A DNA stretch of 64,000 nt from an uncultured Kiloniellaceae bacterium. GTDB taxonomy: Bacteria > Pseudomonadota > Alphaproteobacteria > Kiloniellales > Kiloniellaceae. Positions 1 to 64,000 of this stretch are shown here, one piece after another. Within the stretch, counting starts at the first letter, position 1; every line of letters begins with the position of its first letter. The position numbers and the translations under genes are program-made. Where the stretch lies: contig CANLSF010000002.1 of the NCBI GenBank assembly GCA_947493695.1, forward strand, positions 1,240,001 to 1,304,000, read 5' to 3'. A model generated the notes under the pieces. That model did no database searches. It had not been told where the DNA came from and saw only the letters and a program-made list of their open reading frames with translations.

Positions 1-1
1 C

Positions 2-145
2 ATCGTGGTCGAGCACGACATGAGTTTCGTGCGCGATCTCGACGTGAAAGTCACCGTCCTCGCGGAGGGTTCCGTCCTCGCCGAAGGCTCCCTGGACAGC
101 GTCAGCGCCGATGAGCGCGTGATCGAGAGCTACCTGGGGAGATAA
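2..145 (+). CDS. urtD: Urea ABC transporter ATP-binding protein UrtD, C-terminal end (partial)
   Basis: Only the last 47 codons are in the window; the gene begins upstream. The reading frame opens with IVVEHDMSFVRDL, the H-loop region of a branched-chain-amino-acid/urea type ABC ATPase, and ends at TAA (143-145). The next ATPase gene starts 3 bp later, the usual urtD-urtE arrangement. UrtD and UrtE are the two cytoplasmic ATPases that drive urea uptake by the UrtABCDE transporter. The subunit name rests on the position before urtE and a urease operon; a LivG-like identity cannot be excluded from the fragment alone. Confidence 0.85.
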   Translation: MVVEHDMSFVRDLDVKVTVLAEGSVLAEGSLDSVSADERVIESYLGR

Positions 146-148
146 ATC

Positions 149-844
149 ATGCTGAGCGTCACAAACCTTGATCTCCATTACGGCGCGGCTCAAGCCCTGC
201 GTTCGGTCAGCCTGGACGTACCCAAAGACAAGGTCACCTGCGTGCTGGGCCGCAACGGCGTCGGCAAGACCAGTCTGCTGCGCGCGATCATGCGGCAGGC
301 CGCGGTATCGAAGGGAACGGTCACCTGGGAAGGGCAGGACGTCACCAGATCCAGCAGCGAAGACCTCGCCCGCATGGGTTTGGCCTATGTGCCACAGGGA
401 CGTGAGATCTTTCCCTTGCTGACGGTCCGTGAAAACCTGCAAACCGGTCTTTTCGTTCTGCCACGCAAAGACCGCCGGGTCTCGGATGAGATCTTCGAAC
501 TCTTCCCGGTGCTGGGCGACATGCTTTCGCGGCGTGGCGGCGATCTCTCGGGCGGTCAGCAACAGCAACTTGCCATCGCACGCGCGCTGGTGATGAAACC
601 GCGCCTGCTGATCCTCGACGAGCCGACCGAAGGCATCCAGCCCTCGATCATCAAGGACATCGAGCGGGTCATTCGCCTGTTGCGCACACGGGGTGGAATG
701 AGCATCCTTCTGGTCGAACAGTATTTCGACTTTGTCCGGGCGCTCGCCGACAGCTATGCGGTCATGGACCGGGGCGAAATCGTAATGTCGGGCGAAATGA
801 AAAGTGACGATGAAGCTGCCATCATGAAGCACCTGACGATCTGA
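149..844 (+). CDS. urtE: Urea ABC transporter ATP-binding protein UrtE
   Basis: A 231-aa LivF-type ABC ATPase. Walker A is GRNGVGKTS (residues 34-42), the signature is LSGGQ (133-137) followed by a glutamine run, and Walker B is RLLILDEP (152-159). The switch region reads LLVEQ, typical of the LivF/UrtE branch. It is the second cytoplasmic ATPase of the high-affinity urea importer. It starts 3 bp after urtD and is followed after 16 bp by ureD, so uptake and hydrolysis of urea are probably co-transcribed. The family is certain; urea rather than an amino acid or short amide as substrate is inferred from the urease genes directly downstream. Confidence 0.93.
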   Translation: MLSVTNLDLHYGAAQALRSVSLDVPKDKVTCVLGRNGVGKTSLLRAIMRQAAVSKGTVTWEGQDVTRSSSEDLARMGLAYVPQGREIFPLLTVRENLQTGLFVLPRKDRRVSDEIFELFPVLGDMLSRRGGDLSGGQQQQLAIARALVMKPRLLILDEPTEGIQPSIIKDIERVIRLLRTRGGMSILLVEQYFDFVRALADSYAVMDRGEIVMSGEMKSDDEAAIMKHLTI

Positions 845-860
845 CGGGACAGCCAAAGGC

Positions 861-1739
861 ATGATCGTAGAGAGCTTGACGAGACCACCGACCCTGGAAG
901 CCCTTGACCCAAAGCTTGCAACCCCGCCGACACAGGCAAAACTGCAGCGGGCCCAAGGTGCTGTCCGCCTCTCCTTCAAACGCTCCGGCGACCGCAGCAG
1001 GATCGACGATCTTTTCCAGCAGGGTTGCCTCAAAGCACGCCTGCCCCGCATCGCAGCGAAGGATCCGGAGGCGGTTCTGGTCAATACGTCCGGCGGCCTG
1101 ACGGATCGCGACCGTCTCTCCATCGACGCCACCTGGCAGGCAGGCACCAGCGCGGTCATCACCACCCAGGCCTGCGAGCGGATATACAAATCCCGCGCCG
1201 AGCCCGCCCGGATCGAAACCCGTCTGCATGTCGGCGCAGATGCTGCGGCCTATTGGCTGCCGCAGGAGACCATTCTTTTCGATCATGGACAGCTGGACCG
1301 GCAGACCTCCGTCAGCCTTACCGCGTCCTCAAAGCTCGTCGCCTGCGAGACGGTGATCTTCGGACGCCCAGCGATGGGTGAGGAGGTGCGTTCCGGCTTC
1401 CTGCGCGACAGCTGGCGGGTCGAGCGCGACGGGAAACTGCTCTTCGCTGACCGCCTGGGCTTTTCCGGCGATCCCGTGGCGCAGCTGAACCGTGCCGCCA
1501 CCGGTCAAGGCGCCCGCGCCCTCGCCAGCGTCATCGTCTGCACTCCCGACAGCAGCGACCTCTGCGACCAAATTCGCCCCCTGCTGGGTCGACCCGATAT
1601 CACGGCGGGCTGCAGCGATCTTGGCGGCGTCGTCCTGACTCGCATTCTGGCGCCCAGCGGCTATAAGCTGCGCGCCACCCTCATCCCTCTTCTCGAAAGA
1701 CTGCGTGGCGGCGACCTGCCGCGCGTCTGGACCTGTTAA
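861..1739 (+). CDS. ureD: Urease accessory protein UreD
   Basis: A 292-aa protein of the UreD/UreH family, the scaffold that binds the urease apoprotein and recruits UreF and UreG for nickel insertion. The [20 protein letters not shown] region and the central segment with [11 protein letters not shown] are characteristic of UreD. Length is normal for alphaproteobacteria. It is the first gene of the urease operon, 16 bp after urtE and 17 bp before ureA. UreD proteins have no simple catalytic motif; the call rests on overall resemblance and on context. Confidence 0.95.
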
Positions 1740-1756
1740 CAATACCAAGGACTGAC

Positions 1757-2059
1757 ATGAACCTGACTCCCAGAGAAAAGGACAAGCTGCTGATCAGCAT
1801 GGCCGCCATGGTGGCGCGCCGCCGGCTGGAGCGGGGCGTCAAACTCAACCATCCCGAGGCTATCGCCCTGATCACCGACTTCGTTGTCGAGGGCGCACGG
1901 GACGGACGCAGCGTGGCCGACCTCATGGCTGAGGGTGCCAAGGTTATCACCCGTGACCAGGTTATGGAGGGCATCGCCGAGATGATCCATGACGTTCAGG
2001 TCGAAGCCACCTTTCCCGACGGCACCAAATTGGTGACCGTCCACGAACCGATCCGCTGA
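1757..2059 (+). CDS. ureA: Urease gamma subunit
   Basis: A 100-aa protein beginning [20 protein letters not shown], the classic length and N-terminus of bacterial urease gamma. It contains the family's [11 protein letters not shown] and [11 protein letters not shown] segments. With UreB and UreC it forms the (ABC)3 urease that hydrolyses urea to ammonia and carbamate in the cytoplasm. It lies 17 bp after ureD and 24 bp before ureB. Gamma, beta and alpha are separate genes here, as in most Proteobacteria, not fused as in Helicobacter. Confidence 0.98.
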
Positions 2060-2083
2060 GCCCGGCCACAGGAGACAGCCCCA

Positions 2084-2392
2084 ATGATCCCAGGTGAAAT
2101 CATCGCAGCCGACGGCGCGATCACGCTGAACGAAGGCAGCGAAGCCACGACACTGGAGGTCGCGAATTCCGGCGACCGTCCGGTGCAGGTCGGCTCCCAT
2201 TACCATTTCTATGAGGTCAACCCGGCCCTCGAGTTCGACCGGGAGGCCGCCCGCGGTCAGCGTCTGGACATCGCCGCAGGCACCGCCGTGCGGTTCGAGC
2301 CCGGCCAAACACGCGAGGTGACGCTGGTGCCCCTGCGTGGCAAGCGCGCCGTCTTCGGTTTCAATGCGAAAGTCATGGGAGATCTCGACTGA
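2084..2392 (+). CDS. ureB: Urease beta subunit
   Basis: A 102-aa protein starting [18 protein letters not shown] with the family's [19 protein letters not shown] and [12 protein letters not shown] segments. It is the small structural beta subunit, a beta-barrel packed on UreC. Its last base is the first base of the ureC ATG at 2392, giving a TGATG overlap that suggests translational coupling and equal output of the two subunits. A ribosome site AGGAGA lies ahead of its ATG. Confidence 0.98.
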
Positions 2393-4101
2393 TGCCCGCA
2401 AAGATTTCCCGTTCGACCTATGCGGCCATGTACGGCCCTACCACCGGCGACAAGCTACGCCTGGCCGACACCGAGCTTTTCATTGAGGTGGAAAAAGATC
2501 TGACCACCTATGGTGAAGAGGTCAAGTTCGGCGGCGGCAAGGTTATCCGTGACGGCATGGGCCAGAGCCAGGCTTCCCGCGCGCAGGGTGCCGTTGATAC
2601 CGTCATCACCAACGCCCTGATCGTCGATCATACCGGCATCTACAAGGCCGATGTCGGTTTGAAGGATGGGCGGATCGCGGGTATCGGCAAGGCGGGCAAC
2701 CCGGATACGCAACCGAACGTCGACATCATCGTCGGCACCTCCACGGAGGCTATCGCGGGCGAAGGCAAGATCCTGACCACCGGTGGTTTCGATGCGCATA
2801 TTCATTTCATCTGCCCACAGCAGATCGAAGAGGCCCTGACCTCCGGCGTGACCACTATGCTGGGGGGCGGTACCGGCCCGGCCACCGGCACCAACGCCAC
2901 CACCTGCACGCCCGGCCCCTGGCACATCGGACGCATGCTGCAGGCCGCCGAAGCCTTCCCCATGAACCTGGCCTTCTCGGGCAAGGGCAATGCTTCCCAA
3001 CCTGCAGGTCTGATCGAACAGATCGAGGCGGGCGCCTGCTCCCTGAAACTCCATGAGGATTGGGGTACGACCCCCGCGGCCATCGACTGCTGCCTCTCGG
3101 TGGCGGAGGAAATGGACGTGCAGGTCATGATCCACACCGACACCCTGAACGAATCGGGCTTCGTCGAACACACCATCGACGCCCTCAAAGGCCGAACCAT
3201 CCATGCCTTCCACACCGAGGGCGCGGGCGGCGGGCATGCGCCCGACATCATCAAGGTCTGCGGCCTGCAGAACGTCATTCCCTCCTCGACCAATCCGACC
3301 CGGCCCTACACGGTCAATACGGTGGACGAGCACCTGGATATGCTGATGGTCTGCCACCACCTGGATCCTTCCATCGCCGAGGACGTTGCCTTCGCGGAAA
3401 GCCGCATTCGGAAAGAGACCATCGCGGCGGAAGACATCCTGCATGACATTGGTGCCTTCTCGATTATCGCCTCGGACAGTCAGGCCATGGGGCGGGTCGG
3501 CGAGGTTCTGATCCGCACCTGGCAGACCGCCGACAAGATGAAACGCCAGCGCGGCAAGCTGCCGGAGGAAACCGGCGACAACGATAACCTGCGGGTCCGG
3601 CGCTACATCGCCAAGTACACCATCAACCCCGCCATCGCCCACGGTATGTCGGCGCACATCGGCTCGGTCGAAGTGGGCAAGCTCGCCGATCTGGTGCTCT
3701 GGTCTCCCGCGTTTTTCGGCGTGAAACCGGACCTGGTTCTGAAGATGGGCAGCATCGCCATGGCGCCAATGGGTGATCCGAATGCCTCGATCCCGACGCC
3801 GCAGCCGGTCCATTACCGGCCTATGTTCGCCGCCTTCGGCAAGTCCCTGAGCAAAAGCCGCGCGACCTTCCTGTCAGAAGCCGCGATGGCTGGCGATATC
3901 CGGGAGGAACTGGGTCTGGAGAGCGAACTGCTGGGCATCAGCAACACTCGCACGGTAACGAAGTCCGATATGGTCCTGAACAGCAAGACCCCTGAGATCG
4001 AGGTCGACCCGGAGACCTACGAAGTCCGTGCCGACGGCGAGCTTCTGACCTGTGACCCGGCGGAAACCTTGCCCATGGCGCAGCGTTATTTCCTCTTCTA
4101 G
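2392..4101 (+). CDS. ureC: Urease alpha (catalytic) subunit
   Basis: A 569-aa amidohydrolase-fold subunit carrying the di-nickel site. Visible ligands are H136 and H138 (in FDAHIHF), the carbamylated lysine K219 (in [11 protein letters not shown]), H248 (MIHTD), H274 ([11 protein letters not shown]) and D362 ([11 protein letters not shown]). The flap carries C321-H322-H323 (MVCHHLD), with H322 the catalytic acid. All key residues are present, so the enzyme should be active once nickel is loaded. Length matches other bacterial UreC. It is followed after 11 bp by ureE. Confidence 0.99.
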
Positions 4102-4112
4102 GGGCTCGGCAG

Positions 4113-4631
4113 ATGATCCGCGCTTCCCAGCATATCGCCGCCGGTCACTGGACCGGCGCGCCTGCTGACAGCATCACCCTCGAGCAAGAGCAGCGGGATC
4201 GGCGGCGTATCGCCCTGACCAGCGATGGTGGCCTGCGGTTTCTTTTAGATCTGCCGGAGCGGGTCTTGCTGCGGCATGGCGACGCTCTGCAGTTAGAAGA
4301 CGGTCGCAGGATTGAGGTCCGGGCCCTGCCGGAACCTCTTCAGGAGGTTCGCGCCAAGGACACGCCTCACCTGTTGCGGCTTGCCTGGCATCTGGGCAAC
4401 CGGCACCTGGAAGCCCAGATCGAGCCCGACCGCATCCTGATCCGCCGCGACCGGGTGATCACCGATATGCTGGAACGCCTGGGCGCGAAGGTCAGCAAGG
4501 TCGTCGAGCCCTTCAACCCGGAAGGCGGCGCCTACGGAGTGGCCGCAAGCGGGCAGGCACATGGTCATGATCACGGGCACGATCACGCAGACGGGCACGG
4601 CGATAACCAGGGTCACGACCATGACCACTGA
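4113..4631 (+). CDS. ureE: Urease nickel metallochaperone UreE
   Basis: A 172-aa UreE with an N-terminal peptide-binding domain and a C-terminal metal-binding domain. It ends in a histidine- and aspartate-rich tail (about the last 25 residues, with repeats of HGHDH), like the nickel-storing tail of the Klebsiella protein. It hands nickel to UreG during urease maturation. Its last 11 bases overlap the start of ureF at 4621, again implying translational coupling. The His-rich tail is low-complexity DNA that also creates a spurious in-frame extension of the ureF frame. Confidence 0.95.
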   Translation: MIRASQHIAAGHWTGAPADSITLEQEQRDRRRIALTSDGGLRFLLDLPERVLLRHGDALQLEDGRRIEVRALPEPLQEVRAKDTPHLLRLAWHLGNRHLEAQIEPDRILIRRDRVITDMLERLGAKVSKVVEPFNPEGGAYGVAASGQAHGHDHGHDHADGHGDNQGHDHDH

Positions 4632-5307
4632 TGGCCAAGCCCTCTACCGCCTGCTGACCTGGCTCTCGCCCGCTTATCCGGTCGGGGCCTTCGCCTACAG
4701 CCAGGGATTGGAGACCGCCATCGCACGGGGGATCGTGACGGATCTCGCCACCACCCGGGACTGGATCGAAGACGGCCTGACCTCCGGCAATCTCTGGAGC
4801 GACGCCGTCATCTTCACCCGCGCCCAGGAAGCGGCGCAGGCACGCGATGAAAAAGCCCTCTCCGAGATCAACGCCTTCGCCCTCGCCTTCCAGCCGGCGA
4901 AGGAACTGCGGCAGGAGAGTCTGGCTCTGGGTAGTGCTTTCCTGCGGACGACGCAGCAAGCCTGGCCCTGTGACGCGCTCGCGAGCGTAGGGGAAAACAT
5001 CGGTGCCGAGGCGGCATACCCGCTCGCCGTGGCCACCGCCGCCGCCGGGCATGGCATATCGCGCGCCCCGGCCCTGGAAGCCTGGCTGCACGCCGCAGTC
5101 TCCAATCTCGTTTCCGCCGCGATCCGCCTCGTGCCCCTGGGCCAGAGTGAAGGCCAGACGATCCTCGCCAACCTGGAGCAGGTCATCGCTGAGACCGCGA
5201 CCCGCGCCGCCATAACCCGGCTGGAAGACCTGACCACCAACAACATCATGGCCGAGATCTGTGCCATGACTCACGAAACTCAGCACACACGCTTGTTTAG
5301 ATCTTAA
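4621..5307 (+). CDS. ureF: Urease accessory protein UreF
   Basis: Predicted 228 aa from the ATG at 4621. The same frame is open back to 4561, but those 20 codons only mirror the His-repeat DNA of ureE. Starting at 4621 puts the family's [20 protein letters not shown] at the N-terminus as usual. UreF is the all-helical partner that binds UreD and acts on the UreG GTPase during nickel delivery. The conserved [10 protein letters not shown] and the C-terminal RLFRS are present. ureG follows after 13 bp. Confidence 0.95.
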
Positions 5308-5320
5308 GGCTCTTCCGATC

Positions 5321-5989
5321 ATGACTACCCGCCCCGATGCCCAAATCATGAAGTCCCCCTACGGCCCCCTGCGCGTCGGCATCGGCGGCCCGGTCGGCTC
5401 CGGCAAGACCACCCTGACCCAGCGCCTCTGCGAAGCCCTGCGCGGCCGCCTCTCCGTCGGCGTGGTCACCAACGACATCTACACCCGCGAAGACGCCATG
5501 TATCTGGCCAGGGTCCAGGCCCTCGCCGAGGACCGCATCATAGGCGTGGAAACCGGCGGCTGTCCCCACACCGCGATCCGCGAAGACGCCTCCATCAACC
5601 TCGCCGCCGTCGCCGACCTCAACGCCCGCCACCCGGACCTTGACGTGGTCTTCATCGAATCCGGCGGCGACAACCTCGCCGCCACCTTCTCCCCCGAACT
5701 CGCCGACCTCTCGCTCTACGTCATCAGCGTCTGCCAGGGCGAAGATATTCCGCGTAAGGGCGGCCCGGCGATTACGAGGAGCGACCTGCTGATCGTGAAC
5801 AAGACGGATCTTGCCCCGCATGTGGGGGCGGATCTGGAGGTGATGAAGGCGGACGCCGCCAAGGGGCGCGGGGAACGGCCGGTGGTGTTTACGGATTTGA
5901 AGCGGCGGGTAGGGGTTGAGGAGGTTGTTAGGTTTTTGGGGGAGTTTGGGGGATTGTATTTGGGAACTGAACCAAGTTTACAAAGCTAA
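5321..5989 (+). CDS. ureG: Urease accessory GTPase UreG
   Basis: A 222-aa SIMIBI-class GTPase. The P-loop is [10 protein letters not shown] (residues 22-31), the nickel-binding Cys-Pro-His is C81-P-H83 within [11 protein letters not shown], and [12 protein letters not shown] and NKTDLAP follow. ATG at 5348 ([11 protein letters not shown]) is an alternative start giving the usual N-terminus. The C-terminal tail [10 protein letters not shown] runs past the usual end of the family and lies at the border with the AT-rich island. Base composition flips inside the gene near 5750: strongly C-rich codons before, G- and T-rich codons after. This may mark a recombination joint. Confidence 0.96.
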
Positions 5990-6070
5990 GCCAACGTCAA
6001 TCGCCCAACATCAAATAGAACTCAGAAACATAGACATCACAAAGTTTCCTCAGATAAGCTTCTTAAAATC

Positions 6071-6862
6071 TCAATCTCGATACGCTCGCACAGCCTCTAG
6101 ATCCAGCTTCTTCGCCGGTACAAGTTTGTAGTGACGTTCTTCAACGACTCGAATTTCATCATCTTGAAGCGTCAACTCGAAGAGCGCAACTACACCGTTC
6201 TCCATGAACTGGGCGGTGATAGCTCGGCAACGCATACCAGGATATTTTTGAGCTACAAAGAGAATATCCTGCGTCGTTTGCACGCTTCCAATCTGATCTG
6301 TACCTCCCTTAGCCTGCACCGGAATAACGTAATGGCACCCATGTTTGTCAATACCGACATACAATTCGTCAATCTCAATTTGACCAACATCCTTTACAGT
6401 CGTACGTAAATGGTTCTGAAGGCTATATGTCGTGAGACCTAGAAAAGTGTCGATAAGCCTATTGTAGCGGACAATCGCCAAAAGCGCCTGCTCATCATCT
6501 AGCGCATAAACTCTGATTAGCTCAGGTGTTGCGTCAGGAATATCGATCCGCGCGAGATCGTCACGTGGTAAAATCCGGTTTACTTTTACAAGCGAGAATC
6601 GATAACGAGACCTCCCCGCCAGTTCGATCACCCATTCCATGCCTTCTGGCTGGGTAGCTAACACATTTTCTGGTAGATCGATTCTAAAGCGGAACGAATA
6701 GATTACATCGCCTAGGTTATCTGGTAAAACGATCCCTAAATCTACGGCTGCATCCTTGATCTCCTGCCGCGTAAAATCAAATGCAGCGGAGCCCTCGGTG
6801 TAGTGGTCAAAAAAAATCTTTTCGATAAGCGCTTGATACCGATTGCTATTTTTTTTAGCCAT
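6071..6862 (-). CDS. Putative type II restriction endonuclease (PD-(D/E)XK-like)
   Basis: A 263-aa protein encoded directly after, and overlapping by 8 bp, a C5-cytosine methyltransferase. I do not recognise a named family. Residues 163-185 read IEIDELYVGI ... VIPVQAKGG. That pattern, an acidic residue followed on the next strand by Q-x-K, fits a PD-(D/E)XK nuclease core with E166 (or D165) and Q183-A-K185. Context (vsr-dcm-this gene) points to the cognate restriction enzyme of a type II system, and recognition is probably of a 5-methylcytosine-protectable site. GC content is clearly lower than in flanking genes, which suggests transfer. A non-restriction DNA-binding role remains possible. 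Confidence 0.6.
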   Translation of the reverse strand: MAKKNSNRYQALIEKIFFDHYTEGSAAFDFTRQEIKDAAVDLGIVLPDNLGDVIYSFRFRIDLPENVLATQPEGMEWVIELAGRSRYRFSLVKVNRILPRDDLARIDIPDATPELIRVYALDDEQALLAIVRYNRLIDTFLGLTTYSLQNHLRTTVKDVGQIEIDELYVGIDKHGCHYVIPVQAKGGTDQIGSVQTTQDILFVAQKYPGMRCRAITAQFMENGVVALFELTLQDDEIRVVEERHYKLVPAKKLDLEAVRAYRD

Positions 6863-8225
6863 TCGCCACCTGCTTGGCTAAACGTTCGCGTTCGATATCA
6901 ATCTGTTTCCGCTTCTTTATCCCACTCTTCCGATTTCGACGACTATGAGGTGTTTTCACCCCAAAATACGTCGCGGCGCCGGATAAATCGAGAGAAAGAA
7001 GAGTTTTATCACCAAGCGTGAGAGCACATTGAGGTCTGTTCGGTTCTACGCCAAGCGACTTCATCACTTGCGCTGCGACCGCCCGTGCAAGTGGAGGCGG
7101 TACCGCGTTACCTATCTGTCTAGCGCCATGCCATTTGGTAACATTGAAACGGAACCAATCCGGGAAACCATGCAACCGTGCCATCTCTCGTACAGTCACG
7201 CATCTGTCATAGCGGTAGTGGATAGGTCTAGGGCTTGTGAATGCCCCACGCGCGCCGTCAGTACCTGCACGCAAGGTATTGGACACGCCGCCCATCGGCA
7301 GCTTGAAAAAGCGACTGATTGGCTCAACGGTGCCCGGGGCTGTTTCAGAGAAGCGCTGTTTGGAAATTTCCGTGTGTTCGGTTCTAGCGCTTGACGTTAA
7401 GGATGATGGGTCCCACTCCCTAACATACCCGAAGTGCCACGCATCGTTTGTGATGCAACGCATTTCGGACGCGTAAGTTGAAGGTTCTGCATAACCTGTT
7501 GTTTTCACAGTATCGGATTTGCGAAGCATCTGGAAGCAATCAGCGTCCGGTAGATCGCCCAAAGCACTGAAACACGTTGGTCCTTCAGGCAAATCCTCAA
7601 ATATCGGCTTCCGACCGGCTACGTTTGTCAACGGCATTGGGTAATCCGGCAGCGTTTCGCCTTTTTGGCAACCGAAAAGGATAAGGCGTTGGCGAAACTG
7701 CGGTGTGCCGTAATGACCAGCATTCAATACCTTCCATGGTATACGAACCTCGTATCCCGCGGCATCGAAGGCAGCAACCAGCTCCTTCAAGAACGTCTTA
7801 TGCTTTCCAACGGTAAGTCCTTTGACGTTCTCAAAAACAAAGGTGCGTGCCTTTAGCTCTGAGACAATCCGCACAAACTCTAGGACAAGTTTGTTACGCG
7901 GATCGTCTAACACACGATGGCCGATTAGTGAAAAACCTTGGCAAGGTGCGCCGCCGAAAACACAATCGATTTGCCGATCACCAATACCAGCTGTCTCGCG
8001 AATAAAGTCTGCGCTGAGCCCTTCGACGGAATGCGGTATGATTGGCGTTCCTGGAAAGTTGTAGCTATGAACAGCACAATGCACAGGGTCGATCTCGACG
8101 GCTGCAGCAATATCAAATCCAGCCTGCTCGAAGCCGAGACTTAGCCCCCCAGCACCTGCAAAAAGGTCAATTCCTAACGGTCGCATGTCTTGCTTCGCTT
8201 CTGGTCGTTCCAGTTGGTTCATCAC
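6855..8225 (-). CDS. DNA (cytosine-5-)-methyltransferase
   Basis: A 456-aa C5-MTase with the motifs in canonical order: motif I LFAGAGGLSLGFEQAGF (SAM binding, from residue 21), motif IV GGAPCQGFS with catalytic C95, motif VI FENV (131-134), motif VIII QFRQR (176-180), and motif X QIGNAVPPPLA near residue 390. It methylates cytosine in duplex DNA. Vsr upstream (2 bp gap) would repair T:G mismatches arising by deamination of its product, and the overlapping downstream ORF is the likely restriction enzyme. M1 or M2 may be the start. The target sequence cannot be read from the protein by eye. Low GC marks it as acquired. Confidence 0.93.
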   Translation of the reverse strand: MMNQLERPEAKQDMRPLGIDLFAGAGGLSLGFEQAGFDIAAAVEIDPVHCAVHSYNFPGTPIIPHSVEGLSADFIRETAGIGDRQIDCVFGGAPCQGFSLIGHRVLDDPRNKLVLEFVRIVSELKARTFVFENVKGLTVGKHKTFLKELVAAFDAAGYEVRIPWKVLNAGHYGTPQFRQRLILFGCQKGETLPDYPMPLTNVAGRKPIFEDLPEGPTCFSALGDLPDADCFQMLRKSDTVKTTGYAEPSTYASEMRCITNDAWHFGYVREWDPSSLTSSARTEHTEISKQRFSETAPGTVEPISRFFKLPMGGVSNTLRAGTDGARGAFTSPRPIHYRYDRCVTVREMARLHGFPDWFRFNVTKWHGARQIGNAVPPPLARAVAAQVMKSLGVEPNRPQCALTLGDKTLLSLDLSGAATYFGVKTPHSRRNRKSGIKKRKQIDIERERLAKQVANG

Positions 8226-8226
8226 G

Positions 8227-8662
8227 CTACTCTATTGCGTACAACGAAGCATGTCGATCGTTTTCTATAAATTCTTTTAACCGAGCAGCGAGTGCGTCGG
8301 CATCTCTGGTTTCGCATTGCCACACCACAAAAGTTTCCCACCCTAACGACTCAAGTTGTTCCTTTTTTGTTCCATCTCTTATAACATTACTTTCTAGCTT
8401 TGGAAGCCAATAATCCAGACGTGATTTTGGAGGCTGGCCTTTTTTTGCACCCATGTGCGTGCCAGAAGCAACCGTGTACGAAAATGACTTTGCGATGCCT
8501 CGGTAGCACTATGTCAGGCCGTCCAGCCAACTCCTTTGGATGAAGGCGAAACCGGTAGCCCATTCTGTGCAAAATGCGCCTAACCAAGATCTCTGGTTCG
8601 GTATTCTCGCTTTTAACGGCTTGCATAATACGCCGTCGCTGCTTTGGGTCACGTGTATCCAT
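8227..8662 (-). pseudogene. vsr: Very short patch repair endonuclease Vsr, frameshifted
   Basis: Two overlapping reading frames together make one Vsr. The first (8662 down to 8387) gives MDTRDPKQRRRIMQAVKS, PDIVLP and FVHGCFWHAHGC, holding the catalytic Asp and the two His. The second (from about 8450 down to 8227) gives GQPPKSRLDYW and FVVWQCE, the normal C-terminal half. They join at a run of seven A (T7 on the + strand, 8440-8446). Removing one A gives a continuous protein of about 144 aa, the usual Vsr length. As written, the protein loses its C-terminal half, including a likely zinc ligand. It could be a true pseudogene, a sequencing error in a homopolymer, or a slippage-expressed gene. 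Confidence 0.85.
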
Positions 8663-8883
8663 CGTCAGAAGCTAAACCGTGAATCCACCAAAATAAAGGA
8701 GAGGTGAAGTGCGTTAGCATTGAAACGATTGAGTGCCGTTTGGATTAGCCAAACTCTCTCGTAAGTCTAGCCTATGCATAGTTAGCGCAAGGCCGCACAC
8801 CGCCTAATTATTTCAAATGAAACTAAATCTAGACACCAAACCAATGAACCAAAAGCTCAGAATTACTACACCTCCACCATCCC

Positions 8884-9180
8884 TCAACGAAACCGGCTCA
8901 AATATCCCAAATCCGCCAGGGGCAGCAGCGTCGCCAGAATCAACGCGCAGGTGATGACGAACCACATGCGCCGCTTCACCTTCCCTGAACTCTGATCCCG
9001 GCGGTGGCTGTAAACGGCAAAGGCCGAGGCCAGCAGCGCCAGGATCAGGCTGACCAGGTTGGCGATGGGGACCGTCATGGCGGTGGAAAAGCTGGGGGCG
9101 AGTTGGTTGTGGGCGATGGCGGCGGCCATAAGGCCGAGCGCAGCCAGGAGGCAGAGGTGGGTCATGAGGGCGGCGATCAT
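8884..9180 (-). CDS. Small hydrophobic membrane protein, function unknown
   Basis: Predicted 98 aa from the ATG at 9180, which follows an AAAGG ribosome site. The frame is open further up to 9309, but that part covers a hairpin terminator and is unlikely to be translated. About three membrane segments are visible (near MIAALMTHLCLLAALGLMAA, the IANLVSLILALLASAF stretch, and WFVITCALILATLLPL), with a short basic loop (YSHRRDQSSGKVKRR) between the second and third. I do not recognise a family. It is the first native-looking gene to the right of the restriction island and has no obvious partner. Confidence 0.6.
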   Translation of the reverse strand: MIAALMTHLCLLAALGLMAAAIAHNQLAPSFSTAMTVPIANLVSLILALLASAFAVYSHRRDQSSGKVKRRMWFVITCALILATLLPLADLGYLSRFR

Positions 9181-9229
9181 GGTCGGACCTTTTGAAGTAA
9201 GGTTAAAGGGGGCAAATCGAAGGCGGCAA

Positions 9230-9270
9230 AAAGGGGCGCTCCCGATCGTCTCGAGCAGGAACGCCCCTTT
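9230..9270 (-). terminator. Rho-independent terminator-like hairpin
   Basis: Inverted repeat AAAGGGGCG (9230-9238) / CGCCCCTTT (9262-9270) with a 23-nt loop. Read on the minus strand, the stem runs into a T-rich tract. It sits about 140 bp downstream of the LCCL gene and would end that transcript before the small membrane gene. Confidence 0.7.
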
Positions 9271-9363
9271 GCTTTCTTCAGTTACGTCAGCGACATCCGC
9301 TTGAAGCAATTTGCGTTTAAGCGGTCACAAAATTCGCTGTCTCTCAATCAGTGGAGTACTGAT

Positions 9364-10287
9364 TTCGAACGCAAATTTTGAGCAGCTTTAGCGCTGGAAA
9401 ACCCAATTCGCTTAAAACGTGGCGTCGACGTAGGAGACGGTGCCGCTGGAGCCCGAGCCGTCGCGGCTTTCGATTTCGTTGCGGATGCTGCCGACGAGTT
9501 TTGACTTTCCTTCATCCATCTGGATGTGGACCAGGCCGCCGTCCTTGGTGATCTTGCCCGCGTGGACTGCGGCGACACAGATCACGGCGTTCAGGGTGTA
9601 GGAATCCGTACCCGTGACGGTCCGGAGCCTGCCGTTGGGGGCTGCCGGGCAGTTGAAGGTGAAGCGCTGACCGCGGAGTTTCTTGTAGGCGAACCCGGAC
9701 TTCGTGAACTTCATATCCCATTTCACCCGCGGAATGTAAGGCGCCTGGGCGGCATCCGCCGTCGTGGTGTCCACAGCATCGAGGAAGACAAAGGACCGTG
9801 GCGTCCCCGGCAGGTTTGCGGAGTCGACTTCGTTGCGGCTGCTGCCCGTATAGGCCTCGGCACCCGGGTTCACCTGAACGGTGATTGGGCCACCATCCGC
9901 AGCCGTGATCTTACCGGCGTGCAGCGCAGCGACACAGATCGGGTTGTTGCTGGGATAAACGTCGCTGCCATAGAGGTCGTCGTTCTTGTCGCGGACGTTG
10001 CGCGGCGGACAGACGGCAGAGAAACGCTGACCGATAAACTTGTCATTGTCGAAATTGTAGAACTTGAGCGTGGTGTTCCACTCCAGTTCAGGAAGGTTCC
10101 GCCCGGCATAACGATCCGCGGCCGGCGCGGCCTGTGCGGTCGTACCGGTCGTCGTGTCCTGAGCAGCGGCCGTCACGGCCATCGCACCGGCCAGACAAGC
10201 ACCAGCCATAGAAGCAACGGTGAGGTTTTTCAATTTTCTGTTCATCATAACTTTCATCCCTTTTTTGAATTTGATTCGAACGCAAAT
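9364..10287. repeat. 13-bp direct repeats flanking the LCCL gene
   Basis: TTCGAACGCAAAT occurs at 9364-9376 and again at 10275-10287, one copy on each side of the LCCL-domain gene. An inverted partial copy, AATTTGCGTT, lies at 9308-9317 and pairs with AACGCAAATT at 9368-9377. The copies could be operator sites, a small cassette's ends, or coincidence. Confidence 0.5.
9412..10257 (-). CDS. Secreted protein with two LCCL domains
   Basis: A 281-aa exported protein with a signal peptide (charged MMNRKLKN, hydrophobic core, likely cleavage after TAAA near residue 32). Two copies of the LCCL fold follow, at about residues 75-155 and 195-275. Each shows the family's pattern: a Cys after the first strand (AVCPP, FNCPA), YGSDVYP or TGTDSYT, then ICVAALHAGKI or ICVAAVHAGKI, then GSSRNEV or GSIRNEI, and an aromatic end. 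LCCL domains are best known from extracellular animal and apicomplexan proteins; bacterial forms have no settled function, and lipid or glycan binding is only a guess. It stands alone with its own terminator. Confidence 0.85.
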   Translation of the reverse strand: MKVMMNRKLKNLTVASMAGACLAGAMAVTAAAQDTTTGTTAQAAPAADRYAGRNLPELEWNTTLKFYNFDNDKFIGQRFSAVCPPRNVRDKNDDLYGSDVYPSNNPICVAALHAGKITAADGGPITVQVNPGAEAYTGSSRNEVDSANLPGTPRSFVFLDAVDTTTADAAQAPYIPRVKWDMKFTKSGFAYKKLRGQRFTFNCPAAPNGRLRTVTGTDSYTLNAVICVAAVHAGKITKDGGLVHIQMDEGKSKLVGSIRNEIESRDGSGSSGTVSYVDATF

Positions 10288-10482
10288 GCGGCGAAACCTG
10301 CCGATATTGAAATTTGGTTTTTGAACATTCAGATCCCTCTTCGAAAAGAGGTCGTGATAAAAATCGTTTGCCTACGAATTTGTTTCACTCGTGTTTTATT
10401 AAGTCGCTCGATGCGCGAGCAGAAGCCGCATGGCTGCAAAATCAAAAAGTATTTTTGCAAACAGAGCCGAAACCGAAGCCCC

Positions 10483-10638
10483 TTAGAGCAGACCCGGTTT
10501 AGACGGAATCGCTGAAGGCGATCTGCCGTACCGGTGAATCTGCTCTAACTATTTTATGTGGAGCGGATTCACATGTTTCGGCGAAACCACAAAGTGGTTC
10601 CGACCAGGTTGAGAATTCATAGATATGGATTCTCAACC
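10483..10638. repeat. Composite palindromic intergenic repeat
   Basis: Four nested hairpins lie end to end in a gene-free stretch. TTAGAGCAGA (10483-10492) pairs with TCTGCTCTAA (10539-10548), with inner pairing ATCGC/GCGAT. ATGTG pairs with CACAT (10556-10574). AACCAC pairs with GTGGTT (10585-10599). GGTTGAGAAT (10607-10616) pairs with ATTCTCAACC (10629-10638). From memory, this layout resembles RIME-like palindromic repeats dispersed in alphaproteobacterial genomes. Only one copy is in the window, so dispersal is not shown. The rest of 10258-10833 has no gene that I can support; CCGGGA-N3-TCCCGG at 10733-10747 is a further hairpin without a U-tract. Confidence 0.7.
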
Positions 10639-10833
10639 GACACATGATTCGATCCAGGTGGGCACGATAATCTCTGTCTGTTCGGGACGTCCTGCAGGAT
10701 TGCATGAGTTCCGTGCGCTTATACGGGTTCATCCGGGAAGATCCCGGGGGTAGTTAAGAAGGGTGATCCTGTTTCGAGCGCACCAGGAGAAGTGTGGTTG
10801 CATCGAAAACCCCAGAGAAAGCTAGGTATAGGC

Positions 10834-11682
10834 ATGATGGAAAAGCTCTCATATATGAAGTCTGTGAAGGACTTTCCTCTAGAGATGAAGCCTCGTACAA
10901 AGGTTGTCGCCCTTCACTGCTCCGGCTGGAACGCAAAGCAATGGGGCTCGCTTCGTACAGTGCTCGGCCCGGACTTTGATCTGGTAACACCGGAACTCTA
11001 TGGCTGCAAAACCCGGGGGAACTGGCCGGGAGATCGTCCCTTCACGCTCGCGGATGAAACCGCTGAAACGCTGGAAATCATCGACGCCAGCAATACCCCG
11101 GTGCATTTAATCGGGCACTCCTATGGTGGCGCACTCGCACTGCACATCGCCATGGCCCGGCCAGAGAAAATTGCGAGCCTCGCCCTCTATGAACCCTGCG
11201 CCTATCACCTGCTTCGTCAGATTGGTAAGGACGGTGAAATCGGCTATGCCGAGATCATGGAATTGAACAACTTTGTCAACGCGCGGGTCGCCGTGGGTGA
11301 CTACAAAGCAGCGATGGCGAGCTTTATCGATTACTGGAATGGCGACAACGCCTGGGACTCGATGCGACCGGAATATCAGGCGCTGATGCTCCGCTGGGCG
11401 CCGAAGGCCCCTCTCGAATTTTATGCCCTTATGGAAGAATCCGAGCTGCTGTGGGCGTACGCTGCGCTCAAGATGCCGGTCTTGCTTTTAAGGGGCGAAT
11501 ACACCCCGGCACCGACCGAGGCGATTGCAAAGGCTCTGGCGGGAATTCTGCCCAACGCCCGGCTGATCGATGTCTCCGGGGCAGGCCACATGGGACACGT
11601 CACACATGCCAGCGACGTTCATGCCGCGATCATGAGCCACCTGGCTCCTCACTGGCTGATGCCGCTGAGGCAATCGGCCTGA
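10834..11682 (+). CDS. Alpha/beta-hydrolase fold protein
   Basis: Predicted 282 aa from ATG 10834; the frame is open from 10792, and ATG 10885 (MKPRTKVVALHCSG) is also possible. The nucleophile elbow is GHSYGG with S96, the oxyanion strand region is ALHCSGWNAKQW, and the C-terminal histidine is in SGAGHMGHV. The acid position in LLLRGEYTPAP appears to be Glu rather than the common Asp. It resembles soluble esterases or haloalkane/epoxide-hydrolase-like enzymes, but the substrate is unknown. A LysR gene follows after 30 bp on the same strand and may control it. Confidence 0.8.
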   Translation: MMEKLSYMKSVKDFPLEMKPRTKVVALHCSGWNAKQWGSLRTVLGPDFDLVTPELYGCKTRGNWPGDRPFTLADETAETLEIIDASNTPVHLIGHSYGGALALHIAMARPEKIASLALYEPCAYHLLRQIGKDGEIGYAEIMELNNFVNARVAVGDYKAAMASFIDYWNGDNAWDSMRPEYQALMLRWAPKAPLEFYALMEESELLWAYAALKMPVLLLRGEYTPAPTEAIAKALAGILPNARLIDVSGAGHMGHVTHASDVHAAIMSHLAPHWLMPLRQSA

Positions 11683-11712
11683 GCCAACGTAACAGACGAA
11701 GCGAAATTTAAC

Positions 11713-12564
11713 ATGGACTGGAACAATCTGAAGGTCGCTCTGGCGATCAGCCGGACGGGTTCACTGACCCGTGCGGCCCAGGTGCTCGGCGTTGACACCT
11801 CGACAGCCGGCCGGCGCCTCTCGACGCTGGAAGCAGATCTGGGTGTGCCGCTTTTCGTACGGACGAAAGCCGGCTTTGCGCTGACCGACGCCGGTGAGTC
11901 CGCGATCAACCGGGTCATGGTCGTGCAGAATCAGATTTCGTCGCTCGTCGACGACGTGACAGAATCAAATGATGGCCCAGTTGGCACGGTCCGTCTCTTT
12001 GCAACCGGCTGGGTCATCAAACGCCTGACACAAACGACCCTCGCATCCTTTCTGCAGGAGAATCCACAGATCGATCTTCGTACCCTGACACGTCCTCCCG
12101 ACAACATGGTGCGTGGTGACGCCTCCCTCTCTCTCTGGTTCGAGACCGAACCCAGAGACGGCGCCTTTACGATTGCGCTGGGCAAGATCCCCTATGCCGT
12201 CTATCGGGCGCGCAATCTAGAACACGACCCGCAGAATTGGGTGGCTTTCCAGGATGAGCTCTCGACCTGTCCCCTACTCGAACGTGCGAACCGGCGCCTG
12301 CGCCAGAAGGAGAAGACCTTACGCTTTACCGCAACAGACGCGGACATCCTTATGGCCGCAATCAAGGAGGGTCTGGGACAGGGCCTGCTGCCCATGTGTA
12401 TTGCGGAAGCGGACGCGGAACTGGTGCGTGTCAATCCGGGTGAACCTGACCTCGAACGCGTGATCTATGCCCATGCCTATCATGACACGGTGCAGACCCT
12501 CCGGATTCAATCCACGATCAGATGGCTGCGGGAGTCTTTCGACAGGGTGTTTCGCGAGTTTTGA
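11713..12564 (+). CDS. LysR-family transcriptional regulator
   Basis: A 283-aa regulator. The N-terminal winged helix (MDWNNLKVALAISRTGSLTR, VLGVDTSTAGRRLSTLE) is typical of LysR proteins of the MDWN/LxxF subgroup. A substrate-binding domain follows from about residue 90, with a shortened, single-lobed look. It lies downstream of, and probably in one transcript with, the hydrolase gene, so it may be autoregulated with it. The effector is unknown. Confidence 0.9.
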   Translation: MDWNNLKVALAISRTGSLTRAAQVLGVDTSTAGRRLSTLEADLGVPLFVRTKAGFALTDAGESAINRVMVVQNQISSLVDDVTESNDGPVGTVRLFATGWVIKRLTQTTLASFLQENPQIDLRTLTRPPDNMVRGDASLSLWFETEPRDGAFTIALGKIPYAVYRARNLEHDPQNWVAFQDELSTCPLLERANRRLRQKEKTLRFTATDADILMAAIKEGLGQGLLPMCIAEADAELVRVNPGEPDLERVIYAHAYHDTVQTLRIQSTIRWLRESFDRVFREF

Positions 12565-12587
12565 ATATCGCCGCAAAACCGCCCTCC

Positions 12588-13265
12588 TCAATCTCCTCTC
12601 AAGCGGTAACCTGCGCCTCTGACCGTCTGCAGCTTATTGCAGTGGGTCCCCAGTTTGCGACGCAGGCGGCCCACGTAGACATCCACGACATTGGTGAGCG
12701 GGTCTTCGTTGGTGCCCCAGACGGAGTTGAGAATTCGCTCACGGGAAAAGACGCGGCCTGGCTTGGAGAGGAAGAGCTTCAGGATCTCCCGCTCCTTGGC
12801 GGTCAGATCAAGTAACTCTCCATCGACGGTCGCCTCCAGACTCTCCAGGTCAAGTGTGACCGCACCCACCTGAAGCAGCGATTGCGCGGGCGGTTCGGTG
12901 AACTGAGTGGAGCGACGGGCGAGCGCTTCGACCCGCGCGATCAACTCATCAAACTCGAAGGGTTTGCCCATGTAGTCATCGGCACCGAGACGCAGGCCGG
13001 CCACCCGTTCATCCAAAGCGTCCAGCGCCGAAAGCATAAGGATCGGCGTCAGGTCACGTCGCGCACGCAGTTTGCGGCAAAAATCCTGCCCCTGCATACC
13101 CGGCAAGACCAGATCCAGCACGATCACGTCAAAACGATCCTGATGGGACAATTCCATTGCAATTTCCGCGTCGGGCGCATGGGTCACCACCCATCCTTCA
13201 GCCCGCAGACCCCGGACGATAAAGTCGGCAACACGTGCCTCGTCTTCTACCAATAAAAGGTTCAT
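12588..13265 (-). CDS. OmpR-family response regulator
   Basis: Predicted 225 aa from ATG 13265 (MNLLLVEDEARVADF). The frame is open further upstream, but the receiver domain starts here. The receiver has acidic residues at 8-9, phospho-acceptor D51 (VIVLDLVLPGM) and K101 (YMGKPFE). A winged-helix effector domain (LTAKEREILKLFLSKPGRVF ... DVYVGRLRRKL ... VRGAGYRLRG) completes it. It lies 490 bp downstream of the sensor kinase at 13757-15343 on the same strand. It is the likely partner but probably has its own promoter in that gap. Confidence 0.93.
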   Translation of the reverse strand: MNLLLVEDEARVADFIVRGLRAEGWVVTHAPDAEIAMELSHQDRFDVIVLDLVLPGMQGQDFCRKLRARRDLTPILMLSALDALDERVAGLRLGADDYMGKPFEFDELIARVEALARRSTQFTEPPAQSLLQVGAVTLDLESLEATVDGELLDLTAKEREILKLFLSKPGRVFSRERILNSVWGTNEDPLTNVVDVYVGRLRRKLGTHCNKLQTVRGAGYRLRGD

Positions 13266-13542
13266 CGCTTCCGGACCTCCCTGGGCTGGCCGTTCCGCAA
13301 CGCGTACCCTGTACACATTGCGATGAGAGAGAGAGACATATTGCCGTTCCTTCTGTTCGCGAGTGACACTTTGCAGTCCGGGGCGAAGTATCCCGCGACG
13401 CTGCAACCGCATCACACGGACCTCAAATGGTCTGTGTCATTTCGACCCTGTTGAGCACTCCGGCAGGAGCTGAAGCTCAGGGAAACGAGTCGAGTTACAT
13501 GACAACAACGGGCGCATCGGCGATTTAATCCCTGCCCGACTG

Positions 13543-13574
13543 TGATAAAAAAGGGGCATGATAAAAAAGGGGTG
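13543..13574. repeat. Tandem direct repeat in regulator upstream region
   Basis: TGATAAAAAAGGGG occurs at 13543-13556 and 13559-13572, a 16-bp period. It lies in the otherwise gene-free 13266-13756 interval between the kinase and regulator genes. OmpR-type regulators often bind direct repeats, so this may be an autoregulatory operator. That role is inferred. Confidence 0.55.
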
Positions 13575-13756
13575 CTGTAGGCAAACCTGGAATCCGGCGC
13601 CTATCGGATATAATGGGATTCTTCGGGCCATCCGAACACATTGAACCCCGCCAGCCTTTTCCCGAACCTGCCTTCAAATACACGGGCTTGGTTCAACGCA
13701 ATACGCGCTGACCAGGTGACAGAGAAAATACCGCAGGGTTTCTGATGCTGTGAGCT

Positions 13757-15343
13757 TTAAGACGCAGCTTCCAGCCGGGCACGATTGGGAAGCGTGAAGC
13801 GGGCTTGGACGCCGCCACCAGATTCGCTTGTCAGCGCAATCTGGCCTCCGTGGGCTTCGACGATTGCCTTTGCAACAGGCAGCCCCAGACCAGCGCCACC
13901 GTCGTATCGGATCGCGGCGTTGGAGCCTCTGAAAAACCGTTCGAAAACGTGCTCGCGCTCGCTCTCCGTGAGGCCGGGACCATCATCCGCAACTGTCACC
14001 GCAAAGCCACCAGGCGCAAAGTCCAGGCGGACTTCGACGCTTTCTCCACCATACCGCAGAGCGTTCTCCAGCAGGATTGTAACCACCTGTTGCACCCGGC
14101 GCGGGTCAGCCTGCAGCTTGGCTTCACTTACAGATGTCTCGAAGTTGACGGTCTTCTTAGCTTCACCGCCCAACGTCTTAGCTGTCGTGACGGCCCGCTG
14201 GACCAAATCCATCAGATCCACTTCGCGCGGACGAATCCTGACCTCTCCACTTTCCTGGCGGGCTACAAACAGCAAATCATCCACGATTCGGGCCGTATGA
14301 TCAGCTGCATCACGTGTCCGGTTCAGGACTTCCCGATACTCATCGGTACTGCGATCGCCGCCACGCAAGGCAACATCGGCCTCGCCGCGAATAATCGTCA
14401 AGGGCGTGCGCAATTCATGACTGACATCGGCCAGAAGACGTTTGCGATTGTCTTCAGACTCCCGCAGTGTTTTGAGCAATTTCTGCAGCTGTTCGGTCCT
14501 GCGTGAGACTTCGTGTTCAAGTGCGTCACGCGACGCAGATAACAGATCCTGGCGTTCCGCAACATTGTCGATCATCCGATTGAATGCCTGGGCGACGCTA
14601 CCAAGCTCAGTGCCGCCCGGAACATCAATGCGATGATCAAGCTCGCCGCGTCCAACTGCTTTCGCACCTGCGAGCAAGCGTTGCAGCGGCACCGTCAAGC
14701 CACGGCGAAGAAACATGATGCCGAAGACCGCCGTCAGAGCCGCGATCACCCCTGCCGCAATCGCCGCGATCTCGAAGAGAACAATGGCGGCCTGCATCTC
14801 TGCTGCAGCCTCGCGCACTTCCTCTTCTTCCTCGGCAAGCGCCGCTGCGATCAAGGCTTCGAAATCCGCATCTATCTTTTCGTCCAGGAATTTTGAAAGG
14901 CGGTCCTGAAAACCCGCCGGATCCGAGTTCTGGGCAGTGGTATGCAGTCGCTGAAATTCCTGCAGCACCGACTCGATCTTGCGTTCGATCTGAGCCAGCA
15001 GTTCGAGTTCCTCGATCTCCTCATGCCCGACCAGTTGGACTTCTTCAGCGATCATGACGCGAAGCTGCCGGATATCACCGCGAATAGCCGTCAGCAAAGC
15101 AGCTTCGCCCTGCCCGCGGTCCCGATCGCCAATCATCAGTGCGTCGCCAAACTGCTTGAAGAGCTGATAGGTATGATTGGAAAGCGAGAGGTACTGGCCG
15201 TGTACGCGATAGGCAAGCTGCGAGCGCTCGAGGTGCTTTTCAGCCGAATGCGCGCTCCAAAATGCGATACCCGCAGAAACCAGTGCAATTGCCAGTAATG
15301 CACTGAAGGATAGGGTAAGTTTCGTCAGATAGCGCAATTTCAC
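13757..15343 (-). CDS. Sensor histidine kinase
   Basis: Predicted 528 aa from the GTG at 15343, which follows AAAAGGG with good spacing; an ATG at 15400 would overlap the upstream gene. Topology: membrane segment about 9-30, a periplasmic alpha-helical sensor region to about 185, a second membrane segment about 190-212, then HAMP, a short coiled coil, and HisKA with phospho-acceptor H309 (ADVSHELRTP). The ATPase domain has an N box (ENALRYGG), ADDGPGL and GGAGLGLPVAKA. It is last in an operon behind an ABC exporter (10-bp gap), so it may sense what that system handles. The response regulator lies downstream. Confidence 0.93.
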   Translation of the reverse strand: MKLRYLTKLTLSFSALLAIALVSAGIAFWSAHSAEKHLERSQLAYRVHGQYLSLSNHTYQLFKQFGDALMIGDRDRGQGEAALLTAIRGDIRQLRVMIAEEVQLVGHEEIEELELLAQIERKIESVLQEFQRLHTTAQNSDPAGFQDRLSKFLDEKIDADFEALIAAALAEEEEEVREAAAEMQAAIVLFEIAAIAAGVIAALTAVFGIMFLRRGLTVPLQRLLAGAKAVGRGELDHRIDVPGGTELGSVAQAFNRMIDNVAERQDLLSASRDALEHEVSRRTEQLQKLLKTLRESEDNRKRLLADVSHELRTPLTIIRGEADVALRGGDRSTDEYREVLNRTRDAADHTARIVDDLLFVARQESGEVRIRPREVDLMDLVQRAVTTAKTLGGEAKKTVNFETSVSEAKLQADPRRVQQVVTILLENALRYGGESVEVRLDFAPGGFAVTVADDGPGLTESEREHVFERFFRGSNAAIRYDGGAGLGLPVAKAIVEAHGGQIALTSESGGGVQARFTLPNRARLEAAS

Positions 15344-15353
15344 GCCAGCCCTT

Positions 15354-17063
15354 TTATGCCACGCGGCGAGGTGTAAAAAATCGATTGGTCGGCCCCTCAC
15401 CGGTAAGGAGCTCAGCAGGCGAACCGACTTCTACTATCCGTCCATCCTCGACAAACCATATCAGATCCATACGGCGGGCAACAGCCAGATTGTGGGTGAT
15501 CACCAGTGCGGTTGCCTCACTCTGCCGGACCAGGCTATCGATCAAATCAGGACCGTCGGTATCCAACGCATCGTCAGGTTCGTCCAGAAGCAAGAGCTTT
15601 GGTGCCGAGAGCGCAGCCCGGGTCAACAAAAGCCGCCTGACCTCACCAGCGGAGAGATTTCGGCCCGCTTCCGAGACTTTTCCATCAAGCCCTCCCAGCC
15701 GGTCAATAGCTTCGCGCACGCCGAAGACTTCAGCCATTTTCAGGATTTTCGCGTCTGCAGGTCGGTCGGTTACCCCCATGGTAAGAGCGCGGCGCAGACT
15801 GCCGGCTAGAATCGGCGAGTGCTTGCCCACCAAGGCGAGGAGGCGGCGGCGCTCCTTGGCGCTCATGCCAACCGGATTACGGTCTCCGAACATCACGGTG
15901 CCGCTGTCAGGCTGTTCGAGACCTGCTGCAAGACCGAGAATGGTGGATTTCCCGGCTCCGTTTCCACCTACAATGGCGATCTTCTGGCCTGGTTTAGCAG
16001 TGGCATTCACGCCATCCAGCACGCCTGCCGATACATCCGCAAACCGCAGTACGCAGGGCGCGCTCGGCAAAGGCTTCGCCGGTCTCTCACTGGGGAGGTT
16101 GAGCTTGGGCGCCGACAGCATCGCATCACATTTATCTCGCGCCGCGATCCAGGCCCGATGTCTGTCCCAGACCCCAGCCAAATCGCGGATCGGCTGTATC
16201 AGCAACCCCACAGCAGCCATCGCACCGGCGGCATCGGCGCCGGAAGCACCTGAGCGCAGGGCCGTCCAGAAAACCCCGGCCGCCGCAAGACCTGAAATAA
16301 TATCGGGAATCGCGGTTAGAAGTGCAGCACCGCGGGCGCGTTCCAGAGCCGAGGCAACCAGTTTTTCCGTACGCCGGCGCAGATGTGTTGTTTCAATTTC
16401 GCTGCGCCCGAGCAGACGCAGTTCAGGCGCATGCGGCACGCGTTCGCTCATATCCGCAGCCAGACGGGCGCGGCGCGCGCGCAAACGCTTGTGCGCTGGC
16501 CCCAGACGGGGGCCAATCAGCATCATTGCAAGCAACCCGAGACCAATTGGAACCGCCGCAGCCATTGCGAGCTTGGGATTCAGGAAGTACAGCACACACC
16601 CGGACACTGGAAGCAAAATACAGGCGGAAATCAAGCGCGCGACACCAAGACTGACCCAACCGCGCACTGAGGCGAGGTCCCCGACAAAGCGCATTGCCAG
16701 AGCGCCCTTTCGGCGCTCGGAAACACTCCGTGCCGACATCCGGGAAAGATGCTTGAAGAGCTTCAGACGTAAGGAAGCAGCATAGTCTTGCCCGACACGT
16801 TCGGCGATCAGGCGCTCACCAACTCTCAGCGCGGCGATTGCGATACCTGCCATAATAATCAAAGTCAGGGCGAGTGTCGGCAGATGTAGTTCGTTCTCGC
16901 GAAAGGCCGTGAATACGTCTCGTGTCGCGAAGGCAGCGACGCCTGCCGCGGCACCCTGGCCGAGGGCAAGGACCGCGACCAGCATAATGCTGATCTTACG
17001 GCCCTCACCAAATATGCGCGGCAAGCGGCTTCTACGCTGCCCGCACCTGGAAAACCAGGTCAT
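15354..17063 (-). CDS. ABC exporter, fused membrane and ATPase domains (CydC-like)
   Basis: Predicted 569 aa from ATG 17063, sharing ATGA with the end of the preceding gene. The N-terminal half (about 25-300) is a six-helix exporter domain. The ATPase half has Walker A GGNGAGKS (366-373), signature LSAGE (470-474), Walker B LLLLDEP and H-loop VITHN. Layout resembles half-transporters of the CydC/MsbA/peptide-exporter type; it probably works as a homodimer, as no second half is encoded nearby. It is flanked by a P-loop NTPase and a sensor kinase in one operon. Substrate unknown; a small peptide or modified amino acid is suggested only by the hydroxylase and hydrolase genes upstream. Confidence 0.85.
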   Translation of the reverse strand: MTWFSRCGQRRSRLPRIFGEGRKISIMLVAVLALGQGAAAGVAAFATRDVFTAFRENELHLPTLALTLIIMAGIAIAALRVGERLIAERVGQDYAASLRLKLFKHLSRMSARSVSERRKGALAMRFVGDLASVRGWVSLGVARLISACILLPVSGCVLYFLNPKLAMAAAVPIGLGLLAMMLIGPRLGPAHKRLRARRARLAADMSERVPHAPELRLLGRSEIETTHLRRRTEKLVASALERARGAALLTAIPDIISGLAAAGVFWTALRSGASGADAAGAMAAVGLLIQPIRDLAGVWDRHRAWIAARDKCDAMLSAPKLNLPSERPAKPLPSAPCVLRFADVSAGVLDGVNATAKPGQKIAIVGGNGAGKSTILGLAAGLEQPDSGTVMFGDRNPVGMSAKERRRLLALVGKHSPILAGSLRRALTMGVTDRPADAKILKMAEVFGVREAIDRLGGLDGKVSEAGRNLSAGEVRRLLLTRAALSAPKLLLLDEPDDALDTDGPDLIDSLVRQSEATALVITHNLAVARRMDLIWFVEDGRIVEVGSPAELLTGEGPTNRFFTPRRVA

Positions 17064-18151
17064 GCCGCCACTCCGACTTCCGAAACCTGCAGGGCGTGCC
17101 GACCATGCTTCGCGAGCATCTGCGCCAAAAGAGCATTGGCCTGCGCCGGATCGCAGAGTGTGCCGCGCGTGACAACCTGCACACCCGTGGCGGCTTCCGC
17201 TTCTGCGGCACCCAGCGGCGAACAACTGACCATACCGGTCAAAGCCGCAGGCTCTACACCCAGTGCCCGCAGGGCCGAACAACCGCCAGCCGCAGCAAGC
17301 GCATCAGGGGCCGCAAAAACGATCCCGGCGAAACCATCGCGGACTTGCGGCTTTTTCAGCAAATCAGCTGTCTCTTTCTGAAACACACCGTCAGCCAACT
17401 CGACCACAGCCACATCGCAACCATCGCGTTTCGCATGGGCCAGGAGTGTGTCCAACCCGGTCTCAATCCGCAAAAGCGGTTGCCGGTAGGTCGAGACCAT
17501 GCCTGCGTCGGTGAAGTCGGCAACATACCGTGCGCCGGTGTCGACAAATGCATTGAAGTCGCCGAACGCTCCAGTCCCGGTGGCTTTTATAGCGGCAACC
17601 TGATGACCCGCCCGGCTCAGGCCATGCGCAAGACCCGCCACCGCAGTGGTTTTACCGGAATTCATCGAAGCGCCGACAACACCGATAACTTTTAGACCAT
17701 CGGGCCGCGCAACCTTCTCCAGAGCATAGTCTGCAAGATTGATCGCCTTGCCGGCAGAATTCGCGAGGAGCCCAAGTGGAATAATACGGGTCGGCGCTGA
17801 CATCTTTGCATGGCGATGCCGCATACGACCCAGCACACCGCCACCGGCCAGCATGTCTGCACCTTCTGGATCCAGCTCGGCAAGACCTTCGAACTGATCC
17901 GGGGCATAGCGGTCGCCGCAGGCAAGAACGACAAGGTCGCCAACGTAGAGTTCGGACGCCCGGCCCGCTGCCAACTGTATTTTCTTGTGGGAACCGATAC
18001 GTTCGACACGGCCGAGAACGAGATCGCCTGATGTTGCATACGACAGCATATCGAGCATACAGACGGCATCCTGACGTGATACGCGCCGTGTAGAGAAGGC
18101 CCATTTGGCCTGATCGAGAGTGTTGAGAGCGATTGGGGTGAGAACGGTCAT
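17060..18151 (-). CDS. P-loop NTPase of unknown function (DUF1611/MobB-like)
   Basis: Predicted 363 aa from ATG 18151, after a strong AGGAG site; the longer frame to 18295 lacks support. Residues 1-150 form a domain I do not recognise, with a compact beta-rich stretch (SGDLVLGRVERIG, ELYVGDLVVLACGD). A second domain opens with P-loop GASMNSGKTT (160-169), then AIKATGTGAFGDF, a YVADF segment and VVELADG. The second half resembles DUF1611/DgcN-type and MobB-type NTPases by pattern only. It sits between a hydrolase and an ABC exporter in a five-gene operon, and may activate or modify a small molecule for export. Confidence 0.6.
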   Translation of the reverse strand: MTVLTPIALNTLDQAKWAFSTRRVSRQDAVCMLDMLSYATSGDLVLGRVERIGSHKKIQLAAGRASELYVGDLVVLACGDRYAPDQFEGLAELDPEGADMLAGGGVLGRMRHRHAKMSAPTRIIPLGLLANSAGKAINLADYALEKVARPDGLKVIGVVGASMNSGKTTAVAGLAHGLSRAGHQVAAIKATGTGAFGDFNAFVDTGARYVADFTDAGMVSTYRQPLLRIETGLDTLLAHAKRDGCDVAVVELADGVFQKETADLLKKPQVRDGFAGIVFAAPDALAAAGGCSALRALGVEPAALTGMVSCSPLGAAEAEAATGVQVVTRGTLCDPAQANALLAQMLAKHGRHALQVSEVGVAA

Positions 18152-18305
18152 ATGATTTCTCCTGAATTTTTCCAGCACGCTGTAAAGTGCGAAAAGTAAA
18201 GTGTAAGGAACATGTGTTTCCCAGTATGGGACGCTCTGCTGAAGAGCTCCTGTCGCTGCGGTGAACCGGCCTTCAAGGGCAGATGAACACCACATGAAAG
18301 AGACA

Positions 18306-19199
18306 TCAGCTCTGTTTCGCGGATAGCACCGTTTCTGGTTGCGGATGATAGAGTTGAGAGTGCTCGGACGCGGCCCCGCCGTTGTCCGGCAGGATCAGGC
18401 GGTCAAGGCCGCCATACTGAACGCAGTCCTGAAAATCATGACCGCAGTCAGGCAGGATCGAGAGCTTGATCTCTGCTTGCAGGCCCCGGTCGCTCGCAGC
18501 CTGCTGCAACGCCATGCTCCACCGCCTGGCTCGCGTTACACGATCAACGCCCTGTTGCTGGTCAATTTCCGCGCTTTGACGTGTGTTGGGGTCAGAGACG
18601 CAGTCCTCTTCTCCAACGCAAATCTGGATCGGAATTTCCAGAAACTGCTGCAGACCCGCTGCAATGCGAGGGCCCCAGTGCCCGGCTTTTCCGCTTGTCT
18701 CATTCAAGCCGTATGGGAAAGCCGCGTTATCGGGGAAAGTGTACCAGCCCGCCGATGCGACGGTCAGGCGTGTCACCAGTTGCGGGTAAAGCATGGCGAA
18801 ACGATGTGCGAACTGTGCACCCCCCGAGTATCCACAGAGCTCAAAACTCCGGCTTTGCCAGGTACCTGCGAGACGCAGATCGGTCATCAGGTCGAGGAGT
18901 GCCAGATCGGCCCGTTTACCTCGTACGACCTGTTGATACGCGGGCCAGTTCACCTTGTCGAACAGCGGGGCGATGATCGGTCGCCCAAGTGCGGCCGCTC
19001 TCGGTGCCAACAGCTCAGCCTGCTGTTTCGCGCCACGCCGAATGCCGTGAACCGCAACGAGCGGCGAAGTTCCAGCCGACATATTCGAAGGGATGGCGAG
19101 CCAGCAGGCAAGGGCATCTTTGCCTTTTGCAGGCCGGTACAAAAGGGTGACCGTCTCGGAGGGCACGGATGCCGTAAGGTCGGATACAGGGTTTAACAT
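18306..19199 (-). CDS. Alpha/beta-hydrolase fold protein
   Basis: Predicted 297 aa from ATG 19199, preceded by AAGGACAAGG. The nucleophile elbow is GYSGGA with S125, the oxyanion region is VAVHGIRRG, the acid is probably in CVGEEDCVSD and the histidine in PDCGHDF. It looks like a cytosolic esterase or peptidase of the dienelactone-hydrolase/PhaZ-like type. It lies 13 bp after the hydroxylase gene and about 150 bp before the NTPase, all on the minus strand. Substrate not predictable. Confidence 0.8.
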   Translation of the reverse strand: MLNPVSDLTASVPSETVTLLYRPAKGKDALACWLAIPSNMSAGTSPLVAVHGIRRGAKQQAELLAPRAAALGRPIIAPLFDKVNWPAYQQVVRGKRADLALLDLMTDLRLAGTWQSRSFELCGYSGGAQFAHRFAMLYPQLVTRLTVASAGWYTFPDNAAFPYGLNETSGKAGHWGPRIAAGLQQFLEIPIQICVGEEDCVSDPNTRQSAEIDQQQGVDRVTRARRWSMALQQAASDRGLQAEIKLSILPDCGHDFQDCVQYGGLDRLILPDNGGAASEHSQLYHPQPETVLSAKQS

Positions 19200-19212
19200 T
19201 GCCTTGTCCTTT

Positions 19213-19785
19213 TCAGGCTGCGGTGCCGATGCCGCGTTCGGCGGCGGCCCTTGGTAACAGGTCAAAGATCATGTGAATCCGGTCCTGGTCGCCATCGTTG
19301 TAGGCTTCGTGGACCTCTTTATTGTCGAACCACCAAAGCTCGCCCTCCTGCATGCGGATCTCTTCGTCTCCCGACTTAAGCCAGGATCCGCTGGCAGATT
19401 TGAGAACCAGGTGATAGCGATTGCGAACCGCGTAGTATTCACCACGGTCAATGTGCGGGTAGACGCGCCGGCCCGCAGGCAGGCAGACAATCTTTCCGCG
19501 GCTCAAGAGGCTGTTTTCTGCTTTGGCCGTATCGCGCAGGAACTGGCAGGCAAGCGGATAGTTGGCCGAGCCGCTTGTCCAGCGGCTTTCATGAACATCG
19601 CTGCGTTTGCGCCCAGCGATTGCCGACTTGCGCAGGCCACGCAACGGGATCGCCTGCGCCTCGCGCTGCACCCTGATCTTGGTCTGGCGACCGGTTGACT
19701 GGTCCCACGCTCCCTCGACGGCAGCGATTTCATCGAGAAACGATTGGGTGTCGATGGCTGTTCTGATACGTCGGAAATACCGCAT
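19213..19785 (-). CDS. Aspartyl/asparaginyl beta-hydroxylase-like 2OG-Fe(II) dioxygenase
   Basis: A 190-aa protein whose C-terminal half matches the Asp/Asn beta-hydroxylase family. The iron site is H111-x-D113 (VYPHIDRG) with H159 (NKEVHEAYN), and R169 (DQDRIHMIFD) is placed to bind 2-oxoglutarate. GELWWFDN precedes the distal histidine as in the family. Such enzymes hydroxylate free amino acids or residues in peptides. It is the first gene of a five-gene minus-strand operon with a hydrolase, NTPase, ABC exporter and kinase. The gene-free 19786-20123 upstream presumably holds the promoter; I could not assign boxes there with confidence. Confidence 0.85.
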   Translation of the reverse strand: MRYFRRIRTAIDTQSFLDEIAAVEGAWDQSTGRQTKIRVQREAQAIPLRGLRKSAIAGRKRSDVHESRWTSGSANYPLACQFLRDTAKAENSLLSRGKIVCLPAGRRVYPHIDRGEYYAVRNRYHLVLKSASGSWLKSGDEEIRMQEGELWWFDNKEVHEAYNDGDQDRIHMIFDLLPRAAAERGIGTAA

Positions 19786-20123
19786 GTTGTCTCCTCGAAG
19801 CCTGATCGCTTTTCAGTGAAAAACGGGCATGAGCTTCTTCATTTTTTTAGAGAGCGATTCACGATCTTGACGCTTGTCGTCAAAGGTCGATCGTTCTCCA
19901 CGAGGTCGCAGGATCACGCCGCTCCTGCTCAGTTTCGGTAGTTGTATCCCGGTGGTTCTCCCAAAGAAGATCACCAGCTTGTATGTCGGCAGATAACACG
20001 ACTGACAGATCGGCAGTGTTACTAAATTGTTTTTTAACGGTAATTTTGGTTTTCGTTCATGCCTTCTTGCTCTGGCATTCACGATGGCTTCATCTGAATT
20101 TCATCTTTGGCTGGCTTCGCAGT

Positions 20124-20780
20124 TCAGTTGCTGCGGACCCATGCTTCTTCCAGACCCTTGCGCCTATGTACTTCGCGGTAGGCAATGGGACCCTCGCCGG
20201 GGGCATACCAGGTCGTCCGGACCCGGCGACTGTCGTCACATTTAACGATATACGCCGGTGTCGCAGCCCGTCCCTGACGTAAAACCTCTACCGCATCGGT
20301 AACCTTGCATTGGGTCGTGCGGCTGTAGCTGCGTCCTGTATGGGACACCGCGTTGCGTCGATAGCTGCCGACACTCCCGACCCGCAGCGGGTAAAGGGAG
20401 TCAAGAGCGTGAACTTTTGCCTGACCTGTATGCCAGTTTCCCGAGGTCCCGCAGTTCGACCAGCTATCAGATGGTGCGAACCAATCCCCGGCCCGCGTCC
20501 AGATGCATCCGTTTCCTTCACTCACGCGCACACCGTTTCCGTAAGCCTTAACGTTGTAGGTTTTGCGGTCGCCGGTTTCGAGATCCGTCACAGTCATGGA
20601 CGGAATCGCACCGACCGAGGGCCGTTTCACTGGTGCAATCGCTGCCGTTAAAGGCCGGGTCTCGGGACCGGGTGGAGCGAAGAGCGACGTGACGGAAGAC
20701 ATCGTCGGAATTTCAAAATCATCGGCGATTGAGCAAGCCGCGAGCGGTAAGACCATCAAGGGAACTAAAAGACATTTCAT
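20124..20780 (-). CDS. Putative lipoprotein, function unknown
   Basis: A 218-aa protein with a lipoprotein signal: MKCLLVPLMVLPLAAC, lipobox LAAC with C16. No known domain was recognised. The mature part has a threonine/serine/proline-rich linker and then a compact domain with scattered cysteines (NGCIW, WSNCGTS, TTQCKV, VKCDD) that may form two disulfides. It is divergent from the cytochrome gene at 21127. The interval 20781-21126 is AT-rich and probably holds both promoters. Confidence 0.7.
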   Translation of the reverse strand: MKCLLVPLMVLPLAACSIADDFEIPTMSSVTSLFAPPGPETRPLTAAIAPVKRPSVGAIPSMTVTDLETGDRKTYNVKAYGNGVRVSEGNGCIWTRAGDWFAPSDSWSNCGTSGNWHTGQAKVHALDSLYPLRVGSVGSYRRNAVSHTGRSYSRTTQCKVTDAVEVLRQGRAATPAYIVKCDDSRRVRTTWYAPGEGPIAYREVHRRKGLEEAWVRSN

Positions 20781-21126
20781 CGTTGTATCTCCTGTTTCGG
20801 GCCCCTCTCATCCGGGCCATTCAACAGAACAACGACTGCGACTGGAAATCCTTCCCGAAAAAAATGCCTTCAGTGTCGTTTTTTATTTTTAATGATGAAA
20901 ATCAGCAGCTTACAAAAAATTTCTTTTAATTTCGAAACTCAGAATCGTGCATTTTCTGGAAAAATCAGCAAAACGGAGTGCCGAGACTGACCCAGATTCA
21001 CGCAGTGCGGCTGGCGCCTGATGCATGTGACTTGCCAGATACAATGCACTAAGCTCGCCACATCGCTAACTTGCCCACGAAACTTTGAGAAACAGAGACT
21101 GTCGGCGCTGCGGGGGAAAACAATCA

Positions 21127-22545
21127 ATGACGAAGGCATGGCTCTGCCGGATCTTTACGCTGGGACTGACTGTTGCTGGAACAGCGGCCTGGGGCGAGGA
21201 GCTATGGGAAGAACGGGCACTGAAATCCCACGTCGATCAAACGCTCTATTCAGGCAAACTCGATACACAGACGCTCGAGGAACTGATTGGCCGGGGTGAA
21301 ACACTTTTCAAAGCGAAGTTCACAGCGCTGGACGGCGTCGGGCGTCCGATGGCCACACAGGCGATCATCCCGACGAAACGAAAGCGTCTGCAGGAGAAGC
21401 AGTTTCACCGTACGGCCGGTCTCGACGCAAACAGTTGCGCCAGTTGTCACAATGACCCGATTGTGGGTGGGGCCGGCGATTTCTCCGTGAACGTCTTTGT
21501 ATCTGAAGGTTTCGACAATGCGGACTTTGATACAACCGATCCGCAGTTTTCCAACGAGCGCAACACCAACCATTTGATGGGCGCAGGTCTGGTTGAGTTG
21601 CTGGCGCGCGAAATGACCGCGGACCTCCACGCAATCAGACGGGACACTCTGCGCGATGCCCGCCGCAGTGCCGAGCCTCAAACCCGCGAACTGGTCACAA
21701 AAGGCGTGGACTTCGGCAAGATCACAGCGAGCCCCGATGGCATTCTCGATCTTCGTGAAACCGAAGGTATCGACGATGACCTGGTCATTCGCCCCTTTGG
21801 CCAAAAGGGTGTTATGACTTCGCTCCGACAATTCACGATCAACGCGCTCAATCACCACCATGGCATGCAGGCCGAGGAACGCTTCGGCGCACGCTGGACC
21901 GGCGAGAACGATTTTGATGAGGATGGTGTCTCCGGTGAGATTACCGCCGGCGACATCTCTGCGCTGGTCGCCTGGCAGGCAACCCGCCCGCCGCCCGCTC
22001 AAAATAATCCGGATAACCCGGAATGGCGCGAAGCAGCGGCACAGGGGAATGAGCTGTTTGAGGCAATTGGCTGCAGCGGCTGTCATATCAAAGCCTTGCC
22101 GCTTGAGACACTGCTGTTTCAGGATCCGGGTCCGCTCGATGCCGCAGGGACACTCCGGCAAGGCGAGGCACAATCACCTTTGACCTATGACCTGGCGCTG
22201 CTCGCCTGGGCCAGGACTCTCCCTCGAAATGCGCAGAAACAGATCATGGTTCCCCTCTTCAGCGATCTGAAACGTCATTCCATGACCGACCGTCAGGTGG
22301 CGACGCTCGGGAATGAACTGCTGTCTCAACGGTTTGTGGAACGGAACGTTTTCCAGACCTCGGAACTTTGGGGCATAGGTTCAACCGCTCCCTACGGCCA
22401 CCGCGGCGATCTCTCGACACTCGACGAAGTGATCCGTGCTCACGGCGGCGAAGGCCGCGAAAGTCGAGACACTTACATCGCGCTTTCTGGCAACGAGAAA
22501 TCCGCGCTCATAGCATTTCTGAAAACACTGGTGATCCCTGAATGA
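21127..22545 (+). CDS. Di-haem cytochrome c oxidoreductase (DHOR/MauG-like)
   Basis: Predicted 472 aa from ATG 21127 (MTKAWLCRIF), with a signal peptide ending near AWG. Two c-type haem sites are visible: CASCH (C104-H108) and CSGCH (C316-H320). GIGSTAPYGHRGD and the C-terminal SALIAFLKTL are typical of the di-haem oxidoreductase ('thiol oxidoreductase', DHOR) family related to MauG and bacterial cytochrome c peroxidases. A periplasmic redox role is expected. It overlaps by 4 bp (ATGA) the following FG-GAP/ASPIC protein, implying a joint function. Confidence 0.88.
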   Translation: MTKAWLCRIFTLGLTVAGTAAWGEELWEERALKSHVDQTLYSGKLDTQTLEELIGRGETLFKAKFTALDGVGRPMATQAIIPTKRKRLQEKQFHRTAGLDANSCASCHNDPIVGGAGDFSVNVFVSEGFDNADFDTTDPQFSNERNTNHLMGAGLVELLAREMTADLHAIRRDTLRDARRSAEPQTRELVTKGVDFGKITASPDGILDLRETEGIDDDLVIRPFGQKGVMTSLRQFTINALNHHHGMQAEERFGARWTGENDFDEDGVSGEITAGDISALVAWQATRPPPAQNNPDNPEWREAAAQGNELFEAIGCSGCHIKALPLETLLFQDPGPLDAAGTLRQGEAQSPLTYDLALLAWARTLPRNAQKQIMVPLFSDLKRHSMTDRQVATLGNELLSQRFVERNVFQTSELWGIGSTAPYGHRGDLSTLDEVIRAHGGEGRESRDTYIALSGNEKSALIAFLKTLVIPE

Positions 22546-24197
22546 AGCATCCCCGTTTCCTTGCTGCACTTGCCTGTTGCCTCGGAGCAACAAACGCGAT
22601 GGCTGACACGGCAGGCAAATCCGTGACGCCGGCGCTGGACATTCCCGTGATGCAGGAACAAGCGGTAAAGGCCGGTATAGAGCACAGCTACAACGGACCC
22701 TGGGAGCATTTCGTCGGCGGCGGTATCGCGGCATTCGACTGCAACGGCGATCGTCTGCCTGACCTTGCGATCGCCGGTGGCAGCAGCACAGCGCAGCTGT
22801 ACGTTAACCGCAGCGCGCGCGGCGGCGCCCTCAAGTTCGAACTCAAGCCGGATGCCTTCAGTGAAAAGGTTTCATCCAAAGTTACGGGCTTCTATCCCAT
22901 CGACATCGACAACGACGGTCGTCCAGATCTCGTCACCCTGAGGGTCGGTGAAAACGCCATCCTCAAGGGTGGTCCCGATTGCAGCTTTACCAAGTCGAAC
23001 CGCGTATTCTCCTACGACGGTGGGCGCAACTGGACCACCGCTTTTGCCGCGACCTTCGAACCGGAACAAGCTTTCCCGACACTGGCCTTCGGCAATTATG
23101 TTGACCGCTCAGCCCCCGGCTCACCCTGGGGCACATGCCACGACAATGTGCTGCTCCGGCCCGACGGGAAAAGCAGGACGCCAAACTATGCGGAGAGTCA
23201 GGACTTATCCCCCGGATACTGTGCGCTCTCAATTCTCTTTACCGACTGGAACCGCTCCGGTGAACCGGCCCTGCGTCTCACCAACGACCGCCAGTATTAT
23301 CGCGGGGGCCAGGAACAGCTCTGGCGCCTGGAGGCAGGGCGTCCTGCCCGTCCCTATCGCGCCGCTGATGGGTGGAAGAGCGTCAAGATCTGGGGCATGG
23401 GTATTGCGGAGGCGGACCTGAATGCCGACGGCTTCCCGGAGTACGCCTTGAGCTCGATGGGTGACACGAAGCTGCAGACTCTTGACGAGGAGAGCGAGGA
23501 AGACCGTCCAACCTATCGCGACATTGCTTTTGAACGCGGCGCGACCGCGCACCGGCCCTACACCGGTGATGACCTTAAACCCTCCACGGGCTGGCACGTC
23601 GATTTTTCGGACTTCAACAACGATGGCCGCCTCGATCTCTTTGTTGCCAAAGGCAACGTGGAACAGATGCCGGATTTCGCAGCTTTTGATCCGGACAACC
23701 TATTGCTCGGTCAGTTCGATGGACGTTTCTACGAAGCCGGTATGCAGGCCGGTATCGCACTTGCGCGCCGGGGTCGGGGCGCAGCTGTTGCAGATTTCAA
23801 TGCAGATGGGTTGCTCGACCTGGCAGTCGTCAATCGGGAGGAACCCGTCAGCCTCTTCCGAAACAGAGGCGCGCGGGCCGACTTCGGCACGCGCCCCATG
23901 GGTAACTGGCTGCAGATCGAACTGCAGCAAGCAGGCGCAAACCGTGATGCAATCGGCGCGTCCGTCACCGTAAAGTCCGGCAATGAAACGCGTATCCGCA
24001 AAGTTCAGATCGGTGGCGGGCACGCGTCTGGAAAGCTCGGCTTTTTGCATGTGGGATTGGGCACTGCCGAGCGCGCCGAAATCCGTATCAAATGGCCCGA
24101 TGGCAGCTGGAGCGCGCCCTATCGTGTTTTTGCCAATAACTTCATCATCATCCGGCGCGACGATGAGATCGCCCGCTACTGGTATCCGCCGGAATAA
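22542..24197 (+). CDS. Secreted FG-GAP/VCBS-repeat protein with ASPIC/UnbV domain
   Basis: A 551-aa protein with a signal peptide (to about NAMA). It has at least five calcium-loop-like repeats of the form D-x-N/D-x-D-G (DCNGDRLPD, DIDNDGRPD, DLNADGFPE, DFNNDGRLD, DFNADGLLD), which build a beta-propeller. The last 110 residues are an ASPIC/UnbV domain (NWLQIELQ ... AIGASVTVKSG ... IKWPDGSW). This resembles CRTAC1-type proteins. It is translationally coupled to the di-haem enzyme and is probably its periplasmic partner or substrate-binding subunit. Confidence 0.88.
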   Translation: MKHPRFLAALACCLGATNAMADTAGKSVTPALDIPVMQEQAVKAGIEHSYNGPWEHFVGGGIAAFDCNGDRLPDLAIAGGSSTAQLYVNRSARGGALKFELKPDAFSEKVSSKVTGFYPIDIDNDGRPDLVTLRVGENAILKGGPDCSFTKSNRVFSYDGGRNWTTAFAATFEPEQAFPTLAFGNYVDRSAPGSPWGTCHDNVLLRPDGKSRTPNYAESQDLSPGYCALSILFTDWNRSGEPALRLTNDRQYYRGGQEQLWRLEAGRPARPYRAADGWKSVKIWGMGIAEADLNADGFPEYALSSMGDTKLQTLDEESEEDRPTYRDIAFERGATAHRPYTGDDLKPSTGWHVDFSDFNNDGRLDLFVAKGNVEQMPDFAAFDPDNLLLGQFDGRFYEAGMQAGIALARRGRGAAVADFNADGLLDLAVVNREEPVSLFRNRGARADFGTRPMGNWLQIELQQAGANRDAIGASVTVKSGNETRIRKVQIGGGHASGKLGFLHVGLGTAERAEIRIKWPDGSWSAPYRVFANNFIIIRRDDEIARYWYPPE

Positions 24198-24248
24198 CAC
24201 TCTCTTCAATCGACACAGATAGCCGGAACGCTCCTTCCCAAGAAAAAT

Positions 24249-24274
24249 CCCCCGCCAGACAACTCTGACGGGGG
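24249..24274 (-). terminator. Rho-independent terminator of the MmsA-like gene
   Basis: A GC-rich hairpin: CCCCCGCCA (24249-24257) pairs with TGACGGGGG (24266-24274) with one mismatch. On the minus strand it is followed by ATTTTTC. It lies about 90 bp downstream of the aldehyde dehydrogenase gene on the minus strand and also separates it from the convergent FG-GAP gene. Confidence 0.75.
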
Positions 24275-24365
24275 TAAGTGTGTAAGCTGTGTAATTCGGA
24301 TAAAGCGACCTGAGGACGCTTCATGTTCCCGAGCCCTATTGTCAGGACCGGGCGTGCAACGGAGA

Positions 24366-25868
<1,503 letters not shown>

Positions 25869-25979
25869 GCTTTCCTCCTGTATTTGGAGGCAAATCTATC
25901 GACTCAAGCAATCCACTGATATACACAATGAAGGTGATCTATTATTCATTTTTGGCCATAACATCGACTCTCCCTGGTA

Positions 25980-26876
25980 TTGATTGTGAATTGGGACGAC
26001 ACGAAGTACTTCCTTGCCGTGGCCCGCGCCGGCCAGATGCTTGGCGCGGCAACACGACTGGGCGTGAGTCAGGCCAAACTCAGCCGCAGGATCAATGCTT
26101 TAGAACAGGCGCTGGACAGTAAACTCTTTGACCGCAGCACCGGAGGCTGCGAGCTGACGGCGGATGGCACCGCCCTTCTGGAAATCGCCTCGCGGATTGA
26201 AAGCGAGTTCCTGAGTGCGCAGTCAGCGCTGAAGGGATCGGAAAGTGATGTTTCCGGAACAATCCGCATCGGTGCGCCCGACGGCTTCGGCATCGCATTT
26301 CTCTCGCCGCGCCTGCACAAGCTGACGGCGCGCTTTCCCGACCTTCAGATTCAATTGGTCCCCGCACCACGCAGTTTTTCTCTGTCCCAACGCGAAGCCG
26401 ACATCGCCGTGATGGTGGGACGCCCGATAAAGGGACGGCTGCGCGCGCGGAAGCTCACAGACTACAGTCTGGGCCTCTATGCGTCGCGGAGTTATCTCGA
26501 GCGTGTTGGTGCCCCGTTACAACTGACCGATCTGCACGATCATCAGTTGGTCAGTTACGTTGAAGACCTGATCTTTACACCTGAACTGAACTACACAACA
26601 GAGATTCTGCGCGGCTGGCATTCAAGCATTGAGATCTCCAGCGCGCTCGGTCAGTTCGAGGCCGTGAAATCGGGCGCGGGCATCGGTGTCCTGCATGACT
26701 TTATGGCGGCGCCCTGCCCCGATATGGTGCGTCTCTTTCCCGAAAAATCGCTGCAAAGAAGCTATTACACGGTCTGGCACGAAAGCATGACGAACACCAA
26801 ACGCATCGCGATCTTTGCACAATTCCTGGACGATCTGGTTCAAGCCGAACGCCAGATGTTCACACCAAAAAGCTAG
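25980..26876 (+). CDS. LysR-family transcriptional regulator
   Basis: A 298-aa regulator. The start is uncertain: TTG 25980 or GTG 25986, just ahead of NWDDTKYFLAVARAG. The winged helix (LGVSQAKLSRRINALEQAL) is followed by a periplasmic-binding-protein-like effector domain. It is divergent from mmsA with only about 110 bp between, the classic LysR arrangement, so mmsA is the likely target. It ends convergently with, and overlaps by 4 bp, the FAD oxidoreductase gene. Confidence 0.9.
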   Translation: MIVNWDDTKYFLAVARAGQMLGAATRLGVSQAKLSRRINALEQALDSKLFDRSTGGCELTADGTALLEIASRIESEFLSAQSALKGSESDVSGTIRIGAPDGFGIAFLSPRLHKLTARFPDLQIQLVPAPRSFSLSQREADIAVMVGRPIKGRLRARKLTDYSLGLYASRSYLERVGAPLQLTDLHDHQLVSYVEDLIFTPELNYTTEILRGWHSSIEISSALGQFEAVKSGAGIGVLHDFMAAPCPDMVRLFPEKSLQRSYYTVWHESMTNTKRIAIFAQFLDDLVQAERQMFTPKS

Positions 26877-27988
26877 ATCAGTTCCGCAACATATTCGGCA
26901 ATGGCGAGTGACGAGGTCAGGCCGGGAGACTCAATCCCGAAAAGCTGCACCAGGCCCGGCACGCCATGGGACTGCGGCCCCAGGATCATGAAGTCGGCCA
27001 GAGGCTCGCCCGGCGGCGTGATACGGGGGCGGATGCCACAGGTATCGGGCTGCAATGCCCCGTCGGGCAAGCCCGGCCAGTAGGTCCGCACCGCCTGCTC
27101 GAAAGCGCTCAAATCAGAAAGATCGTTGCTGTAATCCAGATCATAACCTTCCATGGGCCGCACGTCGGGACCGAAGGTCACCCGGCCTGCGGTGTCACGA
27201 ATATAGTGCACGCCCAGCGACGCCCCATCGGGCATGGGGTAGACCAGTCGTTCGAAGGGCGCCTTCCTGCCGGTAAGGGAAACGTATCGCCCCTTCACAA
27301 GGCACTGGGGGGGAATAAGTCCGGCATCGAACCCCTTCATCTCGCGCGCCACGTCCCAGCCACCATGTCCGGCGGCGTTGATCAGATGGTCGCAGGACAT
27401 CCGGGTGTTGGTAGCGTCCCCGACTGAGAGTTCAAACCCGTTATCGGTAACCGTGACCGCTTCCAGCGGAGAGTGGTAGGCGATAAAGGCACCTGAAGCC
27501 TCGGCCTCCCCCAGCAAGGCATTCATAAAGGAGGGCGCGTCGATAATGCCGGTCGAGGGAGAAAGAATAGCGGCGCAGCAAGCCAGCTCCGGCTCCCAAG
27601 TGATGGCGTCCTCTGCAGTGACGAACTTTAAGTCGGTAACACCGTTCTCATGGCCGCGATCATGGATGGCCTTTAGAGCTGCCGTCTGGTCGGGCGCTGT
27701 CGCCACAATCAGCTTTTCAATACGGTCGTGATCGATGTGGCGGGTCTGGCAGAAATTGTAGAGCCGTTTTTTACCTTCAACACAAAAGCGCGCCTTCAGC
27801 GAGCCCGGCGCATAGTACATTCCGGCATGAATAACCTGGGAATTGCGGGCACTGGTGTGATGTCCCCAGGCGTCCTCCGCTTCGAGGATCAGAACCTCAT
27901 GGCCCGCCCGCGCCAGCGTCCTCGCAATGGCGAGGCCGATAACGCCGCCGCCGACAACAACGCTTTGAACATGATACTCCGGTCGCAC
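26873..27988 (-). CDS. FAD-dependent oxidoreductase, L-2-hydroxyglutarate dehydrogenase-like
   Basis: A 371-aa flavoprotein of the DAO fold. The dinucleotide site is VVVGGGVIGLAIARTLAR near the N-terminus, followed by TSARNSQVIHAGMYY, the signature of L-2-hydroxyglutarate dehydrogenase/LhgO-like enzymes. A C-terminal GIESPGLTSSLAIAEYV closes the FAD site. It would oxidise a 2-hydroxy acid or related substrate with electrons passed to quinone. It lies about 76 bp downstream of a ThDP enzyme on the same strand, so the two may form one transcript. Substrate assignment is tentative. Confidence 0.8.
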   Translation of the reverse strand: MRPEYHVQSVVVGGGVIGLAIARTLARAGHEVLILEAEDAWGHHTSARNSQVIHAGMYYAPGSLKARFCVEGKKRLYNFCQTRHIDHDRIEKLIVATAPDQTAALKAIHDRGHENGVTDLKFVTAEDAITWEPELACCAAILSPSTGIIDAPSFMNALLGEAEASGAFIAYHSPLEAVTVTDNGFELSVGDATNTRMSCDHLINAAGHGGWDVAREMKGFDAGLIPPQCLVKGRYVSLTGRKAPFERLVYPMPDGASLGVHYIRDTAGRVTFGPDVRPMEGYDLDYSNDLSDLSAFEQAVRTYWPGLPDGALQPDTCGIRPRITPPGEPLADFMILGPQSHGVPGLVQLFGIESPGLTSSLAIAEYVAELI

Positions 27989-28064
27989 GCTTACCCCTCA
28001 TCAGGTCAAGAATCTGATCTGCAAGGGCGCAGCTTCGCTGCAGGAGACGGAAGACGCAAGTCCG

Positions 28065-29687
28065 TCAGTGCGCCGAACCGCTGGGTGCCGGCAATCCGGC
28101 AATCATGACGTTCACACAAGCAACTTTACCACTTTGAACCGCGCGGGTGAGGGCCGCGTCCAGGTCAGCCAATTCGGTGACATACTCGCCGTGTCCACCC
28201 AGGCCTTTGACCGCTTCATCATAGCGCGCACCGCTGAGCTGGCAGCCGATCAGGCGATCGGGACCGTATTCGCGCATCTGGATCTGATGCTCCGCATTCC
28301 AGCATTCGTCATTGCCGATCACCACGACGAAAGGCGTCTCTTCTCGAGCCGCCGTTTCGAACTCGGCAAAATGAAAACCCACAGTCCCATCACCCATCAG
28401 AGCAAACACTGTGGCTCCAGGTTTGGCTTTCTTGGCGGCAACGCCATAACAGAGGCCACCGCCGATGGCGCCGGACGGTCCATTGATCAGACGTCGCTCG
28501 GATTTTGTCCCCGCCTGCGCCCACTGACCGAATTCGCCGCCGTCGCAGATGACAACAGCCTCATCAGCTGCATCAATCTGCCTTTGAACTGCCTCACACA
28601 GTGCTGCCGGGGTTATTTTTCCACTAGGGTCTGTGTCTTTAGGTGAGAAATGCCGCGCCGAGATCAGTGCGTCGACTTCGGCACGCCAGTGCACGCGTTC
28701 CTCACCAGCCGCGCCAGCATCGGCGAGTGCTGCGGCCGCGTCGCGCGGATCCGCTGCCACACTAAGAGTTAGACGATCACCAAGGTTTAAGTATGCCCGG
28801 TCGCGCTCCCGCGCCTCCGCATCAATCACGATCCACTCACAGCTTTCAGCGCAGACCTGTGCGCCACCAAAGCCCAGAGTGAAGTTTACAGGCTTGCCGA
28901 GACAGACCACCAGATCGGCTTTCTTAAGTGCCCGCGCGAAATCGCCCAGTGACGGATCCTTCAACCCGCGCGGACTCTCCATGGGGACAACCGGCGCATC
29001 CACAGCGGTCGCCAAGGCTTTCAGCATCGCTCCCTGGCGGGTTGCATTCATCACGGGACCACAAAGAATAAGAGGAGTTTTGGCGTCAGCCAAGGCGCGC
29101 ACCACAAGCGAGGCCTCTTCGTCGCCCATAGCGCTGTGTTCGAGGCTCAAGGCCAGTTGAGCAGGGACGCCAACAGCCCCCGCATCGCCTTCGACGACAT
29201 CAAAAGGCAGGGCAACATGTACAGGTCCCGGACGTCCCGAAAGCGCAGTGCGGATCGCCCGCGCCATGTCCTTGCCCAAACCGGCCGCGGACTTTGCCCG
29301 GAAGGAAAGCTTCGTCAAAGCCGCGGTCATAGGAACCTGATCGAGTTCCTGAAAGGCACCCTTACCATCTTGGGCCAAGGGGCTGTCCCCGGTCAGAAAC
29401 AGCACCGGGCTCTCAGACTGACGGGCCGTAAAGAGTGGACCGAGTGCGTTGGACGCACCTGGGGCAGCGGTCACCATGCAGACGCCGATCTGACCGGTCA
29501 GCTGCGCATAGGCATCCGCCATGAATACGGCAGCGGCTTCGTGGCGCGTATGAATGATCTCGATCCCGGCATCAAGGCAGGCGTCATAGATCGGCATGAT
29601 CTGGTTGCCTGAGAGGGAGAAGATTTTTGTCACGCCCGCAGCCGCAAGCGTTTGCACCAGAAGGTCGGCGCCCCGTATCATCGTCAT
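28065..29687 (-). CDS. Thiamine diphosphate enzyme, acetolactate-synthase-like
   Basis: Predicted 540 aa from ATG 29687 (MTMIRGADLLVQTLAAAG); the frame is open to 29819 but runs into the transporter gene. N-terminal Pyr domain with catalytic E50 (HTRHEAAAVFMADAY), a central domain, and a C-terminal PP domain with the GDG...N motif (LMGDGTVGFHFAEF ... VIGNDECWN). It has no acetolactate-synthase small subunit nearby, so it is more likely a catabolic 2-oxo-acid decarboxylase or carboligase. It follows the TctCBA transporter and precedes a 2-hydroxy-acid-type flavoprotein. Confidence 0.8.
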   Translation of the reverse strand: MTMIRGADLLVQTLAAAGVTKIFSLSGNQIMPIYDACLDAGIEIIHTRHEAAAVFMADAYAQLTGQIGVCMVTAAPGASNALGPLFTARQSESPVLFLTGDSPLAQDGKGAFQELDQVPMTAALTKLSFRAKSAAGLGKDMARAIRTALSGRPGPVHVALPFDVVEGDAGAVGVPAQLALSLEHSAMGDEEASLVVRALADAKTPLILCGPVMNATRQGAMLKALATAVDAPVVPMESPRGLKDPSLGDFARALKKADLVVCLGKPVNFTLGFGGAQVCAESCEWIVIDAEARERDRAYLNLGDRLTLSVAADPRDAAAALADAGAAGEERVHWRAEVDALISARHFSPKDTDPSGKITPAALCEAVQRQIDAADEAVVICDGGEFGQWAQAGTKSERRLINGPSGAIGGGLCYGVAAKKAKPGATVFALMGDGTVGFHFAEFETAAREETPFVVVIGNDECWNAEHQIQMREYGPDRLIGCQLSGARYDEAVKGLGGHGEYVTELADLDAALTRAVQSGKVACVNVMIAGLPAPSGSAH

Positions 29688-29748
29688 GCTAATTCTATAC
29701 TCACGACTACAAGATTGAGTTGGATAAATCGTTCGGCCCCTGAAAACC

Positions 29749-31263
29749 TCACTCTTCATTTTCTTTGTGCTGATCGAGCCCTTTTCGCGTCGCCCGGATC
29801 CCCGTGTGTACAATGGCAACCACTGTGATGGCGGTCATGGTCCAGAAGAACCAGGTGATCGGTCCGCGGAAGAGAATCAGGGGGGAACTGCCGCTCATCA
29901 GCATGGCCTGACGGAAATTATCCTCCAGCAGAGGTCCAAGAATGAAGGCAATCAGAAAGGGTGCGGCTGGGATACGGTAGCGCAGCATCACGAAGCCGAC
30001 CCATCCCATCGCGAACATCACGCCGACATCGAAAATATTATTGTTCACCGCGAAGACACCATAGACGCAGAGAACCAGCACAGCCGGGAACAAAACCCCG
30101 CGCGGAATATCGGCGACGTACTTGAACCCACGGATCGCAACAGAGCCGATCAGGAACAAAAAGACCGAGCTGACGATCAGGCCGATGAAGAGCCCGTAGA
30201 TTATGTCGACATTCAGAATGAACATCATCGGTCCGGGCTGCAGCCCGTGAATCATGAAGGCACCGATGATAATGGCCGTAATTACATCTCCCGGCACACC
30301 AAGCGCCAAAAGCGGAATCAGGGTCGCCCCGGCGACGCCGTTATTGCCTGCCTCGGAAGCAGCGACGCCTTCAATCTCGCCTTTACCGAAATTCTCCTTA
30401 TTGGGTGACGTCCGTCGTGCTTCGGAATAGGAGAGGAATGCCGAGGGCGCAGCGCCGATACCGGGGATGGAACCCAGGAAGACGCCGATGAAACTGCCCC
30501 GCACAATGGACTTGAAGCTCTTTTTGTACTCGCTGAAAGTGACCCAGTTTTTCCCGATGGCGCGCGTCGTCCCGTCATGGGACCGCGGGTTCCAGACCAT
30601 GGCCAGGATTTCCGGGATCGCGAAGAGGCCAATCAGGACGGCAATAAAGTTCAGTCCGCCCATCATATTGGGATCCCCGAAGGTGAAGCGGTTCGTGCCG
30701 TAAATCAGATCAAGACCGATTGTCGCCAGCAGCAGACCCAGCATGGCGGAAAGCGCCCCGCGCAACAGGCTCTCACCCGACACGCCAGCAATAATGGTCA
30801 GGGAGAAAAGCATCAGCGTGAAAAACTCGGGCGGACCGAAGTTCAGCGCGAAAGACGCCAGCCAGCCTGCAAAGAGAATCAGCGATAGGTTGGAGATGAC
30901 ATCCGCCGTACAGGACGCCCAGAGCGCCATGCCGAGCGCCTTGCCGGCCTGTCCTTTTTCCGCCAGCGGGTAGCCGTCCAGGACCGTCGCGGATGACGCG
31001 GGGGTTCCCGGCGTCTTAATCAGGATGGCAGGGATAGAGCCACCGAAGATCCCGCCTTTATAGACACCCAACAAGAGCAAAATGCCTGTGATCGGCTGCA
31101 TCGCGAAGGTAAAGGGCAGCGTCAATGCGACGGCCATCGTGGCCGACAAGCCAGGAATCGCGCCGCCGATCACCCCGATCGCAACACCAATGCCAAGCGC
31201 CAGAAAACTCTCGAAATTACCGACCAGCGAAAGTCCGGCCAGCAGACTGTCAATAAAACTCAT
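29749..31263 (-). CDS. tctA: Tripartite tricarboxylate transporter, large membrane subunit TctA
   Basis: A 504-aa very hydrophobic protein with about 12 membrane segments. It carries the family signatures GGAIPGLSATMAVAL, YKGGIFGGSIPAILIKTPG and a second, related GSIPGIGAAPSAFLS half. It is the transport channel of a TTT-type, binding-protein-dependent secondary carrier for carboxylates. Its ATG overlaps the tctB stop (ATGA, 31260-31263). Confidence 0.95.
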   Translation of the reverse strand: MSFIDSLLAGLSLVGNFESFLALGIGVAIGVIGGAIPGLSATMAVALTLPFTFAMQPITGILLLLGVYKGGIFGGSIPAILIKTPGTPASSATVLDGYPLAEKGQAGKALGMALWASCTADVISNLSLILFAGWLASFALNFGPPEFFTLMLFSLTIIAGVSGESLLRGALSAMLGLLLATIGLDLIYGTNRFTFGDPNMMGGLNFIAVLIGLFAIPEILAMVWNPRSHDGTTRAIGKNWVTFSEYKKSFKSIVRGSFIGVFLGSIPGIGAAPSAFLSYSEARRTSPNKENFGKGEIEGVAASEAGNNGVAGATLIPLLALGVPGDVITAIIIGAFMIHGLQPGPMMFILNVDIIYGLFIGLIVSSVFLFLIGSVAIRGFKYVADIPRGVLFPAVLVLCVYGVFAVNNNIFDVGVMFAMGWVGFVMLRYRIPAAPFLIAFILGPLLEDNFRQAMLMSGSSPLILFRGPITWFFWTMTAITVVAIVHTGIRATRKGLDQHKENEE

Positions 31264-31751
31264 GGCAGCCTCACGAAGAGGCCTTGCGGGATAGCAACGC
31301 CAGCAACATGCGCAAAGAAGAGATAGAGAACCAGGGGCATGACAACAGCGGAAATCAACGCGGCTTTAGGATGACTGGTTTTGATCAGCAAAGCCACCGA
31401 TGCGAAGGCCAGCATCGATGTCCAGACCATACCCAGCCGCGGCAGAGCAAACATCGTCAGCGCCATGATTATGGCCATCGCAAGCAGGCGAAAGTAAGCC
31501 GCAGCCCGATCATCAACATCAGAGGCTTCCTCGGTCACGGGCTTCGGTGCAGGGATCGACGTCAGGATTAAACCCAGTCCGACAATTCCCGTCAAACCCG
31601 CGAGCGTGTTGGGCCAGAAGAGTGGAGAGAGGATAATATTCGGCACGTTGCTGGGGGATGAGACCCAATTTGGGATTGCGATCAACAACAGGAACGCAGA
31701 AGCCAGGATAGCCCCAATTCCCAGCTGTACCTGAATTGTTCGATTGTGCAT
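31260..31751 (-). CDS. tctB: Tripartite tricarboxylate transporter, small membrane subunit TctB
   Basis: Predicted 163 aa from ATG 31751, which follows a very strong GGGGGAGG ribosome site; the longer frame to 31808 is not needed. Four membrane segments are visible. TctB-type proteins are poorly conserved in sequence, and the assignment comes mainly from its place between tctC and tctA with translational coupling to tctA. Confidence 0.88.
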   Translation of the reverse strand: MHNRTIQVQLGIGAILASAFLLLIAIPNWVSSPSNVPNIILSPLFWPNTLAGLTGIVGLGLILTSIPAPKPVTEEASDVDDRAAAYFRLLAMAIIMALTMFALPRLGMVWTSMLAFASVALLIKTSHPKAALISAVVMPLVLYLFFAHVAGVAIPQGLFVRLP

Positions 31752-31821
31752 TTTCCACCTCCCCCAAGAACTTGACCCTTTTCCTGACCACTCAGAAAAA
31801 GACGGCAAAGCCCCAGACGGT

Positions 31822-31851
31822 TGCGCCGGGCACTACCCGGGGCCCGGCGCA
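31822..31851 (-). promoter_or_regulatory. Intercistronic hairpin between tctC and tctB
   Basis: TGCGCCGGGC (31822-31831) pairs perfectly with GCCCGGCGCA (31842-31851). There is no U-tract. Such stems after binding-protein genes often protect the upstream message from 3' decay and so raise binding-protein output; that role is inferred. Confidence 0.6.
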
Positions 31852-31878
31852 CGTCACCTCGACGAATTCTAACTCTTC

Positions 31879-32859
31879 TTAGCCTTCGATCCGCATCCCC
31901 AGCTCATCCACCAACTTACGGAAGGTGTTGTACTGGCCTTGGATGAACACGTTAGCATCTTCGGGACTCATGAGCTCGATAATAGAGCCACGGGCTTCCA
32001 TCGTGCCGCGGAACTTCTCGTCCTTGGTGGCTGTCGCCATCCAGTCGCCCCACTTTGTTGCAACATCGTCGGGAAGATCGTCCGGGCCGGCAATACCCGT
32101 CCAGCCGACAAGCTGATGCAAAGCGGGTTTACCCAGGTCGGCAGCCGTTGGGGCGTCGAAGCCGGCAACCGGCTCAGCGGTCGTCACCAGGATCGGCTTC
32201 AGCTGTCCATTCGAGACAAAACTCGCCAGCGCAGAGGAGTTGGTACACAGGAATGTCGCCGTGCCGTTCAGAACGGCTGTCGCAGCAGCGCCGCCGCCCT
32301 TCTGGGGAATATGGGTTGCCTGCTCAAGCGGGTTTTCGACACCGAATTCCTTCAGAACCATCACCCCGGCCAGATGCAGCAGTGAGCCAACACCTGAGGA
32401 GCTGTAGGAAACCCCACCTTCACCTACTTTGGCGACCAAATCATCCATTGAGTCGATCCCGCTATCAACCCGCACAGCACAAGCCACCGGATTGATCTCG
32501 TAGACCGTAACGAACCGGAAATCATCCAGCGTGTAAGGCAGCGTCGCTTTCATCGCCGGATTAACGGAATGCGAGCCAACACGCGCGAACAACATTGTAT
32601 AACCGTCGCCCTTGGCATTCTGTACGGCGACGGAGCCGGTGGCGCCACCTGCGCCGGTTACATTCGCCATGACCAGGGGCTTGCCGACTGCACTTCCCAG
32701 AGGTTCAGCGATCGTCCGCGCCGAAATATCGGTCGCGCCGCCTGCACCGTATGGAATGATCATGTTGATCGGACGTTCCGGATAGTCATCGGCGAGCGCA
32801 GCGGTTGCCGTGAAGCCAAGAACTGCAGCACCCAGCATTCCGAGTTTAAGTTTTTTCAT
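31879..32859 (-). CDS. tctC: Tripartite tricarboxylate transporter substrate-binding protein TctC
   Basis: A 326-aa periplasmic protein of the TctC/Bug family. A signal peptide (MKKLKLGMLGAAVLGFTATA, cleaved near ALA) is followed by YPERPINMIIPYGAGGATD, the family's first ligand loop, and by a second loop, NVTGAGGATGSVAVQNAKGD. It captures a carboxylate for TctAB. Substrate could be a C4-C6 (hydroxy)carboxylate, fitting the fumarase/tartrate dehydratase genes nearby. A divergent LysR gene lies upstream. Confidence 0.92.
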   Translation of the reverse strand: MKKLKLGMLGAAVLGFTATAALADDYPERPINMIIPYGAGGATDISARTIAEPLGSAVGKPLVMANVTGAGGATGSVAVQNAKGDGYTMLFARVGSHSVNPAMKATLPYTLDDFRFVTVYEINPVACAVRVDSGIDSMDDLVAKVGEGGVSYSSSGVGSLLHLAGVMVLKEFGVENPLEQATHIPQKGGGAAATAVLNGTATFLCTNSSALASFVSNGQLKPILVTTAEPVAGFDAPTAADLGKPALHQLVGWTGIAGPDDLPDDVATKWGDWMATATKDEKFRGTMEARGSIIELMSPEDANVFIQGQYNTFRKLVDELGMRIEG

Positions 32860-32990
32860 TTTTTCCTCCCTTGCAAAACAAGTCCGAATTCAATCTGGAA
32901 CAGTCATACGACCAACCCGGAAGATACGGTTTCTTGACAAATTATAATGTTAAGGCAATTTTGTAAAAAGCCACAATAGATTACATTACT

Positions 32991-33007
32991 TGTAAGTTTC
33001 ACTTACA
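32991..33007. promoter_or_regulatory. Putative LysR operator, TGTAAG-N5-CTTACA
   Basis: A perfect 6-bp inverted repeat, TGTAAG (32991-32996) and CTTACA (33002-33007), lies 16 bp before the LysR ATG at 33024 and in the tctC-LysR divergent region. A TTGACA at about 32934 may be a -35 box. LysR regulators typically bind interrupted dyads of this size. Confidence 0.55.
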
Positions 33008-33023
33008 TTAAAGGTTACCTGGA

Positions 33024-33944
33024 ATGTCAATACGGATGCTGAAAACGCTGATTGCCGTTGAGGAAAACGGCACCTTCAGCGCCGCTGCCGACGCCGTATT
33101 TGTAACGCACGCCGCGGTCAGCCAGCAGATGAAAGCCCTGGAGGCTGAGTGGGGTGTCACGATATTCGACCGCTCGCGCAGGACACCTGAACTCACGCCG
33201 GTTGGACGTGCTCTAGTGGCAAAAGCGCACGAAATCGTAAAGGCTTACGAGAACATCGTGCCTTCGGTTTTGGGCGACGACGGTCTGAGTGGGGAGTTGA
33301 TGCTTGGCGCCGTCCCTACTACCCTGACGGGTCTGGTGCCCCTTGCAGTGTCTCTGCTCAAGGCACGTTATGCCGACCTGCATGTCGGCGTGCAGCCGGG
33401 CCTGACAACGGACCTGCTGTATCAGGTCGAACGCGGAAACGTGGACGCGGCCATCATTTCGAAACCCGGCATGATTCCAAGAGGTCTCGCCTGGCACGAT
33501 ATTGCCTCAGAAGAACTGCAACTGCTTGCGGCGCAAGAGACCGAAAGCGACGATCCGGTCTTCCTGCTCAGGAACAATCCTTTCATCCGCTTCTCGCGCA
33601 ACGCTGTGGTGGGGATGATGATCGAAAGCTGGCTCCAGAAGAAAAAGATCGAGGTGTCGGACAGCATGGAGCTGGAGGGGCTGGAGGCAATTTCCAGCAT
33701 GGTGCTCTGCAATATGGGGGTCTCGATTGTCCCGAGCCGCTGCGTTCAGGTTATGAACCCTCTGCCCCTTAAACGCCTGCCGCTTGGCCCCGACGCGCCA
33801 GTCCGCCAGTTGGGATTGATCAGCCGCCAGGACAACGCGAAAGCCCGCGTTATTGACGAAATCTGCCTCAAGCTTCGGGACGCCGTGGAGATCGGCGAAT
33901 TTTCACCGGGCAAACTCAGGAGCGCCGCCAGCGGTGACAGTTGA
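33024..33944 (+). CDS. LysR-family transcriptional regulator
   Basis: A 306-aa regulator: winged helix MSIRMLKTLIAVEENGTFSA with recognition helix VFVTHAAVSQQMKALE, then an effector domain (GELMLGAVPTTLTGLVPLAV). It is divergent from tctCBA and overlaps the following TauE-like gene by 11 bp. It is therefore probably the controller of the carboxylate transporter. Effector unknown. Confidence 0.92.
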   Translation: MSIRMLKTLIAVEENGTFSAAADAVFVTHAAVSQQMKALEAEWGVTIFDRSRRTPELTPVGRALVAKAHEIVKAYENIVPSVLGDDGLSGELMLGAVPTTLTGLVPLAVSLLKARYADLHVGVQPGLTTDLLYQVERGNVDAAIISKPGMIPRGLAWHDIASEELQLLAAQETESDDPVFLLRNNPFIRFSRNAVVGMMIESWLQKKKIEVSDSMELEGLEAISSMVLCNMGVSIVPSRCVQVMNPLPLKRLPLGPDAPVRQLGLISRQDNAKARVIDEICLKLRDAVEIGEFSPGKLRSAASGDS

Positions 33945-34680
33945 ATTTTATTCCTATCTGCTTCTAGGCGCAGCCGCGGGCGGGTTTATCAATGGTCTTG
34001 CCGGTTTCGGCACGGCTCTTTTCGCACTAGGTTTCTGGCTACAGATCATGCCGCCGGTACAAGCCGTTTCCATCGCTGTGGTGATGTCTGTATTCAGCGG
34101 CGTTCAGGGCGTCTGGCTTGTACGCCACAGTATGATGGCGCAACCAAGAAGACTCCTGCGTTTTCTGCTGCCTGCGCTGGTCGGCGTTCCCTGCGGTGTT
34201 GCGGCACTGGCGATCCTGGACCCCACAATCCTGAAGCTGGTCATCGCGGCTCTGCTGATCTTTTACGGCGGCTTCTTTACGGCACGGCGTAATCTGCCCA
34301 AGTTTACCCATCCGACACCCGTTATCGACAGTACCGTTGGATTTGCCGGAGGCGTACTGGGCGGCGCAGCTTCACTCTCCGGCGCCCTGCCGACCATCTG
34401 GTGTTCCATGCGGCCCTGGCCGAAGGCAGAAACCCGCGCAACGCTGCAACCCTACAACGTCGTGGTTCTGGGACTGACGGCCCTCCTCTTTGCCTTTCAG
34501 GGTGCTTATGGCTGGGAAACTCTGAAGCTGATCGCCATCGCCCTGCCGTCCACCATGATTGCAGCGCAGATCGGCATCTTCGTCTTTAAGAAACTGAACG
34601 ACGATCAGTTCCGCAGGCTGATCATCGGCATGATGTTTCTTTCGGGTATCGTGCTGCTGGCCCGCGAAACGCTGGGTTAG
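33934..34680 (+). CDS. TauE/SafE-family membrane transporter
   Basis: Predicted 248 aa from GTG 33934, inside the end of the LysR gene; the frame is open earlier but only as an overlap. It has about eight membrane segments in two homologous halves, with GAAAGGFINGLAGFGTALFA at the start and VGFAGGVLGGAASLSGALPT at the midpoint, both typical of TauE/SafE (DUF81) carriers. The family exports sulfite, sulfoacetate or other small anions. Coupling to the LysR gene suggests it moves a product of the adjacent carboxylate pathway. Confidence 0.85.
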   Translation: MTVEFYSYLLLGAAAGGFINGLAGFGTALFALGFWLQIMPPVQAVSIAVVMSVFSGVQGVWLVRHSMMAQPRRLLRFLLPALVGVPCGVAALAILDPTILKLVIAALLIFYGGFFTARRNLPKFTHPTPVIDSTVGFAGGVLGGAASLSGALPTIWCSMRPWPKAETRATLQPYNVVVLGLTALLFAFQGAYGWETLKLIAIALPSTMIAAQIGIFVFKKLNDDQFRRLIIGMMFLSGIVLLARETLG

Positions 34681-34710
34681 AAAAACAAGAAACCAGACTC
34701 GAACGGCATG

Positions 34711-35391
34711 TCAGCCGATCAGTTCATCGCTGCGATCGTCGGTCTCACCAAAGCGTTTGAGTACGGCGGGCTTTGTACCTTCGTAAACTTTCGCCAGATT
34801 GGCAGAAATCTTCTCGTTCTCCCTCTCGAAAAGAGAGTTCCCCGCCAGATCACTCTCCACGATGAAGGGGCCCATCTTTTCGGCTTCCAACACCCACATA
34901 GCCTGCGCGAGCCCGAGCTCCTCATTCCAGTGTACCGTCTTCACCCGCTTCACCCCGCGCCCCAGCAAAGCACCGGTTCCGTAGCCCACAGTCGTCAGAT
35001 AGATCGCGCCGTTGGGGACGAAGTGTTCCTTGTAGTCCTTCACACTCATCCCGCCCTTGCCGATGATCAGCTTCGCGCCGGACTTCGCCATCCATTCGCC
35101 GATCCACTTGGAGAAGCGGAAAGACGCGGTTGCGGTTACCGCGCCCATATTGTAGCTGCCGTCCGGATTAATTGCGGCGGCGGGCGAGCAATGAAAGTTC
35201 GCAGCGCTTTCAGCCGGCAGCTCCATGGGGATATTCGCATTCTGCTCAAGCGCACGCATGTAGACTCCCTCGCGCGCGGTATAGATCAGTCCGTCGAGAT
35301 AAACGATATCGCCCAGCTTCAACTCCGCCAGGGCTTCCGGTGTCGGCGTCGTGCTTAAGCGGATTTCTCGTGGCTTTGAGGGATTTCCCAT
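34711..35391 (-). CDS. Class I fumarase / L(+)-tartrate dehydratase, beta subunit
   Basis: A 226-aa protein of the Fe-S hydro-lyase C-terminal type (LKLGDIVYLDGLIYTARE, SYNMGAVTATASFRF, GKGGMS). It pairs with the alpha subunit just upstream, whose 3' end it overlaps by 37 bp. Together they hydrate fumarate or dehydrate tartrate or a similar diacid. It ends an operon begun by the succinate dehydrogenase-like genes. Confidence 0.88.
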   Translation of the reverse strand: MGNPSKPREIRLSTTPTPEALAELKLGDIVYLDGLIYTAREGVYMRALEQNANIPMELPAESAANFHCSPAAAINPDGSYNMGAVTATASFRFSKWIGEWMAKSGAKLIIGKGGMSVKDYKEHFVPNGAIYLTTVGYGTGALLGRGVKRVKTVHWNEELGLAQAMWVLEAEKMGPFIVESDLAGNSLFERENEKISANLAKVYEGTKPAVLKRFGETDDRSDELIG

Positions 35392-36317
35392 TCCACAGTC
35401 TCCCGGCGTTGATAGTCAGTGAACCAGTCCGGGTCCGTGCGGTATTCCACACGCCCGTCGGGATAGACCCGCGCCACGGCCCGGCGCGAGGAAAGGCAGA
35501 AGGCATGGACCGACATCTGCATGCCGCCCGTGTGGCAATAGCCTACTTCGATATTAGCATCGATCACCATGGATTTGCCGACAAAGCCCATCGCGCCCAT
35601 GCCGATAGAATTACCGAGCTCCTTCATCTCCAGCTCAAGTTCGGCAATCTTGGGGTCCGGATTTCTGGAACCGACAACCCGCAGGCAGGCCGCGCGTTTA
35701 CCCAGAACCATACAGGTGTCTTTACAGCCACCCAGGCCAATGCCGATGATCGCCGGCTGACATGCGAGCCCGCGCTTGCCAAAGGCAACCAGACTATCGA
35801 GGTAAAAACGTTTGATGCCCTGGATGCCGTCGGACGGAAACAGCATCCGGTAATCCGTGCCGAAAAGCCCGCCTTTGTGCACGGTGATCAAATCGATCCA
35901 TTCCCCGCCCGGCTCGTAACCGTATTCAATCTCGGGCGCGCCGATACCGACGTTGTTGTTGTGGTCGGTTCGCCAGAGCGGATGAACCCGGTTGGGACGC
36001 AGAGGCACGCCGTTGGTCGCATTGGCGGTGGCACGCCGCAAGGCGGCTTCCAAGGCAATCGGGCCACCTTCAATCTGGGTTTCGTTCCCCATCTTGACGT
36101 ACCAGCGGGGCGTACCCGTATCACCGCACATGGCACGCCGGTCTTCCTTGGCGGCCTTGTAGTTTTCCAGCATCGCATTAAGAACAAAGGACGAGAGATC
36201 ACCGTCCTCGACCTTGGCCGCCACCCGAAGTCCCCCAAGATAATCCTCGGGGATTTCGATGGCTGCTTTGTCCATCAGGATTTCAGCGGTCTCTTGTATC
36301 AGATCAAGGGAGATCAT
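35355..36317 (-). CDS. Class I fumarase / L(+)-tartrate dehydratase, alpha subunit
   Basis: A 320-aa Fe-S hydro-lyase alpha subunit. Three cysteines placed to hold the [4Fe-4S] cluster are in MCGDTGTPRW, ACQPAIIGIGLGG and VHAFCLSSRRA. GIGLGGCKDTC differs from the common GIGIGGTFD, which may signal a changed substrate. Its ATG overlaps the end of the SDH flavoprotein gene (36317). Whether the substrate is fumarate, tartrate or a methylated diacid is open. Confidence 0.88.
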   Translation of the reverse strand: MISLDLIQETAEILMDKAAIEIPEDYLGGLRVAAKVEDGDLSSFVLNAMLENYKAAKEDRRAMCGDTGTPRWYVKMGNETQIEGGPIALEAALRRATANATNGVPLRPNRVHPLWRTDHNNNVGIGAPEIEYGYEPGGEWIDLITVHKGGLFGTDYRMLFPSDGIQGIKRFYLDSLVAFGKRGLACQPAIIGIGLGGCKDTCMVLGKRAACLRVVGSRNPDPKIAELELEMKELGNSIGMGAMGFVGKSMVIDANIEVGYCHTGGMQMSVHAFCLSSRRAVARVYPDGRVEYRTDPDWFTDYQRRETVEWEIPQSHEKSA

Positions 36318-38080
36318 TATCCTGCCTCCACCAGTGTATCGGGCTCGCCCTGGGGTAAGATCGTCTCACCCGGCTTGACGATCGTAAAGCGAACATCCTC
36401 GCGATCTACTTCAACATCCTCTCCGTTTTTGCGGGCAATTGTGAAATAGGAGTCTTCCATCGCACCCGCATCCGGGAAGTCTTCGCGGAAATGCGCACCA
36501 CGGGAATTTTCGCGCGCCAGTGCAGCCTTCCCAATAACCTGGGAAACATCGCATAGCGACCGCAGGTTCAGCCAGTCGTGCCAGGTGAGATTGAACGCCA
36601 GATTGCCTCCATCCACCCCCAGCTCCATCAACTCCGCGCCAATCTCGGAGACGCGCTTCATACCGCGTTCCATACCCGGCTTTGTCCGCATCACGCCAAC
36701 ATCTTCCCACATCACGTCCTGAAGCGTTTTTCGGAGTTCCTGAATATTAGCCGGCTTTTTCGATAGAGGGTGCGAGGCCCGCGCGATCTCTGAGCTTAGC
36801 ACAGCTTCGTCGGGATCACGCAGTGCGCCCATCTTGCGAATATCGCTGCCCATCACATCGCCCGCGACGCCGCCATAGACCGTCGAATTGGCCACACCAT
36901 TTCCGCCCAAACGGTTCGAGCCATGGGCACCGCCCGCGTCCTCGCCCGCCACGTAGAGGCCCTCCATTGCCGTGCGCGTATCCGGATCCACCACGACGCC
37001 GCCCATGAAGTAATGCGCCGTCGGCACAACCTCCACCTTACCCGCCGCCAGATCGAAGCCACTATCAGCGCAGCGCTTGACCATTCCGGGGAACTTCCGG
37101 CGCACATTATCCGGCCCGAGGTGGCTCATGGAAATGAAGACACCGCCGTTTTCAGATACGTTGCTCTTGCGCATTTCCGAATAGATGCTGCGGCTGACCA
37201 CATCACGCGTGGCCCGTTCACCGAGCGCGTCGTAATCGAACATGAAGCGTTGCTCCGACCCATTGAGCAACTGCCCGCCCGCGCCGCGCAGGCCCTCTTC
37301 AAGCACCGTCCCGGTCATCTTGGTGTGCTCGCCTGCCAGAAGCCCCGTCGGATGGAACTGCACCATCTCCATATCACGCAACGGCAGTCCAGCGCGCAAC
37401 GCCATCGCCAGACCATCCATGGTCTTGTCGCCCGAGGGCGTATGGAACTTGTACATGGTCGGACCGCCGCCTGTGGCCATCAGTACGGTCTTCGCGCGGA
37501 CAAAACGAAACTTACCGCTGCGCATATCGATGAAAAGAACCCCTGCCAGCGATGCACCGTCCCGCGTTGGGATCAGCCCGATGGCGCGATGTTCCTGCAA
37601 TTTCTCGAGCGGGCGCGAGAGCACCTGCTCCATCAGACGATTGATGATTTCAATGCCGGTCAGGTCGCCTTTGTGCACCGTGCGATCCGCTGTCTGACCG
37701 GCGAAGGCCTTTTGATGCAGCGTGCCGTCCGCGTTACGGTCAAAGAAACAACCGACTTCATTCTCCAACTCGCGCACACGCACCACCGCCTGTTCGCAGA
37801 GCTTCCAGGCCATATCCTGATCGGGCAGCCACTTGCCACCGACAATCGTATCCATGAAGTGACGCTCGACGGTGTCACCACCGCCCAGGGCAACGTTGTA
37901 GCCGCCCTGGACCATCCGGGTGCAGCCGCACTTGCCGATCAGCCCCTTGACCGCGATCGTGATCTTCGTGCCTGCGGGCGCTGACTGTTGTGCATGCAGA
38001 GCCGCGAAGAGGCCGGCACCACCGGTACCCAGAATGAGAATGTCAGTGTCGTGGCGATCGATATCGCTGTGAAGGGCCAT
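36317..38080 (-). CDS. Succinate dehydrogenase/fumarate reductase-like flavoprotein
   Basis: A 587-aa flavoprotein with the FAD site ILILGTGGAGLFAALHA (residues 14-30), active-site FHPTGL, substrate loop TAHYFMGGV and HGSNRLGGNG. By eye, the histidine that binds FAD covalently in SdhA (S-H-T before VAAQGG) corresponds here to C53 in KCGCTRMVQGG. So the flavin is probably non-covalent or linked differently. It is one of four SDH-like subunits in an operon that continues into a two-subunit fumarase. It is probably an alternative, pathway-specific complex II rather than the TCA-cycle enzyme. Confidence 0.88.
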   Translation of the reverse strand: MALHSDIDRHDTDILILGTGGAGLFAALHAQQSAPAGTKITIAVKGLIGKCGCTRMVQGGYNVALGGGDTVERHFMDTIVGGKWLPDQDMAWKLCEQAVVRVRELENEVGCFFDRNADGTLHQKAFAGQTADRTVHKGDLTGIEIINRLMEQVLSRPLEKLQEHRAIGLIPTRDGASLAGVLFIDMRSGKFRFVRAKTVLMATGGGPTMYKFHTPSGDKTMDGLAMALRAGLPLRDMEMVQFHPTGLLAGEHTKMTGTVLEEGLRGAGGQLLNGSEQRFMFDYDALGERATRDVVSRSIYSEMRKSNVSENGGVFISMSHLGPDNVRRKFPGMVKRCADSGFDLAAGKVEVVPTAHYFMGGVVVDPDTRTAMEGLYVAGEDAGGAHGSNRLGGNGVANSTVYGGVAGDVMGSDIRKMGALRDPDEAVLSSEIARASHPLSKKPANIQELRKTLQDVMWEDVGVMRTKPGMERGMKRVSEIGAELMELGVDGGNLAFNLTWHDWLNLRSLCDVSQVIGKAALARENSRGAHFREDFPDAGAMEDSYFTIARKNGEDVEVDREDVRFTIVKPGETILPQGEPDTLVEAG

Positions 38081-38083
38081 GTC

Positions 38084-38425
38084 TTATACCGCCTGCAGAA
38101 AGAAGGTTCCGGACACCAGGAAGGCGGCGGCCACCGCGCCTGCGGCTAGGCTCTTCTGTCGTCCCGACCAGGGCAGCCATTCCATCGCCATCAAGCGCAA
38201 GCCGCCAAAAAAGTGCACCGCCAGCAAAAACACCAGACCGAACTCCGCAACCTTCACCAGCGGGTTTTCCGCCAGCGCCAGATAGCCATCCAGACTCTCA
38301 GGTGCCGTCAGTGCCAGTGACAGCAGATAGAAGTGCGCTGGCAGGAAGAGCGCAAGCCCGAGCCCGGACAAACGATGTAGAATGAAAGCGAACCAGAGCG
38401 GGTGACTGCGATGAGGGCGGATCAT
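38084..38425 (-). CDS. SDH-like membrane anchor, cytochrome b subunit (SdhC-type)
   Basis: A 113-aa protein with three membrane helices. HRLSGLGLALFLPAHFY matches the quinone/haem-side N-terminal motif of SdhC, and the His in LLAVHFFGGLR is a likely haem b ligand. It overlaps the next anchor gene by 4 bp and is followed after 3 bp by the flavoprotein gene. Confidence 0.85.
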   Translation of the reverse strand: MIRPHRSHPLWFAFILHRLSGLGLALFLPAHFYLLSLALTAPESLDGYLALAENPLVKVAEFGLVFLLAVHFFGGLRLMAMEWLPWSGRQKSLAAGAVAAAFLVSGTFFLQAV

Positions 38426-38754
38426 ACAGCCGTCACGGCCCAGACGGCCCGTCCTCCCATCGCCAGGAGGATCAGACAGATACTCCAGGTAAAGACGCTG
38501 AGCGCCTTTCCCTGAACGGCGAAGGTTTCATGCAGAATGACCCGCAGGCCGATCGCGGCATGCAGCGAAACCGCGACGACAAAGCTACCGTAGAACAAAA
38601 ACCACAAGACGCTGCCCTGAGTCCGGCCAAGGATCTCCGCAGCCGTCAGGCCATCCTGTATGGCATAGATCATGACCGCAATGTGCCCCAGGGTGAGGGG
38701 CGCCATGATCAGCGCCGTGATCCGCTGCAGCATATAAAGTCGCATATCCAGCAT
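38422..38754 (-). CDS. SDH-like membrane anchor, second subunit (SdhD/FrdC-type)
   Basis: A 110-aa protein with three membrane helices; LHAAIGLRVILHE carries a likely haem-ligating His, and MLQRITALIMAPLTLGH is an SdhC/D-like start. It overlaps the SdhC-type gene (ATGA) and follows the Fe-S subunit after 3 bp. Two anchors with candidate haem ligands suggest a haem-containing, quinone-reactive complex. Confidence 0.82.
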   Translation of the reverse strand: MLDMRLYMLQRITALIMAPLTLGHIAVMIYAIQDGLTAAEILGRTQGSVLWFLFYGSFVVAVSLHAAIGLRVILHETFAVQGKALSVFTWSICLILLAMGGRAVWAVTAV

Positions 38755-38757
38755 CGC

Positions 38758-39486
38758 CTACTTCTTCCTCTTAAAAAGGGAAGTCGCCGTGGCCCGTTTA
38801 AGGCCTGCGATTGCTTTCATCGGGTTCAGCTCATTGGGGCAGAAGAGCGTACAGCTGCCCTGGCTGTGACAATTGTGACAACCGCCGTTCCCGGAAACCG
38901 CATCCAGAATAGTCTGCTGATCGGCGTCTTTCGCATCGTTGTAAAGCGTCCAGGCCCGCTGCAATGCCGCAGGCCCCAGATAGTCGGCATTGCCGGTCAC
39001 GGTATCGCAGGCAGCATAACAGACGGAGCAATTGATGCACTCGATCCCGGTATCCGCTTCGCTCCGCGCGATGCTTTTGGGATTGATCGGCTCAATCGGA
39101 TCGTCGCGGGTTTTCGAAGGATGATGCACACCGCCCGCCTTGACCCACTTGTCGAAGAATGGATCCATGTCGGTGGCGAGATCTTTGATCACCGGCAAAT
39201 TGCGCAGTGGTGCCACGGTGACCTTCTTGCCGTCGAGCACCTTCTTCACATGCGTCCGGCAGGTCCAGCGCGGCACGCCGTTGACCATCATTGCGCAGGA
39301 ACCGCACATGCCAACCCTGCAAGCGTATCGATAGGATAGTGTTGGATCTGTATTCTGTTGAACCCAGGAGACCACATCCAGAACCGTCTGGCTGTCCTGC
39401 GCCGGAACCTTGTAATCCTCGAACGCACCCCCAGCGTCGTCGCCGCGCCAGATCGAAACCTCCAGCTCTTCCTTGTCCGAGGACAA
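38758..39486 (-). CDS. SDH-like iron-sulfur subunit
   Basis: A 242-aa Fe-S protein and first gene of the operon. [2Fe-2S] ligands: C56, C61, C64, C76 (CRVGMCGSC ... RWTC). [4Fe-4S]: C150, C153, C156 (CINCSVCYAAC). [3Fe-4S]: C203, C212, C216 region (CHNCHSQGSCTLFCP), which has an extra Cys and longer spacing than E. coli SdhB. It passes electrons from the flavoprotein to quinone. No gene lies upstream for over 1.1 kb. Confidence 0.88.
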   Translation of the reverse strand: MSSDKEELEVSIWRGDDAGGAFEDYKVPAQDSQTVLDVVSWVQQNTDPTLSYRYACRVGMCGSCAMMVNGVPRWTCRTHVKKVLDGKKVTVAPLRNLPVIKDLATDMDPFFDKWVKAGGVHHPSKTRDDPIEPINPKSIARSEADTGIECINCSVCYAACDTVTGNADYLGPAALQRAWTLYNDAKDADQQTILDAVSGNGGCHNCHSQGSCTLFCPNELNPMKAIAGLKRATATSLFKRKK

Positions 39487-40626
39487 ATCGATACTCCAGT
39501 CATTACCACTCGTGTCCGGGCTGGAGTATAATTATGAACTTTTCTAACAAAAATGAATAAATTCTAACCAATAATGTAAGCACACCTTACAAGCTGCACA
39601 CTCCGGCGTACGACAGCACTTCTCACTTTTCCAACCTTCACAATCCAACAGCCCCAAACATCTAAATACTTATGACGACCAATATGCCAAATGTAGAAAA
39701 AAAGTGAATAATAAGAAATTGCGTCGCCAACCAAGCACTCTACTTTTCAAAATAAGTCAATAAATACAAAAAGTTATTTTGTATTTATTGACGCACAAAA
39801 CCCTAAAAAACCCACTCTTCCATTCGATTAATTACACATCACTTTCACAAAGGGATAAAAATATTCACATCAATTTTAAACTCTGATGATCTTCACCGCA
39901 GCCACGTAATCAATTTGACCTGCTTAGGCAATAAGTACAGGAGCCTTGTGCTTATCCAATCCAACGCCCTTCGGAGCTTTTGCTCTAGATAGGGCTCTCA
40001 ATCGCAAACGGCGCCGCAGAAGAATTACTCTTCATTTCGGCAATAAAAAAAATCACCTGCTTGAATTTTATCTTACTATTTTCATGATATTTAAAATATT
40101 AAAATTCACGAATTACATAAATCACGCAAAGAAATTCATCCCACAAGAGGACGCAAATTCGCCCCTTACATGCCTGAAGGATATTGCCACAACATACTGT
40201 TTATATTATATTTTATTCGCATTCATTGCGATCTGAATCTCAAGGACCAAAGCGGACAAATATGAAAAAACGCATATTCTGATACGTTGGTGAAAAACCC
40301 ATAACACATTGATTGTATTTATATTTTTGTGTATAAAAATAAATATTTTTCTTTTTTCCAAAATATTAAGAAATTAAAACACATTAATACAACTCTATAC
40401 TTTACACATGCATTCAACAAGGCGAACACATGCGTTAGGTATGCCACGAAGGAACAACCAGAAAGAGCAGAGCTCTGCAGTCACATCTAAACAAATTCAA
40501 ACAAACGCCAAGAGGGCAGCAGCGAGCCGCCTGCCCAACTCCGACCTCCCTTAACTTCGAATAGCTATGGAACACCCAATAGCGAGCCGCCTGCCCAACT
40601 CCGACCTCCCTTAACTTCGAATAGCT
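39487..40626. other. AT-rich gene-free interval
   Basis: About 1.1 kb of strikingly AT-rich DNA between the SDH-like operon and a secreted-protein gene. The only sizeable frame (39946-40236, +) has a basic start, one possible membrane stretch, no ribosome site and no recognisable family; I do not support it as a gene. The interval holds a 16-bp perfect palindrome and the 60-bp tandem duplication listed separately. It may be acquired DNA or a long regulatory/nucleoid-bound region. Confidence 0.6.
39756..39792. repeat. Perfect 16-bp AT-rich inverted repeat
   Basis: GTCAATAAATACAAAA (39756-39771) and TTTTGTATTTATTGAC (39777-39792) are exact reverse complements around a 5-nt loop. It lies about 270 bp upstream of the SDH-like operon start. 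It could be an operator, a bidirectional terminator or a mobile-element remnant. Confidence 0.75.
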
Positions 40627-40640
40627 ATGGAACACCCAAT
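40521..40640 (+). repeat. Exact 60-bp tandem duplication over a translation start
   Basis: The 60 bases 40521-40580 are repeated without change at 40581-40640. Each unit holds a stop (TAA) and the start ATGGAACACCCAAT. In copy 2 the ATG (40627) leads into the secreted-protein gene. In copy 1 the ATG (40567) opens a 15-codon frame that ends at the TAA of copy 2. Complete identity implies a very recent event, or an assembly artefact. Confidence 0.9.
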
Positions 40641-42621
40641 GCAGAAATTTGGTCAGATCATTCCCATTCTAGCTGCTCTGATGTTGATCAACAGCGGCGC
40701 AGCGGAAGCCACAAGCCGTACGCCTGCCACCCAGTCTCTCCAGATGGCAGCAGCGAGTGATAAGGAAGCAGCTGCCGCGGAGAGGGCAGAAAAACAAAGA
40801 AAGAAGGCGGAAGAACGCGCCGAGAAAAAACGCATCAAGGCTGAGGAGAAAGCGGAGAAGAACCGCATCAAGGCTGAAAAGAAGGCTGCGAGAGAGAAAG
40901 AGCTGGCAGACAAGAAAAAGGCCGCCGCGGAAAAAAAGGTCGCGAAAGCACTTAAGGATATTGAGAAAAGCCTCAGCAAACTTGAAAGCTCTGTCGATGA
41001 AGCGATTCCTCTTGTGCCCTTCACGTCTCCTGTTGCCAAGAGAGTAAACTCGGCAGTTAAAGATACGGACCGCGCCATCAAAAAACTGGTGAAAGCGGAT
41101 CCCAAGTATGATCTTAGCGAAATCAACGGGCGCTATGAGCCCTTGAAAGCCTTCTTTGAAAACAAGGCGGCAGAGACAGCGAGTCCCGCCGCCAAGTCTA
41201 TCAGAAGCATGGTCTTCGATCTGAAGCTCCTGGAAAGAGACACTGAAGGTGACGCGGTGCGCACCTTCGCGCCATCACCAATCTTAGAGTTCGTCTCGGA
41301 AGGTGAATTTGAAGAGCAGACCATCTCCCGGCATCTGAGCGAAGCAATGCGCCTGGACCCAGATTACGATTTCACCCAATTGCTTGAGAGGTTCGATCCC
41401 TACGCCCGGAATTTTGTTGCAGGCACCGGTCAGCTTCTCGAGCACATGGAGGGTTACGCGGAGCAGCAGAGTCTTGCGACGGATTTCGCGAACATCGCCA
41501 GGTACGCCACATCAGGCGGCTACCGGTACGTCCTAACCATGTTTGTCGCCCAAGGCAGCAGTGACCAGAGCGTGATTGACAGAGCGAAAGCAGACAAAGA
41601 CAAGATGCTGGAGCTGGTCAAATCGGCAGAGAAACGTCTACCGGAGCTTCAGCAGGCGTCGCAATCCATTGACTACTACAACACGCAAGTGTTCGAAACC
41701 GAACTGGGCAACATCCATCAGGCCATAGAAGCCGCAAACCGGCACGAGTTTATCGCCTATGAAAAGGTCGACACCTCTTGTCAGGCAGCAATCGCCGGCA
41801 AGGTCGTTTTCGGAAGCGACTATCTCACCGACGAGTGCGACCCCGCGGATTTCATCACCGAGTACACGATCGGTGACAAGCTGCATATGCGTGTCGGTTT
41901 CGAGGACATTCCCGCGAATGCCTATATCGCTGGACGTAACCATGAACTTACCTCTGGCGTGCCGAACGGCATTACCGTCAAGGTTGTCTACAAGCTGGAT
42001 GGCGAGGAACTCTTTGCATTCTATCCAAAGCATTCCGAAACCACACAGCATGTGCAGGCAGAGTTGATCACGACCTATCCACCGTCAAGAAACAGTGGCT
42101 ATCACTGGAACCTGCGCGACGTGTTTTTCGCCATGCTGGATGCAGACAAGGAAAAAGCCGTTCTTGACATCGAACTCTATGCCTTCAACCGGGACGATAA
42201 GGTGGAGGCTGCTCTGAAAGATGGTCCCCTCATCGCGAAGGGCAGTCTTAAACTGGATGCCTCCACGGACGCCGCGAGGACCTATCTGCTACAGGGCCTT
42301 GTCGGCGTGACACCGCCGGGCCCGCTGCACAGCGCGTTTGCCGATAATGCGGAACGGGCGATGGCACGCAGCGAGATCAAGTTCGATGTGCTGCACGTCA
42401 CCAGCAAGGAAATGACCGTGGTGAAGAATATCCTGGGCATTCCCTTGAAGAAGGTCATCGCCACAACGGTAGCACAGAAGCATGCCGACAACACCTGCAC
42501 AGTCTACGTCCAGTGGATGAAACAGGTCTTTGACGGCACCGGCTACGCAGGCGGTCTCTCGCTGGACCGCAAGGAGCCTGACCATACGGTCCATTGTCAG
42601 GCCGTGGAACAGTATCTCTAG
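40627..42621 (+). CDS. Secreted Lys/Glu-rich coiled-coil protein, unknown family
   Basis: 664 aa from ATG 40627; ATG 40639 (MQKFGQIIPILAALMLINSG) gives a cleaner signal peptide ending near AAEA. Residues about 45-115 are a Lys/Glu/Ala-rich coiled coil (repeats like KRIKAEEKAEK). A helical domain to about 350 follows that is shared with the next gene, and then a C-terminal beta-rich region of about 290 residues with several cysteines, unlike anything I recognise. Expected in the periplasm or outside. The tandem duplication at its start could alter expression. Confidence 0.75.
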   Translation: MEHPMQKFGQIIPILAALMLINSGAAEATSRTPATQSLQMAAASDKEAAAAERAEKQRKKAEERAEKKRIKAEEKAEKNRIKAEKKAAREKELADKKKAAAEKKVAKALKDIEKSLSKLESSVDEAIPLVPFTSPVAKRVNSAVKDTDRAIKKLVKADPKYDLSEINGRYEPLKAFFENKAAETASPAAKSIRSMVFDLKLLERDTEGDAVRTFAPSPILEFVSEGEFEEQTISRHLSEAMRLDPDYDFTQLLERFDPYARNFVAGTGQLLEHMEGYAEQQSLATDFANIARYATSGGYRYVLTMFVAQGSSDQSVIDRAKADKDKMLELVKSAEKRLPELQQASQSIDYYNTQVFETELGNIHQAIEAANRHEFIAYEKVDTSCQAAIAGKVVFGSDYLTDECDPADFITEYTIGDKLHMRVGFEDIPANAYIAGRNHELTSGVPNGITVKVVYKLDGEELFAFYPKHSETTQHVQAELITTYPPSRNSGYHWNLRDVFFAMLDADKEKAVLDIELYAFNRDDKVEAALKDGPLIAKGSLKLDASTDAARTYLLQGLVGVTPPGPLHSAFADNAERAMARSEIKFDVLHVTSKEMTVVKNILGIPLKKVIATTVAQKHADNTCTVYVQWMKQVFDGTGYAGGLSLDRKEPDHTVHCQAVEQYL

Positions 42622-42693
42622 AATCAGTTGGCCAAAGAAACGGAGCAAGGACCTCTCGGGGCCTTGCCCCCCTTTTTACAGGTGATTAGCCCC

Positions 42694-43563
42694 ATGAAAT
42701 CCGCCCATAGAATTTTCGTCTTTCTTCTGGCCATCGTCTTTGTTGCTCCCGGCCTGGATTCTGCATCGGCCAGCAGTAAACAAGCCCAGTGGAAAGCCAA
42801 GTTCCGCAATCAGCAAAAGATCGAACGATCCCTGGAATCTGTCGAAAAATCGCTGCAATCCTTAGAGAGGTTTCAGCGCGACGCCCTCCCCAATGTATCA
42901 CTCGGTGGCGAAGCCCGATCCACCGTCCCTAAGCAGTTGAAGTTCGTCCGTGTTCACTTGCGTAACCTCAAGTCAGAGGAATTGCCGGAAGAGAGCAAAG
43001 CCAAGATCGAAGACCTGAACAGCCGCTACCAGACTGTAAAAGTATTTTTCGCCGCTAAGGAACAAGAAGCGATCAGCCCGGCGCAGCAATTTGTCCGACT
43101 GCTCCATGAGAGACTTGAAGACCTGGAAGCCGGCGCCGAACGCGGTGTTGCAAGCCAGAAAGAGCTGGAGGCACGTTTACTGGCGATCTGGGATACCGCA
43201 CGGGCCGTTACACGGATCCAGGAACACGACGCCAACTATCCCCTGGACGAGATCCTGGAACGTTTTGAGCCGCATGCCGAGGAGTATGTGGTTGCGAAAC
43301 AGGAACTGCTCGAGATCCAGCCCGGCGCAGAAGAGCAGCAGCACGCGATCTATTATCTCGGATTGGTGCAGACCCGGATCGAGAGCGAAGTTCCACCCCA
43401 TGACGCAAAGATAAAGGAATTTCTGGAAAAAGCGGGCGAGCTTCTGAAGGCGTCGAAGGAGTTGGCCCCCAGCTACTTTAACCCGGAATACATGGAAGAG
43501 AAGATGCAGGAGTTCTGGGATTATACCGTCGTGCCCGAGCCTGAAGGCCCTGAACCAACGTGA
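42694..43563 (+). CDS. Secreted helical protein, paralogue of the upstream gene's N-terminal half
   Basis: Predicted 289 aa from ATG 42694 (MKSAHRIFVFLLAIVFVAPG, cleavage near SASA); the open frame from 42628 lacks a signal sequence. Segments align in order with the preceding protein: SLESVEKSLQSLE with DIEKSLSKLE, LNSRYQTVKVFFAAKEQEAI with INGRYEPLKAFFENKAAE, and LDEILERFEPHAEEYVVAK with FTQLLERFDPYARNFVAG. So this is a second copy of the same helical domain without the coiled coil or beta region. The two genes lie 72 bp apart on one strand. Function unknown. Confidence 0.75.
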   Translation: MKSAHRIFVFLLAIVFVAPGLDSASASSKQAQWKAKFRNQQKIERSLESVEKSLQSLERFQRDALPNVSLGGEARSTVPKQLKFVRVHLRNLKSEELPEESKAKIEDLNSRYQTVKVFFAAKEQEAISPAQQFVRLLHERLEDLEAGAERGVASQKELEARLLAIWDTARAVTRIQEHDANYPLDEILERFEPHAEEYVVAKQELLEIQPGAEEQQHAIYYLGLVQTRIESEVPPHDAKIKEFLEKAGELLKASKELAPSYFNPEYMEEKMQEFWDYTVVPEPEGPEPT

Positions 43564-43691
43564 ACAGAAGATGGGGCAGCTGCCGCAGAGATACACGCAG
43601 ATAAAACCAGCGCCCCCCCGCAATCCCAGGGGAAAACCGACGCGCGATTTCATGATAGAGGATCAATAAGCGACCGGTGGGCTTACAAAAA

Positions 43692-43727
43692 GCGAGAGCG
43701 AGCAGTATTGTTATCGCTCGCTCTTGC
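43692..43727 (-). terminator. Strong hairpin, terminator-like on the minus strand
   Basis: A 12-bp stem (43692-43703 with 43716-43727, one G-U) around a 12-nt loop. On the minus strand it is followed by TTTTT (complement of 43687-43691). It can end minus-strand transcripts from the nitrile hydratase operon and may also stop or stabilise the plus-strand message. Confidence 0.65.
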
Positions 43728-43842
43728 GATCTGAGAAAATTCTGCTAGGACAGGTGCCGATGGTTGCAAGCCTGATGAGCGCGATGGTCCTTTTGGTCAG
43801 GCGATGCACAGGCGGCACCATAATCGGGACCGGAGGCGCCGA

Positions 43843-44115
43843 GTGACAGAGCAGAACAAATTGAGCGATCACGAGCTCATGAAGCTACTGCCGTTTTATG
43901 TAAACCAGACACTTGGTCAGTCTGAGCGGGCTTCTGTTGAGACCTACCTGCAGCGCTCTGAAGAGGCGCGCAAAGAACTCGTCTATCTCAAAGAATTGCG
44001 GCAATCCCTGAAGCAGCAACCGCAGGCGACATCTCCCGGAGAACTGGGTCTGAAACGCCTACAGAGACAGATCAAACATCTGAAGACATCAGGCAAAGAG
44101 CCTGAGATCGACTAA
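43843..44115 (+). CDS. Degenerate anti-sigma-factor-like protein, no membrane segment
   Basis: Predicted 90 aa from GTG 43843, preceded by GGAGG at 43832-43836. LSDHELMKLLPFYVNQTLGQ matches the start of zinc-finger anti-sigma domains (LPWYVNGTL type). But the H-x3-C-x2-C zinc ligands are absent, replaced by YLQRSEEARKEL. The protein stops after a basic helix, with no membrane anchor and no periplasmic part. No sigma factor gene is adjacent. It may be a truncated remnant or a soluble sigma binder tied to the two secreted proteins upstream. Confidence 0.6.
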   Translation: MTEQNKLSDHELMKLLPFYVNQTLGQSERASVETYLQRSEEARKELVYLKELRQSLKQQPQATSPGELGLKRLQRQIKHLKTSGKEPEID

Positions 44116-44204
44116 GTTCGGAATATTCAGACGCCAACCCGGCTTGAGCAAATCGAGGTTGGAGGGCATCGCCTCCCATGGTTTCGAGTTCTGATTTATC
44201 TGCA

Positions 44205-44582
44205 CTAACCTGAGAGCTGATCAGCGCGCGTTTGCGCAACTGACTCACGGATTTCATGAATCTGCCGTGCAACGTCACTTGTTTCCACAAAACCAGCTTC
44301 AAGAAGCGTTTCCTCAGCCGCAATCAGCCAGCAATCAAAGTATTGCAGGTCAATTTCTTCGGCAGTCAGTTGAACATCGGCAGACTGATGTTGTTTCAAC
44401 GTCGCCACAAGTCTTTGCTGAAAGCTCTTCCAGGGAAGCTGGTTGTTTTTCACCAGCGCCACAATCAAGGCAAAGATACGGGCATGCCACGGTGTGCGGA
44501 ACAAAGGTTCGTTCTCTGATCGCACCGGCAGGGTCGCCCGGGCAAGGTCGAGTGCGTCGCGGTGCTGCTCAAGCGGGTTCAA
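44205..44582 (-). CDS. Nitrile hydratase activator/accessory protein
   Basis: Predicted 125 aa from TTG 44582, which follows GGGAGG with 6-nt spacing; an ATG at 44606 has no ribosome site. It resembles the beta-subunit N-terminal half (LFRTPWHARIFALIVAL, LPWKSFQQRL, YFDCWLIAAEETLLEAG), as expected for the P14K/NhlE-type proteins that load metal into nitrile hydratase alpha. It overlaps the beta gene by 14 bp and closes the operon. Confidence 0.88.
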   Translation of the reverse strand: MNPLEQHRDALDLARATLPVRSENEPLFRTPWHARIFALIVALVKNNQLPWKSFQQRLVATLKQHQSADVQLTAEEIDLQYFDCWLIAAEETLLEAGFVETSDVARQIHEIRESVAQTRADQLSG

Positions 44583-45231
44583 GGTAGGCCTCCCATAGAT
44601 CCGCACAAAGCGAGTCGCCTACCTGAGCTTCTTCTCCCCAGAGGTCTTGAGCGGAGAAAACAACCGTGTAGCAGTGCTGAGGGTCTGGCCCTCGCCCCGC
44701 CACAACCGCGTCCGCGAACTGGAATACACCTTCATCGCTTACAATCCGACCGGTCTTGCCACGCAGGTATCGCGGCACCCGTGTATGCCCGGCCGCTTGA
44801 GTGTGCGACACCAGAACAGATTGACCAACGGCAAAACGCGCGGACTGTGTATCCTCAGGGAACCGCAGGTCAGCACCTGCCTTTGTGGCGTCGACGATCT
44901 CATGCACGCCAACGGGCGCATGACTCTTCTGATCAACATCAAAATGCTTCCTGCCATCGTCCAACTCGCTCTGATCAACGAGGCCTGCTTCCTTCAGCAG
45001 CATCTCCGAAGCAACGATCCAATTCTCAAAATAATCGAGGCGCAGATAGTCTGCGGGTGGCACACACTCTACTGCGTGACGATGCTGGTCGGTATTGTAA
45101 GGCGTCGACCAGGCCAACGCTTCGACCAAAGCAAAGGCCCGGCGTTGCCAGGCGGACCGGAAGATATAGTCTTCCTCGACAGCAATTCTTCCGAAGCCCT
45201 GCTTGCCGCCCATATCGTGAATGCCGTCCAT
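44569..45231 (-). CDS. Nitrile hydratase beta subunit
   Basis: A 220-aa beta subunit opening MDGIHDMGGKQGFGRI, the hallmark of the family. It then shows WQRRAFALVEAL, YFENWIVASEMLL, and a C-terminal SH3-like barrel (VPRYLRGKTGRIV, YTVVFSAQDLWGEEA). With alpha it forms the enzyme that hydrates nitriles to amides. It lies 8 bp after the alpha gene. Confidence 0.95.
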   Translation of the reverse strand: MDGIHDMGGKQGFGRIAVEEDYIFRSAWQRRAFALVEALAWSTPYNTDQHRHAVECVPPADYLRLDYFENWIVASEMLLKEAGLVDQSELDDGRKHFDVDQKSHAPVGVHEIVDATKAGADLRFPEDTQSARFAVGQSVLVSHTQAAGHTRVPRYLRGKTGRIVSDEGVFQFADAVVAGRGPDPQHCYTVVFSAQDLWGEEAQVGDSLCADLWEAYLEPA

Positions 45232-45239
45232 CGACTGTC

Positions 45240-45872
45240 CTAAACTGCGGCTGTCCCAATCATGCCGTTGCGGGTAACCAGCTGCGCGAGCTCCTCGACA
45301 CTCAAGTCACCCGTATTTGCCGGCCGCACTGGTAATATCAGATACCGCACCTCAGCCGTGCTGTCCCAGACACGCACCTGCGTACCACGTGGTAACTCAA
45401 ACCCGAATTCCTCAAGAACGACGCGGGGCTCACGGACCACACGCGAGCGATAGGCCGGGCTTTTATACCAGGCAGGCGCCAATCCCAACACTGGCCAGGG
45501 ATAACAGGAACAGAGAGTGCAAACGACAACGTTGTGGGTTTCGTCTGTATTCTCAATGACCCGAATATGTTCCCCCTGAACGCCTCTGAACCCCATGCTG
45601 TTTATCGCAGCCGTACCATCCTGCAGCAGCCAGTTCTTGAATTCAGGATCGCTCCACGCCCTGGCAACAACCGCCGCACCGTTTCTTGGCCCAGTCTCGC
45701 GCTCATAATACTCGACGATACTGTCCAGGGCTTCCGGATCAACCAGGCCTTTGGCGACGACAATCTCCTCAAGTGCCCGCACCCGCAGGGCCGCGCCTTC
45801 TTCGAGTGGGTCATGCTCATGGCCGTGACCATCTGTATGACCCTTGTCCGAACCTTTACTCTGCTTCGACAT
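45240..45872 (-). CDS. Nitrile hydratase alpha subunit, cobalt type
   Basis: A 210-aa alpha subunit. The metal site is C118-T-L-C121-S-C123 within VVVCTLCSCYPWP. Thr at the second position marks the cobalt-type enzyme (iron types have Ser), and C121 and C123 are the ones oxidised to sulfinic and sulfenic acids. A His-rich N-terminus (GHTDGHGHEHD) may aid metal capture. Its ATG lies 17 bp inside the 3' end of the nitrilase-family gene, implying coupling. Confidence 0.95.
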   Translation of the reverse strand: MSKQSKGSDKGHTDGHGHEHDPLEEGAALRVRALEEIVVAKGLVDPEALDSIVEYYERETGPRNGAAVVARAWSDPEFKNWLLQDGTAAINSMGFRGVQGEHIRVIENTDETHNVVVCTLCSCYPWPVLGLAPAWYKSPAYRSRVVREPRVVLEEFGFELPRGTQVRVWDSTAEVRYLILPVRPANTGDLSVEELAQLVTRNGMIGTAAV

Positions 45873-46641
45873 GGCCGAGCCTCTTCAGGTCGTCGAGATA
45901 GCAGCTGCGATTCCGACTGCTGCGAACATCCGTTAAATACAGGTCAGCGAAGATAAGTGCCGGGTCTGCATCGGCCTCAGCCAGTATTGTACCATCTGGC
46001 GCAACGACGCTGGAGAGACCGAGAAAGTCGAGATCTTCCTCCTGCCCCACCCGATTGCAATAGGCGACAAAAACCTGATTCTCAATGGCGCGGGCCGGCA
46101 CCAGAACCTGAGCAACTTCTTTACTCGGTGCCATAAGGGCCGTCGGCGTTGCAATCAGCTCGACCCCGGCCTGTGCCAGCTCACGGGTAAGTTCGGGGAA
46201 CTCGATATCGTAGCAAATCAACAGACCGGTTTTAATACCGGCCAGAACCACGACCTCACAGCTCGCGCCGGGAACAAAGGTTTCCTGCTCCCACTTGCCA
46301 TAGAGCGCCCGCTTGCAGTAGTGCGCGAGCATCTCGCCTTTTTCGTCAATGGCGAAGGCGACGTTTCGTATGCCTTCTTCTTTTGCCACAAGAGCGCCGA
46401 CCACAATGGCGAGTTGATGCGTTTTTGCCCGTCGTTGCAATTCAAGCAGCCAATCGGAAACATCGGGCACGCGCGCCGCTGTCAGATCAGCGCTGTAATA
46501 CCCGGTCATGATGCCTTCAGGGAAAATCAGTAGGTCCGCGTTTTTTTGCGCTGCCGCTTCGACATCCGAAAGAACCCGGGCCATGGTAGCTTCGAGGTCG
46601 CCTGGCACGCCCGCCATCTGGGAAAGTGCGATGCGTTTCAT
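45856..46641 (-). CDS. Nitrilase-superfamily carbon-nitrogen hydrolase (probable amidase)
   Basis: A 261-aa enzyme with the catalytic triad E42 (LLIFPEG), K110 (HYCKRALYG) and C143 (LLICYDIEFPE). The size and the CYDIEFPE context fit the aliphatic/omega-amidase or carbamoyl-hydrolase branches better than true nitrilases. Next to nitrile hydratase, it probably hydrolyses the amide product to the acid and ammonia. It lies 8 bp after the transporter permease gene. Confidence 0.88.
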   Translation of the reverse strand: MKRIALSQMAGVPGDLEATMARVLSDVEAAAQKNADLLIFPEGIMTGYYSADLTAARVPDVSDWLLELQRRAKTHQLAIVVGALVAKEEGIRNVAFAIDEKGEMLAHYCKRALYGKWEQETFVPGASCEVVVLAGIKTGLLICYDIEFPELTRELAQAGVELIATPTALMAPSKEVAQVLVPARAIENQVFVAYCNRVGQEEDLDFLGLSSVVAPDGTILAEADADPALIFADLYLTDVRSSRNRSCYLDDLKRLGHVEAE

Positions 46642-46649
46642 CTCAGTTC

Positions 46650-47447
46650 CTATTTAGCGTCTCTTGCCGCGGCGCCGAGCAGGCGCGGAAGATCTCCGAA
46701 ACGGGCAACCAGTCCAAACACGACGATGGAAACCAGAGCAAAGATGACCGCCACCGCCGCCATAACGGGTGTGTAACCGTAGCGCAGGGAATTGAAGATC
46801 TTGATGGGCAGTGTCTCGACCGTAAAGCCCGCCACCATGTAGGCGATGATGTACTCGTTCAGACTGAGAACGAATGCAAAGGCAAAACCAGACACGATGT
46901 AGGGTGTGATGAGGGGCCGGACGACCGTGAAGAACACCGTCCTCTCGTTCGCGCCCATCGTCCGTGCCGCCTCGATCAGTTGACGGTTGATGGATTCCAG
47001 TCCGAGGGAAATCGTCACCAACGGCAAGGTGACCAGAAAGACGCCGTGGGAAATGATGGTTGCCGCCATATGTCCGGAGCCGCCAACCGAGACCCAGAAA
47101 ATCAGAAGCCCGAGAGCCGTGATCACCGGGGGCAGCATAAAGGGAGCCAGGCCGATGCTGAACAGCAAACGCGCGAAGCGGGAGTCCCGCTGCCAAAGGA
47201 AAAGCGCAACGGGAAGTGCGACAGAAACCGCCAGAATACTGGCGAAGAACGCAATCAGTACGGAATTCTGAAGGGCGTTAAACCAGGCGCTCTGCGTGAA
47301 AAGTTCGCCGTACCAGTCCAGGGTAAAGCCCTTCGGCGGAAAGAGCAGCCGTTTCTTCTCGTTCACCGACACGCCGGCCACGACCAGGATCGGTGCGGTC
47401 ATAAAACAGAAGACGGCGATCATAAAAATCGTGCGTATTGCCTTCAT
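46650..47447 (-). CDS. Spermidine/putrescine-type ABC transporter permease (PotC-like)
   Basis: A 265-aa membrane protein with six helices and the EAA-type cytoplasmic loop EAARTMGANERTVFFTVVRPL. It is the second permease of a PotABCD-type importer. Its start overlaps the end of the first permease gene (ATGA, 47444-47447). The substrate is probably a cationic amine- or guanidine-like compound, inferred from the ureohydrolase at the head of the operon. Confidence 0.92.
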   Translation of the reverse strand: MKAIRTIFMIAVFCFMTAPILVVAGVSVNEKKRLLFPPKGFTLDWYGELFTQSAWFNALQNSVLIAFFASILAVSVALPVALFLWQRDSRFARLLFSIGLAPFMLPPVITALGLLIFWVSVGGSGHMAATIISHGVFLVTLPLVTISLGLESINRQLIEAARTMGANERTVFFTVVRPLITPYIVSGFAFAFVLSLNEYIIAYMVAGFTVETLPIKIFNSLRYGYTPVMAAVAVIFALVSIVVFGLVARFGDLPRLLGAAARDAK

Positions 47448-48328
47448 GCCTTACCTCCAGCCGCGTCATCTTTTCCCATCAGAAGCGTGATCGCCACCAT
47501 GAGCAGGGATACGAGCAGAAGCAGGATCGCCATCGCAGCCGCAAAGGGCAGGTTCGCTTCGAATATAGCCTGGTCGGTGATGTGTACCGAAAGCGTCCAG
47601 TGCGGCGGCTTCCCGAGTGTCTGCGGCAGGATGTAGGCGCCAAGCGTGAAAACGAACGCCAGGATAATTGTGCTGATGATCGTTCGTTTCATCACCGGCA
47701 CGACCACAGTGAAGAACGTTCTGACCGGTGAGGCCCCCATCATCTGGGCTGCTTCGGAGAGTTCCGGGTCGAGCCTGGAGAGCGCAGGGTAAAGAACCAA
47801 CACTGTGTAGGGGAAGCTCAGGTAAACCAGCCCAAGCAGCAAAGCGGGAAGGCTTGGATAATAAGCGGCACTGCGTTCCAGCAATCCCAGCGCGGCAAAC
47901 AGATTCGAAATACCGGCTGTCCGGGACAACAGCGTCGACCAGGAGAAGCCGATAATTACCTCCGACAGAGACAGAACCGCCAACAGAAAGACCAACGCGA
48001 AGACCTGCGTGCTCCTGCTCGCCCGGGTCAGACTGTAGGTAAAGGGAAAGGCAATCATCACGGCAATGACCGCAGCCGAAATAGACAGGCCGATCGAAAA
48101 CGCCAGGATCTTGATGAAGAATGCATCCAAGAACCGAGCGTAATTCGCGAATTCGAACGCCGGCTCGTAAAACGCCCCTTCGACGCGATGAAAGAAGCTG
48201 ACCGCCAACATGATGCCAAGGGGAATCAGAAAGAAGACGCCCAGCATCAATGACGCATAGGCAGGCGGCAGCAGCTTTGCAGAGAAGATCCGTTCAGGAA
48301 CGGAAGAATGGTTTTCGACAGCACTCAT
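47444..48328 (-). CDS. Spermidine/putrescine-type ABC transporter permease (PotB-like)
   Basis: A 294-aa membrane protein with six helices and the loop EAAQMMGASPVRTFFTVVVPVM, typical of PotB-like permeases. It overlaps by 4 bp both the ATPase gene (48325-48328) and the second permease gene. Confidence 0.92.
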   Translation of the reverse strand: MSAVENHSSVPERIFSAKLLPPAYASLMLGVFFLIPLGIMLAVSFFHRVEGAFYEPAFEFANYARFLDAFFIKILAFSIGLSISAAVIAVMIAFPFTYSLTRASRSTQVFALVFLLAVLSLSEVIIGFSWSTLLSRTAGISNLFAALGLLERSAAYYPSLPALLLGLVYLSFPYTVLVLYPALSRLDPELSEAAQMMGASPVRTFFTVVVPVMKRTIISTIILAFVFTLGAYILPQTLGKPPHWTLSVHITDQAIFEANLPFAAAMAILLLLVSLLMVAITLLMGKDDAAGGKA

Positions 48329-49392
48329 GCCGGAAACACCGTACAGGCTTCCGGCGGAAATTCGACCGTGACCTCATCACCGACAGCAACATTCGGTTTG
48401 TCTTTAGGGGTCATGGTTGCCGTTAACTCCATGGCGTCATGCGCAAGCATGATCTCAACCTGCGCGCCCAGATCCCGAATAAAGGTGACGCTTGCGCTCA
48501 GCGTATTTGTGTCGCGCTGCGTGTCGGGCAGAATGTGAAGATCTTCGGGACGCACGGAGAGCACCGCATCCTGACCAGGACTCAAAGCATCCGGTCGCTC
48601 CGAAGTCGCAACTTTGCGGCCAAAGAGTTCCACGGTGGAATCGTCGATAACTCTACAAGGCAAGATATTGCTCGCGCCGATGAAGTCGGCGACGAAGGCG
48701 TTTGCCGGCCTCCGATAGATTTCGAGTGGTGGGCCGTATTGCTGGACCTTGCCGTCTTTCATGATGACGACATGATCGGCCATGGTCATGGCCTCACGCT
48801 GATCGTGGGTCACGACAATGGTCGTGATGCCAAGGCTTTTCTGCAGCTGCCGCAACTCGACCTGCATGGCTTCACGCAGTTTTGCGTCGAGCGCAGATAG
48901 TGGCTCATCGAGCAGAAACAGGCGCGGGTGAATCGCGAGAGCCCGGGCAATGGCAACGCGCTGCCTCTGGCCACCGGAAAGCTGCGTGATACGACGATCG
49001 CCAACACCGGGCAGATGCACCATGTCGAGCAATTCATCCACGCGCGACTTCATCTCGGCGGCTGACTGTCCGCGAATACGCAGCGAATAGGCGATGTTCT
49101 GCGCAATACTGAGGTGAGGGAACAAGGCAAGGGATTGAAAGACCATGCCGAAGTCACGCTTGTGCGAGGGAACATCGACGATCGATTTCCCGTTGAATAC
49201 GATATTGCCGCTGCTCGGGTATTGCAGTCCCGCGATCAGGCGCAGCAGCGTGGTTTTACCGCAGCCGGAGGGACCGAGCAGGCAAACGAACTTTCCTTCT
49301 GGCAGTGTGAGATCAATTCCGTCAATCGCGCGGACGGAGCCGAAGTTCATATTGAGGTTTTGCAGCTCAAGACCGCTGGCAGAATCTGACAA
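48325..49392 (-). CDS. Spermidine/putrescine-type ABC transporter ATPase (PotA-like)
   Basis: A 355-aa importer ATPase. Walker A GPSGCGKTT (40-48), signature LSGGQRQRVAIARAL, Walker B LFLLDEPLSALD, H-loop VVTHDQ, and a C-terminal TOBE regulatory domain (SVRPEDLHILPDTQRD). It energises the two permeases encoded downstream. A hairpin separates it from the binding-protein gene. Confidence 0.94.
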   Translation of the reverse strand: MSDSASGLELQNLNMNFGSVRAIDGIDLTLPEGKFVCLLGPSGCGKTTLLRLIAGLQYPSSGNIVFNGKSIVDVPSHKRDFGMVFQSLALFPHLSIAQNIAYSLRIRGQSAAEMKSRVDELLDMVHLPGVGDRRITQLSGGQRQRVAIARALAIHPRLFLLDEPLSALDAKLREAMQVELRQLQKSLGITTIVVTHDQREAMTMADHVVIMKDGKVQQYGPPLEIYRRPANAFVADFIGASNILPCRVIDDSTVELFGRKVATSERPDALSPGQDAVLSVRPEDLHILPDTQRDTNTLSASVTFIRDLGAQVEIMLAHDAMELTATMTPKDKPNVAVGDEVTVEFPPEACTVFPA

Positions 49393-49459
49393 GGAAAGAC
49401 CTTATGGAATCGTTTGTTGCTTTAAAAGCGAATGAAATTTCAGGTACGCAGGACAAGAC

Positions 49460-49490
49460 CGGTGGAGAGGTACAAAGCCCCTCTCCACCG
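49460..49490 (-). promoter_or_regulatory. Intercistronic hairpin after the binding-protein gene
   Basis: CGGTGGAGAGG (49460-49470) pairs perfectly with CCTCTCCACCG (49480-49490) around a 9-nt loop. There is no U-tract. It lies 16 bp below the binding-protein stop, a usual place for a stem that protects that message and raises binding-protein over ATPase levels. Confidence 0.65.
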
Positions 49491-49505
49491 ATACCCATCG
49501 CCTGA

Positions 49506-50585
49506 TCAGCTGGCAATCAGCTCTGCCCACTTCTGGTTAAGCCAGTCACCCTTGCTGTTGTAGAGGTCGTAGCGCGGAATGATCGGCTTGATGTCGCTCG
49601 AAACCGCTGCAAATTCTTCGTCGGTCAGATCCGTCAGCTCCCGTGGCACGGTGGGAGCCGTTCCGACCTTACGCGCGAGCTTTGCCTGAATGTCGGTCTG
49701 GCTCATGTAGTTGATAAAGGTCTGGGCCTCTTCCTGACGCTTGGAGGTCTTGATCAGACACCAGGAGCCGGAATCAAGGATGCCGCCTTCTTTCGGGAAG
49801 GTTGAACGCACCGGCTGTCCATCGGCTGCGGCGAGCCCCGTGACGTCGTGATAGTACTGACCCATCGGAATTTCGCCGGTTTCCAGCGCCTGCTGGAACT
49901 GCCCTTCATCCCGGTACCAGAGACGTACGTTGTCTTTCAACTCGGCGAGCTTGGCCATCACCTTCAGAATACCTTCGTCGGTATCCATGATGTCCGTTCC
50001 GCCGAACCATGTCGTCGCCGTGACTTCCAGGAGGAAGGAGTTATCCACTTTGGCCAGAAGACCGAGGGTGTCCTTGTATTTCGGATCCCACATGTCTTTC
50101 CAGGAGGTCGGTGCGTCAGGGTAGGTTTCTGTGTTCGTCACCAGTGTGATGTACCACGAAAGCGCCCCGATAGCGTAGACCGAACCATCATCGTACTTGC
50201 GCACAAAGTGCTCAGGCAATTTGGACGTGTTTTCCAACTTGCTGCTATCCAGGGGCATCCAGAGCTTGTCTTTCGCGCCCTTTGAAGCAGCGGTCTGGGT
50301 CATCATGGAAACGTCAGCCGGTGCCTGCCCGGCGCGCGCCGCAGCCTGCAGCTGAACCAGCCATGCGGATCCGGTCGGCTCGCTGATGGATTCGACCTCA
50401 ATCCCGGTCGCCTCGGTGAAGGCAGGATAGATGTGCTTGTCGAAAGACTCCTGAAAATATCCACCGTACGTGCCGACTTTGAGAGGCTCACCCGCGGCCC
50501 GAAGGATCGCAGGTGCCGCCAGCACTCCAAGGCCCGCCGCTGTGGTAGTCTTCAGAAACTGACGTCTGGTTACTTTTTTGAACAT
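49506..50585 (-). CDS. Spermidine/putrescine-type substrate-binding protein (PotD-like)
   Basis: A 359-aa periplasmic binding protein. The N-terminus VTRRQFLKTTTAAGLGVLAA is a twin-arginine signal, so the protein may be exported folded. The mature part (VGTYGGYFQESFDKHIYPAF, DPKYKDTLGLL, SGSWCLIKTSKRQEEAQ) is of the PotD/extracellular-binding-protein 1/8 type. The polyamine-pocket acidic residues could not be aligned by eye. It is 52 bp below the ureohydrolase gene. Confidence 0.92.
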   Translation of the reverse strand: MFKKVTRRQFLKTTTAAGLGVLAAPAILRAAGEPLKVGTYGGYFQESFDKHIYPAFTEATGIEVESISEPTGSAWLVQLQAAARAGQAPADVSMMTQTAASKGAKDKLWMPLDSSKLENTSKLPEHFVRKYDDGSVYAIGALSWYITLVTNTETYPDAPTSWKDMWDPKYKDTLGLLAKVDNSFLLEVTATTWFGGTDIMDTDEGILKVMAKLAELKDNVRLWYRDEGQFQQALETGEIPMGQYYHDVTGLAAADGQPVRSTFPKEGGILDSGSWCLIKTSKRQEEAQTFINYMSQTDIQAKLARKVGTAPTVPRELTDLTDEEFAAVSSDIKPIIPRYDLYNSKGDWLNQKWAELIAS

Positions 50586-50637
50586 AACGTTCTCCCTGTT
50601 ATTTTCGCGAGGACGGATCGAATTCCGGCCTCAAGTA

Positions 50638-51609
50638 TCACGATCTGGATTTACGCGGCAAAACGCAAAGCATCTCGTAGAGCAGATTGGCGCCCAACAA
50701 CGCGGTATTCCCGCTGGTATCGTAAGGCGGCGAAACCTCGACAAGGTCTCCGCCAACGAGGTTCAGACCGTCACAGCCGCGCACAATTTCCAGACCCTGC
50801 ATCGATGTAAGTCCACCGACTTCGACAGTGCCGGTTCCCGGCGCAAAGGCCGGATCCAGACCATCGATATCAAACGACAGATAGACCGGTGCATCTCCGA
50901 TCCTGACCCTAATATCCGCCATCAGCGGCGACAAGGACTTGTGCCAGCATTCGTGGGCCTGAACGACCGTAAAGCCCTGCTTCCGTCCCCAGTCAAAGTC
51001 ATCCGGCGCGTAACCTGTGCCGCGCAGCCCGATCTGGAAGACCTTGTCGTTGATCAGCAGCCCCTCCTCAACGGCCCGGCGAAACGGCGTTCCATGGGCG
51101 ATCTTTTCGCCGAACATCTCGTCATTCGTATCCGAGTGGGCATCAATGTGAATGAGGGCAACAGGTCCGTGCTGCTCCTTCATCGCCTGCAAGATCGGAT
51201 AGGTCAGCGTGTGATCACCACCGAGCGTCAATGGAACAACACCGTGGCTGAGAACCTCTTTGTAAGCTCGGGCGATGATCTCAATCGACTTTTTGAGATC
51301 GAACGTGTTGATCGCCACATCGCCGATATCCGCAACCTGCATCTCAGCGAAGGGCGCCGCGCCCGTGGCCATATTGAAGGGGCGCAACATCGCGCTTTCG
51401 GCCCTCATTGCGCGCGGCCCAAAGCGCGTGCCGGAGCGGTTCGAAGTGCCGATATCCAGTGGAACCCCCACGAAACAGGCGTCCAGACCTTCCGCCGTCT
51501 CCTGAGCAGGCAGACGCATCATCGTCGCATCACCCCCGAAACGCGGCATTTGATTGCCGCCAAGAGGCTGATTCAGTTCGCCTTTCGTTACAATACTCAT
51601 CAGTGACAT
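50638..51609 (-). CDS. Agmatinase-family ureohydrolase (guanidinobutyrase/guanidinopropionase-like)
   Basis: Predicted 323 aa from ATG 51609 after AAAGG; ATG 51600 is an alternative. The di-metal site is complete: GGDHTLTYP, DAHSDTND and SFDIDGLDPAFAPGTG. GVPLDIGTSNRSGTRFGPRA and AESAMLRPFNMATGAAPF closely recall GpuA/GbuA, which act on 3-guanidinopropionate and 4-guanidinobutyrate. Related enzymes also cleave agmatine or free guanidine. All release urea, the substrate of the urease at 1757-4101. It heads the operon containing the transporter, amidase and nitrile hydratase. Confidence 0.88.
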   Translation of the reverse strand: MSLMSIVTKGELNQPLGGNQMPRFGGDATMMRLPAQETAEGLDACFVGVPLDIGTSNRSGTRFGPRAMRAESAMLRPFNMATGAAPFAEMQVADIGDVAINTFDLKKSIEIIARAYKEVLSHGVVPLTLGGDHTLTYPILQAMKEQHGPVALIHIDAHSDTNDEMFGEKIAHGTPFRRAVEEGLLINDKVFQIGLRGTGYAPDDFDWGRKQGFTVVQAHECWHKSLSPLMADIRVRIGDAPVYLSFDIDGLDPAFAPGTGTVEVGGLTSMQGLEIVRGCDGLNLVGGDLVEVSPPYDTSGNTALLGANLLYEMLCVLPRKSRS

Positions 51610-51705
51610 CGATGCCTTTATGAAAATTAAGCCCAACGATACCGAATCGTCTTCGCAAGCATCAATAAAGGCGTCTCAACCCATATATTTGAAAAAACAA
51701 ATGTA

Positions 51706-52599
51706 TTATGCCTGGTGTGCGCGGACCAAGGTCTCACAGAAGGCGCTGATGACGACCGGTTTCTTGCCGGACTTGGTGACCATCTGCATTTGACAACGGT
51801 AGGGAGCTTGATTGAGCTCGAACCGTCGCAGACGTTTTCCTTCAACATAAGACTTCGCCAGGTGGTCGGGCAGCAGGCCGATGTAGCGGCCGCTCAGCAC
51901 GATCATCAGCTGGGATTCGATTTCGTGCACTGAAAGGTCAATTTCGCGGATGTTAAGCGCCCGCTGTCGTTGGCGGCTCCAGTAGCCGCGGTCGATGCGC
52001 GCACTGTCTTCAATCATCTGGTCGGTGATTTCATCGTCCGGCACCGGGAACAAGGGATGACTTGCGCCGCAGTAGAAGGAGTGCTGCTCAGAATAGAGGT
52101 CCACGTACTCAAGCCCATGGATCGCCTTATCGAAACTGCCGATCCCGACATGCAGACCACCGTCCATGACCTGCCGCAGGATTTCCTGTGGCCGCTGTTG
52201 CGAGAGCTCGAAACGGATCATCGGGGCATGATTGATAAATCTGCTGATCGCGTCGGGCAACTTCATCGCATCGTCCGTCGAGATACAGTCCACTGTTGCG
52301 ACGCGCAGGGAGCCGACCATGTTCCCCCTGAGTTCGGCGAGCTTGCTGGAGCTGTCTCCAATCGCGGTGAAGAGATTCTGGCTGACCTCGTGCACCATGC
52401 GACCTTTTTCGGTCAGCAGGAAACCGCGGCGACCCCGCTGGCAGAGCTTGATGCCCAGGCGCTCCTCCAAGGCGGTGATGTGATTTGAGATCGTTGGCTG
52501 ACTCAGGCCCAGCTCAGCCTGGGCTGCGGAGAAGCCGCCATTTCGTACAACGCTGTCGAAAACGGTCAGGAGATGCAGATCAGAGCCGGATATTTTCAT
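51706..52599 (-). CDS. LysR-family transcriptional regulator
   Basis: Predicted 297 aa from ATG 52599 (MKISGSDLHLLTVFDSVVRN). Recognition helix AELGLSQPTISNHITALEERLG; effector domain from about residue 90. It lies upstream of, and on the same strand as, the ureohydrolase operon (97 bp) and divergent from the aminotransferase gene. Either could be its target. Confidence 0.9.
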   Translation of the reverse strand: MKISGSDLHLLTVFDSVVRNGGFSAAQAELGLSQPTISNHITALEERLGIKLCQRGRRGFLLTEKGRMVHEVSQNLFTAIGDSSSKLAELRGNMVGSLRVATVDCISTDDAMKLPDAISRFINHAPMIRFELSQQRPQEILRQVMDGGLHVGIGSFDKAIHGLEYVDLYSEQHSFYCGASHPLFPVPDDEITDQMIEDSARIDRGYWSRQRQRALNIREIDLSVHEIESQLMIVLSGRYIGLLPDHLAKSYVEGKRLRRFELNQAPYRCQMQMVTKSGKKPVVISAFCETLVRAHQA

Positions 52600-52943
52600 A
52601 AAATCATTGAAAGTTGCAAATGTAAGGAATTGCAAGTGCTTATTTCTTGAATTTACCGCCTGATTGGACTGAACTGCGCAGAAGCGTTACAGCAATTTTC
52701 CGTGACGGTCGGTGAGTGTGGTGGAAGTGACGTTCGTGTCATTTATGACGTCTTTGCCTGTTACGCGGTTAGGCGCGAGGGCTGCGGTGATGTGGAGCAT
52801 CACAAAGTCCTCGCAACGACATCCGCGAGACTTGCAAAGGCGCCAGAAAGGTCGCTTCCACCACACTAAGCCGATTGCTCACTTTTCCCGGAGGCCCCGT
52901 CATATCTTCTGCCCCTATCAATTGCGCCATCACTCGACTGAGT

Positions 52944-54065
52944 ATGCCGCCCATACCCGCTGTGCAAAAATCAGCCGCGAACTATGACGGTCGTTACGGC
53001 CCCCTGATCGATCTTTCGCAAGCCGTTCCGGGTTATCCGGCCCACCCTCTCCTGCTTGATCAACTTGAGTCAGCGGCGAGGCAACCCGAATTGCTCGGTT
53101 ACGGAAGCATCGAAGGCGAGCAATCCCTGCGCGCTGCCTATGCACAGGATCTGAAACAGGTTTTCCGAACCGACTTCGACAGCACCGAAGTACACATCAC
53201 AGCAGGTTGTAACCAGGCGTTCGTGGCAACAGCCCTTACACTCGCCGGTCCCGGCGAAACACTGCTGTTGATTACGCCTTTCTACTTCAACCACGATTCA
53301 AGCCTCAGCATGCTCGGCATCAAAACCAAGGCCTTGGCTGCTCAGGCGACAGACGGTTTTCTACCGGATCCTGAGGCGGTGAGAGACGCCATAACGCCGG
53401 ATGTGAAGGCCATCGTGTGCATCACCCCCAACAACCCAACCGGCGCAGTCTATCCCCCTGAACTCATGGAGGCCTTGTTCGACATCTCTGTCGACCGGAA
53501 CATCTGGCTGATCGTTGATGAAACCTATCGCGATTTTCTGCCAGAGGGCGGGACTCCACCGCATGGTTTGTTTCAGCGCAAGAATTGGCGTGAGCACCTT
53601 GTCGGCTTATACAGCTTTTCAAAGTCCTTCTGCATTCCCGGACACCGGCTGGGCGCAATTACAGCAGGCGCGGAGATGGTCCAGCAAGTCGCCAAGGTGA
53701 TGGACAACCTTCAGATCTGCGCCCCACGGCCTCCCCAGACGGCCGTCGCCGCAGCAATGCCTCAATTGGGAGACTGGCGAGAGGAGAATCGTCAGGAAAT
53801 ATCGCGGAGACGCGAAACCCTGGAAAAGGTGATTGCGGGCCTTCCAGGTTGGGAGATCGCATCAGTGGGCGCCTACTTCAGCTATATCCAGCATCCCTTT
53901 GAGAACACCAATTCCATAGAGGTCGCGGAGCGCCTTGCTGCAGAACGCGGTGTTCTGAGCCTGCCGGGCACCTTCTTCGGTGAGGGGCAAGACGCTTTTC
54001 TGCGCGTGGCATTTGCCAATGCGGGTTGCCTGGAACTGGAAGAGCTTGCTGAGCGTTTAGCGTAA
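52944..54065 (+). CDS. Class I/II PLP-dependent aminotransferase
   Basis: Predicted 373 aa from ATG 52944; the frame is open from TTG 52875 and the true start is uncertain, as no clear ribosome site was found. Visible are CITPNNPTGAVYPPE, DETYRDFLPEGG and the PLP lysine in GLYSFSKSFCIPGHRLG, with a C-terminal LRVAFAN arginine for the substrate carboxylate. Fold type I aspartate-aminotransferase-like; the amino donor is unknown. It is convergent with the Ldh_2-type reductase gene and may belong to the same pathway. Confidence 0.88.
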   Translation: MPPIPAVQKSAANYDGRYGPLIDLSQAVPGYPAHPLLLDQLESAARQPELLGYGSIEGEQSLRAAYAQDLKQVFRTDFDSTEVHITAGCNQAFVATALTLAGPGETLLLITPFYFNHDSSLSMLGIKTKALAAQATDGFLPDPEAVRDAITPDVKAIVCITPNNPTGAVYPPELMEALFDISVDRNIWLIVDETYRDFLPEGGTPPHGLFQRKNWREHLVGLYSFSKSFCIPGHRLGAITAGAEMVQQVAKVMDNLQICAPRPPQTAVAAAMPQLGDWREENRQEISRRRETLEKVIAGLPGWEIASVGAYFSYIQHPFENTNSIEVAERLAAERGVLSLPGTFFGEGQDAFLRVAFANAGCLELEELAERLA

Positions 54066-54128
54066 AAAAACTGGCATCACAAACCGGACAGAGCCACCCG
54101 TTCCAGTCGACTCTTGTGCTGCCCTTCG

Positions 54129-55136
54129 TCAGCTTGCCGTACGAACTCTCTCGAGCAGCGCGGTAGATACCTGGATTCCTTCGCGATCATGACGTTTGCG
54201 CGCCGCACGGCGTCCCTGACCTGGGAGACGTGCGCCCGGCTGTTCAGCTATAGCATCGGCCAACGCCGAAATGCGGCCTGCGAAGGCACCGCCGGCTGTG
54301 ACCGCAGGGTCAATTGCCAGAAAGAACTGCCCAGTGCGGGGCGGGCCACCTTTTGTGCCACTAAAGGGTGCCGCGTCAATCCCAAGGTAGGCACCGGTCA
54401 GCGCCGCGGCCATAACCTCCGTGAGCAAACCAATACCAACCCCCTTGTAGCCGCCCGAGGGTGCCATTGATCCCTTGATGCCAAGCTCCGGATCACGAGT
54501 CGGTTGGCCATCCGGGTCGAGTGCCCAGCCTTCGGGAATCGGCCGCCCCTCCCGGGCGTGCTTCATGACCTCGGACTTAGCGACAACACTTGCGCTCTGA
54601 TCGATCAGGATCGCGGCCCCACCCTCGCCATCGGGAACGGCGAGCGAGAAAGGGTTTGTGCCGATGACCGGGCGACTACCGCCAACCGGCGCAATCGAAG
54701 CCGGTGCATTGGTGAAACCAAGACCAACTAACCCCTCCGCGGCCAGACGTTCGGTATGATATCCAAGGACCCCGCAGTTGTATGAGTCATGGATTGCGAG
54801 CGCGGCAACACCATGCTTTCGCGCTCGGGGCATCAGCTCTACGAAGCCCGCATCGATCGCGGCATGCGCAAAGCCGGTACCGGCATCGACCAGGACAGTG
54901 CCCTCTCGCGGGCAGGTGACCTTAGGTACGGCCTGCCCATCGACCTTGCCGCAACGCAAGTGCTCGGCATAAATCGGCAGATACATCAGGCCATGGCTTG
55001 CGATCCCTTCCCGCTCCGCAGCAGCGATGGCACGGGCGAGCGGACGGGCATTCTCTGCCCGCGCACCTGCGGCTTCCAGTATCTCAAAGGCCAGTGCCTC
55101 GATCTCACCCGGGTTCATAATCACGCTGTCAGTCAT
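54129..55136 (-). CDS. Malate/L-lactate dehydrogenase-family (Ldh_2) oxidoreductase
   Basis: A 335-aa NAD(P)-dependent enzyme of the Ldh_2 family: REGIASHGLMYLPIYAEHL, HDSYNCGVLGYHTERLA, GTNPFSLAVP and GGYKGVGIGLLTEVM. Members reduce 2-oxo acids, oxidise ureidoglycolate, or reduce cyclic imino acids (Pip2C/Pyr2C). In this operon, beside an oxoglutarate-semialdehyde-type dehydrogenase, the cyclic imino acid reductase activity is attractive but unproven. Last gene of the operon. Confidence 0.85.
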   Translation of the reverse strand: MTDSVIMNPGEIEALAFEILEAAGARAENARPLARAIAAAEREGIASHGLMYLPIYAEHLRCGKVDGQAVPKVTCPREGTVLVDAGTGFAHAAIDAGFVELMPRARKHGVAALAIHDSYNCGVLGYHTERLAAEGLVGLGFTNAPASIAPVGGSRPVIGTNPFSLAVPDGEGGAAILIDQSASVVAKSEVMKHAREGRPIPEGWALDPDGQPTRDPELGIKGSMAPSGGYKGVGIGLLTEVMAAALTGAYLGIDAAPFSGTKGGPPRTGQFFLAIDPAVTAGGAFAGRISALADAIAEQPGARLPGQGRRAARKRHDREGIQVSTALLERVRTAS

Positions 55137-55150
55137 TGGCGAAATCTCCG

Positions 55151-55855
55151 TTAATCTTGATCATGCAGGCCTGCACCGGCCCCTGCCCGGCGCGACGCCT
55201 CGGTTGCCGGTGCATAAGTTCGTTGAGCGAAGCCATCGAGCACACGCCAGGTCTCCACCGGAAGAACCTGAGCATCGGATCCAGGCCGACGCGCCTCACA
55301 AAGAAACTCTGTACTCCGAGTGACCAGCAGCTCACCGCTCAGAGGCACTTTCACCGCCTCCCAGTCCATAGCCGCAGGTCCTTCGGTCGTCGCCACAACC
55401 TGAAAGTCGTCGCCTGCCAGCAGGAACTGACACTCAAGATCACGGGCGGCGCGACAGAGAAACGGCACGATGAGGATCGGCCAATGCACAGGACCGAGAC
55501 CGAAACGCGCCCCCCCTGCGATCTCTTCGGCCCGGTCGGAAAGCGCTGCCCCCGTCGCAATCGGACAGAGCACACCGGCGTCACAAAGCCAGATACTGCC
55601 GTCAACGCGCGGCACATGCTTTGAAACCGAGGCATCAATCTCCGTAAGAACCGCCGCGAGCGCATCAGGACCAGGCAAGCGGTAGGCCGCCAACCAGCGC
55701 GCAGCGCGCCCAGCCTCCTCCGCCATGCCCCAGGTGAAACCTGCCCCCCTCGCTGCCTTGCGTCCCATGGCATCGATCTCCGCCAGCGAGACCCACCAGT
55801 CGCCGGTCGCATCTACCCTGGGGCCGGTCGGGGATTGAATGGTCGGATCGCTCAT
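55151..55855 (-). CDS. Conserved protein of unknown function (DUF3726-like)
   Basis: A 234-aa soluble protein opening, after a short tail, with WWVSLAEIDAMGRKAARGAG and GMAEEAGRAARWLAAY. The pattern recalls DUF3726 proteins often found beside Ldh_2-type dehydrogenases; I am fairly but not fully sure of the match. No catalytic motif is evident. Its ATG overlaps the preceding gene's stop (55852-55855), and the Ldh_2 gene follows after 14 bp. A role as helper or subunit in the same pathway is inferred. Confidence 0.65.
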   Translation of the reverse strand: MSDPTIQSPTGPRVDATGDWWVSLAEIDAMGRKAARGAGFTWGMAEEAGRAARWLAAYRLPGPDALAAVLTEIDASVSKHVPRVDGSIWLCDAGVLCPIATGAALSDRAEEIAGGARFGLGPVHWPILIVPFLCRAARDLECQFLLAGDDFQVVATTEGPAAMDWEAVKVPLSGELLVTRSTEFLCEARRPGSDAQVLPVETWRVLDGFAQRTYAPATEASRRAGAGAGLHDQD

Positions 55856-57558
55856 TCCGATGCCTGCAGGATCTCATGAGGGAAAGGTGCATCCCTGTAC
55901 ATGCATATCCGCACCCAGCGGTCGGAGCGTGGGTCGAAACGGTCGGCACCGAAGAAGGACAGTTTGCATCGCAGAAGGTCAATCGGCATCAGATCTGCGG
56001 AGATGAGATTGTCGCGAATCTCCGCATAGGGAAAACGTGCCGCAATTTGAGCCCGGCGGGCAATATGACGATGCTCGGAGTGGCTTAACAAAAACGCAGC
56101 AAGCGAAGGCTCGCCTTGCCAGACATCGAGATCAGCCGCCAGCCGGGCTGCATCACGTCCGGTCGAGAGCGGCTGCTCGTACTCCGACCCCTCCTCAGCA
56201 TCGCGTTCACCAAGCCGGGGTTCCAGTTTTTCCTCTGACACATACCAGAAGCGCGCTTGATTCGACGGCGCGTCGTAGTCCACTGAAAGCGCCCAGCCGT
56301 AGTTTTCAGCCAGGATGTCACGCAGAGCAGCGGCGGTCATACTGCCATCAATTCGAAAAGCGGCGTCCTCATCCGCGTCCATCAAATCCGCCAATTCGTC
56401 GACCAGATCGCCGTGCGGTTCGAGCAGCAGTGACACCAACAGCTCCTGACCCTCCAGAGAAAGCGCTTTCTCACCCCAGAGCCAGATCGCGTTCCAGGGC
56501 TGTTGCCGGGTAAAGACATCATCGCCACTACAGCGGGCAATCAAGGCATCCAGATCGTCGCGGAGGGCCGCCAGTTTTTCCTTCTGAACCGGGTGTTCAG
56601 AATGCCAGACCTCAACATTGTCAGAAGCTCGAGTGAGCGCGCCGCGGAAGCCTTCGATGCTGACGGCATCGGTACCGTTAAGAGCCCGCACGCGTGCAAG
56701 CGCTTTTTCACGTGCAAGAATCCAGTTGTTGAGCAGAACCGGATGATTGATCAGAAAGGGCGCCATCCCCAGGCCGGTCGAGTTGCCCACGCCGAAGCGG
56801 CGGCGCAGATCCGGCTCAAGGACCACGGCACGCGCGCCGCCTCTCACGCGCGCCATGTGTTCAACAAGATCGAGTGTAAAGCTTCGGGTCAGCCAGACCG
56901 ACAGCATTTCGGCCTGAAACGGCCCCTTCAATTCTGGCCGGCTCGCGATCCTCACCCGGTCAGCAGCCCCGAATTTGCCCGAGCCATAGACCGCGGTGGT
57001 GCGCATCAGATAGCCCACCGCATCAATCTGCGCGGCATCCGGTTGCCGGCCTTCGGTGAGGCACTCGACAACATACTCAAAAAGCCGCACGGAACGATTG
57101 GCACGGGAAAGCGAGAGTTCCTTGTCAGAAACTCGACCTGCTTCCTGCTTGGGCACGTTTCGCGCCAAACGTTGTATGTCTTCCTCAGTGGGTATTCCGT
57201 CGAAGAGCGCAAAGGTCGCATCCCAGGCGGTCGCAATCACCCTGTCCGACCGCATCTCGTCTGGTAGATCATGGGCGAAACAGACCAGCGAGTAGCTGCG
57301 TTCTCCACCTTCTACACTGTAGACCGCATGACCAACACCGTCGGCGTTAACCTCCCAGCAACGGCGTTCGAACCGCCAGGTCTCGCGCTTGAGCCGACGC
57401 AGCAAGCTCTGCATGAAGGAGAGACGCGTCGGATGAAACGAGCCCATCCGCGCCAAACGCATGACCCTGTCAGCGCTCCTTAGCGGCACGTCGCCGTGAT
57501 GTTCACGTGGCAAGATCACGAACCAGGCATCCCATGTGTTAGAGCGTTCCGGCGTCAA
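55852..57558 (-). CDS. Large soluble protein of unknown function
   Basis: 568 aa, with no signal peptide or membrane segment and no family that I recognise. Notable stretches are FILPREHHGD-like basic/acidic N-terminal residues, SFHPTRLSFMQSLLRRLKRE, and RRRFGVGNSTGLGMAPFLINHP in the middle, which looks like a nucleotide- or cofactor-binding glycine/asparagine loop. An acidic region (LMDADEDAAFRIDG) follows. It overlaps the DUF3726-like gene by 4 bp and sits between it and a BCCT carrier, so it is probably a cytosolic enzyme of the same pathway. Confidence 0.65.
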   Translation of the reverse strand: MTPERSNTWDAWFVILPREHHGDVPLRSADRVMRLARMGSFHPTRLSFMQSLLRRLKRETWRFERRCWEVNADGVGHAVYSVEGGERSYSLVCFAHDLPDEMRSDRVIATAWDATFALFDGIPTEEDIQRLARNVPKQEAGRVSDKELSLSRANRSVRLFEYVVECLTEGRQPDAAQIDAVGYLMRTTAVYGSGKFGAADRVRIASRPELKGPFQAEMLSVWLTRSFTLDLVEHMARVRGGARAVVLEPDLRRRFGVGNSTGLGMAPFLINHPVLLNNWILAREKALARVRALNGTDAVSIEGFRGALTRASDNVEVWHSEHPVQKEKLAALRDDLDALIARCSGDDVFTRQQPWNAIWLWGEKALSLEGQELLVSLLLEPHGDLVDELADLMDADEDAAFRIDGSMTAAALRDILAENYGWALSVDYDAPSNQARFWYVSEEKLEPRLGERDAEEGSEYEQPLSTGRDAARLAADLDVWQGEPSLAAFLLSHSEHRHIARRAQIAARFPYAEIRDNLISADLMPIDLLRCKLSFFGADRFDPRSDRWVRICMYRDAPFPHEILQASE

Positions 57559-57626
57559 AGAATTCCAACTTCAGGACAGCTGGCACCTCTATGCCCTTGG
57601 GCACAAAGGCACCAGCACCTGAGAAC

Positions 57627-59468
57627 TTACTCGGCAGCCTGCGTACTGGCTTGCGAGACAGCGTGCTTGTCACGCAACCCGTCACGATAAAGCGCCTTGA
57701 TCAATGAGGCACACATCAGCCCCATGACCATGGTAAAGGGCAAAGCTCCGATGATCATCGCAGATTTCAGGGCTTCCATAGGGTCGGCTCCGCTGTTTGT
57801 TTTACCTGCAACCAGCAAAGTTCCGATGACCAGCGTTAGGATCACACCCCAGACGATGCGGTGCTTGACGCCGGTTTCCTGCTCGCCGCCGGACATGATG
57901 GTGTTCATTACCAGAATGCCGGAATCAGCAGACGTCACCAGGAACGTCAGAATGAGCACAACACACATCACGGTGATTGCCGAGAGGAAACCGCCTGAAA
58001 GCATCTGCCCCAGGGTGACAAAGAGCTTCGCGGTATTGGACGCTCCGATAATCGCCCCCTCTGCCGCACCACTTAACTCCAGATCAATCGCCGTGCCGCC
58101 CAGAATGGTCATCCAGGCAAAGCACACCAGAGCAGGCGCAACGACGCAGCCAAGGATGAACTCACGAACCGTACGGCCCTTCGAAATACGGGCAAGGAAC
58201 AGACCCACGAAAGGCGAGAACGCAATCCACCAGGCCCAATAGAAGGTCGTCCAACCGGCCTGCCAGCCAAACTGGCGTCCCTCCGTCCCGGCTGCGTAGG
58301 CTGCAACCTGAACCTCGGCAGGCAGTGCTGCTGCCGCCCCCGTCAAGCCGCTCTGGAATTTCTCCAGAGAGCCCCAGGCATTGGTGGCCCCGGCATAAAG
58401 GTCACTGGCCAGAGGCGCAGCTTCCGCAGGCAGAGCGGCGGCGAATGCCTCCGCCGATTGCGGCCCGTAAGCCCCGAAGGAAAGCGAGAGGAAGTTCAGA
58501 AGGTAATCCGCCAGCGCCATGCCGTAAGTGGTCATGGCAAAGAGAAACGAGCCGAAGATCACAAAGGTCAGCAAGAGGATCAGCGAGAGAACGAGATTAA
58601 GATTGGACAGGTATTTCACACCACGGCCAACACCTGACACAGCGGAGATGATCGACATGCCCATGATCAGGACCAGAGACACGATCAGTCCCACAGTGCC
58701 CGGCTTGGGCGCGTCACCCGTCATATCCATCATCCACTCCATGCCTGTGATCGCATACATGCCATCAACAAACTGGCTGACACCGAAGCCGATGGTGACC
58801 GATACACCCAGAATGGTCGCAACGACGCCCAGTACATCAACGATATGGCCGAAGGGGCCATTTACGTATTTGCCGAACAAGGGCGTCAGTGCCGAACGAA
58901 TGGTGAGAGGCATATCACGTGTGTAGGCGTAATACGCCAGCGACAGCCCGGTTACGACATAAATTGCCCAGGCGTGGAAGCCGTAGTGCAGGAAGGTGTA
59001 GCGATAGGCGGCCTGAACCGCACCTTCAGTATTGGCAGCCGTGTCCCCATCGAGGACGACGGGATTGGACCCCCAGAGTCCGAGAGGTTCAGCCGTGGCA
59101 AAAACCATCAGGCCGACTCCAAGGCCGGCACCGAACATCATGGAAAACCATGAAAAGTTCGAGAACTCAGGCGCCTCGCCTTCGCGCCCCATCAGGCGCT
59201 TGCCGGTTTGCGGCAAAATGGCAAGTACCGCCAGAAAGACCGCAAAAAAGCCGACGATGACTATGTAAAAACCATTGAAGCCTTCCAGCAACGACCAATT
59301 GACGCTCCCGAGAACGCCGTTGGCATTGGCTGGCCAGAACAGCGCCCAAATCACGAGCAAGGCCATTGTAAACTTGCTGATCAGCGCGATTGGAAGACTG
59401 TAGCCTTCGTAAAATCCGCCCGGAGCTTTCGCAATCTCCAGGTCGGTAAATGGTGGTTTGATCGACAT
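57627..59468 (-). CDS. BCCT-family betaine/carnitine/choline transporter
   Basis: A 613-aa carrier with 12 membrane helices. WTTFYWAWWIAFSPFVGLF and ISKGRTVREFILG form the family's Trp-rich signature in the eighth helix and loop. MFGAGLGVGLMVFATAEPLG carries the unwound-helix glycine region. The hydrophilic C-terminal tail is short. It imports a quaternary or N-methylated amine, perhaps for breakdown rather than osmoprotection, as it sits among catabolic genes. Confidence 0.94.
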   Translation of the reverse strand: MSIKPPFTDLEIAKAPGGFYEGYSLPIALISKFTMALLVIWALFWPANANGVLGSVNWSLLEGFNGFYIVIVGFFAVFLAVLAILPQTGKRLMGREGEAPEFSNFSWFSMMFGAGLGVGLMVFATAEPLGLWGSNPVVLDGDTAANTEGAVQAAYRYTFLHYGFHAWAIYVVTGLSLAYYAYTRDMPLTIRSALTPLFGKYVNGPFGHIVDVLGVVATILGVSVTIGFGVSQFVDGMYAITGMEWMMDMTGDAPKPGTVGLIVSLVLIMGMSIISAVSGVGRGVKYLSNLNLVLSLILLLTFVIFGSFLFAMTTYGMALADYLLNFLSLSFGAYGPQSAEAFAAALPAEAAPLASDLYAGATNAWGSLEKFQSGLTGAAAALPAEVQVAAYAAGTEGRQFGWQAGWTTFYWAWWIAFSPFVGLFLARISKGRTVREFILGCVVAPALVCFAWMTILGGTAIDLELSGAAEGAIIGASNTAKLFVTLGQMLSGGFLSAITVMCVVLILTFLVTSADSGILVMNTIMSGGEQETGVKHRIVWGVILTLVIGTLLVAGKTNSGADPMEALKSAMIIGALPFTMVMGLMCASLIKALYRDGLRDKHAVSQASTQAAE

Positions 59469-59536
59469 CTTTCCCTCCCAGTGTTTCGTAAAGTTTCCTG
59501 TCCGTCCGACCTCTTATCTGCGGGCCGGTAAGGTTT

Positions 59537-60547
59537 TTATTCGGCAACCAGTGTCCGACGCTCATGTTCGTTCAAGCCTTGCGATCCGAAACTGCGGTCG
59601 AAGAAACTCAACCAGTTCCCTCCCATGATCGCCGCAACATCGGCTGCGTCGAAGCCAACCTGCCTGAGGCCCGCCTCGACATTTCCAAAATCTCTGTTGT
59701 CTCGGAACCATGAAGGCATCGGCGGAAAGCCGACGTCAGTGCGAGACCCTTCGCCGTAGTCGATCTCTTTGGTCCAGCGGCCGACCCGCATCCACTCGAC
59801 AACGCTGTCCGGTTGATCCTGACAAAGGTCCGATCCAATACCGATCCGCGTCACGCCCATAATCTCGGCGCTCCGCGCGACCATCTCGCAGAAACTCTCC
59901 AGGCTACAATCCGACTTATCCTTCAGATGATGCGGATAGAGTGAGAAACCAATCATGCCGCCGCTCTGTCCCAGCGCCCGAAGCACGGCATCGGACTTGT
60001 TGCGCAACGCGGGGTGCCAGAAAGCGGGATTGGCGTGCGTAATCGCGATAGGCCGTTCTGAGATCTCGATTGCTTCGAGCGTGGATCGTTCGGCGGAATG
60101 GCTCATGTCGATCACCAGTCCGACCCGGTTCATCTCGGCGATCACCTGACGGCCCATGCGGGTGATGCCAGGATCTTCGCTTTCATAACAACCGGTCGCC
60201 AACAGCGATTGATTGTTGTAGCTGAGCTGCATGAATCGAGCGCCAAGCGTATGGACAATCTCAACCAGACCGATGTCGTCTTCAATCGGGGAGCAATTCT
60301 GAAACCCGAAGAGAATCGCCGTCCGCCCAGCGGCTTTGGCGGTCCGCACATCGTCGCCGCTGCGGGCATGACAGATCAGATCGGGATAGTCTTCGAACCA
60401 GCGGTTCCAACGTTCGATGTTCAGCACCATCTCGCGAAAATTCTCATGATAGGCGATCGTCACATGGACGGCATCGACACCGCCCTCGCGCATCTCGCGG
60501 AAAATCTTCGGTGACCAGTTTGCATATTGCAGTGCGTCAATGATCAT
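59537..60547 (-). CDS. Membrane dipeptidase (peptidase M19)-like protein with altered metal site
   Basis: A 336-aa protein of the renal dipeptidase fold. GCYESEDPGITRMG, VIDMSHSAERSTLEAI, AITHANPAF and GIGSDLC hold the distal metal residues. But the N-terminal H-x-D of classical M19 enzymes is missing (MIIDALQYANW), and the bridging-Glu position reads GFQN. A single-metal site and a non-peptidase activity (amide or lactam cleavage) are possible. No signal peptide, so it acts in the cytoplasm. Its start overlaps the end of the aldehyde dehydrogenase gene (ATGA). Confidence 0.85.
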   Translation of the reverse strand: MIIDALQYANWSPKIFREMREGGVDAVHVTIAYHENFREMVLNIERWNRWFEDYPDLICHARSGDDVRTAKAAGRTAILFGFQNCSPIEDDIGLVEIVHTLGARFMQLSYNNQSLLATGCYESEDPGITRMGRQVIAEMNRVGLVIDMSHSAERSTLEAIEISERPIAITHANPAFWHPALRNKSDAVLRALGQSGGMIGFSLYPHHLKDKSDCSLESFCEMVARSAEIMGVTRIGIGSDLCQDQPDSVVEWMRVGRWTKEIDYGEGSRTDVGFPPMPSWFRDNRDFGNVEAGLRQVGFDAADVAAIMGGNWLSFFDRSFGSQGLNEHERRTLVAE

Positions 60548-61995
60548 TCCGGCCCCCCCGCATTTATGTAGGCGGTTTTAATCGTGGTATAGAACTCAGC
60601 AGCCGCACGTCCCTGTTCGCGCGGGCCGTAGGAACTCTCGCCCCGACCACCGAAAGGAACGTGATAGTCGGTGCCCGCAGTGGGCAGGTTCACCATGACG
60701 CAGCCGCTTCGGGCGTTCCGCCGGAAATGGGTGGCACGGGCAAGATTGCGGGTCATGATACCCGCTGTCAGGCCAAAACGCGTGTCGTTGACGACTGCGA
60801 GCGCCTCGTCGTAAGAGCCAACCCTGATCAGGCAGGCGATTGGCGCAAAGAGCTCCTCACGGTTTACCTGCCAGTCGTTTTGAGTACCGCCGATGACCGC
60901 CGGTGTCATGTAATAGCCTTCGGTTTCCATCTGCAAAGGCACACCGCCCGTCAGGAGTTCTCCGCCTTCGCGTTGCGCTAAAGCAACGTTCTCAAGATTC
61001 TGACGAAGCTGCACTTCCGAAACAACCGGCCCCATCTGTGTCTCAGGAGCCAGGGCATGGCCAACCTTCATGGTGCTCGCCGCAGCGATCAGTTTTTCGG
61101 CAAAAGCATCGTAGATCGCTTCGTGCACGACCAGGCGCGAGGACGCCGTGCACTTCTGACCCGTACCGCCGAAAGCGCCGTTCATCGCGGCCGCCACAGC
61201 AAGATCGAGATCGGCGTCGTCCATCACCGCGAGCGCATTCTTGGAGCCCATCTCCATTTGCAACTTGGTCAGGTTGCCGATGGCCGAGGCGGCAATACCC
61301 TTGCCGACGGCGACCGATCCCGTGAAGCTGATGGCGTCGATATCCGGGCTTTCAACCAGGCGCTGTCCGACAGCACCACCCGCCCCCATGACCAGATTGA
61401 AAAGTCCGGCGGGCAGATCCTGTTTGGCGATGATTTCCGTCAGTGCAACTGCGGAGGCGGGAACCAGGTTTGCCGGTTTCCAGACAACCGCATTACCGAA
61501 TGCGAGCGCTGGAGCGATCTTCCACACCGCCGTCGCCGTCGGAAAGTTCCAGGGACTGATCACCGCGACGGTCCCGACCGGCTCCCGGCGAATATCGACT
61601 TCAATGCCGGGACGTACACTGTCGGCGTTCTGACCGAGTTGGCGCAGGGCTTCTGCTGCGTAGTAAGTGAAGAACTGCCCCGCGCGGTAGATCTCGCCCT
61701 TGCCTTCAGCCAGAGGTTTGCCTTCCTCCCGGCTGAGAAGCTCGCCCAGTTCACCGCTGCGCGCGATCAGTTCCTCACCAATCGCCTGCAGTGCCGCCTG
61801 ACGTTGCTCCGGACCGGTTTTGGACCAGGCTGCCTGCGCGACCCGGGCCGACGCAATGGCGTCATCCAGTTGACCGGCGCTGGCTTGAGCGTAACGGCCA
61901 ATCAGATCCGCGACATCCGAAGGGTTGCGGTTCTCGACCTCGCTTTCGCCATCACACCATTCACCGGCAATAAAGTTTCGCCCAACACCGCTCAT
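60544..61995 (-). CDS. Aldehyde dehydrogenase, 2-oxoglutarate-semialdehyde dehydrogenase-like
   Basis: A 483-aa NAD(P)-dependent aldehyde dehydrogenase. Visible are the oxyanion Asn in ISPWNFPTATAVW, catalytic Glu in LQMEMGSKNALAV and catalytic Cys in GQKCTASSR. GCVMVNLPTAGTDYHVPFGG resembles alpha-ketoglutaric semialdehyde dehydrogenases of sugar-acid and hydroxyproline breakdown. First gene of the six-gene operon, divergent from a LysR gene. Exact aldehyde unproven. Confidence 0.9.
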   Translation of the reverse strand: MSGVGRNFIAGEWCDGESEVENRNPSDVADLIGRYAQASAGQLDDAIASARVAQAAWSKTGPEQRQAALQAIGEELIARSGELGELLSREEGKPLAEGKGEIYRAGQFFTYYAAEALRQLGQNADSVRPGIEVDIRREPVGTVAVISPWNFPTATAVWKIAPALAFGNAVVWKPANLVPASAVALTEIIAKQDLPAGLFNLVMGAGGAVGQRLVESPDIDAISFTGSVAVGKGIAASAIGNLTKLQMEMGSKNALAVMDDADLDLAVAAAMNGAFGGTGQKCTASSRLVVHEAIYDAFAEKLIAAASTMKVGHALAPETQMGPVVSEVQLRQNLENVALAQREGGELLTGGVPLQMETEGYYMTPAVIGGTQNDWQVNREELFAPIACLIRVGSYDEALAVVNDTRFGLTAGIMTRNLARATHFRRNARSGCVMVNLPTAGTDYHVPFGGRGESSYGPREQGRAAAEFYTTIKTAYINAGGPE

Positions 61996-62009
61996 TCAAC
62001 ACCTCCCAG

Positions 62010-62087
62010 TTTCAGTTGAAAGGCTTGACATGAGCTTGAGTTTCATTCAATCAGAAAGAATTGAAATAAGTTTCAGAAAAACTGAAA
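62010..62087. promoter_or_regulatory. Array of six TTTCA/TGAAA half-sites between ALDH operon and LysR
   Basis: Three inverted pairs of TTTCA and TGAAA: 62010-62021 (2-bp spacer), 62041-62066 (16-bp spacer) and 62071-62087 (TTTCAGAAAAACTGAAA, 7-bp spacer). The last half-site touches the LysR ATG at 62087. The array fills most of the 91-bp divergent region, so the regulator could control both directions and repress itself. Confidence 0.7.
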
Positions 62088-62971
62088 TGATTAAAACAGA
62101 GATGCTGCGCGTCTTCGTCGAGGTTGCCCGCGCAGGCAATCTGGTCAGCGCTGCCGAAACCCTGGGGCGCGCCCCTTCAGCGGTGTCTATGACCTTGAAA
62201 CAGCTCGAAGCACACCTCGGTCAGCCGTTGTTCGAATCAGAGCGAAAATCCCGCCTGACCGCGCTGGGCGCTTATGTCTTCGAGATGGCAAACCGGGAAC
62301 TGGCTCATTTCGACAGAACTATCTCCGCCCTCACCGATTTTGCCAGCGCACGCAGAGGCGAGGTCCGGATCGCAGTGGTGCCGTCATTCGCGATGACCAT
62401 ACTCCCGGAACTCGTATTGGAATTCACGGCGAACTCCCCCAACGTCAGGCTCGATATCCACGATATGGACAGCGCCTCTATCCATCGGGAGCTGGACCGC
62501 GAACGTATCGATCTGGGTATCGTCTCCGATGCCCGACCGAGCACCGAGGTTAAGTTGGTTGAACTTGCCTCTGATCACTTCGGCGTCGTAATGCGGTCGG
62601 ACAACCCCCTTGCCGGTCGGAAGAAGATATCCTGGAAGGCTCTGTCCGAAGCAGAACTCATTGCCAATCCGCTCTGCGAACGGATCGACGAAGCCACGTT
62701 GCACACGGCACTCGAAAGTGCCCGCTTACGCGTTCACAACACCACGACGCTGCTAACGATGGTGCGTGCAGGTCTCGGTGTGACGCTCCTGCCAGAACTG
62801 GTGTGCCGGCAAGCAGACTCGCAGATTACCTTTCGCGAACTCGCAAGTTCTGTCGCGCCCCGAAGAATCGACCTGATCAGCCGTGCACGGGATACACCGA
62901 GCCCGGCAACCGCAGCCTTCGCCGAGTTTCTGATTGAGCGTATGACCGAACGGGCTGGAGCCTTCCTCTGA
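62087..62971 (+). CDS. LysR-family transcriptional regulator
   Basis: Predicted 294 aa from ATG 62087 (MIKTEMLRVFVEVARAGNL); the open frame back to 61925 crosses the operator array and the divergent gene. Recognition helix LGRAPSAVSMTLKQLE; effector domain from about residue 90 (GEVRIAVVPSFAMTILPELV). It is divergent from the ALDH/M19/BCCT operon and is its likely regulator, acting at the half-sites directly upstream. Confidence 0.92.
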   Translation: MIKTEMLRVFVEVARAGNLVSAAETLGRAPSAVSMTLKQLEAHLGQPLFESERKSRLTALGAYVFEMANRELAHFDRTISALTDFASARRGEVRIAVVPSFAMTILPELVLEFTANSPNVRLDIHDMDSASIHRELDRERIDLGIVSDARPSTEVKLVELASDHFGVVMRSDNPLAGRKKISWKALSEAELIANPLCERIDEATLHTALESARLRVHNTTTLLTMVRAGLGVTLLPELVCRQADSQITFRELASSVAPRRIDLISRARDTPSPATAAFAEFLIERMTERAGAFL

Positions 62972-63010
62972 TTAACGAAGCTTCCTGATCCATGACCGTC
63001 AGGAGAAAAG

Positions 63011-63045
63011 AAAAACGCCTTGGCGGGCATCGCCAAGGCGTTTTT
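63011..63045. terminator. Bidirectional rho-independent terminator
   Basis: AAAAACGCCTTGGCG (63011-63025) pairs perfectly with CGCCAAGGCGTTTTT (63031-63045) around a 5-nt loop, with A- and T-tracts on each side. It separates the plus-strand LysR gene from the minus-strand SnoaL-like genes and can serve both. Confidence 0.92.
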
Positions 63046-63140
63046 TTATGAAAACACTGAGTGCTTCCCACAGGGCACATGCCGCTATGGTGAGTCTCAG
63101 GTGATCTTGCATTCTCTGACGCGTCTTAATGCGATGGGCG

Positions 63141-63512
63141 CTAGGTCGCCGGGTTCGAGCTATTCCAGATGTCACGATGCCATTTCCAGGCGCCGTCCTC
63201 CTGCTTCCAGATGACAATGTATTTCCCATTGTCGGCGACAGTTCCATCCGCCGTCTTCAATAGGAACTCTCCAACCTGGATAGCTGTATCGCCATGCTCC
63301 TCCAGCTCTACGGTTTTAAGTTCTGCGCTGGCGATCCCCATATCGATCGCCCCTTGCCAGAACGCCATTATACTTTCGCGTCCGGATATCATAGCGGCGT
63401 TGGGCGGAAGTGCTTGCCCGGTTCTGGTGTAGACATCTGTCAATCGTGAGGCACTTCCGGCGCGCATCGCGGCTTCGAATTCACGATCAACAGCTTCAAT
63501 ATCTTCTCGCAT
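63141..63512 (-). CDS. SnoaL-like/DUF4440-type small protein
   Basis: A 123-aa protein of the NTF2-like cone fold, starting at ATG 63512 after AAGGA. AVDREFEAAMRAGSASRLTD, ALPPNAAMISGRESIMAFWQ and the C-terminal WKWHRDIWNSSNPA are typical of SnoaL/DUF4440 proteins (ketosteroid-isomerase-like). It is a close paralogue of the next gene but lacks a signal peptide. Function unknown. Confidence 0.82.
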   Translation of the reverse strand: MREDIEAVDREFEAAMRAGSASRLTDVYTRTGQALPPNAAMISGRESIMAFWQGAIDMGIASAELKTVELEEHGDTAIQVGEFLLKTADGTVADNGKYIVIWKQEDGAWKWHRDIWNSSNPAT

Positions 63513-63564
63513 GGCTTTTCCTTTCAGACTTCTGAGGCATGTGTTTCCCGCTCGCCCGCCGAAC

Positions 63565-64000
63565 CTAATTGGCAGGATTCGAGCTGTTCCAGATATCGCG
63601 GTGCCACCGCCATTCGCCGTCCTCTTTCTTCCAGAAGATCATGAGCTTGCCCACGTCAGCTGTCGTGCCGTCCGCTGTTTTGAGCAGGTAGCGACCGATC
63701 TGAACCGCGCTATCGCCGAACTCTTCCAACTCAACCGTTTCAAGTTCGGCGGAGGCGATACCCGCGTCGACGGCACCCTGCCAGAAGACTTCCAGCGCTT
63801 CCCGGCCAGTGACGATTGGGCCGTTCGGGGGCAATGCCTGACCATCTTTTGTGTAAACGGCCGCCAGGCGAGACGCGTTGCCGGCCTTCAGAGCAGCTTC
63901 GAATTCGGCATCCACCGCTTCAATAGCCACCTTTGTGCTGCCGTGATGATCGGCCAATGCGGCAGGAGCTGAAAATGCTGAAAAGGCGAGTAATACTGCC
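63565..64000 (-). CDS. Exported SnoaL-like/DUF4440-type protein (5' end beyond window)
   Basis: The frame continues to the window edge, so the start is not visible. Reading in from the edge gives AVLLAFSAFSAPAALADHH, the core and cleavage site of a signal peptide, so this copy is exported. The mature part matches the gene at 63141-63512 along its whole length (EAVDAEFEAALKAGNASRL, HRDIWNSSNPAN), marking a tandem duplication. An internal TTG at 63957 is a codon within the signal peptide, not the start. Confidence 0.8.
   Translation of the reverse strand, partial: AVLLAFSAFSAPAALADHHGSTKVAIEAVDAEFEAALKAGNASRLAAVYTKDGQALPPNGPIVTGREALEVFWQGAVDAGIASAELETVELEEFGDSAVQIGRYLLKTADGTTADVGKLMIFWKKEDGEWRWHRDIWNSSNPAN

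Follow-up and report, generated by a model that had tools for sequence, protein, structure and literature searches.

The window analysed here, a stretch of 64,000 nucleotides from an uncultured Kiloniellaceae bacterium, encodes a nitrile hydratase (NHase), a nitrilase-like hydrolase, a ureohydrolase and a PotDABC-like importer side by side, which raises the question of whether these proteins serve a single substrate. All the genes named in the initial annotation were found on the minus strand at the coordinates it gave. Its count of eight has to be raised to nine, running from the ureohydrolase (50638..51609) through the NHase accessory protein (44205..44606), behind a co-oriented gene for a LysR-type protein (51706..52635; Pfam HTH_1 and LysR_substrate), the probable operon regulator. 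The LysR gene lies upstream of the ureohydrolase, 96 bp from the ATG at 51609 and 69 bp from the longest ORF (a TTG start could extend it to 51636). From LysR downward, the successive gaps are 69, 52, 113, −4, −4, 8, −17, 8 and −38 bp. A scan for sigma-70-like promoters over 44000–53000 gave no site, against 3.7 in shuffled sequence, a result of little weight. Across all ten genes, pN was 0.03–0.16 and pS 0.49–0.71 in a comparison with G003 and G002, in which pS is near saturation and the G002 Gbu gene was taken as its longer piece. LysR homologues occupy the equivalent place in the other four NHase operons (51–92% identity). In Pseudomonas aeruginosa, too, gbuA adjoins a LysR gene, and its LysR regulator is GbuR. 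The operon is confirmed as a real gene unit.

All three NHase components exceeded their NCBIfam equivalog cut-offs: the alpha subunit (45240..45872) with TIGR01323 (292.3 versus 249.85 bits), the beta subunit (44569..45231) with TIGR03888 (205.2 versus 152.2 bits) and the accessory (activator) protein with TIGR03889 (62.5 versus 46 bits). The alpha subunit carries the Co-type motif VCTLCSC and its nearest PDB entries are Co-type, in agreement with the Co-type alpha, beta and activator assignment made initially. Thiocyanate hydrolase gamma (TIGR03887) was rejected, with a score of 179.3 below the cut-off of 291.45. In the alpha-subunit tree, grouping of the operon sequences was supported only when a plasmid enzyme from Aminobacter was counted in (97/80); with that enzyme left out, support was 46/0. 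The Aminobacter alpha subunit comes from an aldoxime operon and is the nearest found outside the NHase operons (71%).

The ureohydrolase is, by sequence, of the GbuA type in preference to other ureohydrolases, as had been proposed. Its best PDB match was P. aeruginosa guanidinobutyrase (3nio; 71.2% identity over 309 residues, 517 bits), followed by GpuA (308 bits), proclavaminate amidinohydrolase (234 bits) and agmatinases (at most 198 bits). It contains GGDH, DAHxD and DxD, which we take to be the ureohydrolase metal motifs, and it keeps the GbuA specificity residues R72 and M161. In GbuA, R72 sits as a cap over the active site, where contact with the acid group would be possible (PMC9772407), and M161 is named as a recognition residue (PMC10833137). 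The Gbu proteins of NHase operons formed one clade (100/98) in a tree with four such sequences. The ureohydrolase also passed the curated cut-off of the agmatinase family TIGR01230 (212.5 versus 174.3). We regard this label as unspecific, because the ureohydrolase of a related importer module (L163) passes it too (211.4) and because the human 'agmatinase', whose greatest similarity is to GbuA, is reported to be unable to hydrolyse agmatine (PMC9772407). The window's gene differs from P. aeruginosa gbuA in being co-operonic with genes for an NHase, an amidase and an importer.

These scores also bear on cyanoguanidine (dicyandiamide), one of the substrates first put forward for the operon. An NHase could hydrate a cyano-guanidine, here to guanylurea, from which the amidase and the ureohydrolase would yield guanidine and urea. 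Against this, the ureohydrolase scored 145 bits to 7esr/7oi1 ('Probable agmatinase 2', presumably the guanidinase GdmH) versus its 517 to GbuA, and at most 84.5 bits to metformin hydrolase subunits, and the operon has no gene of the isochorismatase family, that of guanylurea hydrolase. Although relatives of the ureohydrolase act on guanidine and metformin (PMC11410670, PMC11271267), the candidate fits poorly because the window's enzyme is not guanidinase-like, and we consider it very improbable.

The product of 45856..46641 (Pfam CN_hydrolase) was nearest to an amidase in both sequence and fold (model pLDDT 93.7; nearest fold, Nesterenkonia amidase), which bears out the suggestion of a nitrilase-family amidase and places it nearest to the amidase branch of the nitrilase superfamily. 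Of its predicted catalytic triad, K110 and C143 were invariant and E42 was kept in at least 90% of 42 sequences. A true nitrilase was rejected, as the gene fell far below the cut-offs (NF040852, 98 versus 500; TIGR04048, 26 versus 502.6). Among the 80 matches listed, 41 amidase homologues lay within 500 bp of an amino-acid 2-monooxygenase, and the monooxygenase was farther off in the same locus at 6 more; this monooxygenase appears to belong to the type that produces cationic amides. In the amidase tree the window enzyme stood on its own deep branch, apart from the group linked to 2-monooxygenases.

One such homologue, from P. putida (L005; 41% identity), is encoded next to a 2-monooxygenase, and we read the pair as DavA beside DavB, the 5-aminovaleramide amidohydrolase and lysine 2-monooxygenase (chemistry in PMC12930585). 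This likeness would suit another cationic nitrile, such as 4-aminobutyronitrile or 5-aminovaleronitrile, with an amidase of the 5-aminovaleramide type and GbuA acting on a parallel guanidino substrate. The DavBA route is one of lysine, not of guanidino compounds, and L005 has no NHase or ureohydrolase match. An amino nitrile would also leave GbuA without a role in the chain, yet it accompanies every operon-type NHase found (see below). We therefore judge this reading improbable.

The importer consists of a PotD-like periplasmic binding protein (49506..50585; Pfam SBP_bac_8) and, from profile searches, a PotA-like ATPase (48325..49392) and PotB-like (47444..48328) and PotC-like (46650..47447) permeases. 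The binding protein has a Tat-type leader (TAT_signal, 19.9 bits, just under the cut-off of 22.7), and its model, built from two sequences, had a mean pLDDT of 34.7, too low to be of use. All four proteins fell below the cut-offs of the spermidine/putrescine equivalogs (PotD 65/582, PotA 350/482, PotB 109/348 and PotC 133/326 bits). In a set of 23 related importer loci (PotD identity of at least 60%), a ureohydrolase was present in 18, an amidase in 18, both in 17 and the window's gene order in 13; for the 17 loci found by PotD alone, the first three counts were 12, 12 and 11. NHase was absent from all 23, so it appears to be an optional addition to the importer module. PotD trees with four sequences from NHase operons neither showed nor rejected a single clade (2 changes, p-AU 0.314).

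A 2-monooxygenase was found in three of the 23 loci and a decarboxylase in four. The L165 decarboxylase exceeded the NCBIfam cut-off for 5-guanidino-2-oxopentanoate decarboxylase (702 versus 500 bits), and the sister modules L165, L166 and L169 each encode a 2-monooxygenase and a ureohydrolase along with members of this importer family and of the amidase family. Thus a few importer operons suggest, from their gene content, a tie between the module and arginine breakdown. Since related modules lack NHase, and three of them have a 2-monooxygenase with an arginine-pathway decarboxylase, NHase seems to occupy the place of the amide-forming step.

How often are these genes found together? Two further genomes of the window's genus (L097, L098) have the full gene set in synteny. 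The order LysR-Gbu-PotDABC-NHase is also seen in Ruegeria (L071) and in one more genome from the sample of its family (L120), with 73–80% identity to the window for NHase alpha and about 80% for Gbu. The search for the same gene order elsewhere, proposed at the outset, thus recovered it within the genus and, for LysR-Gbu-PotDABC-NHase, in two rhodobacterial genomes. The expectation that homologous operons would keep every enzyme held only in part: beyond the NHase-free importer loci described above, the two rhodobacterial operons have no in-operon amidase, the gene being outside, divergent and of another branch (36–38%). The Gbu gene of G002 is split in two frames and the PotD gene of G684 looks interrupted, which may reflect sequence errors or decay.

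Linkage was rare. In the class sample (387 genomes, each searched with three proteins), NHase alpha and Gbu matches occurred together in 18 genomes and lay within 15 kb of each other only in the window's genome, G000, and in G003, a genome of the same genus. The family sample gave 2 of 394 genomes. The phylum sample (398 genomes) gave just two matches past 1e-86, G000 and an NHase of 63%, and the latter had no GbuA or PotD within 20 kb. Such rarity would fit unrelated genes that are neighbours by chance or for a time only. Nevertheless, the genes overlap, three species of the genus share their synteny and pN/pS is low, and because this synteny is joined by recurrence in Ruegeria and L120 we conclude that the grouping is not due to chance, an explanation we find hardly credible.

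A more serious alternative is a shared scavenging operon, in which the NHase and amidase would act on imported nitriles and amides and GbuA separately on guanidino acids, under common regulation by nitrogen demand. NHases often have broad substrate ranges, and the related importer modules function without one. A plasmid search with the operon-type NHase gave 36 records (best, 71%); at the five loci inspected no ureohydrolase was annotated (PLSDB annotation is stated to be incomplete), and an amidase was adjacent at four, Sulfitobacter being the exception. However, genes grouped so loosely ought to show more variation than was found. Operon-type NHase occurred in five genomes of two lineages, of which G003 and G684 surfaced by NHase alone and the others first via the amidase or the window itself, and Gbu, importer and LysR were present at all five; the NHase-Gbu link was missing from a further 39 loci with NHase and a further 20 with GbuA, and when one signature amidase was used as a probe, just 2 of those 39 NHase loci matched. 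Scavenging therefore appears rather unlikely, if worth keeping in mind.

On balance, we lean towards an operon that serves to break down a guanidino-alkyl nitrile, likeliest 4-guanidinobutyronitrile or a close analogue. In structure, 4-guanidinobutyronitrile is the nitrile counterpart of arginine that has lost its carboxyl carbon. We infer that one molecule passes through all three enzymes in turn. The importer would bring the cationic compound into the cell, NHase would convert the nitrile to 4-guanidinobutyramide, the amidase would release ammonia to give 4-guanidinobutyrate, and the GbuA-type enzyme would split this into GABA and urea, with the LysR protein probably sensing a pathway compound. 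It had been suggested that urea could feed the urease of the same window, but this lies about 41 kb off (2401–2754) and is unlinked to the operon. In evolutionary terms, a pre-existing ureohydrolase-PotDABC-amidase module seems to have had its ureohydrolase replaced by LysR-GbuA and an NHase added to its end.

The amide and acid steps had been likened to the 4-guanidinobutyramide route of arginine breakdown, and the GbuA type, the amidase homologues beside 2-monooxygenases and the arginine-linked sister operons are consistent with that parallel. Because of these same three features, NHase replacing the amino-acid 2-monooxygenase of some sister operons makes a coherent nitrile entry. The arginine 2-monooxygenase pathway shares the sequence from amide through 4-guanidinobutyrate to GABA and urea, and the arginine-amide-acid route has been described for azalomycin starter synthesis (PMC5082578). 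It differs in making the amide by arginine oxidation, where the window's NHase would use a nitrile. The L165 2-monooxygenase had no match in the window's genome, in a search without a positive control; 2-monooxygenase homologues did turn up at other loci in a separate search. Plasmid clusters of aldoxime dehydratase, NHase and amidase (Aminobacter, Agrobacterium, Pantoea) resemble the operon in their NHase and amidase and, in Aminobacter and A. tumefaciens, in an ABC importer. They differ in the kind of annotated 'amidase', in having aldoxime dehydratase and in showing no annotated ureohydrolase over the stretch shown.

Where might the nitrile come from? A protein search for aldoxime dehydratase, which found its positive control (W01), gave no match in the window's genome, G406 or G684, whose counterparts in both G002 and G003 were matches of 34%; controls of a Pfam search gave no match. 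The red-algal guanylureas gongrine and gigartinine (PMC13208526) were considered as a guanidino source and set aside, as the compounds described there are not nitriles. If the pathway is real, one conceivable origin of guanidino nitriles is the oxidation of arginine by hypohalite or by haloperoxidases; nitrile-forming haloperoxidase chemistry is described in PMC13054786, in passages that make no tie to the window's organism. Four spellings of 4-guanidinobutyronitrile gave no mention in the open-licence PMC literature, and no paper among the matches listed there had an NHase-guanidinobutyrase operon. The terms 'nitrile hydratase' and 'guanidinobutyrase' came together in one paper, a review of beta-alanine production, and the relevant passages on a floodplain nitrifier (PMC12625717) name NHase and guanylurea genes and not the window's operon.

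The stronger claim, that one operon holds a dedicated, regulated pathway for the natural arginine-derived nitrile 4-guanidinobutyronitrile, is one that we make tentatively, as somewhat short of an even chance. Were it true, an unrecognised pool of guanidino nitriles would be implied. The nitrile entrance, as read from the genes, would be a new variant on a known arginine breakdown route, adding a nitrile entry to it. It would also supply a likely natural substrate for the operon's NHase group, and the natural guanidino nitrile at which it hints could be sought by mass spectrometry. The sister operons would offer a built-in comparison, since one and the same amide would be made by a 2-monooxygenase in some of them and by NHase here.

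The operon occupies 52635 to 44205 on the minus strand and comprises, in gene order, LysR, a ureohydrolase, PotD-, PotA-, PotB- and PotC-like importer genes, a CN-hydrolase, nitrile hydratase (NHase) alpha, NHase beta and an NHase accessory protein. Gaps from LysR downward are 69, 52, 113, -4, -4, 8, -17, 8 and -38 bp, which leaves little space between any of the last seven genes. The ureohydrolase starts with ATG at 51609. The coordinates in the initial annotation were correct; the genes number nine, LysR excluded, rather than the eight it counted.

The ureohydrolase matched 4-guanidinobutyrase (GbuA) of P. aeruginosa best (structure 3nio; 517 bits, compared to 308 for the related GpuA and at most 198 for agmatinases). 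It is 71.2% identical to 3nio across 309 residues and retains GbuA residues R72 and M161. In the passages available from the literature, R72 caps the neighbouring subunit's active site and could reach the acid group of the substrate (PMC9772407), and M161 is a recognition residue by name (PMC10833137). The NCBIfam label 'agmatinase' for the window's enzyme is untrustworthy, because the available part of one of these papers reports no agmatine hydrolysis by the human relative, which resembles GbuA most (PMC9772407).

NHase alpha, beta and accessory protein all scored above NCBIfam cut-offs, and alpha carries a Co-type motif. The CN-hydrolase fell below every NCBIfam cut-off. Its nearest solved relative was a Nesterenkonia amidase (122 bits), which also came first in a structure search with the predicted model (pLDDT 93.7); across 42 sequences K110 and C143 never vary, and E42 is conserved to 90% or more. 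An amidase is the best reading from sequence and model, and this would account for the need for a separate NHase. The importer did not reach the PotABCD equivalog cut-offs of NCBIfam.

Operon-type NHase (73% identity or more) was located in the window's genome (G000), in two others of its genus (G002 and G003, these three being the extent of the search there), in Ruegeria (G406, locus L071) and in G684 (L120), the last two from 394 genomes of that family sample. L071, G002 and G003 first surfaced via the amidase, and G684 via NHase; the fourth genus genome, G001, had no close amidase. LysR, Gbu (about 80% or more), PotDABC and the NHase alpha, beta and accessory genes were present at 5/5 loci, with Gbu split in G002 and PotD split in G684. 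The G002 Gbu (L098, 11796-12759) lies in two reading frames, as pieces of 174 and 141 aa, through either a genuine interruption or an error in the sequence; in G684 a frame change appears to break PotD (12768-13418).

Gbu, PotD or this amidase occurred at none of 39 other NHase loci (39 of 112 other places, some reaching contig ends), nor at the three other NHase loci of G000. These three alpha genes (C1:198258, C3:613791 and C5:385877) are 50-64% identical to the window's, with no Gbu or PotD in about 20 kb around each. NHase or PotD was likewise found at 0/20 other GbuA loci (20 of 25 other places); a 21st, L160, has the importer and no NHase. Eighteen genomes of the class hold both NHase and Gbu, by coordinates less than 15 kb apart only in G000 and G003. 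The gene grouping is conserved beyond chance, and the initial annotation had observed it rightly.

A ureohydrolase-PotDABC-amidase module is widespread in alphaproteobacteria (17/23 loci; L099-L104, L160-L176). The sample was 23 PotD loci of at least 60% identity: the class search gave 17, and the family gave six that had been reached via the amidase and are hence biased. A ureohydrolase was present in 18, an amidase in 18 and both in 17 (12, 12 and 11 of the 17 unbiased loci), with the window's order in 13/23 and NHase in 0/23. Three loci below 60% (L177-L179) were excluded from the count; all lack the partners. A 2-monooxygenase and a decarboxylase are added at L165, L166 and L169. In L165 the decarboxylase exceeded the NCBIfam cut-off for 5-guanidino-2-oxopentanoate decarboxylase, and those of the other loci were assigned from their 67-77% identity to this one. 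L173 pairs a ureohydrolase with a decarboxylase of this type, again placed by identity to that of L165, and L190 has GbuA beside a two-piece 2-monooxygenase match. These loci tie the module to arginine degradation.

In trees, module ureohydrolases formed a clade distinct from GbuA; four aligned had G at the R72 site and F or Y at the M161 site. Gbu of the NHase operons formed one clade (support 100/98; four rows, split G002 gene omitted), sister to GbuA of the L160 GbuA-LysR pair (93/85). PotD did not resolve into one clade (four NHase rows, split G684 gene omitted), and a single clade was not rejected. The Ruegeria and G684 amidases, outside the operon and divergent, fell in a group holding 13/16 module amidases. 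NHase alpha of the operons grouped with an Aminobacter plasmid enzyme (97/80), without which no clade was supported (46/0). No NHase alpha from outside the operons was nearer than that enzyme (L113, pANY103d), which lies on a conjugative plasmid with an aldoxime dehydratase, an amidase and a branched-chain-type importer.

At L160 (G023, 5554-14584), GbuA and LysR adjoin a full module, placing two ureohydrolases in one neighbourhood. This arrangement resembles an intermediate on the way to the window's operon. As the simplest history, we infer that LysR-GbuA joined a module and displaced its ureohydrolase, and that NHase was gained.

What supplies the amide? Among the best 80 of 587 loci for amidase relatives (own and very near genomes possibly missing), a 2-monooxygenase homologue lay within 500 bp of the amidase in 41, elsewhere in the locus in six, and in none of the remaining 33. 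At P. putida L005 a 560 aa FAD enzyme precedes the amidase; NCBIfam gave neither a specific name, and from gene order we take them to be davB-davA. Lysine- or arginine-type 2-monooxygenases yield 5-aminovaleramide or 4-guanidinobutyramide, which an amidase converts to the acid, according to sections of two papers (PMC12930585, PMC5082578); such an enzyme could supply the amide in certain sister operons. At about 40% identity to 2-monooxygenase-linked amidases, the window amidase sits with a single long-branched row (L074) on a deep branch of its own, so its putative substrate is suggested by family context. A zinc alcohol dehydrogenase lies near the amidase at the rhodobacterial NHase loci (L071, 12447-13502; L120, 15602-16623) and at two module loci (L166, 4955-5974; L169, 4970-5995). 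G000 also has a second cluster of PotABC, binding protein, amidase and class III aminotransferase (L110, C10:48500-68400); G001, G002 and G003 carry similar ones.

In the window operon, NHase is the sole amide-forming enzyme, and a search of the genome, run without a positive control, gave no 2-monooxygenase match. Both support a route in which a nitrile would be converted to the amide, then to 4-guanidinobutyrate, and finally to GABA and urea. The nitrile would probably need an outside source, since aldoxime dehydratase had no match in G000, G406 or G684; G002 and G003 each have a 34% match. That haloperoxidases can oxidise amino acids to nitriles is known chemistry (PMC13054786), and we speculate that such a route would convert arginine to a nitrile of the 4-guanidinobutyronitrile type. 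The urea could be used by the urease that had been proposed to receive it, although the two are not linked: the urease alpha-subunit match (2401-2754, plus strand) is about 41 kb from the operon. Cyanoguanidine, once suggested as an alternative substrate, is disfavoured. No description of this operon or pathway appeared among the papers listed in searches of the open-licence literature. The route from nitrile to GABA and urea, as first proposed, is the best reading, and the operon is a putative new version of the known 4-guanidinobutyrate route.
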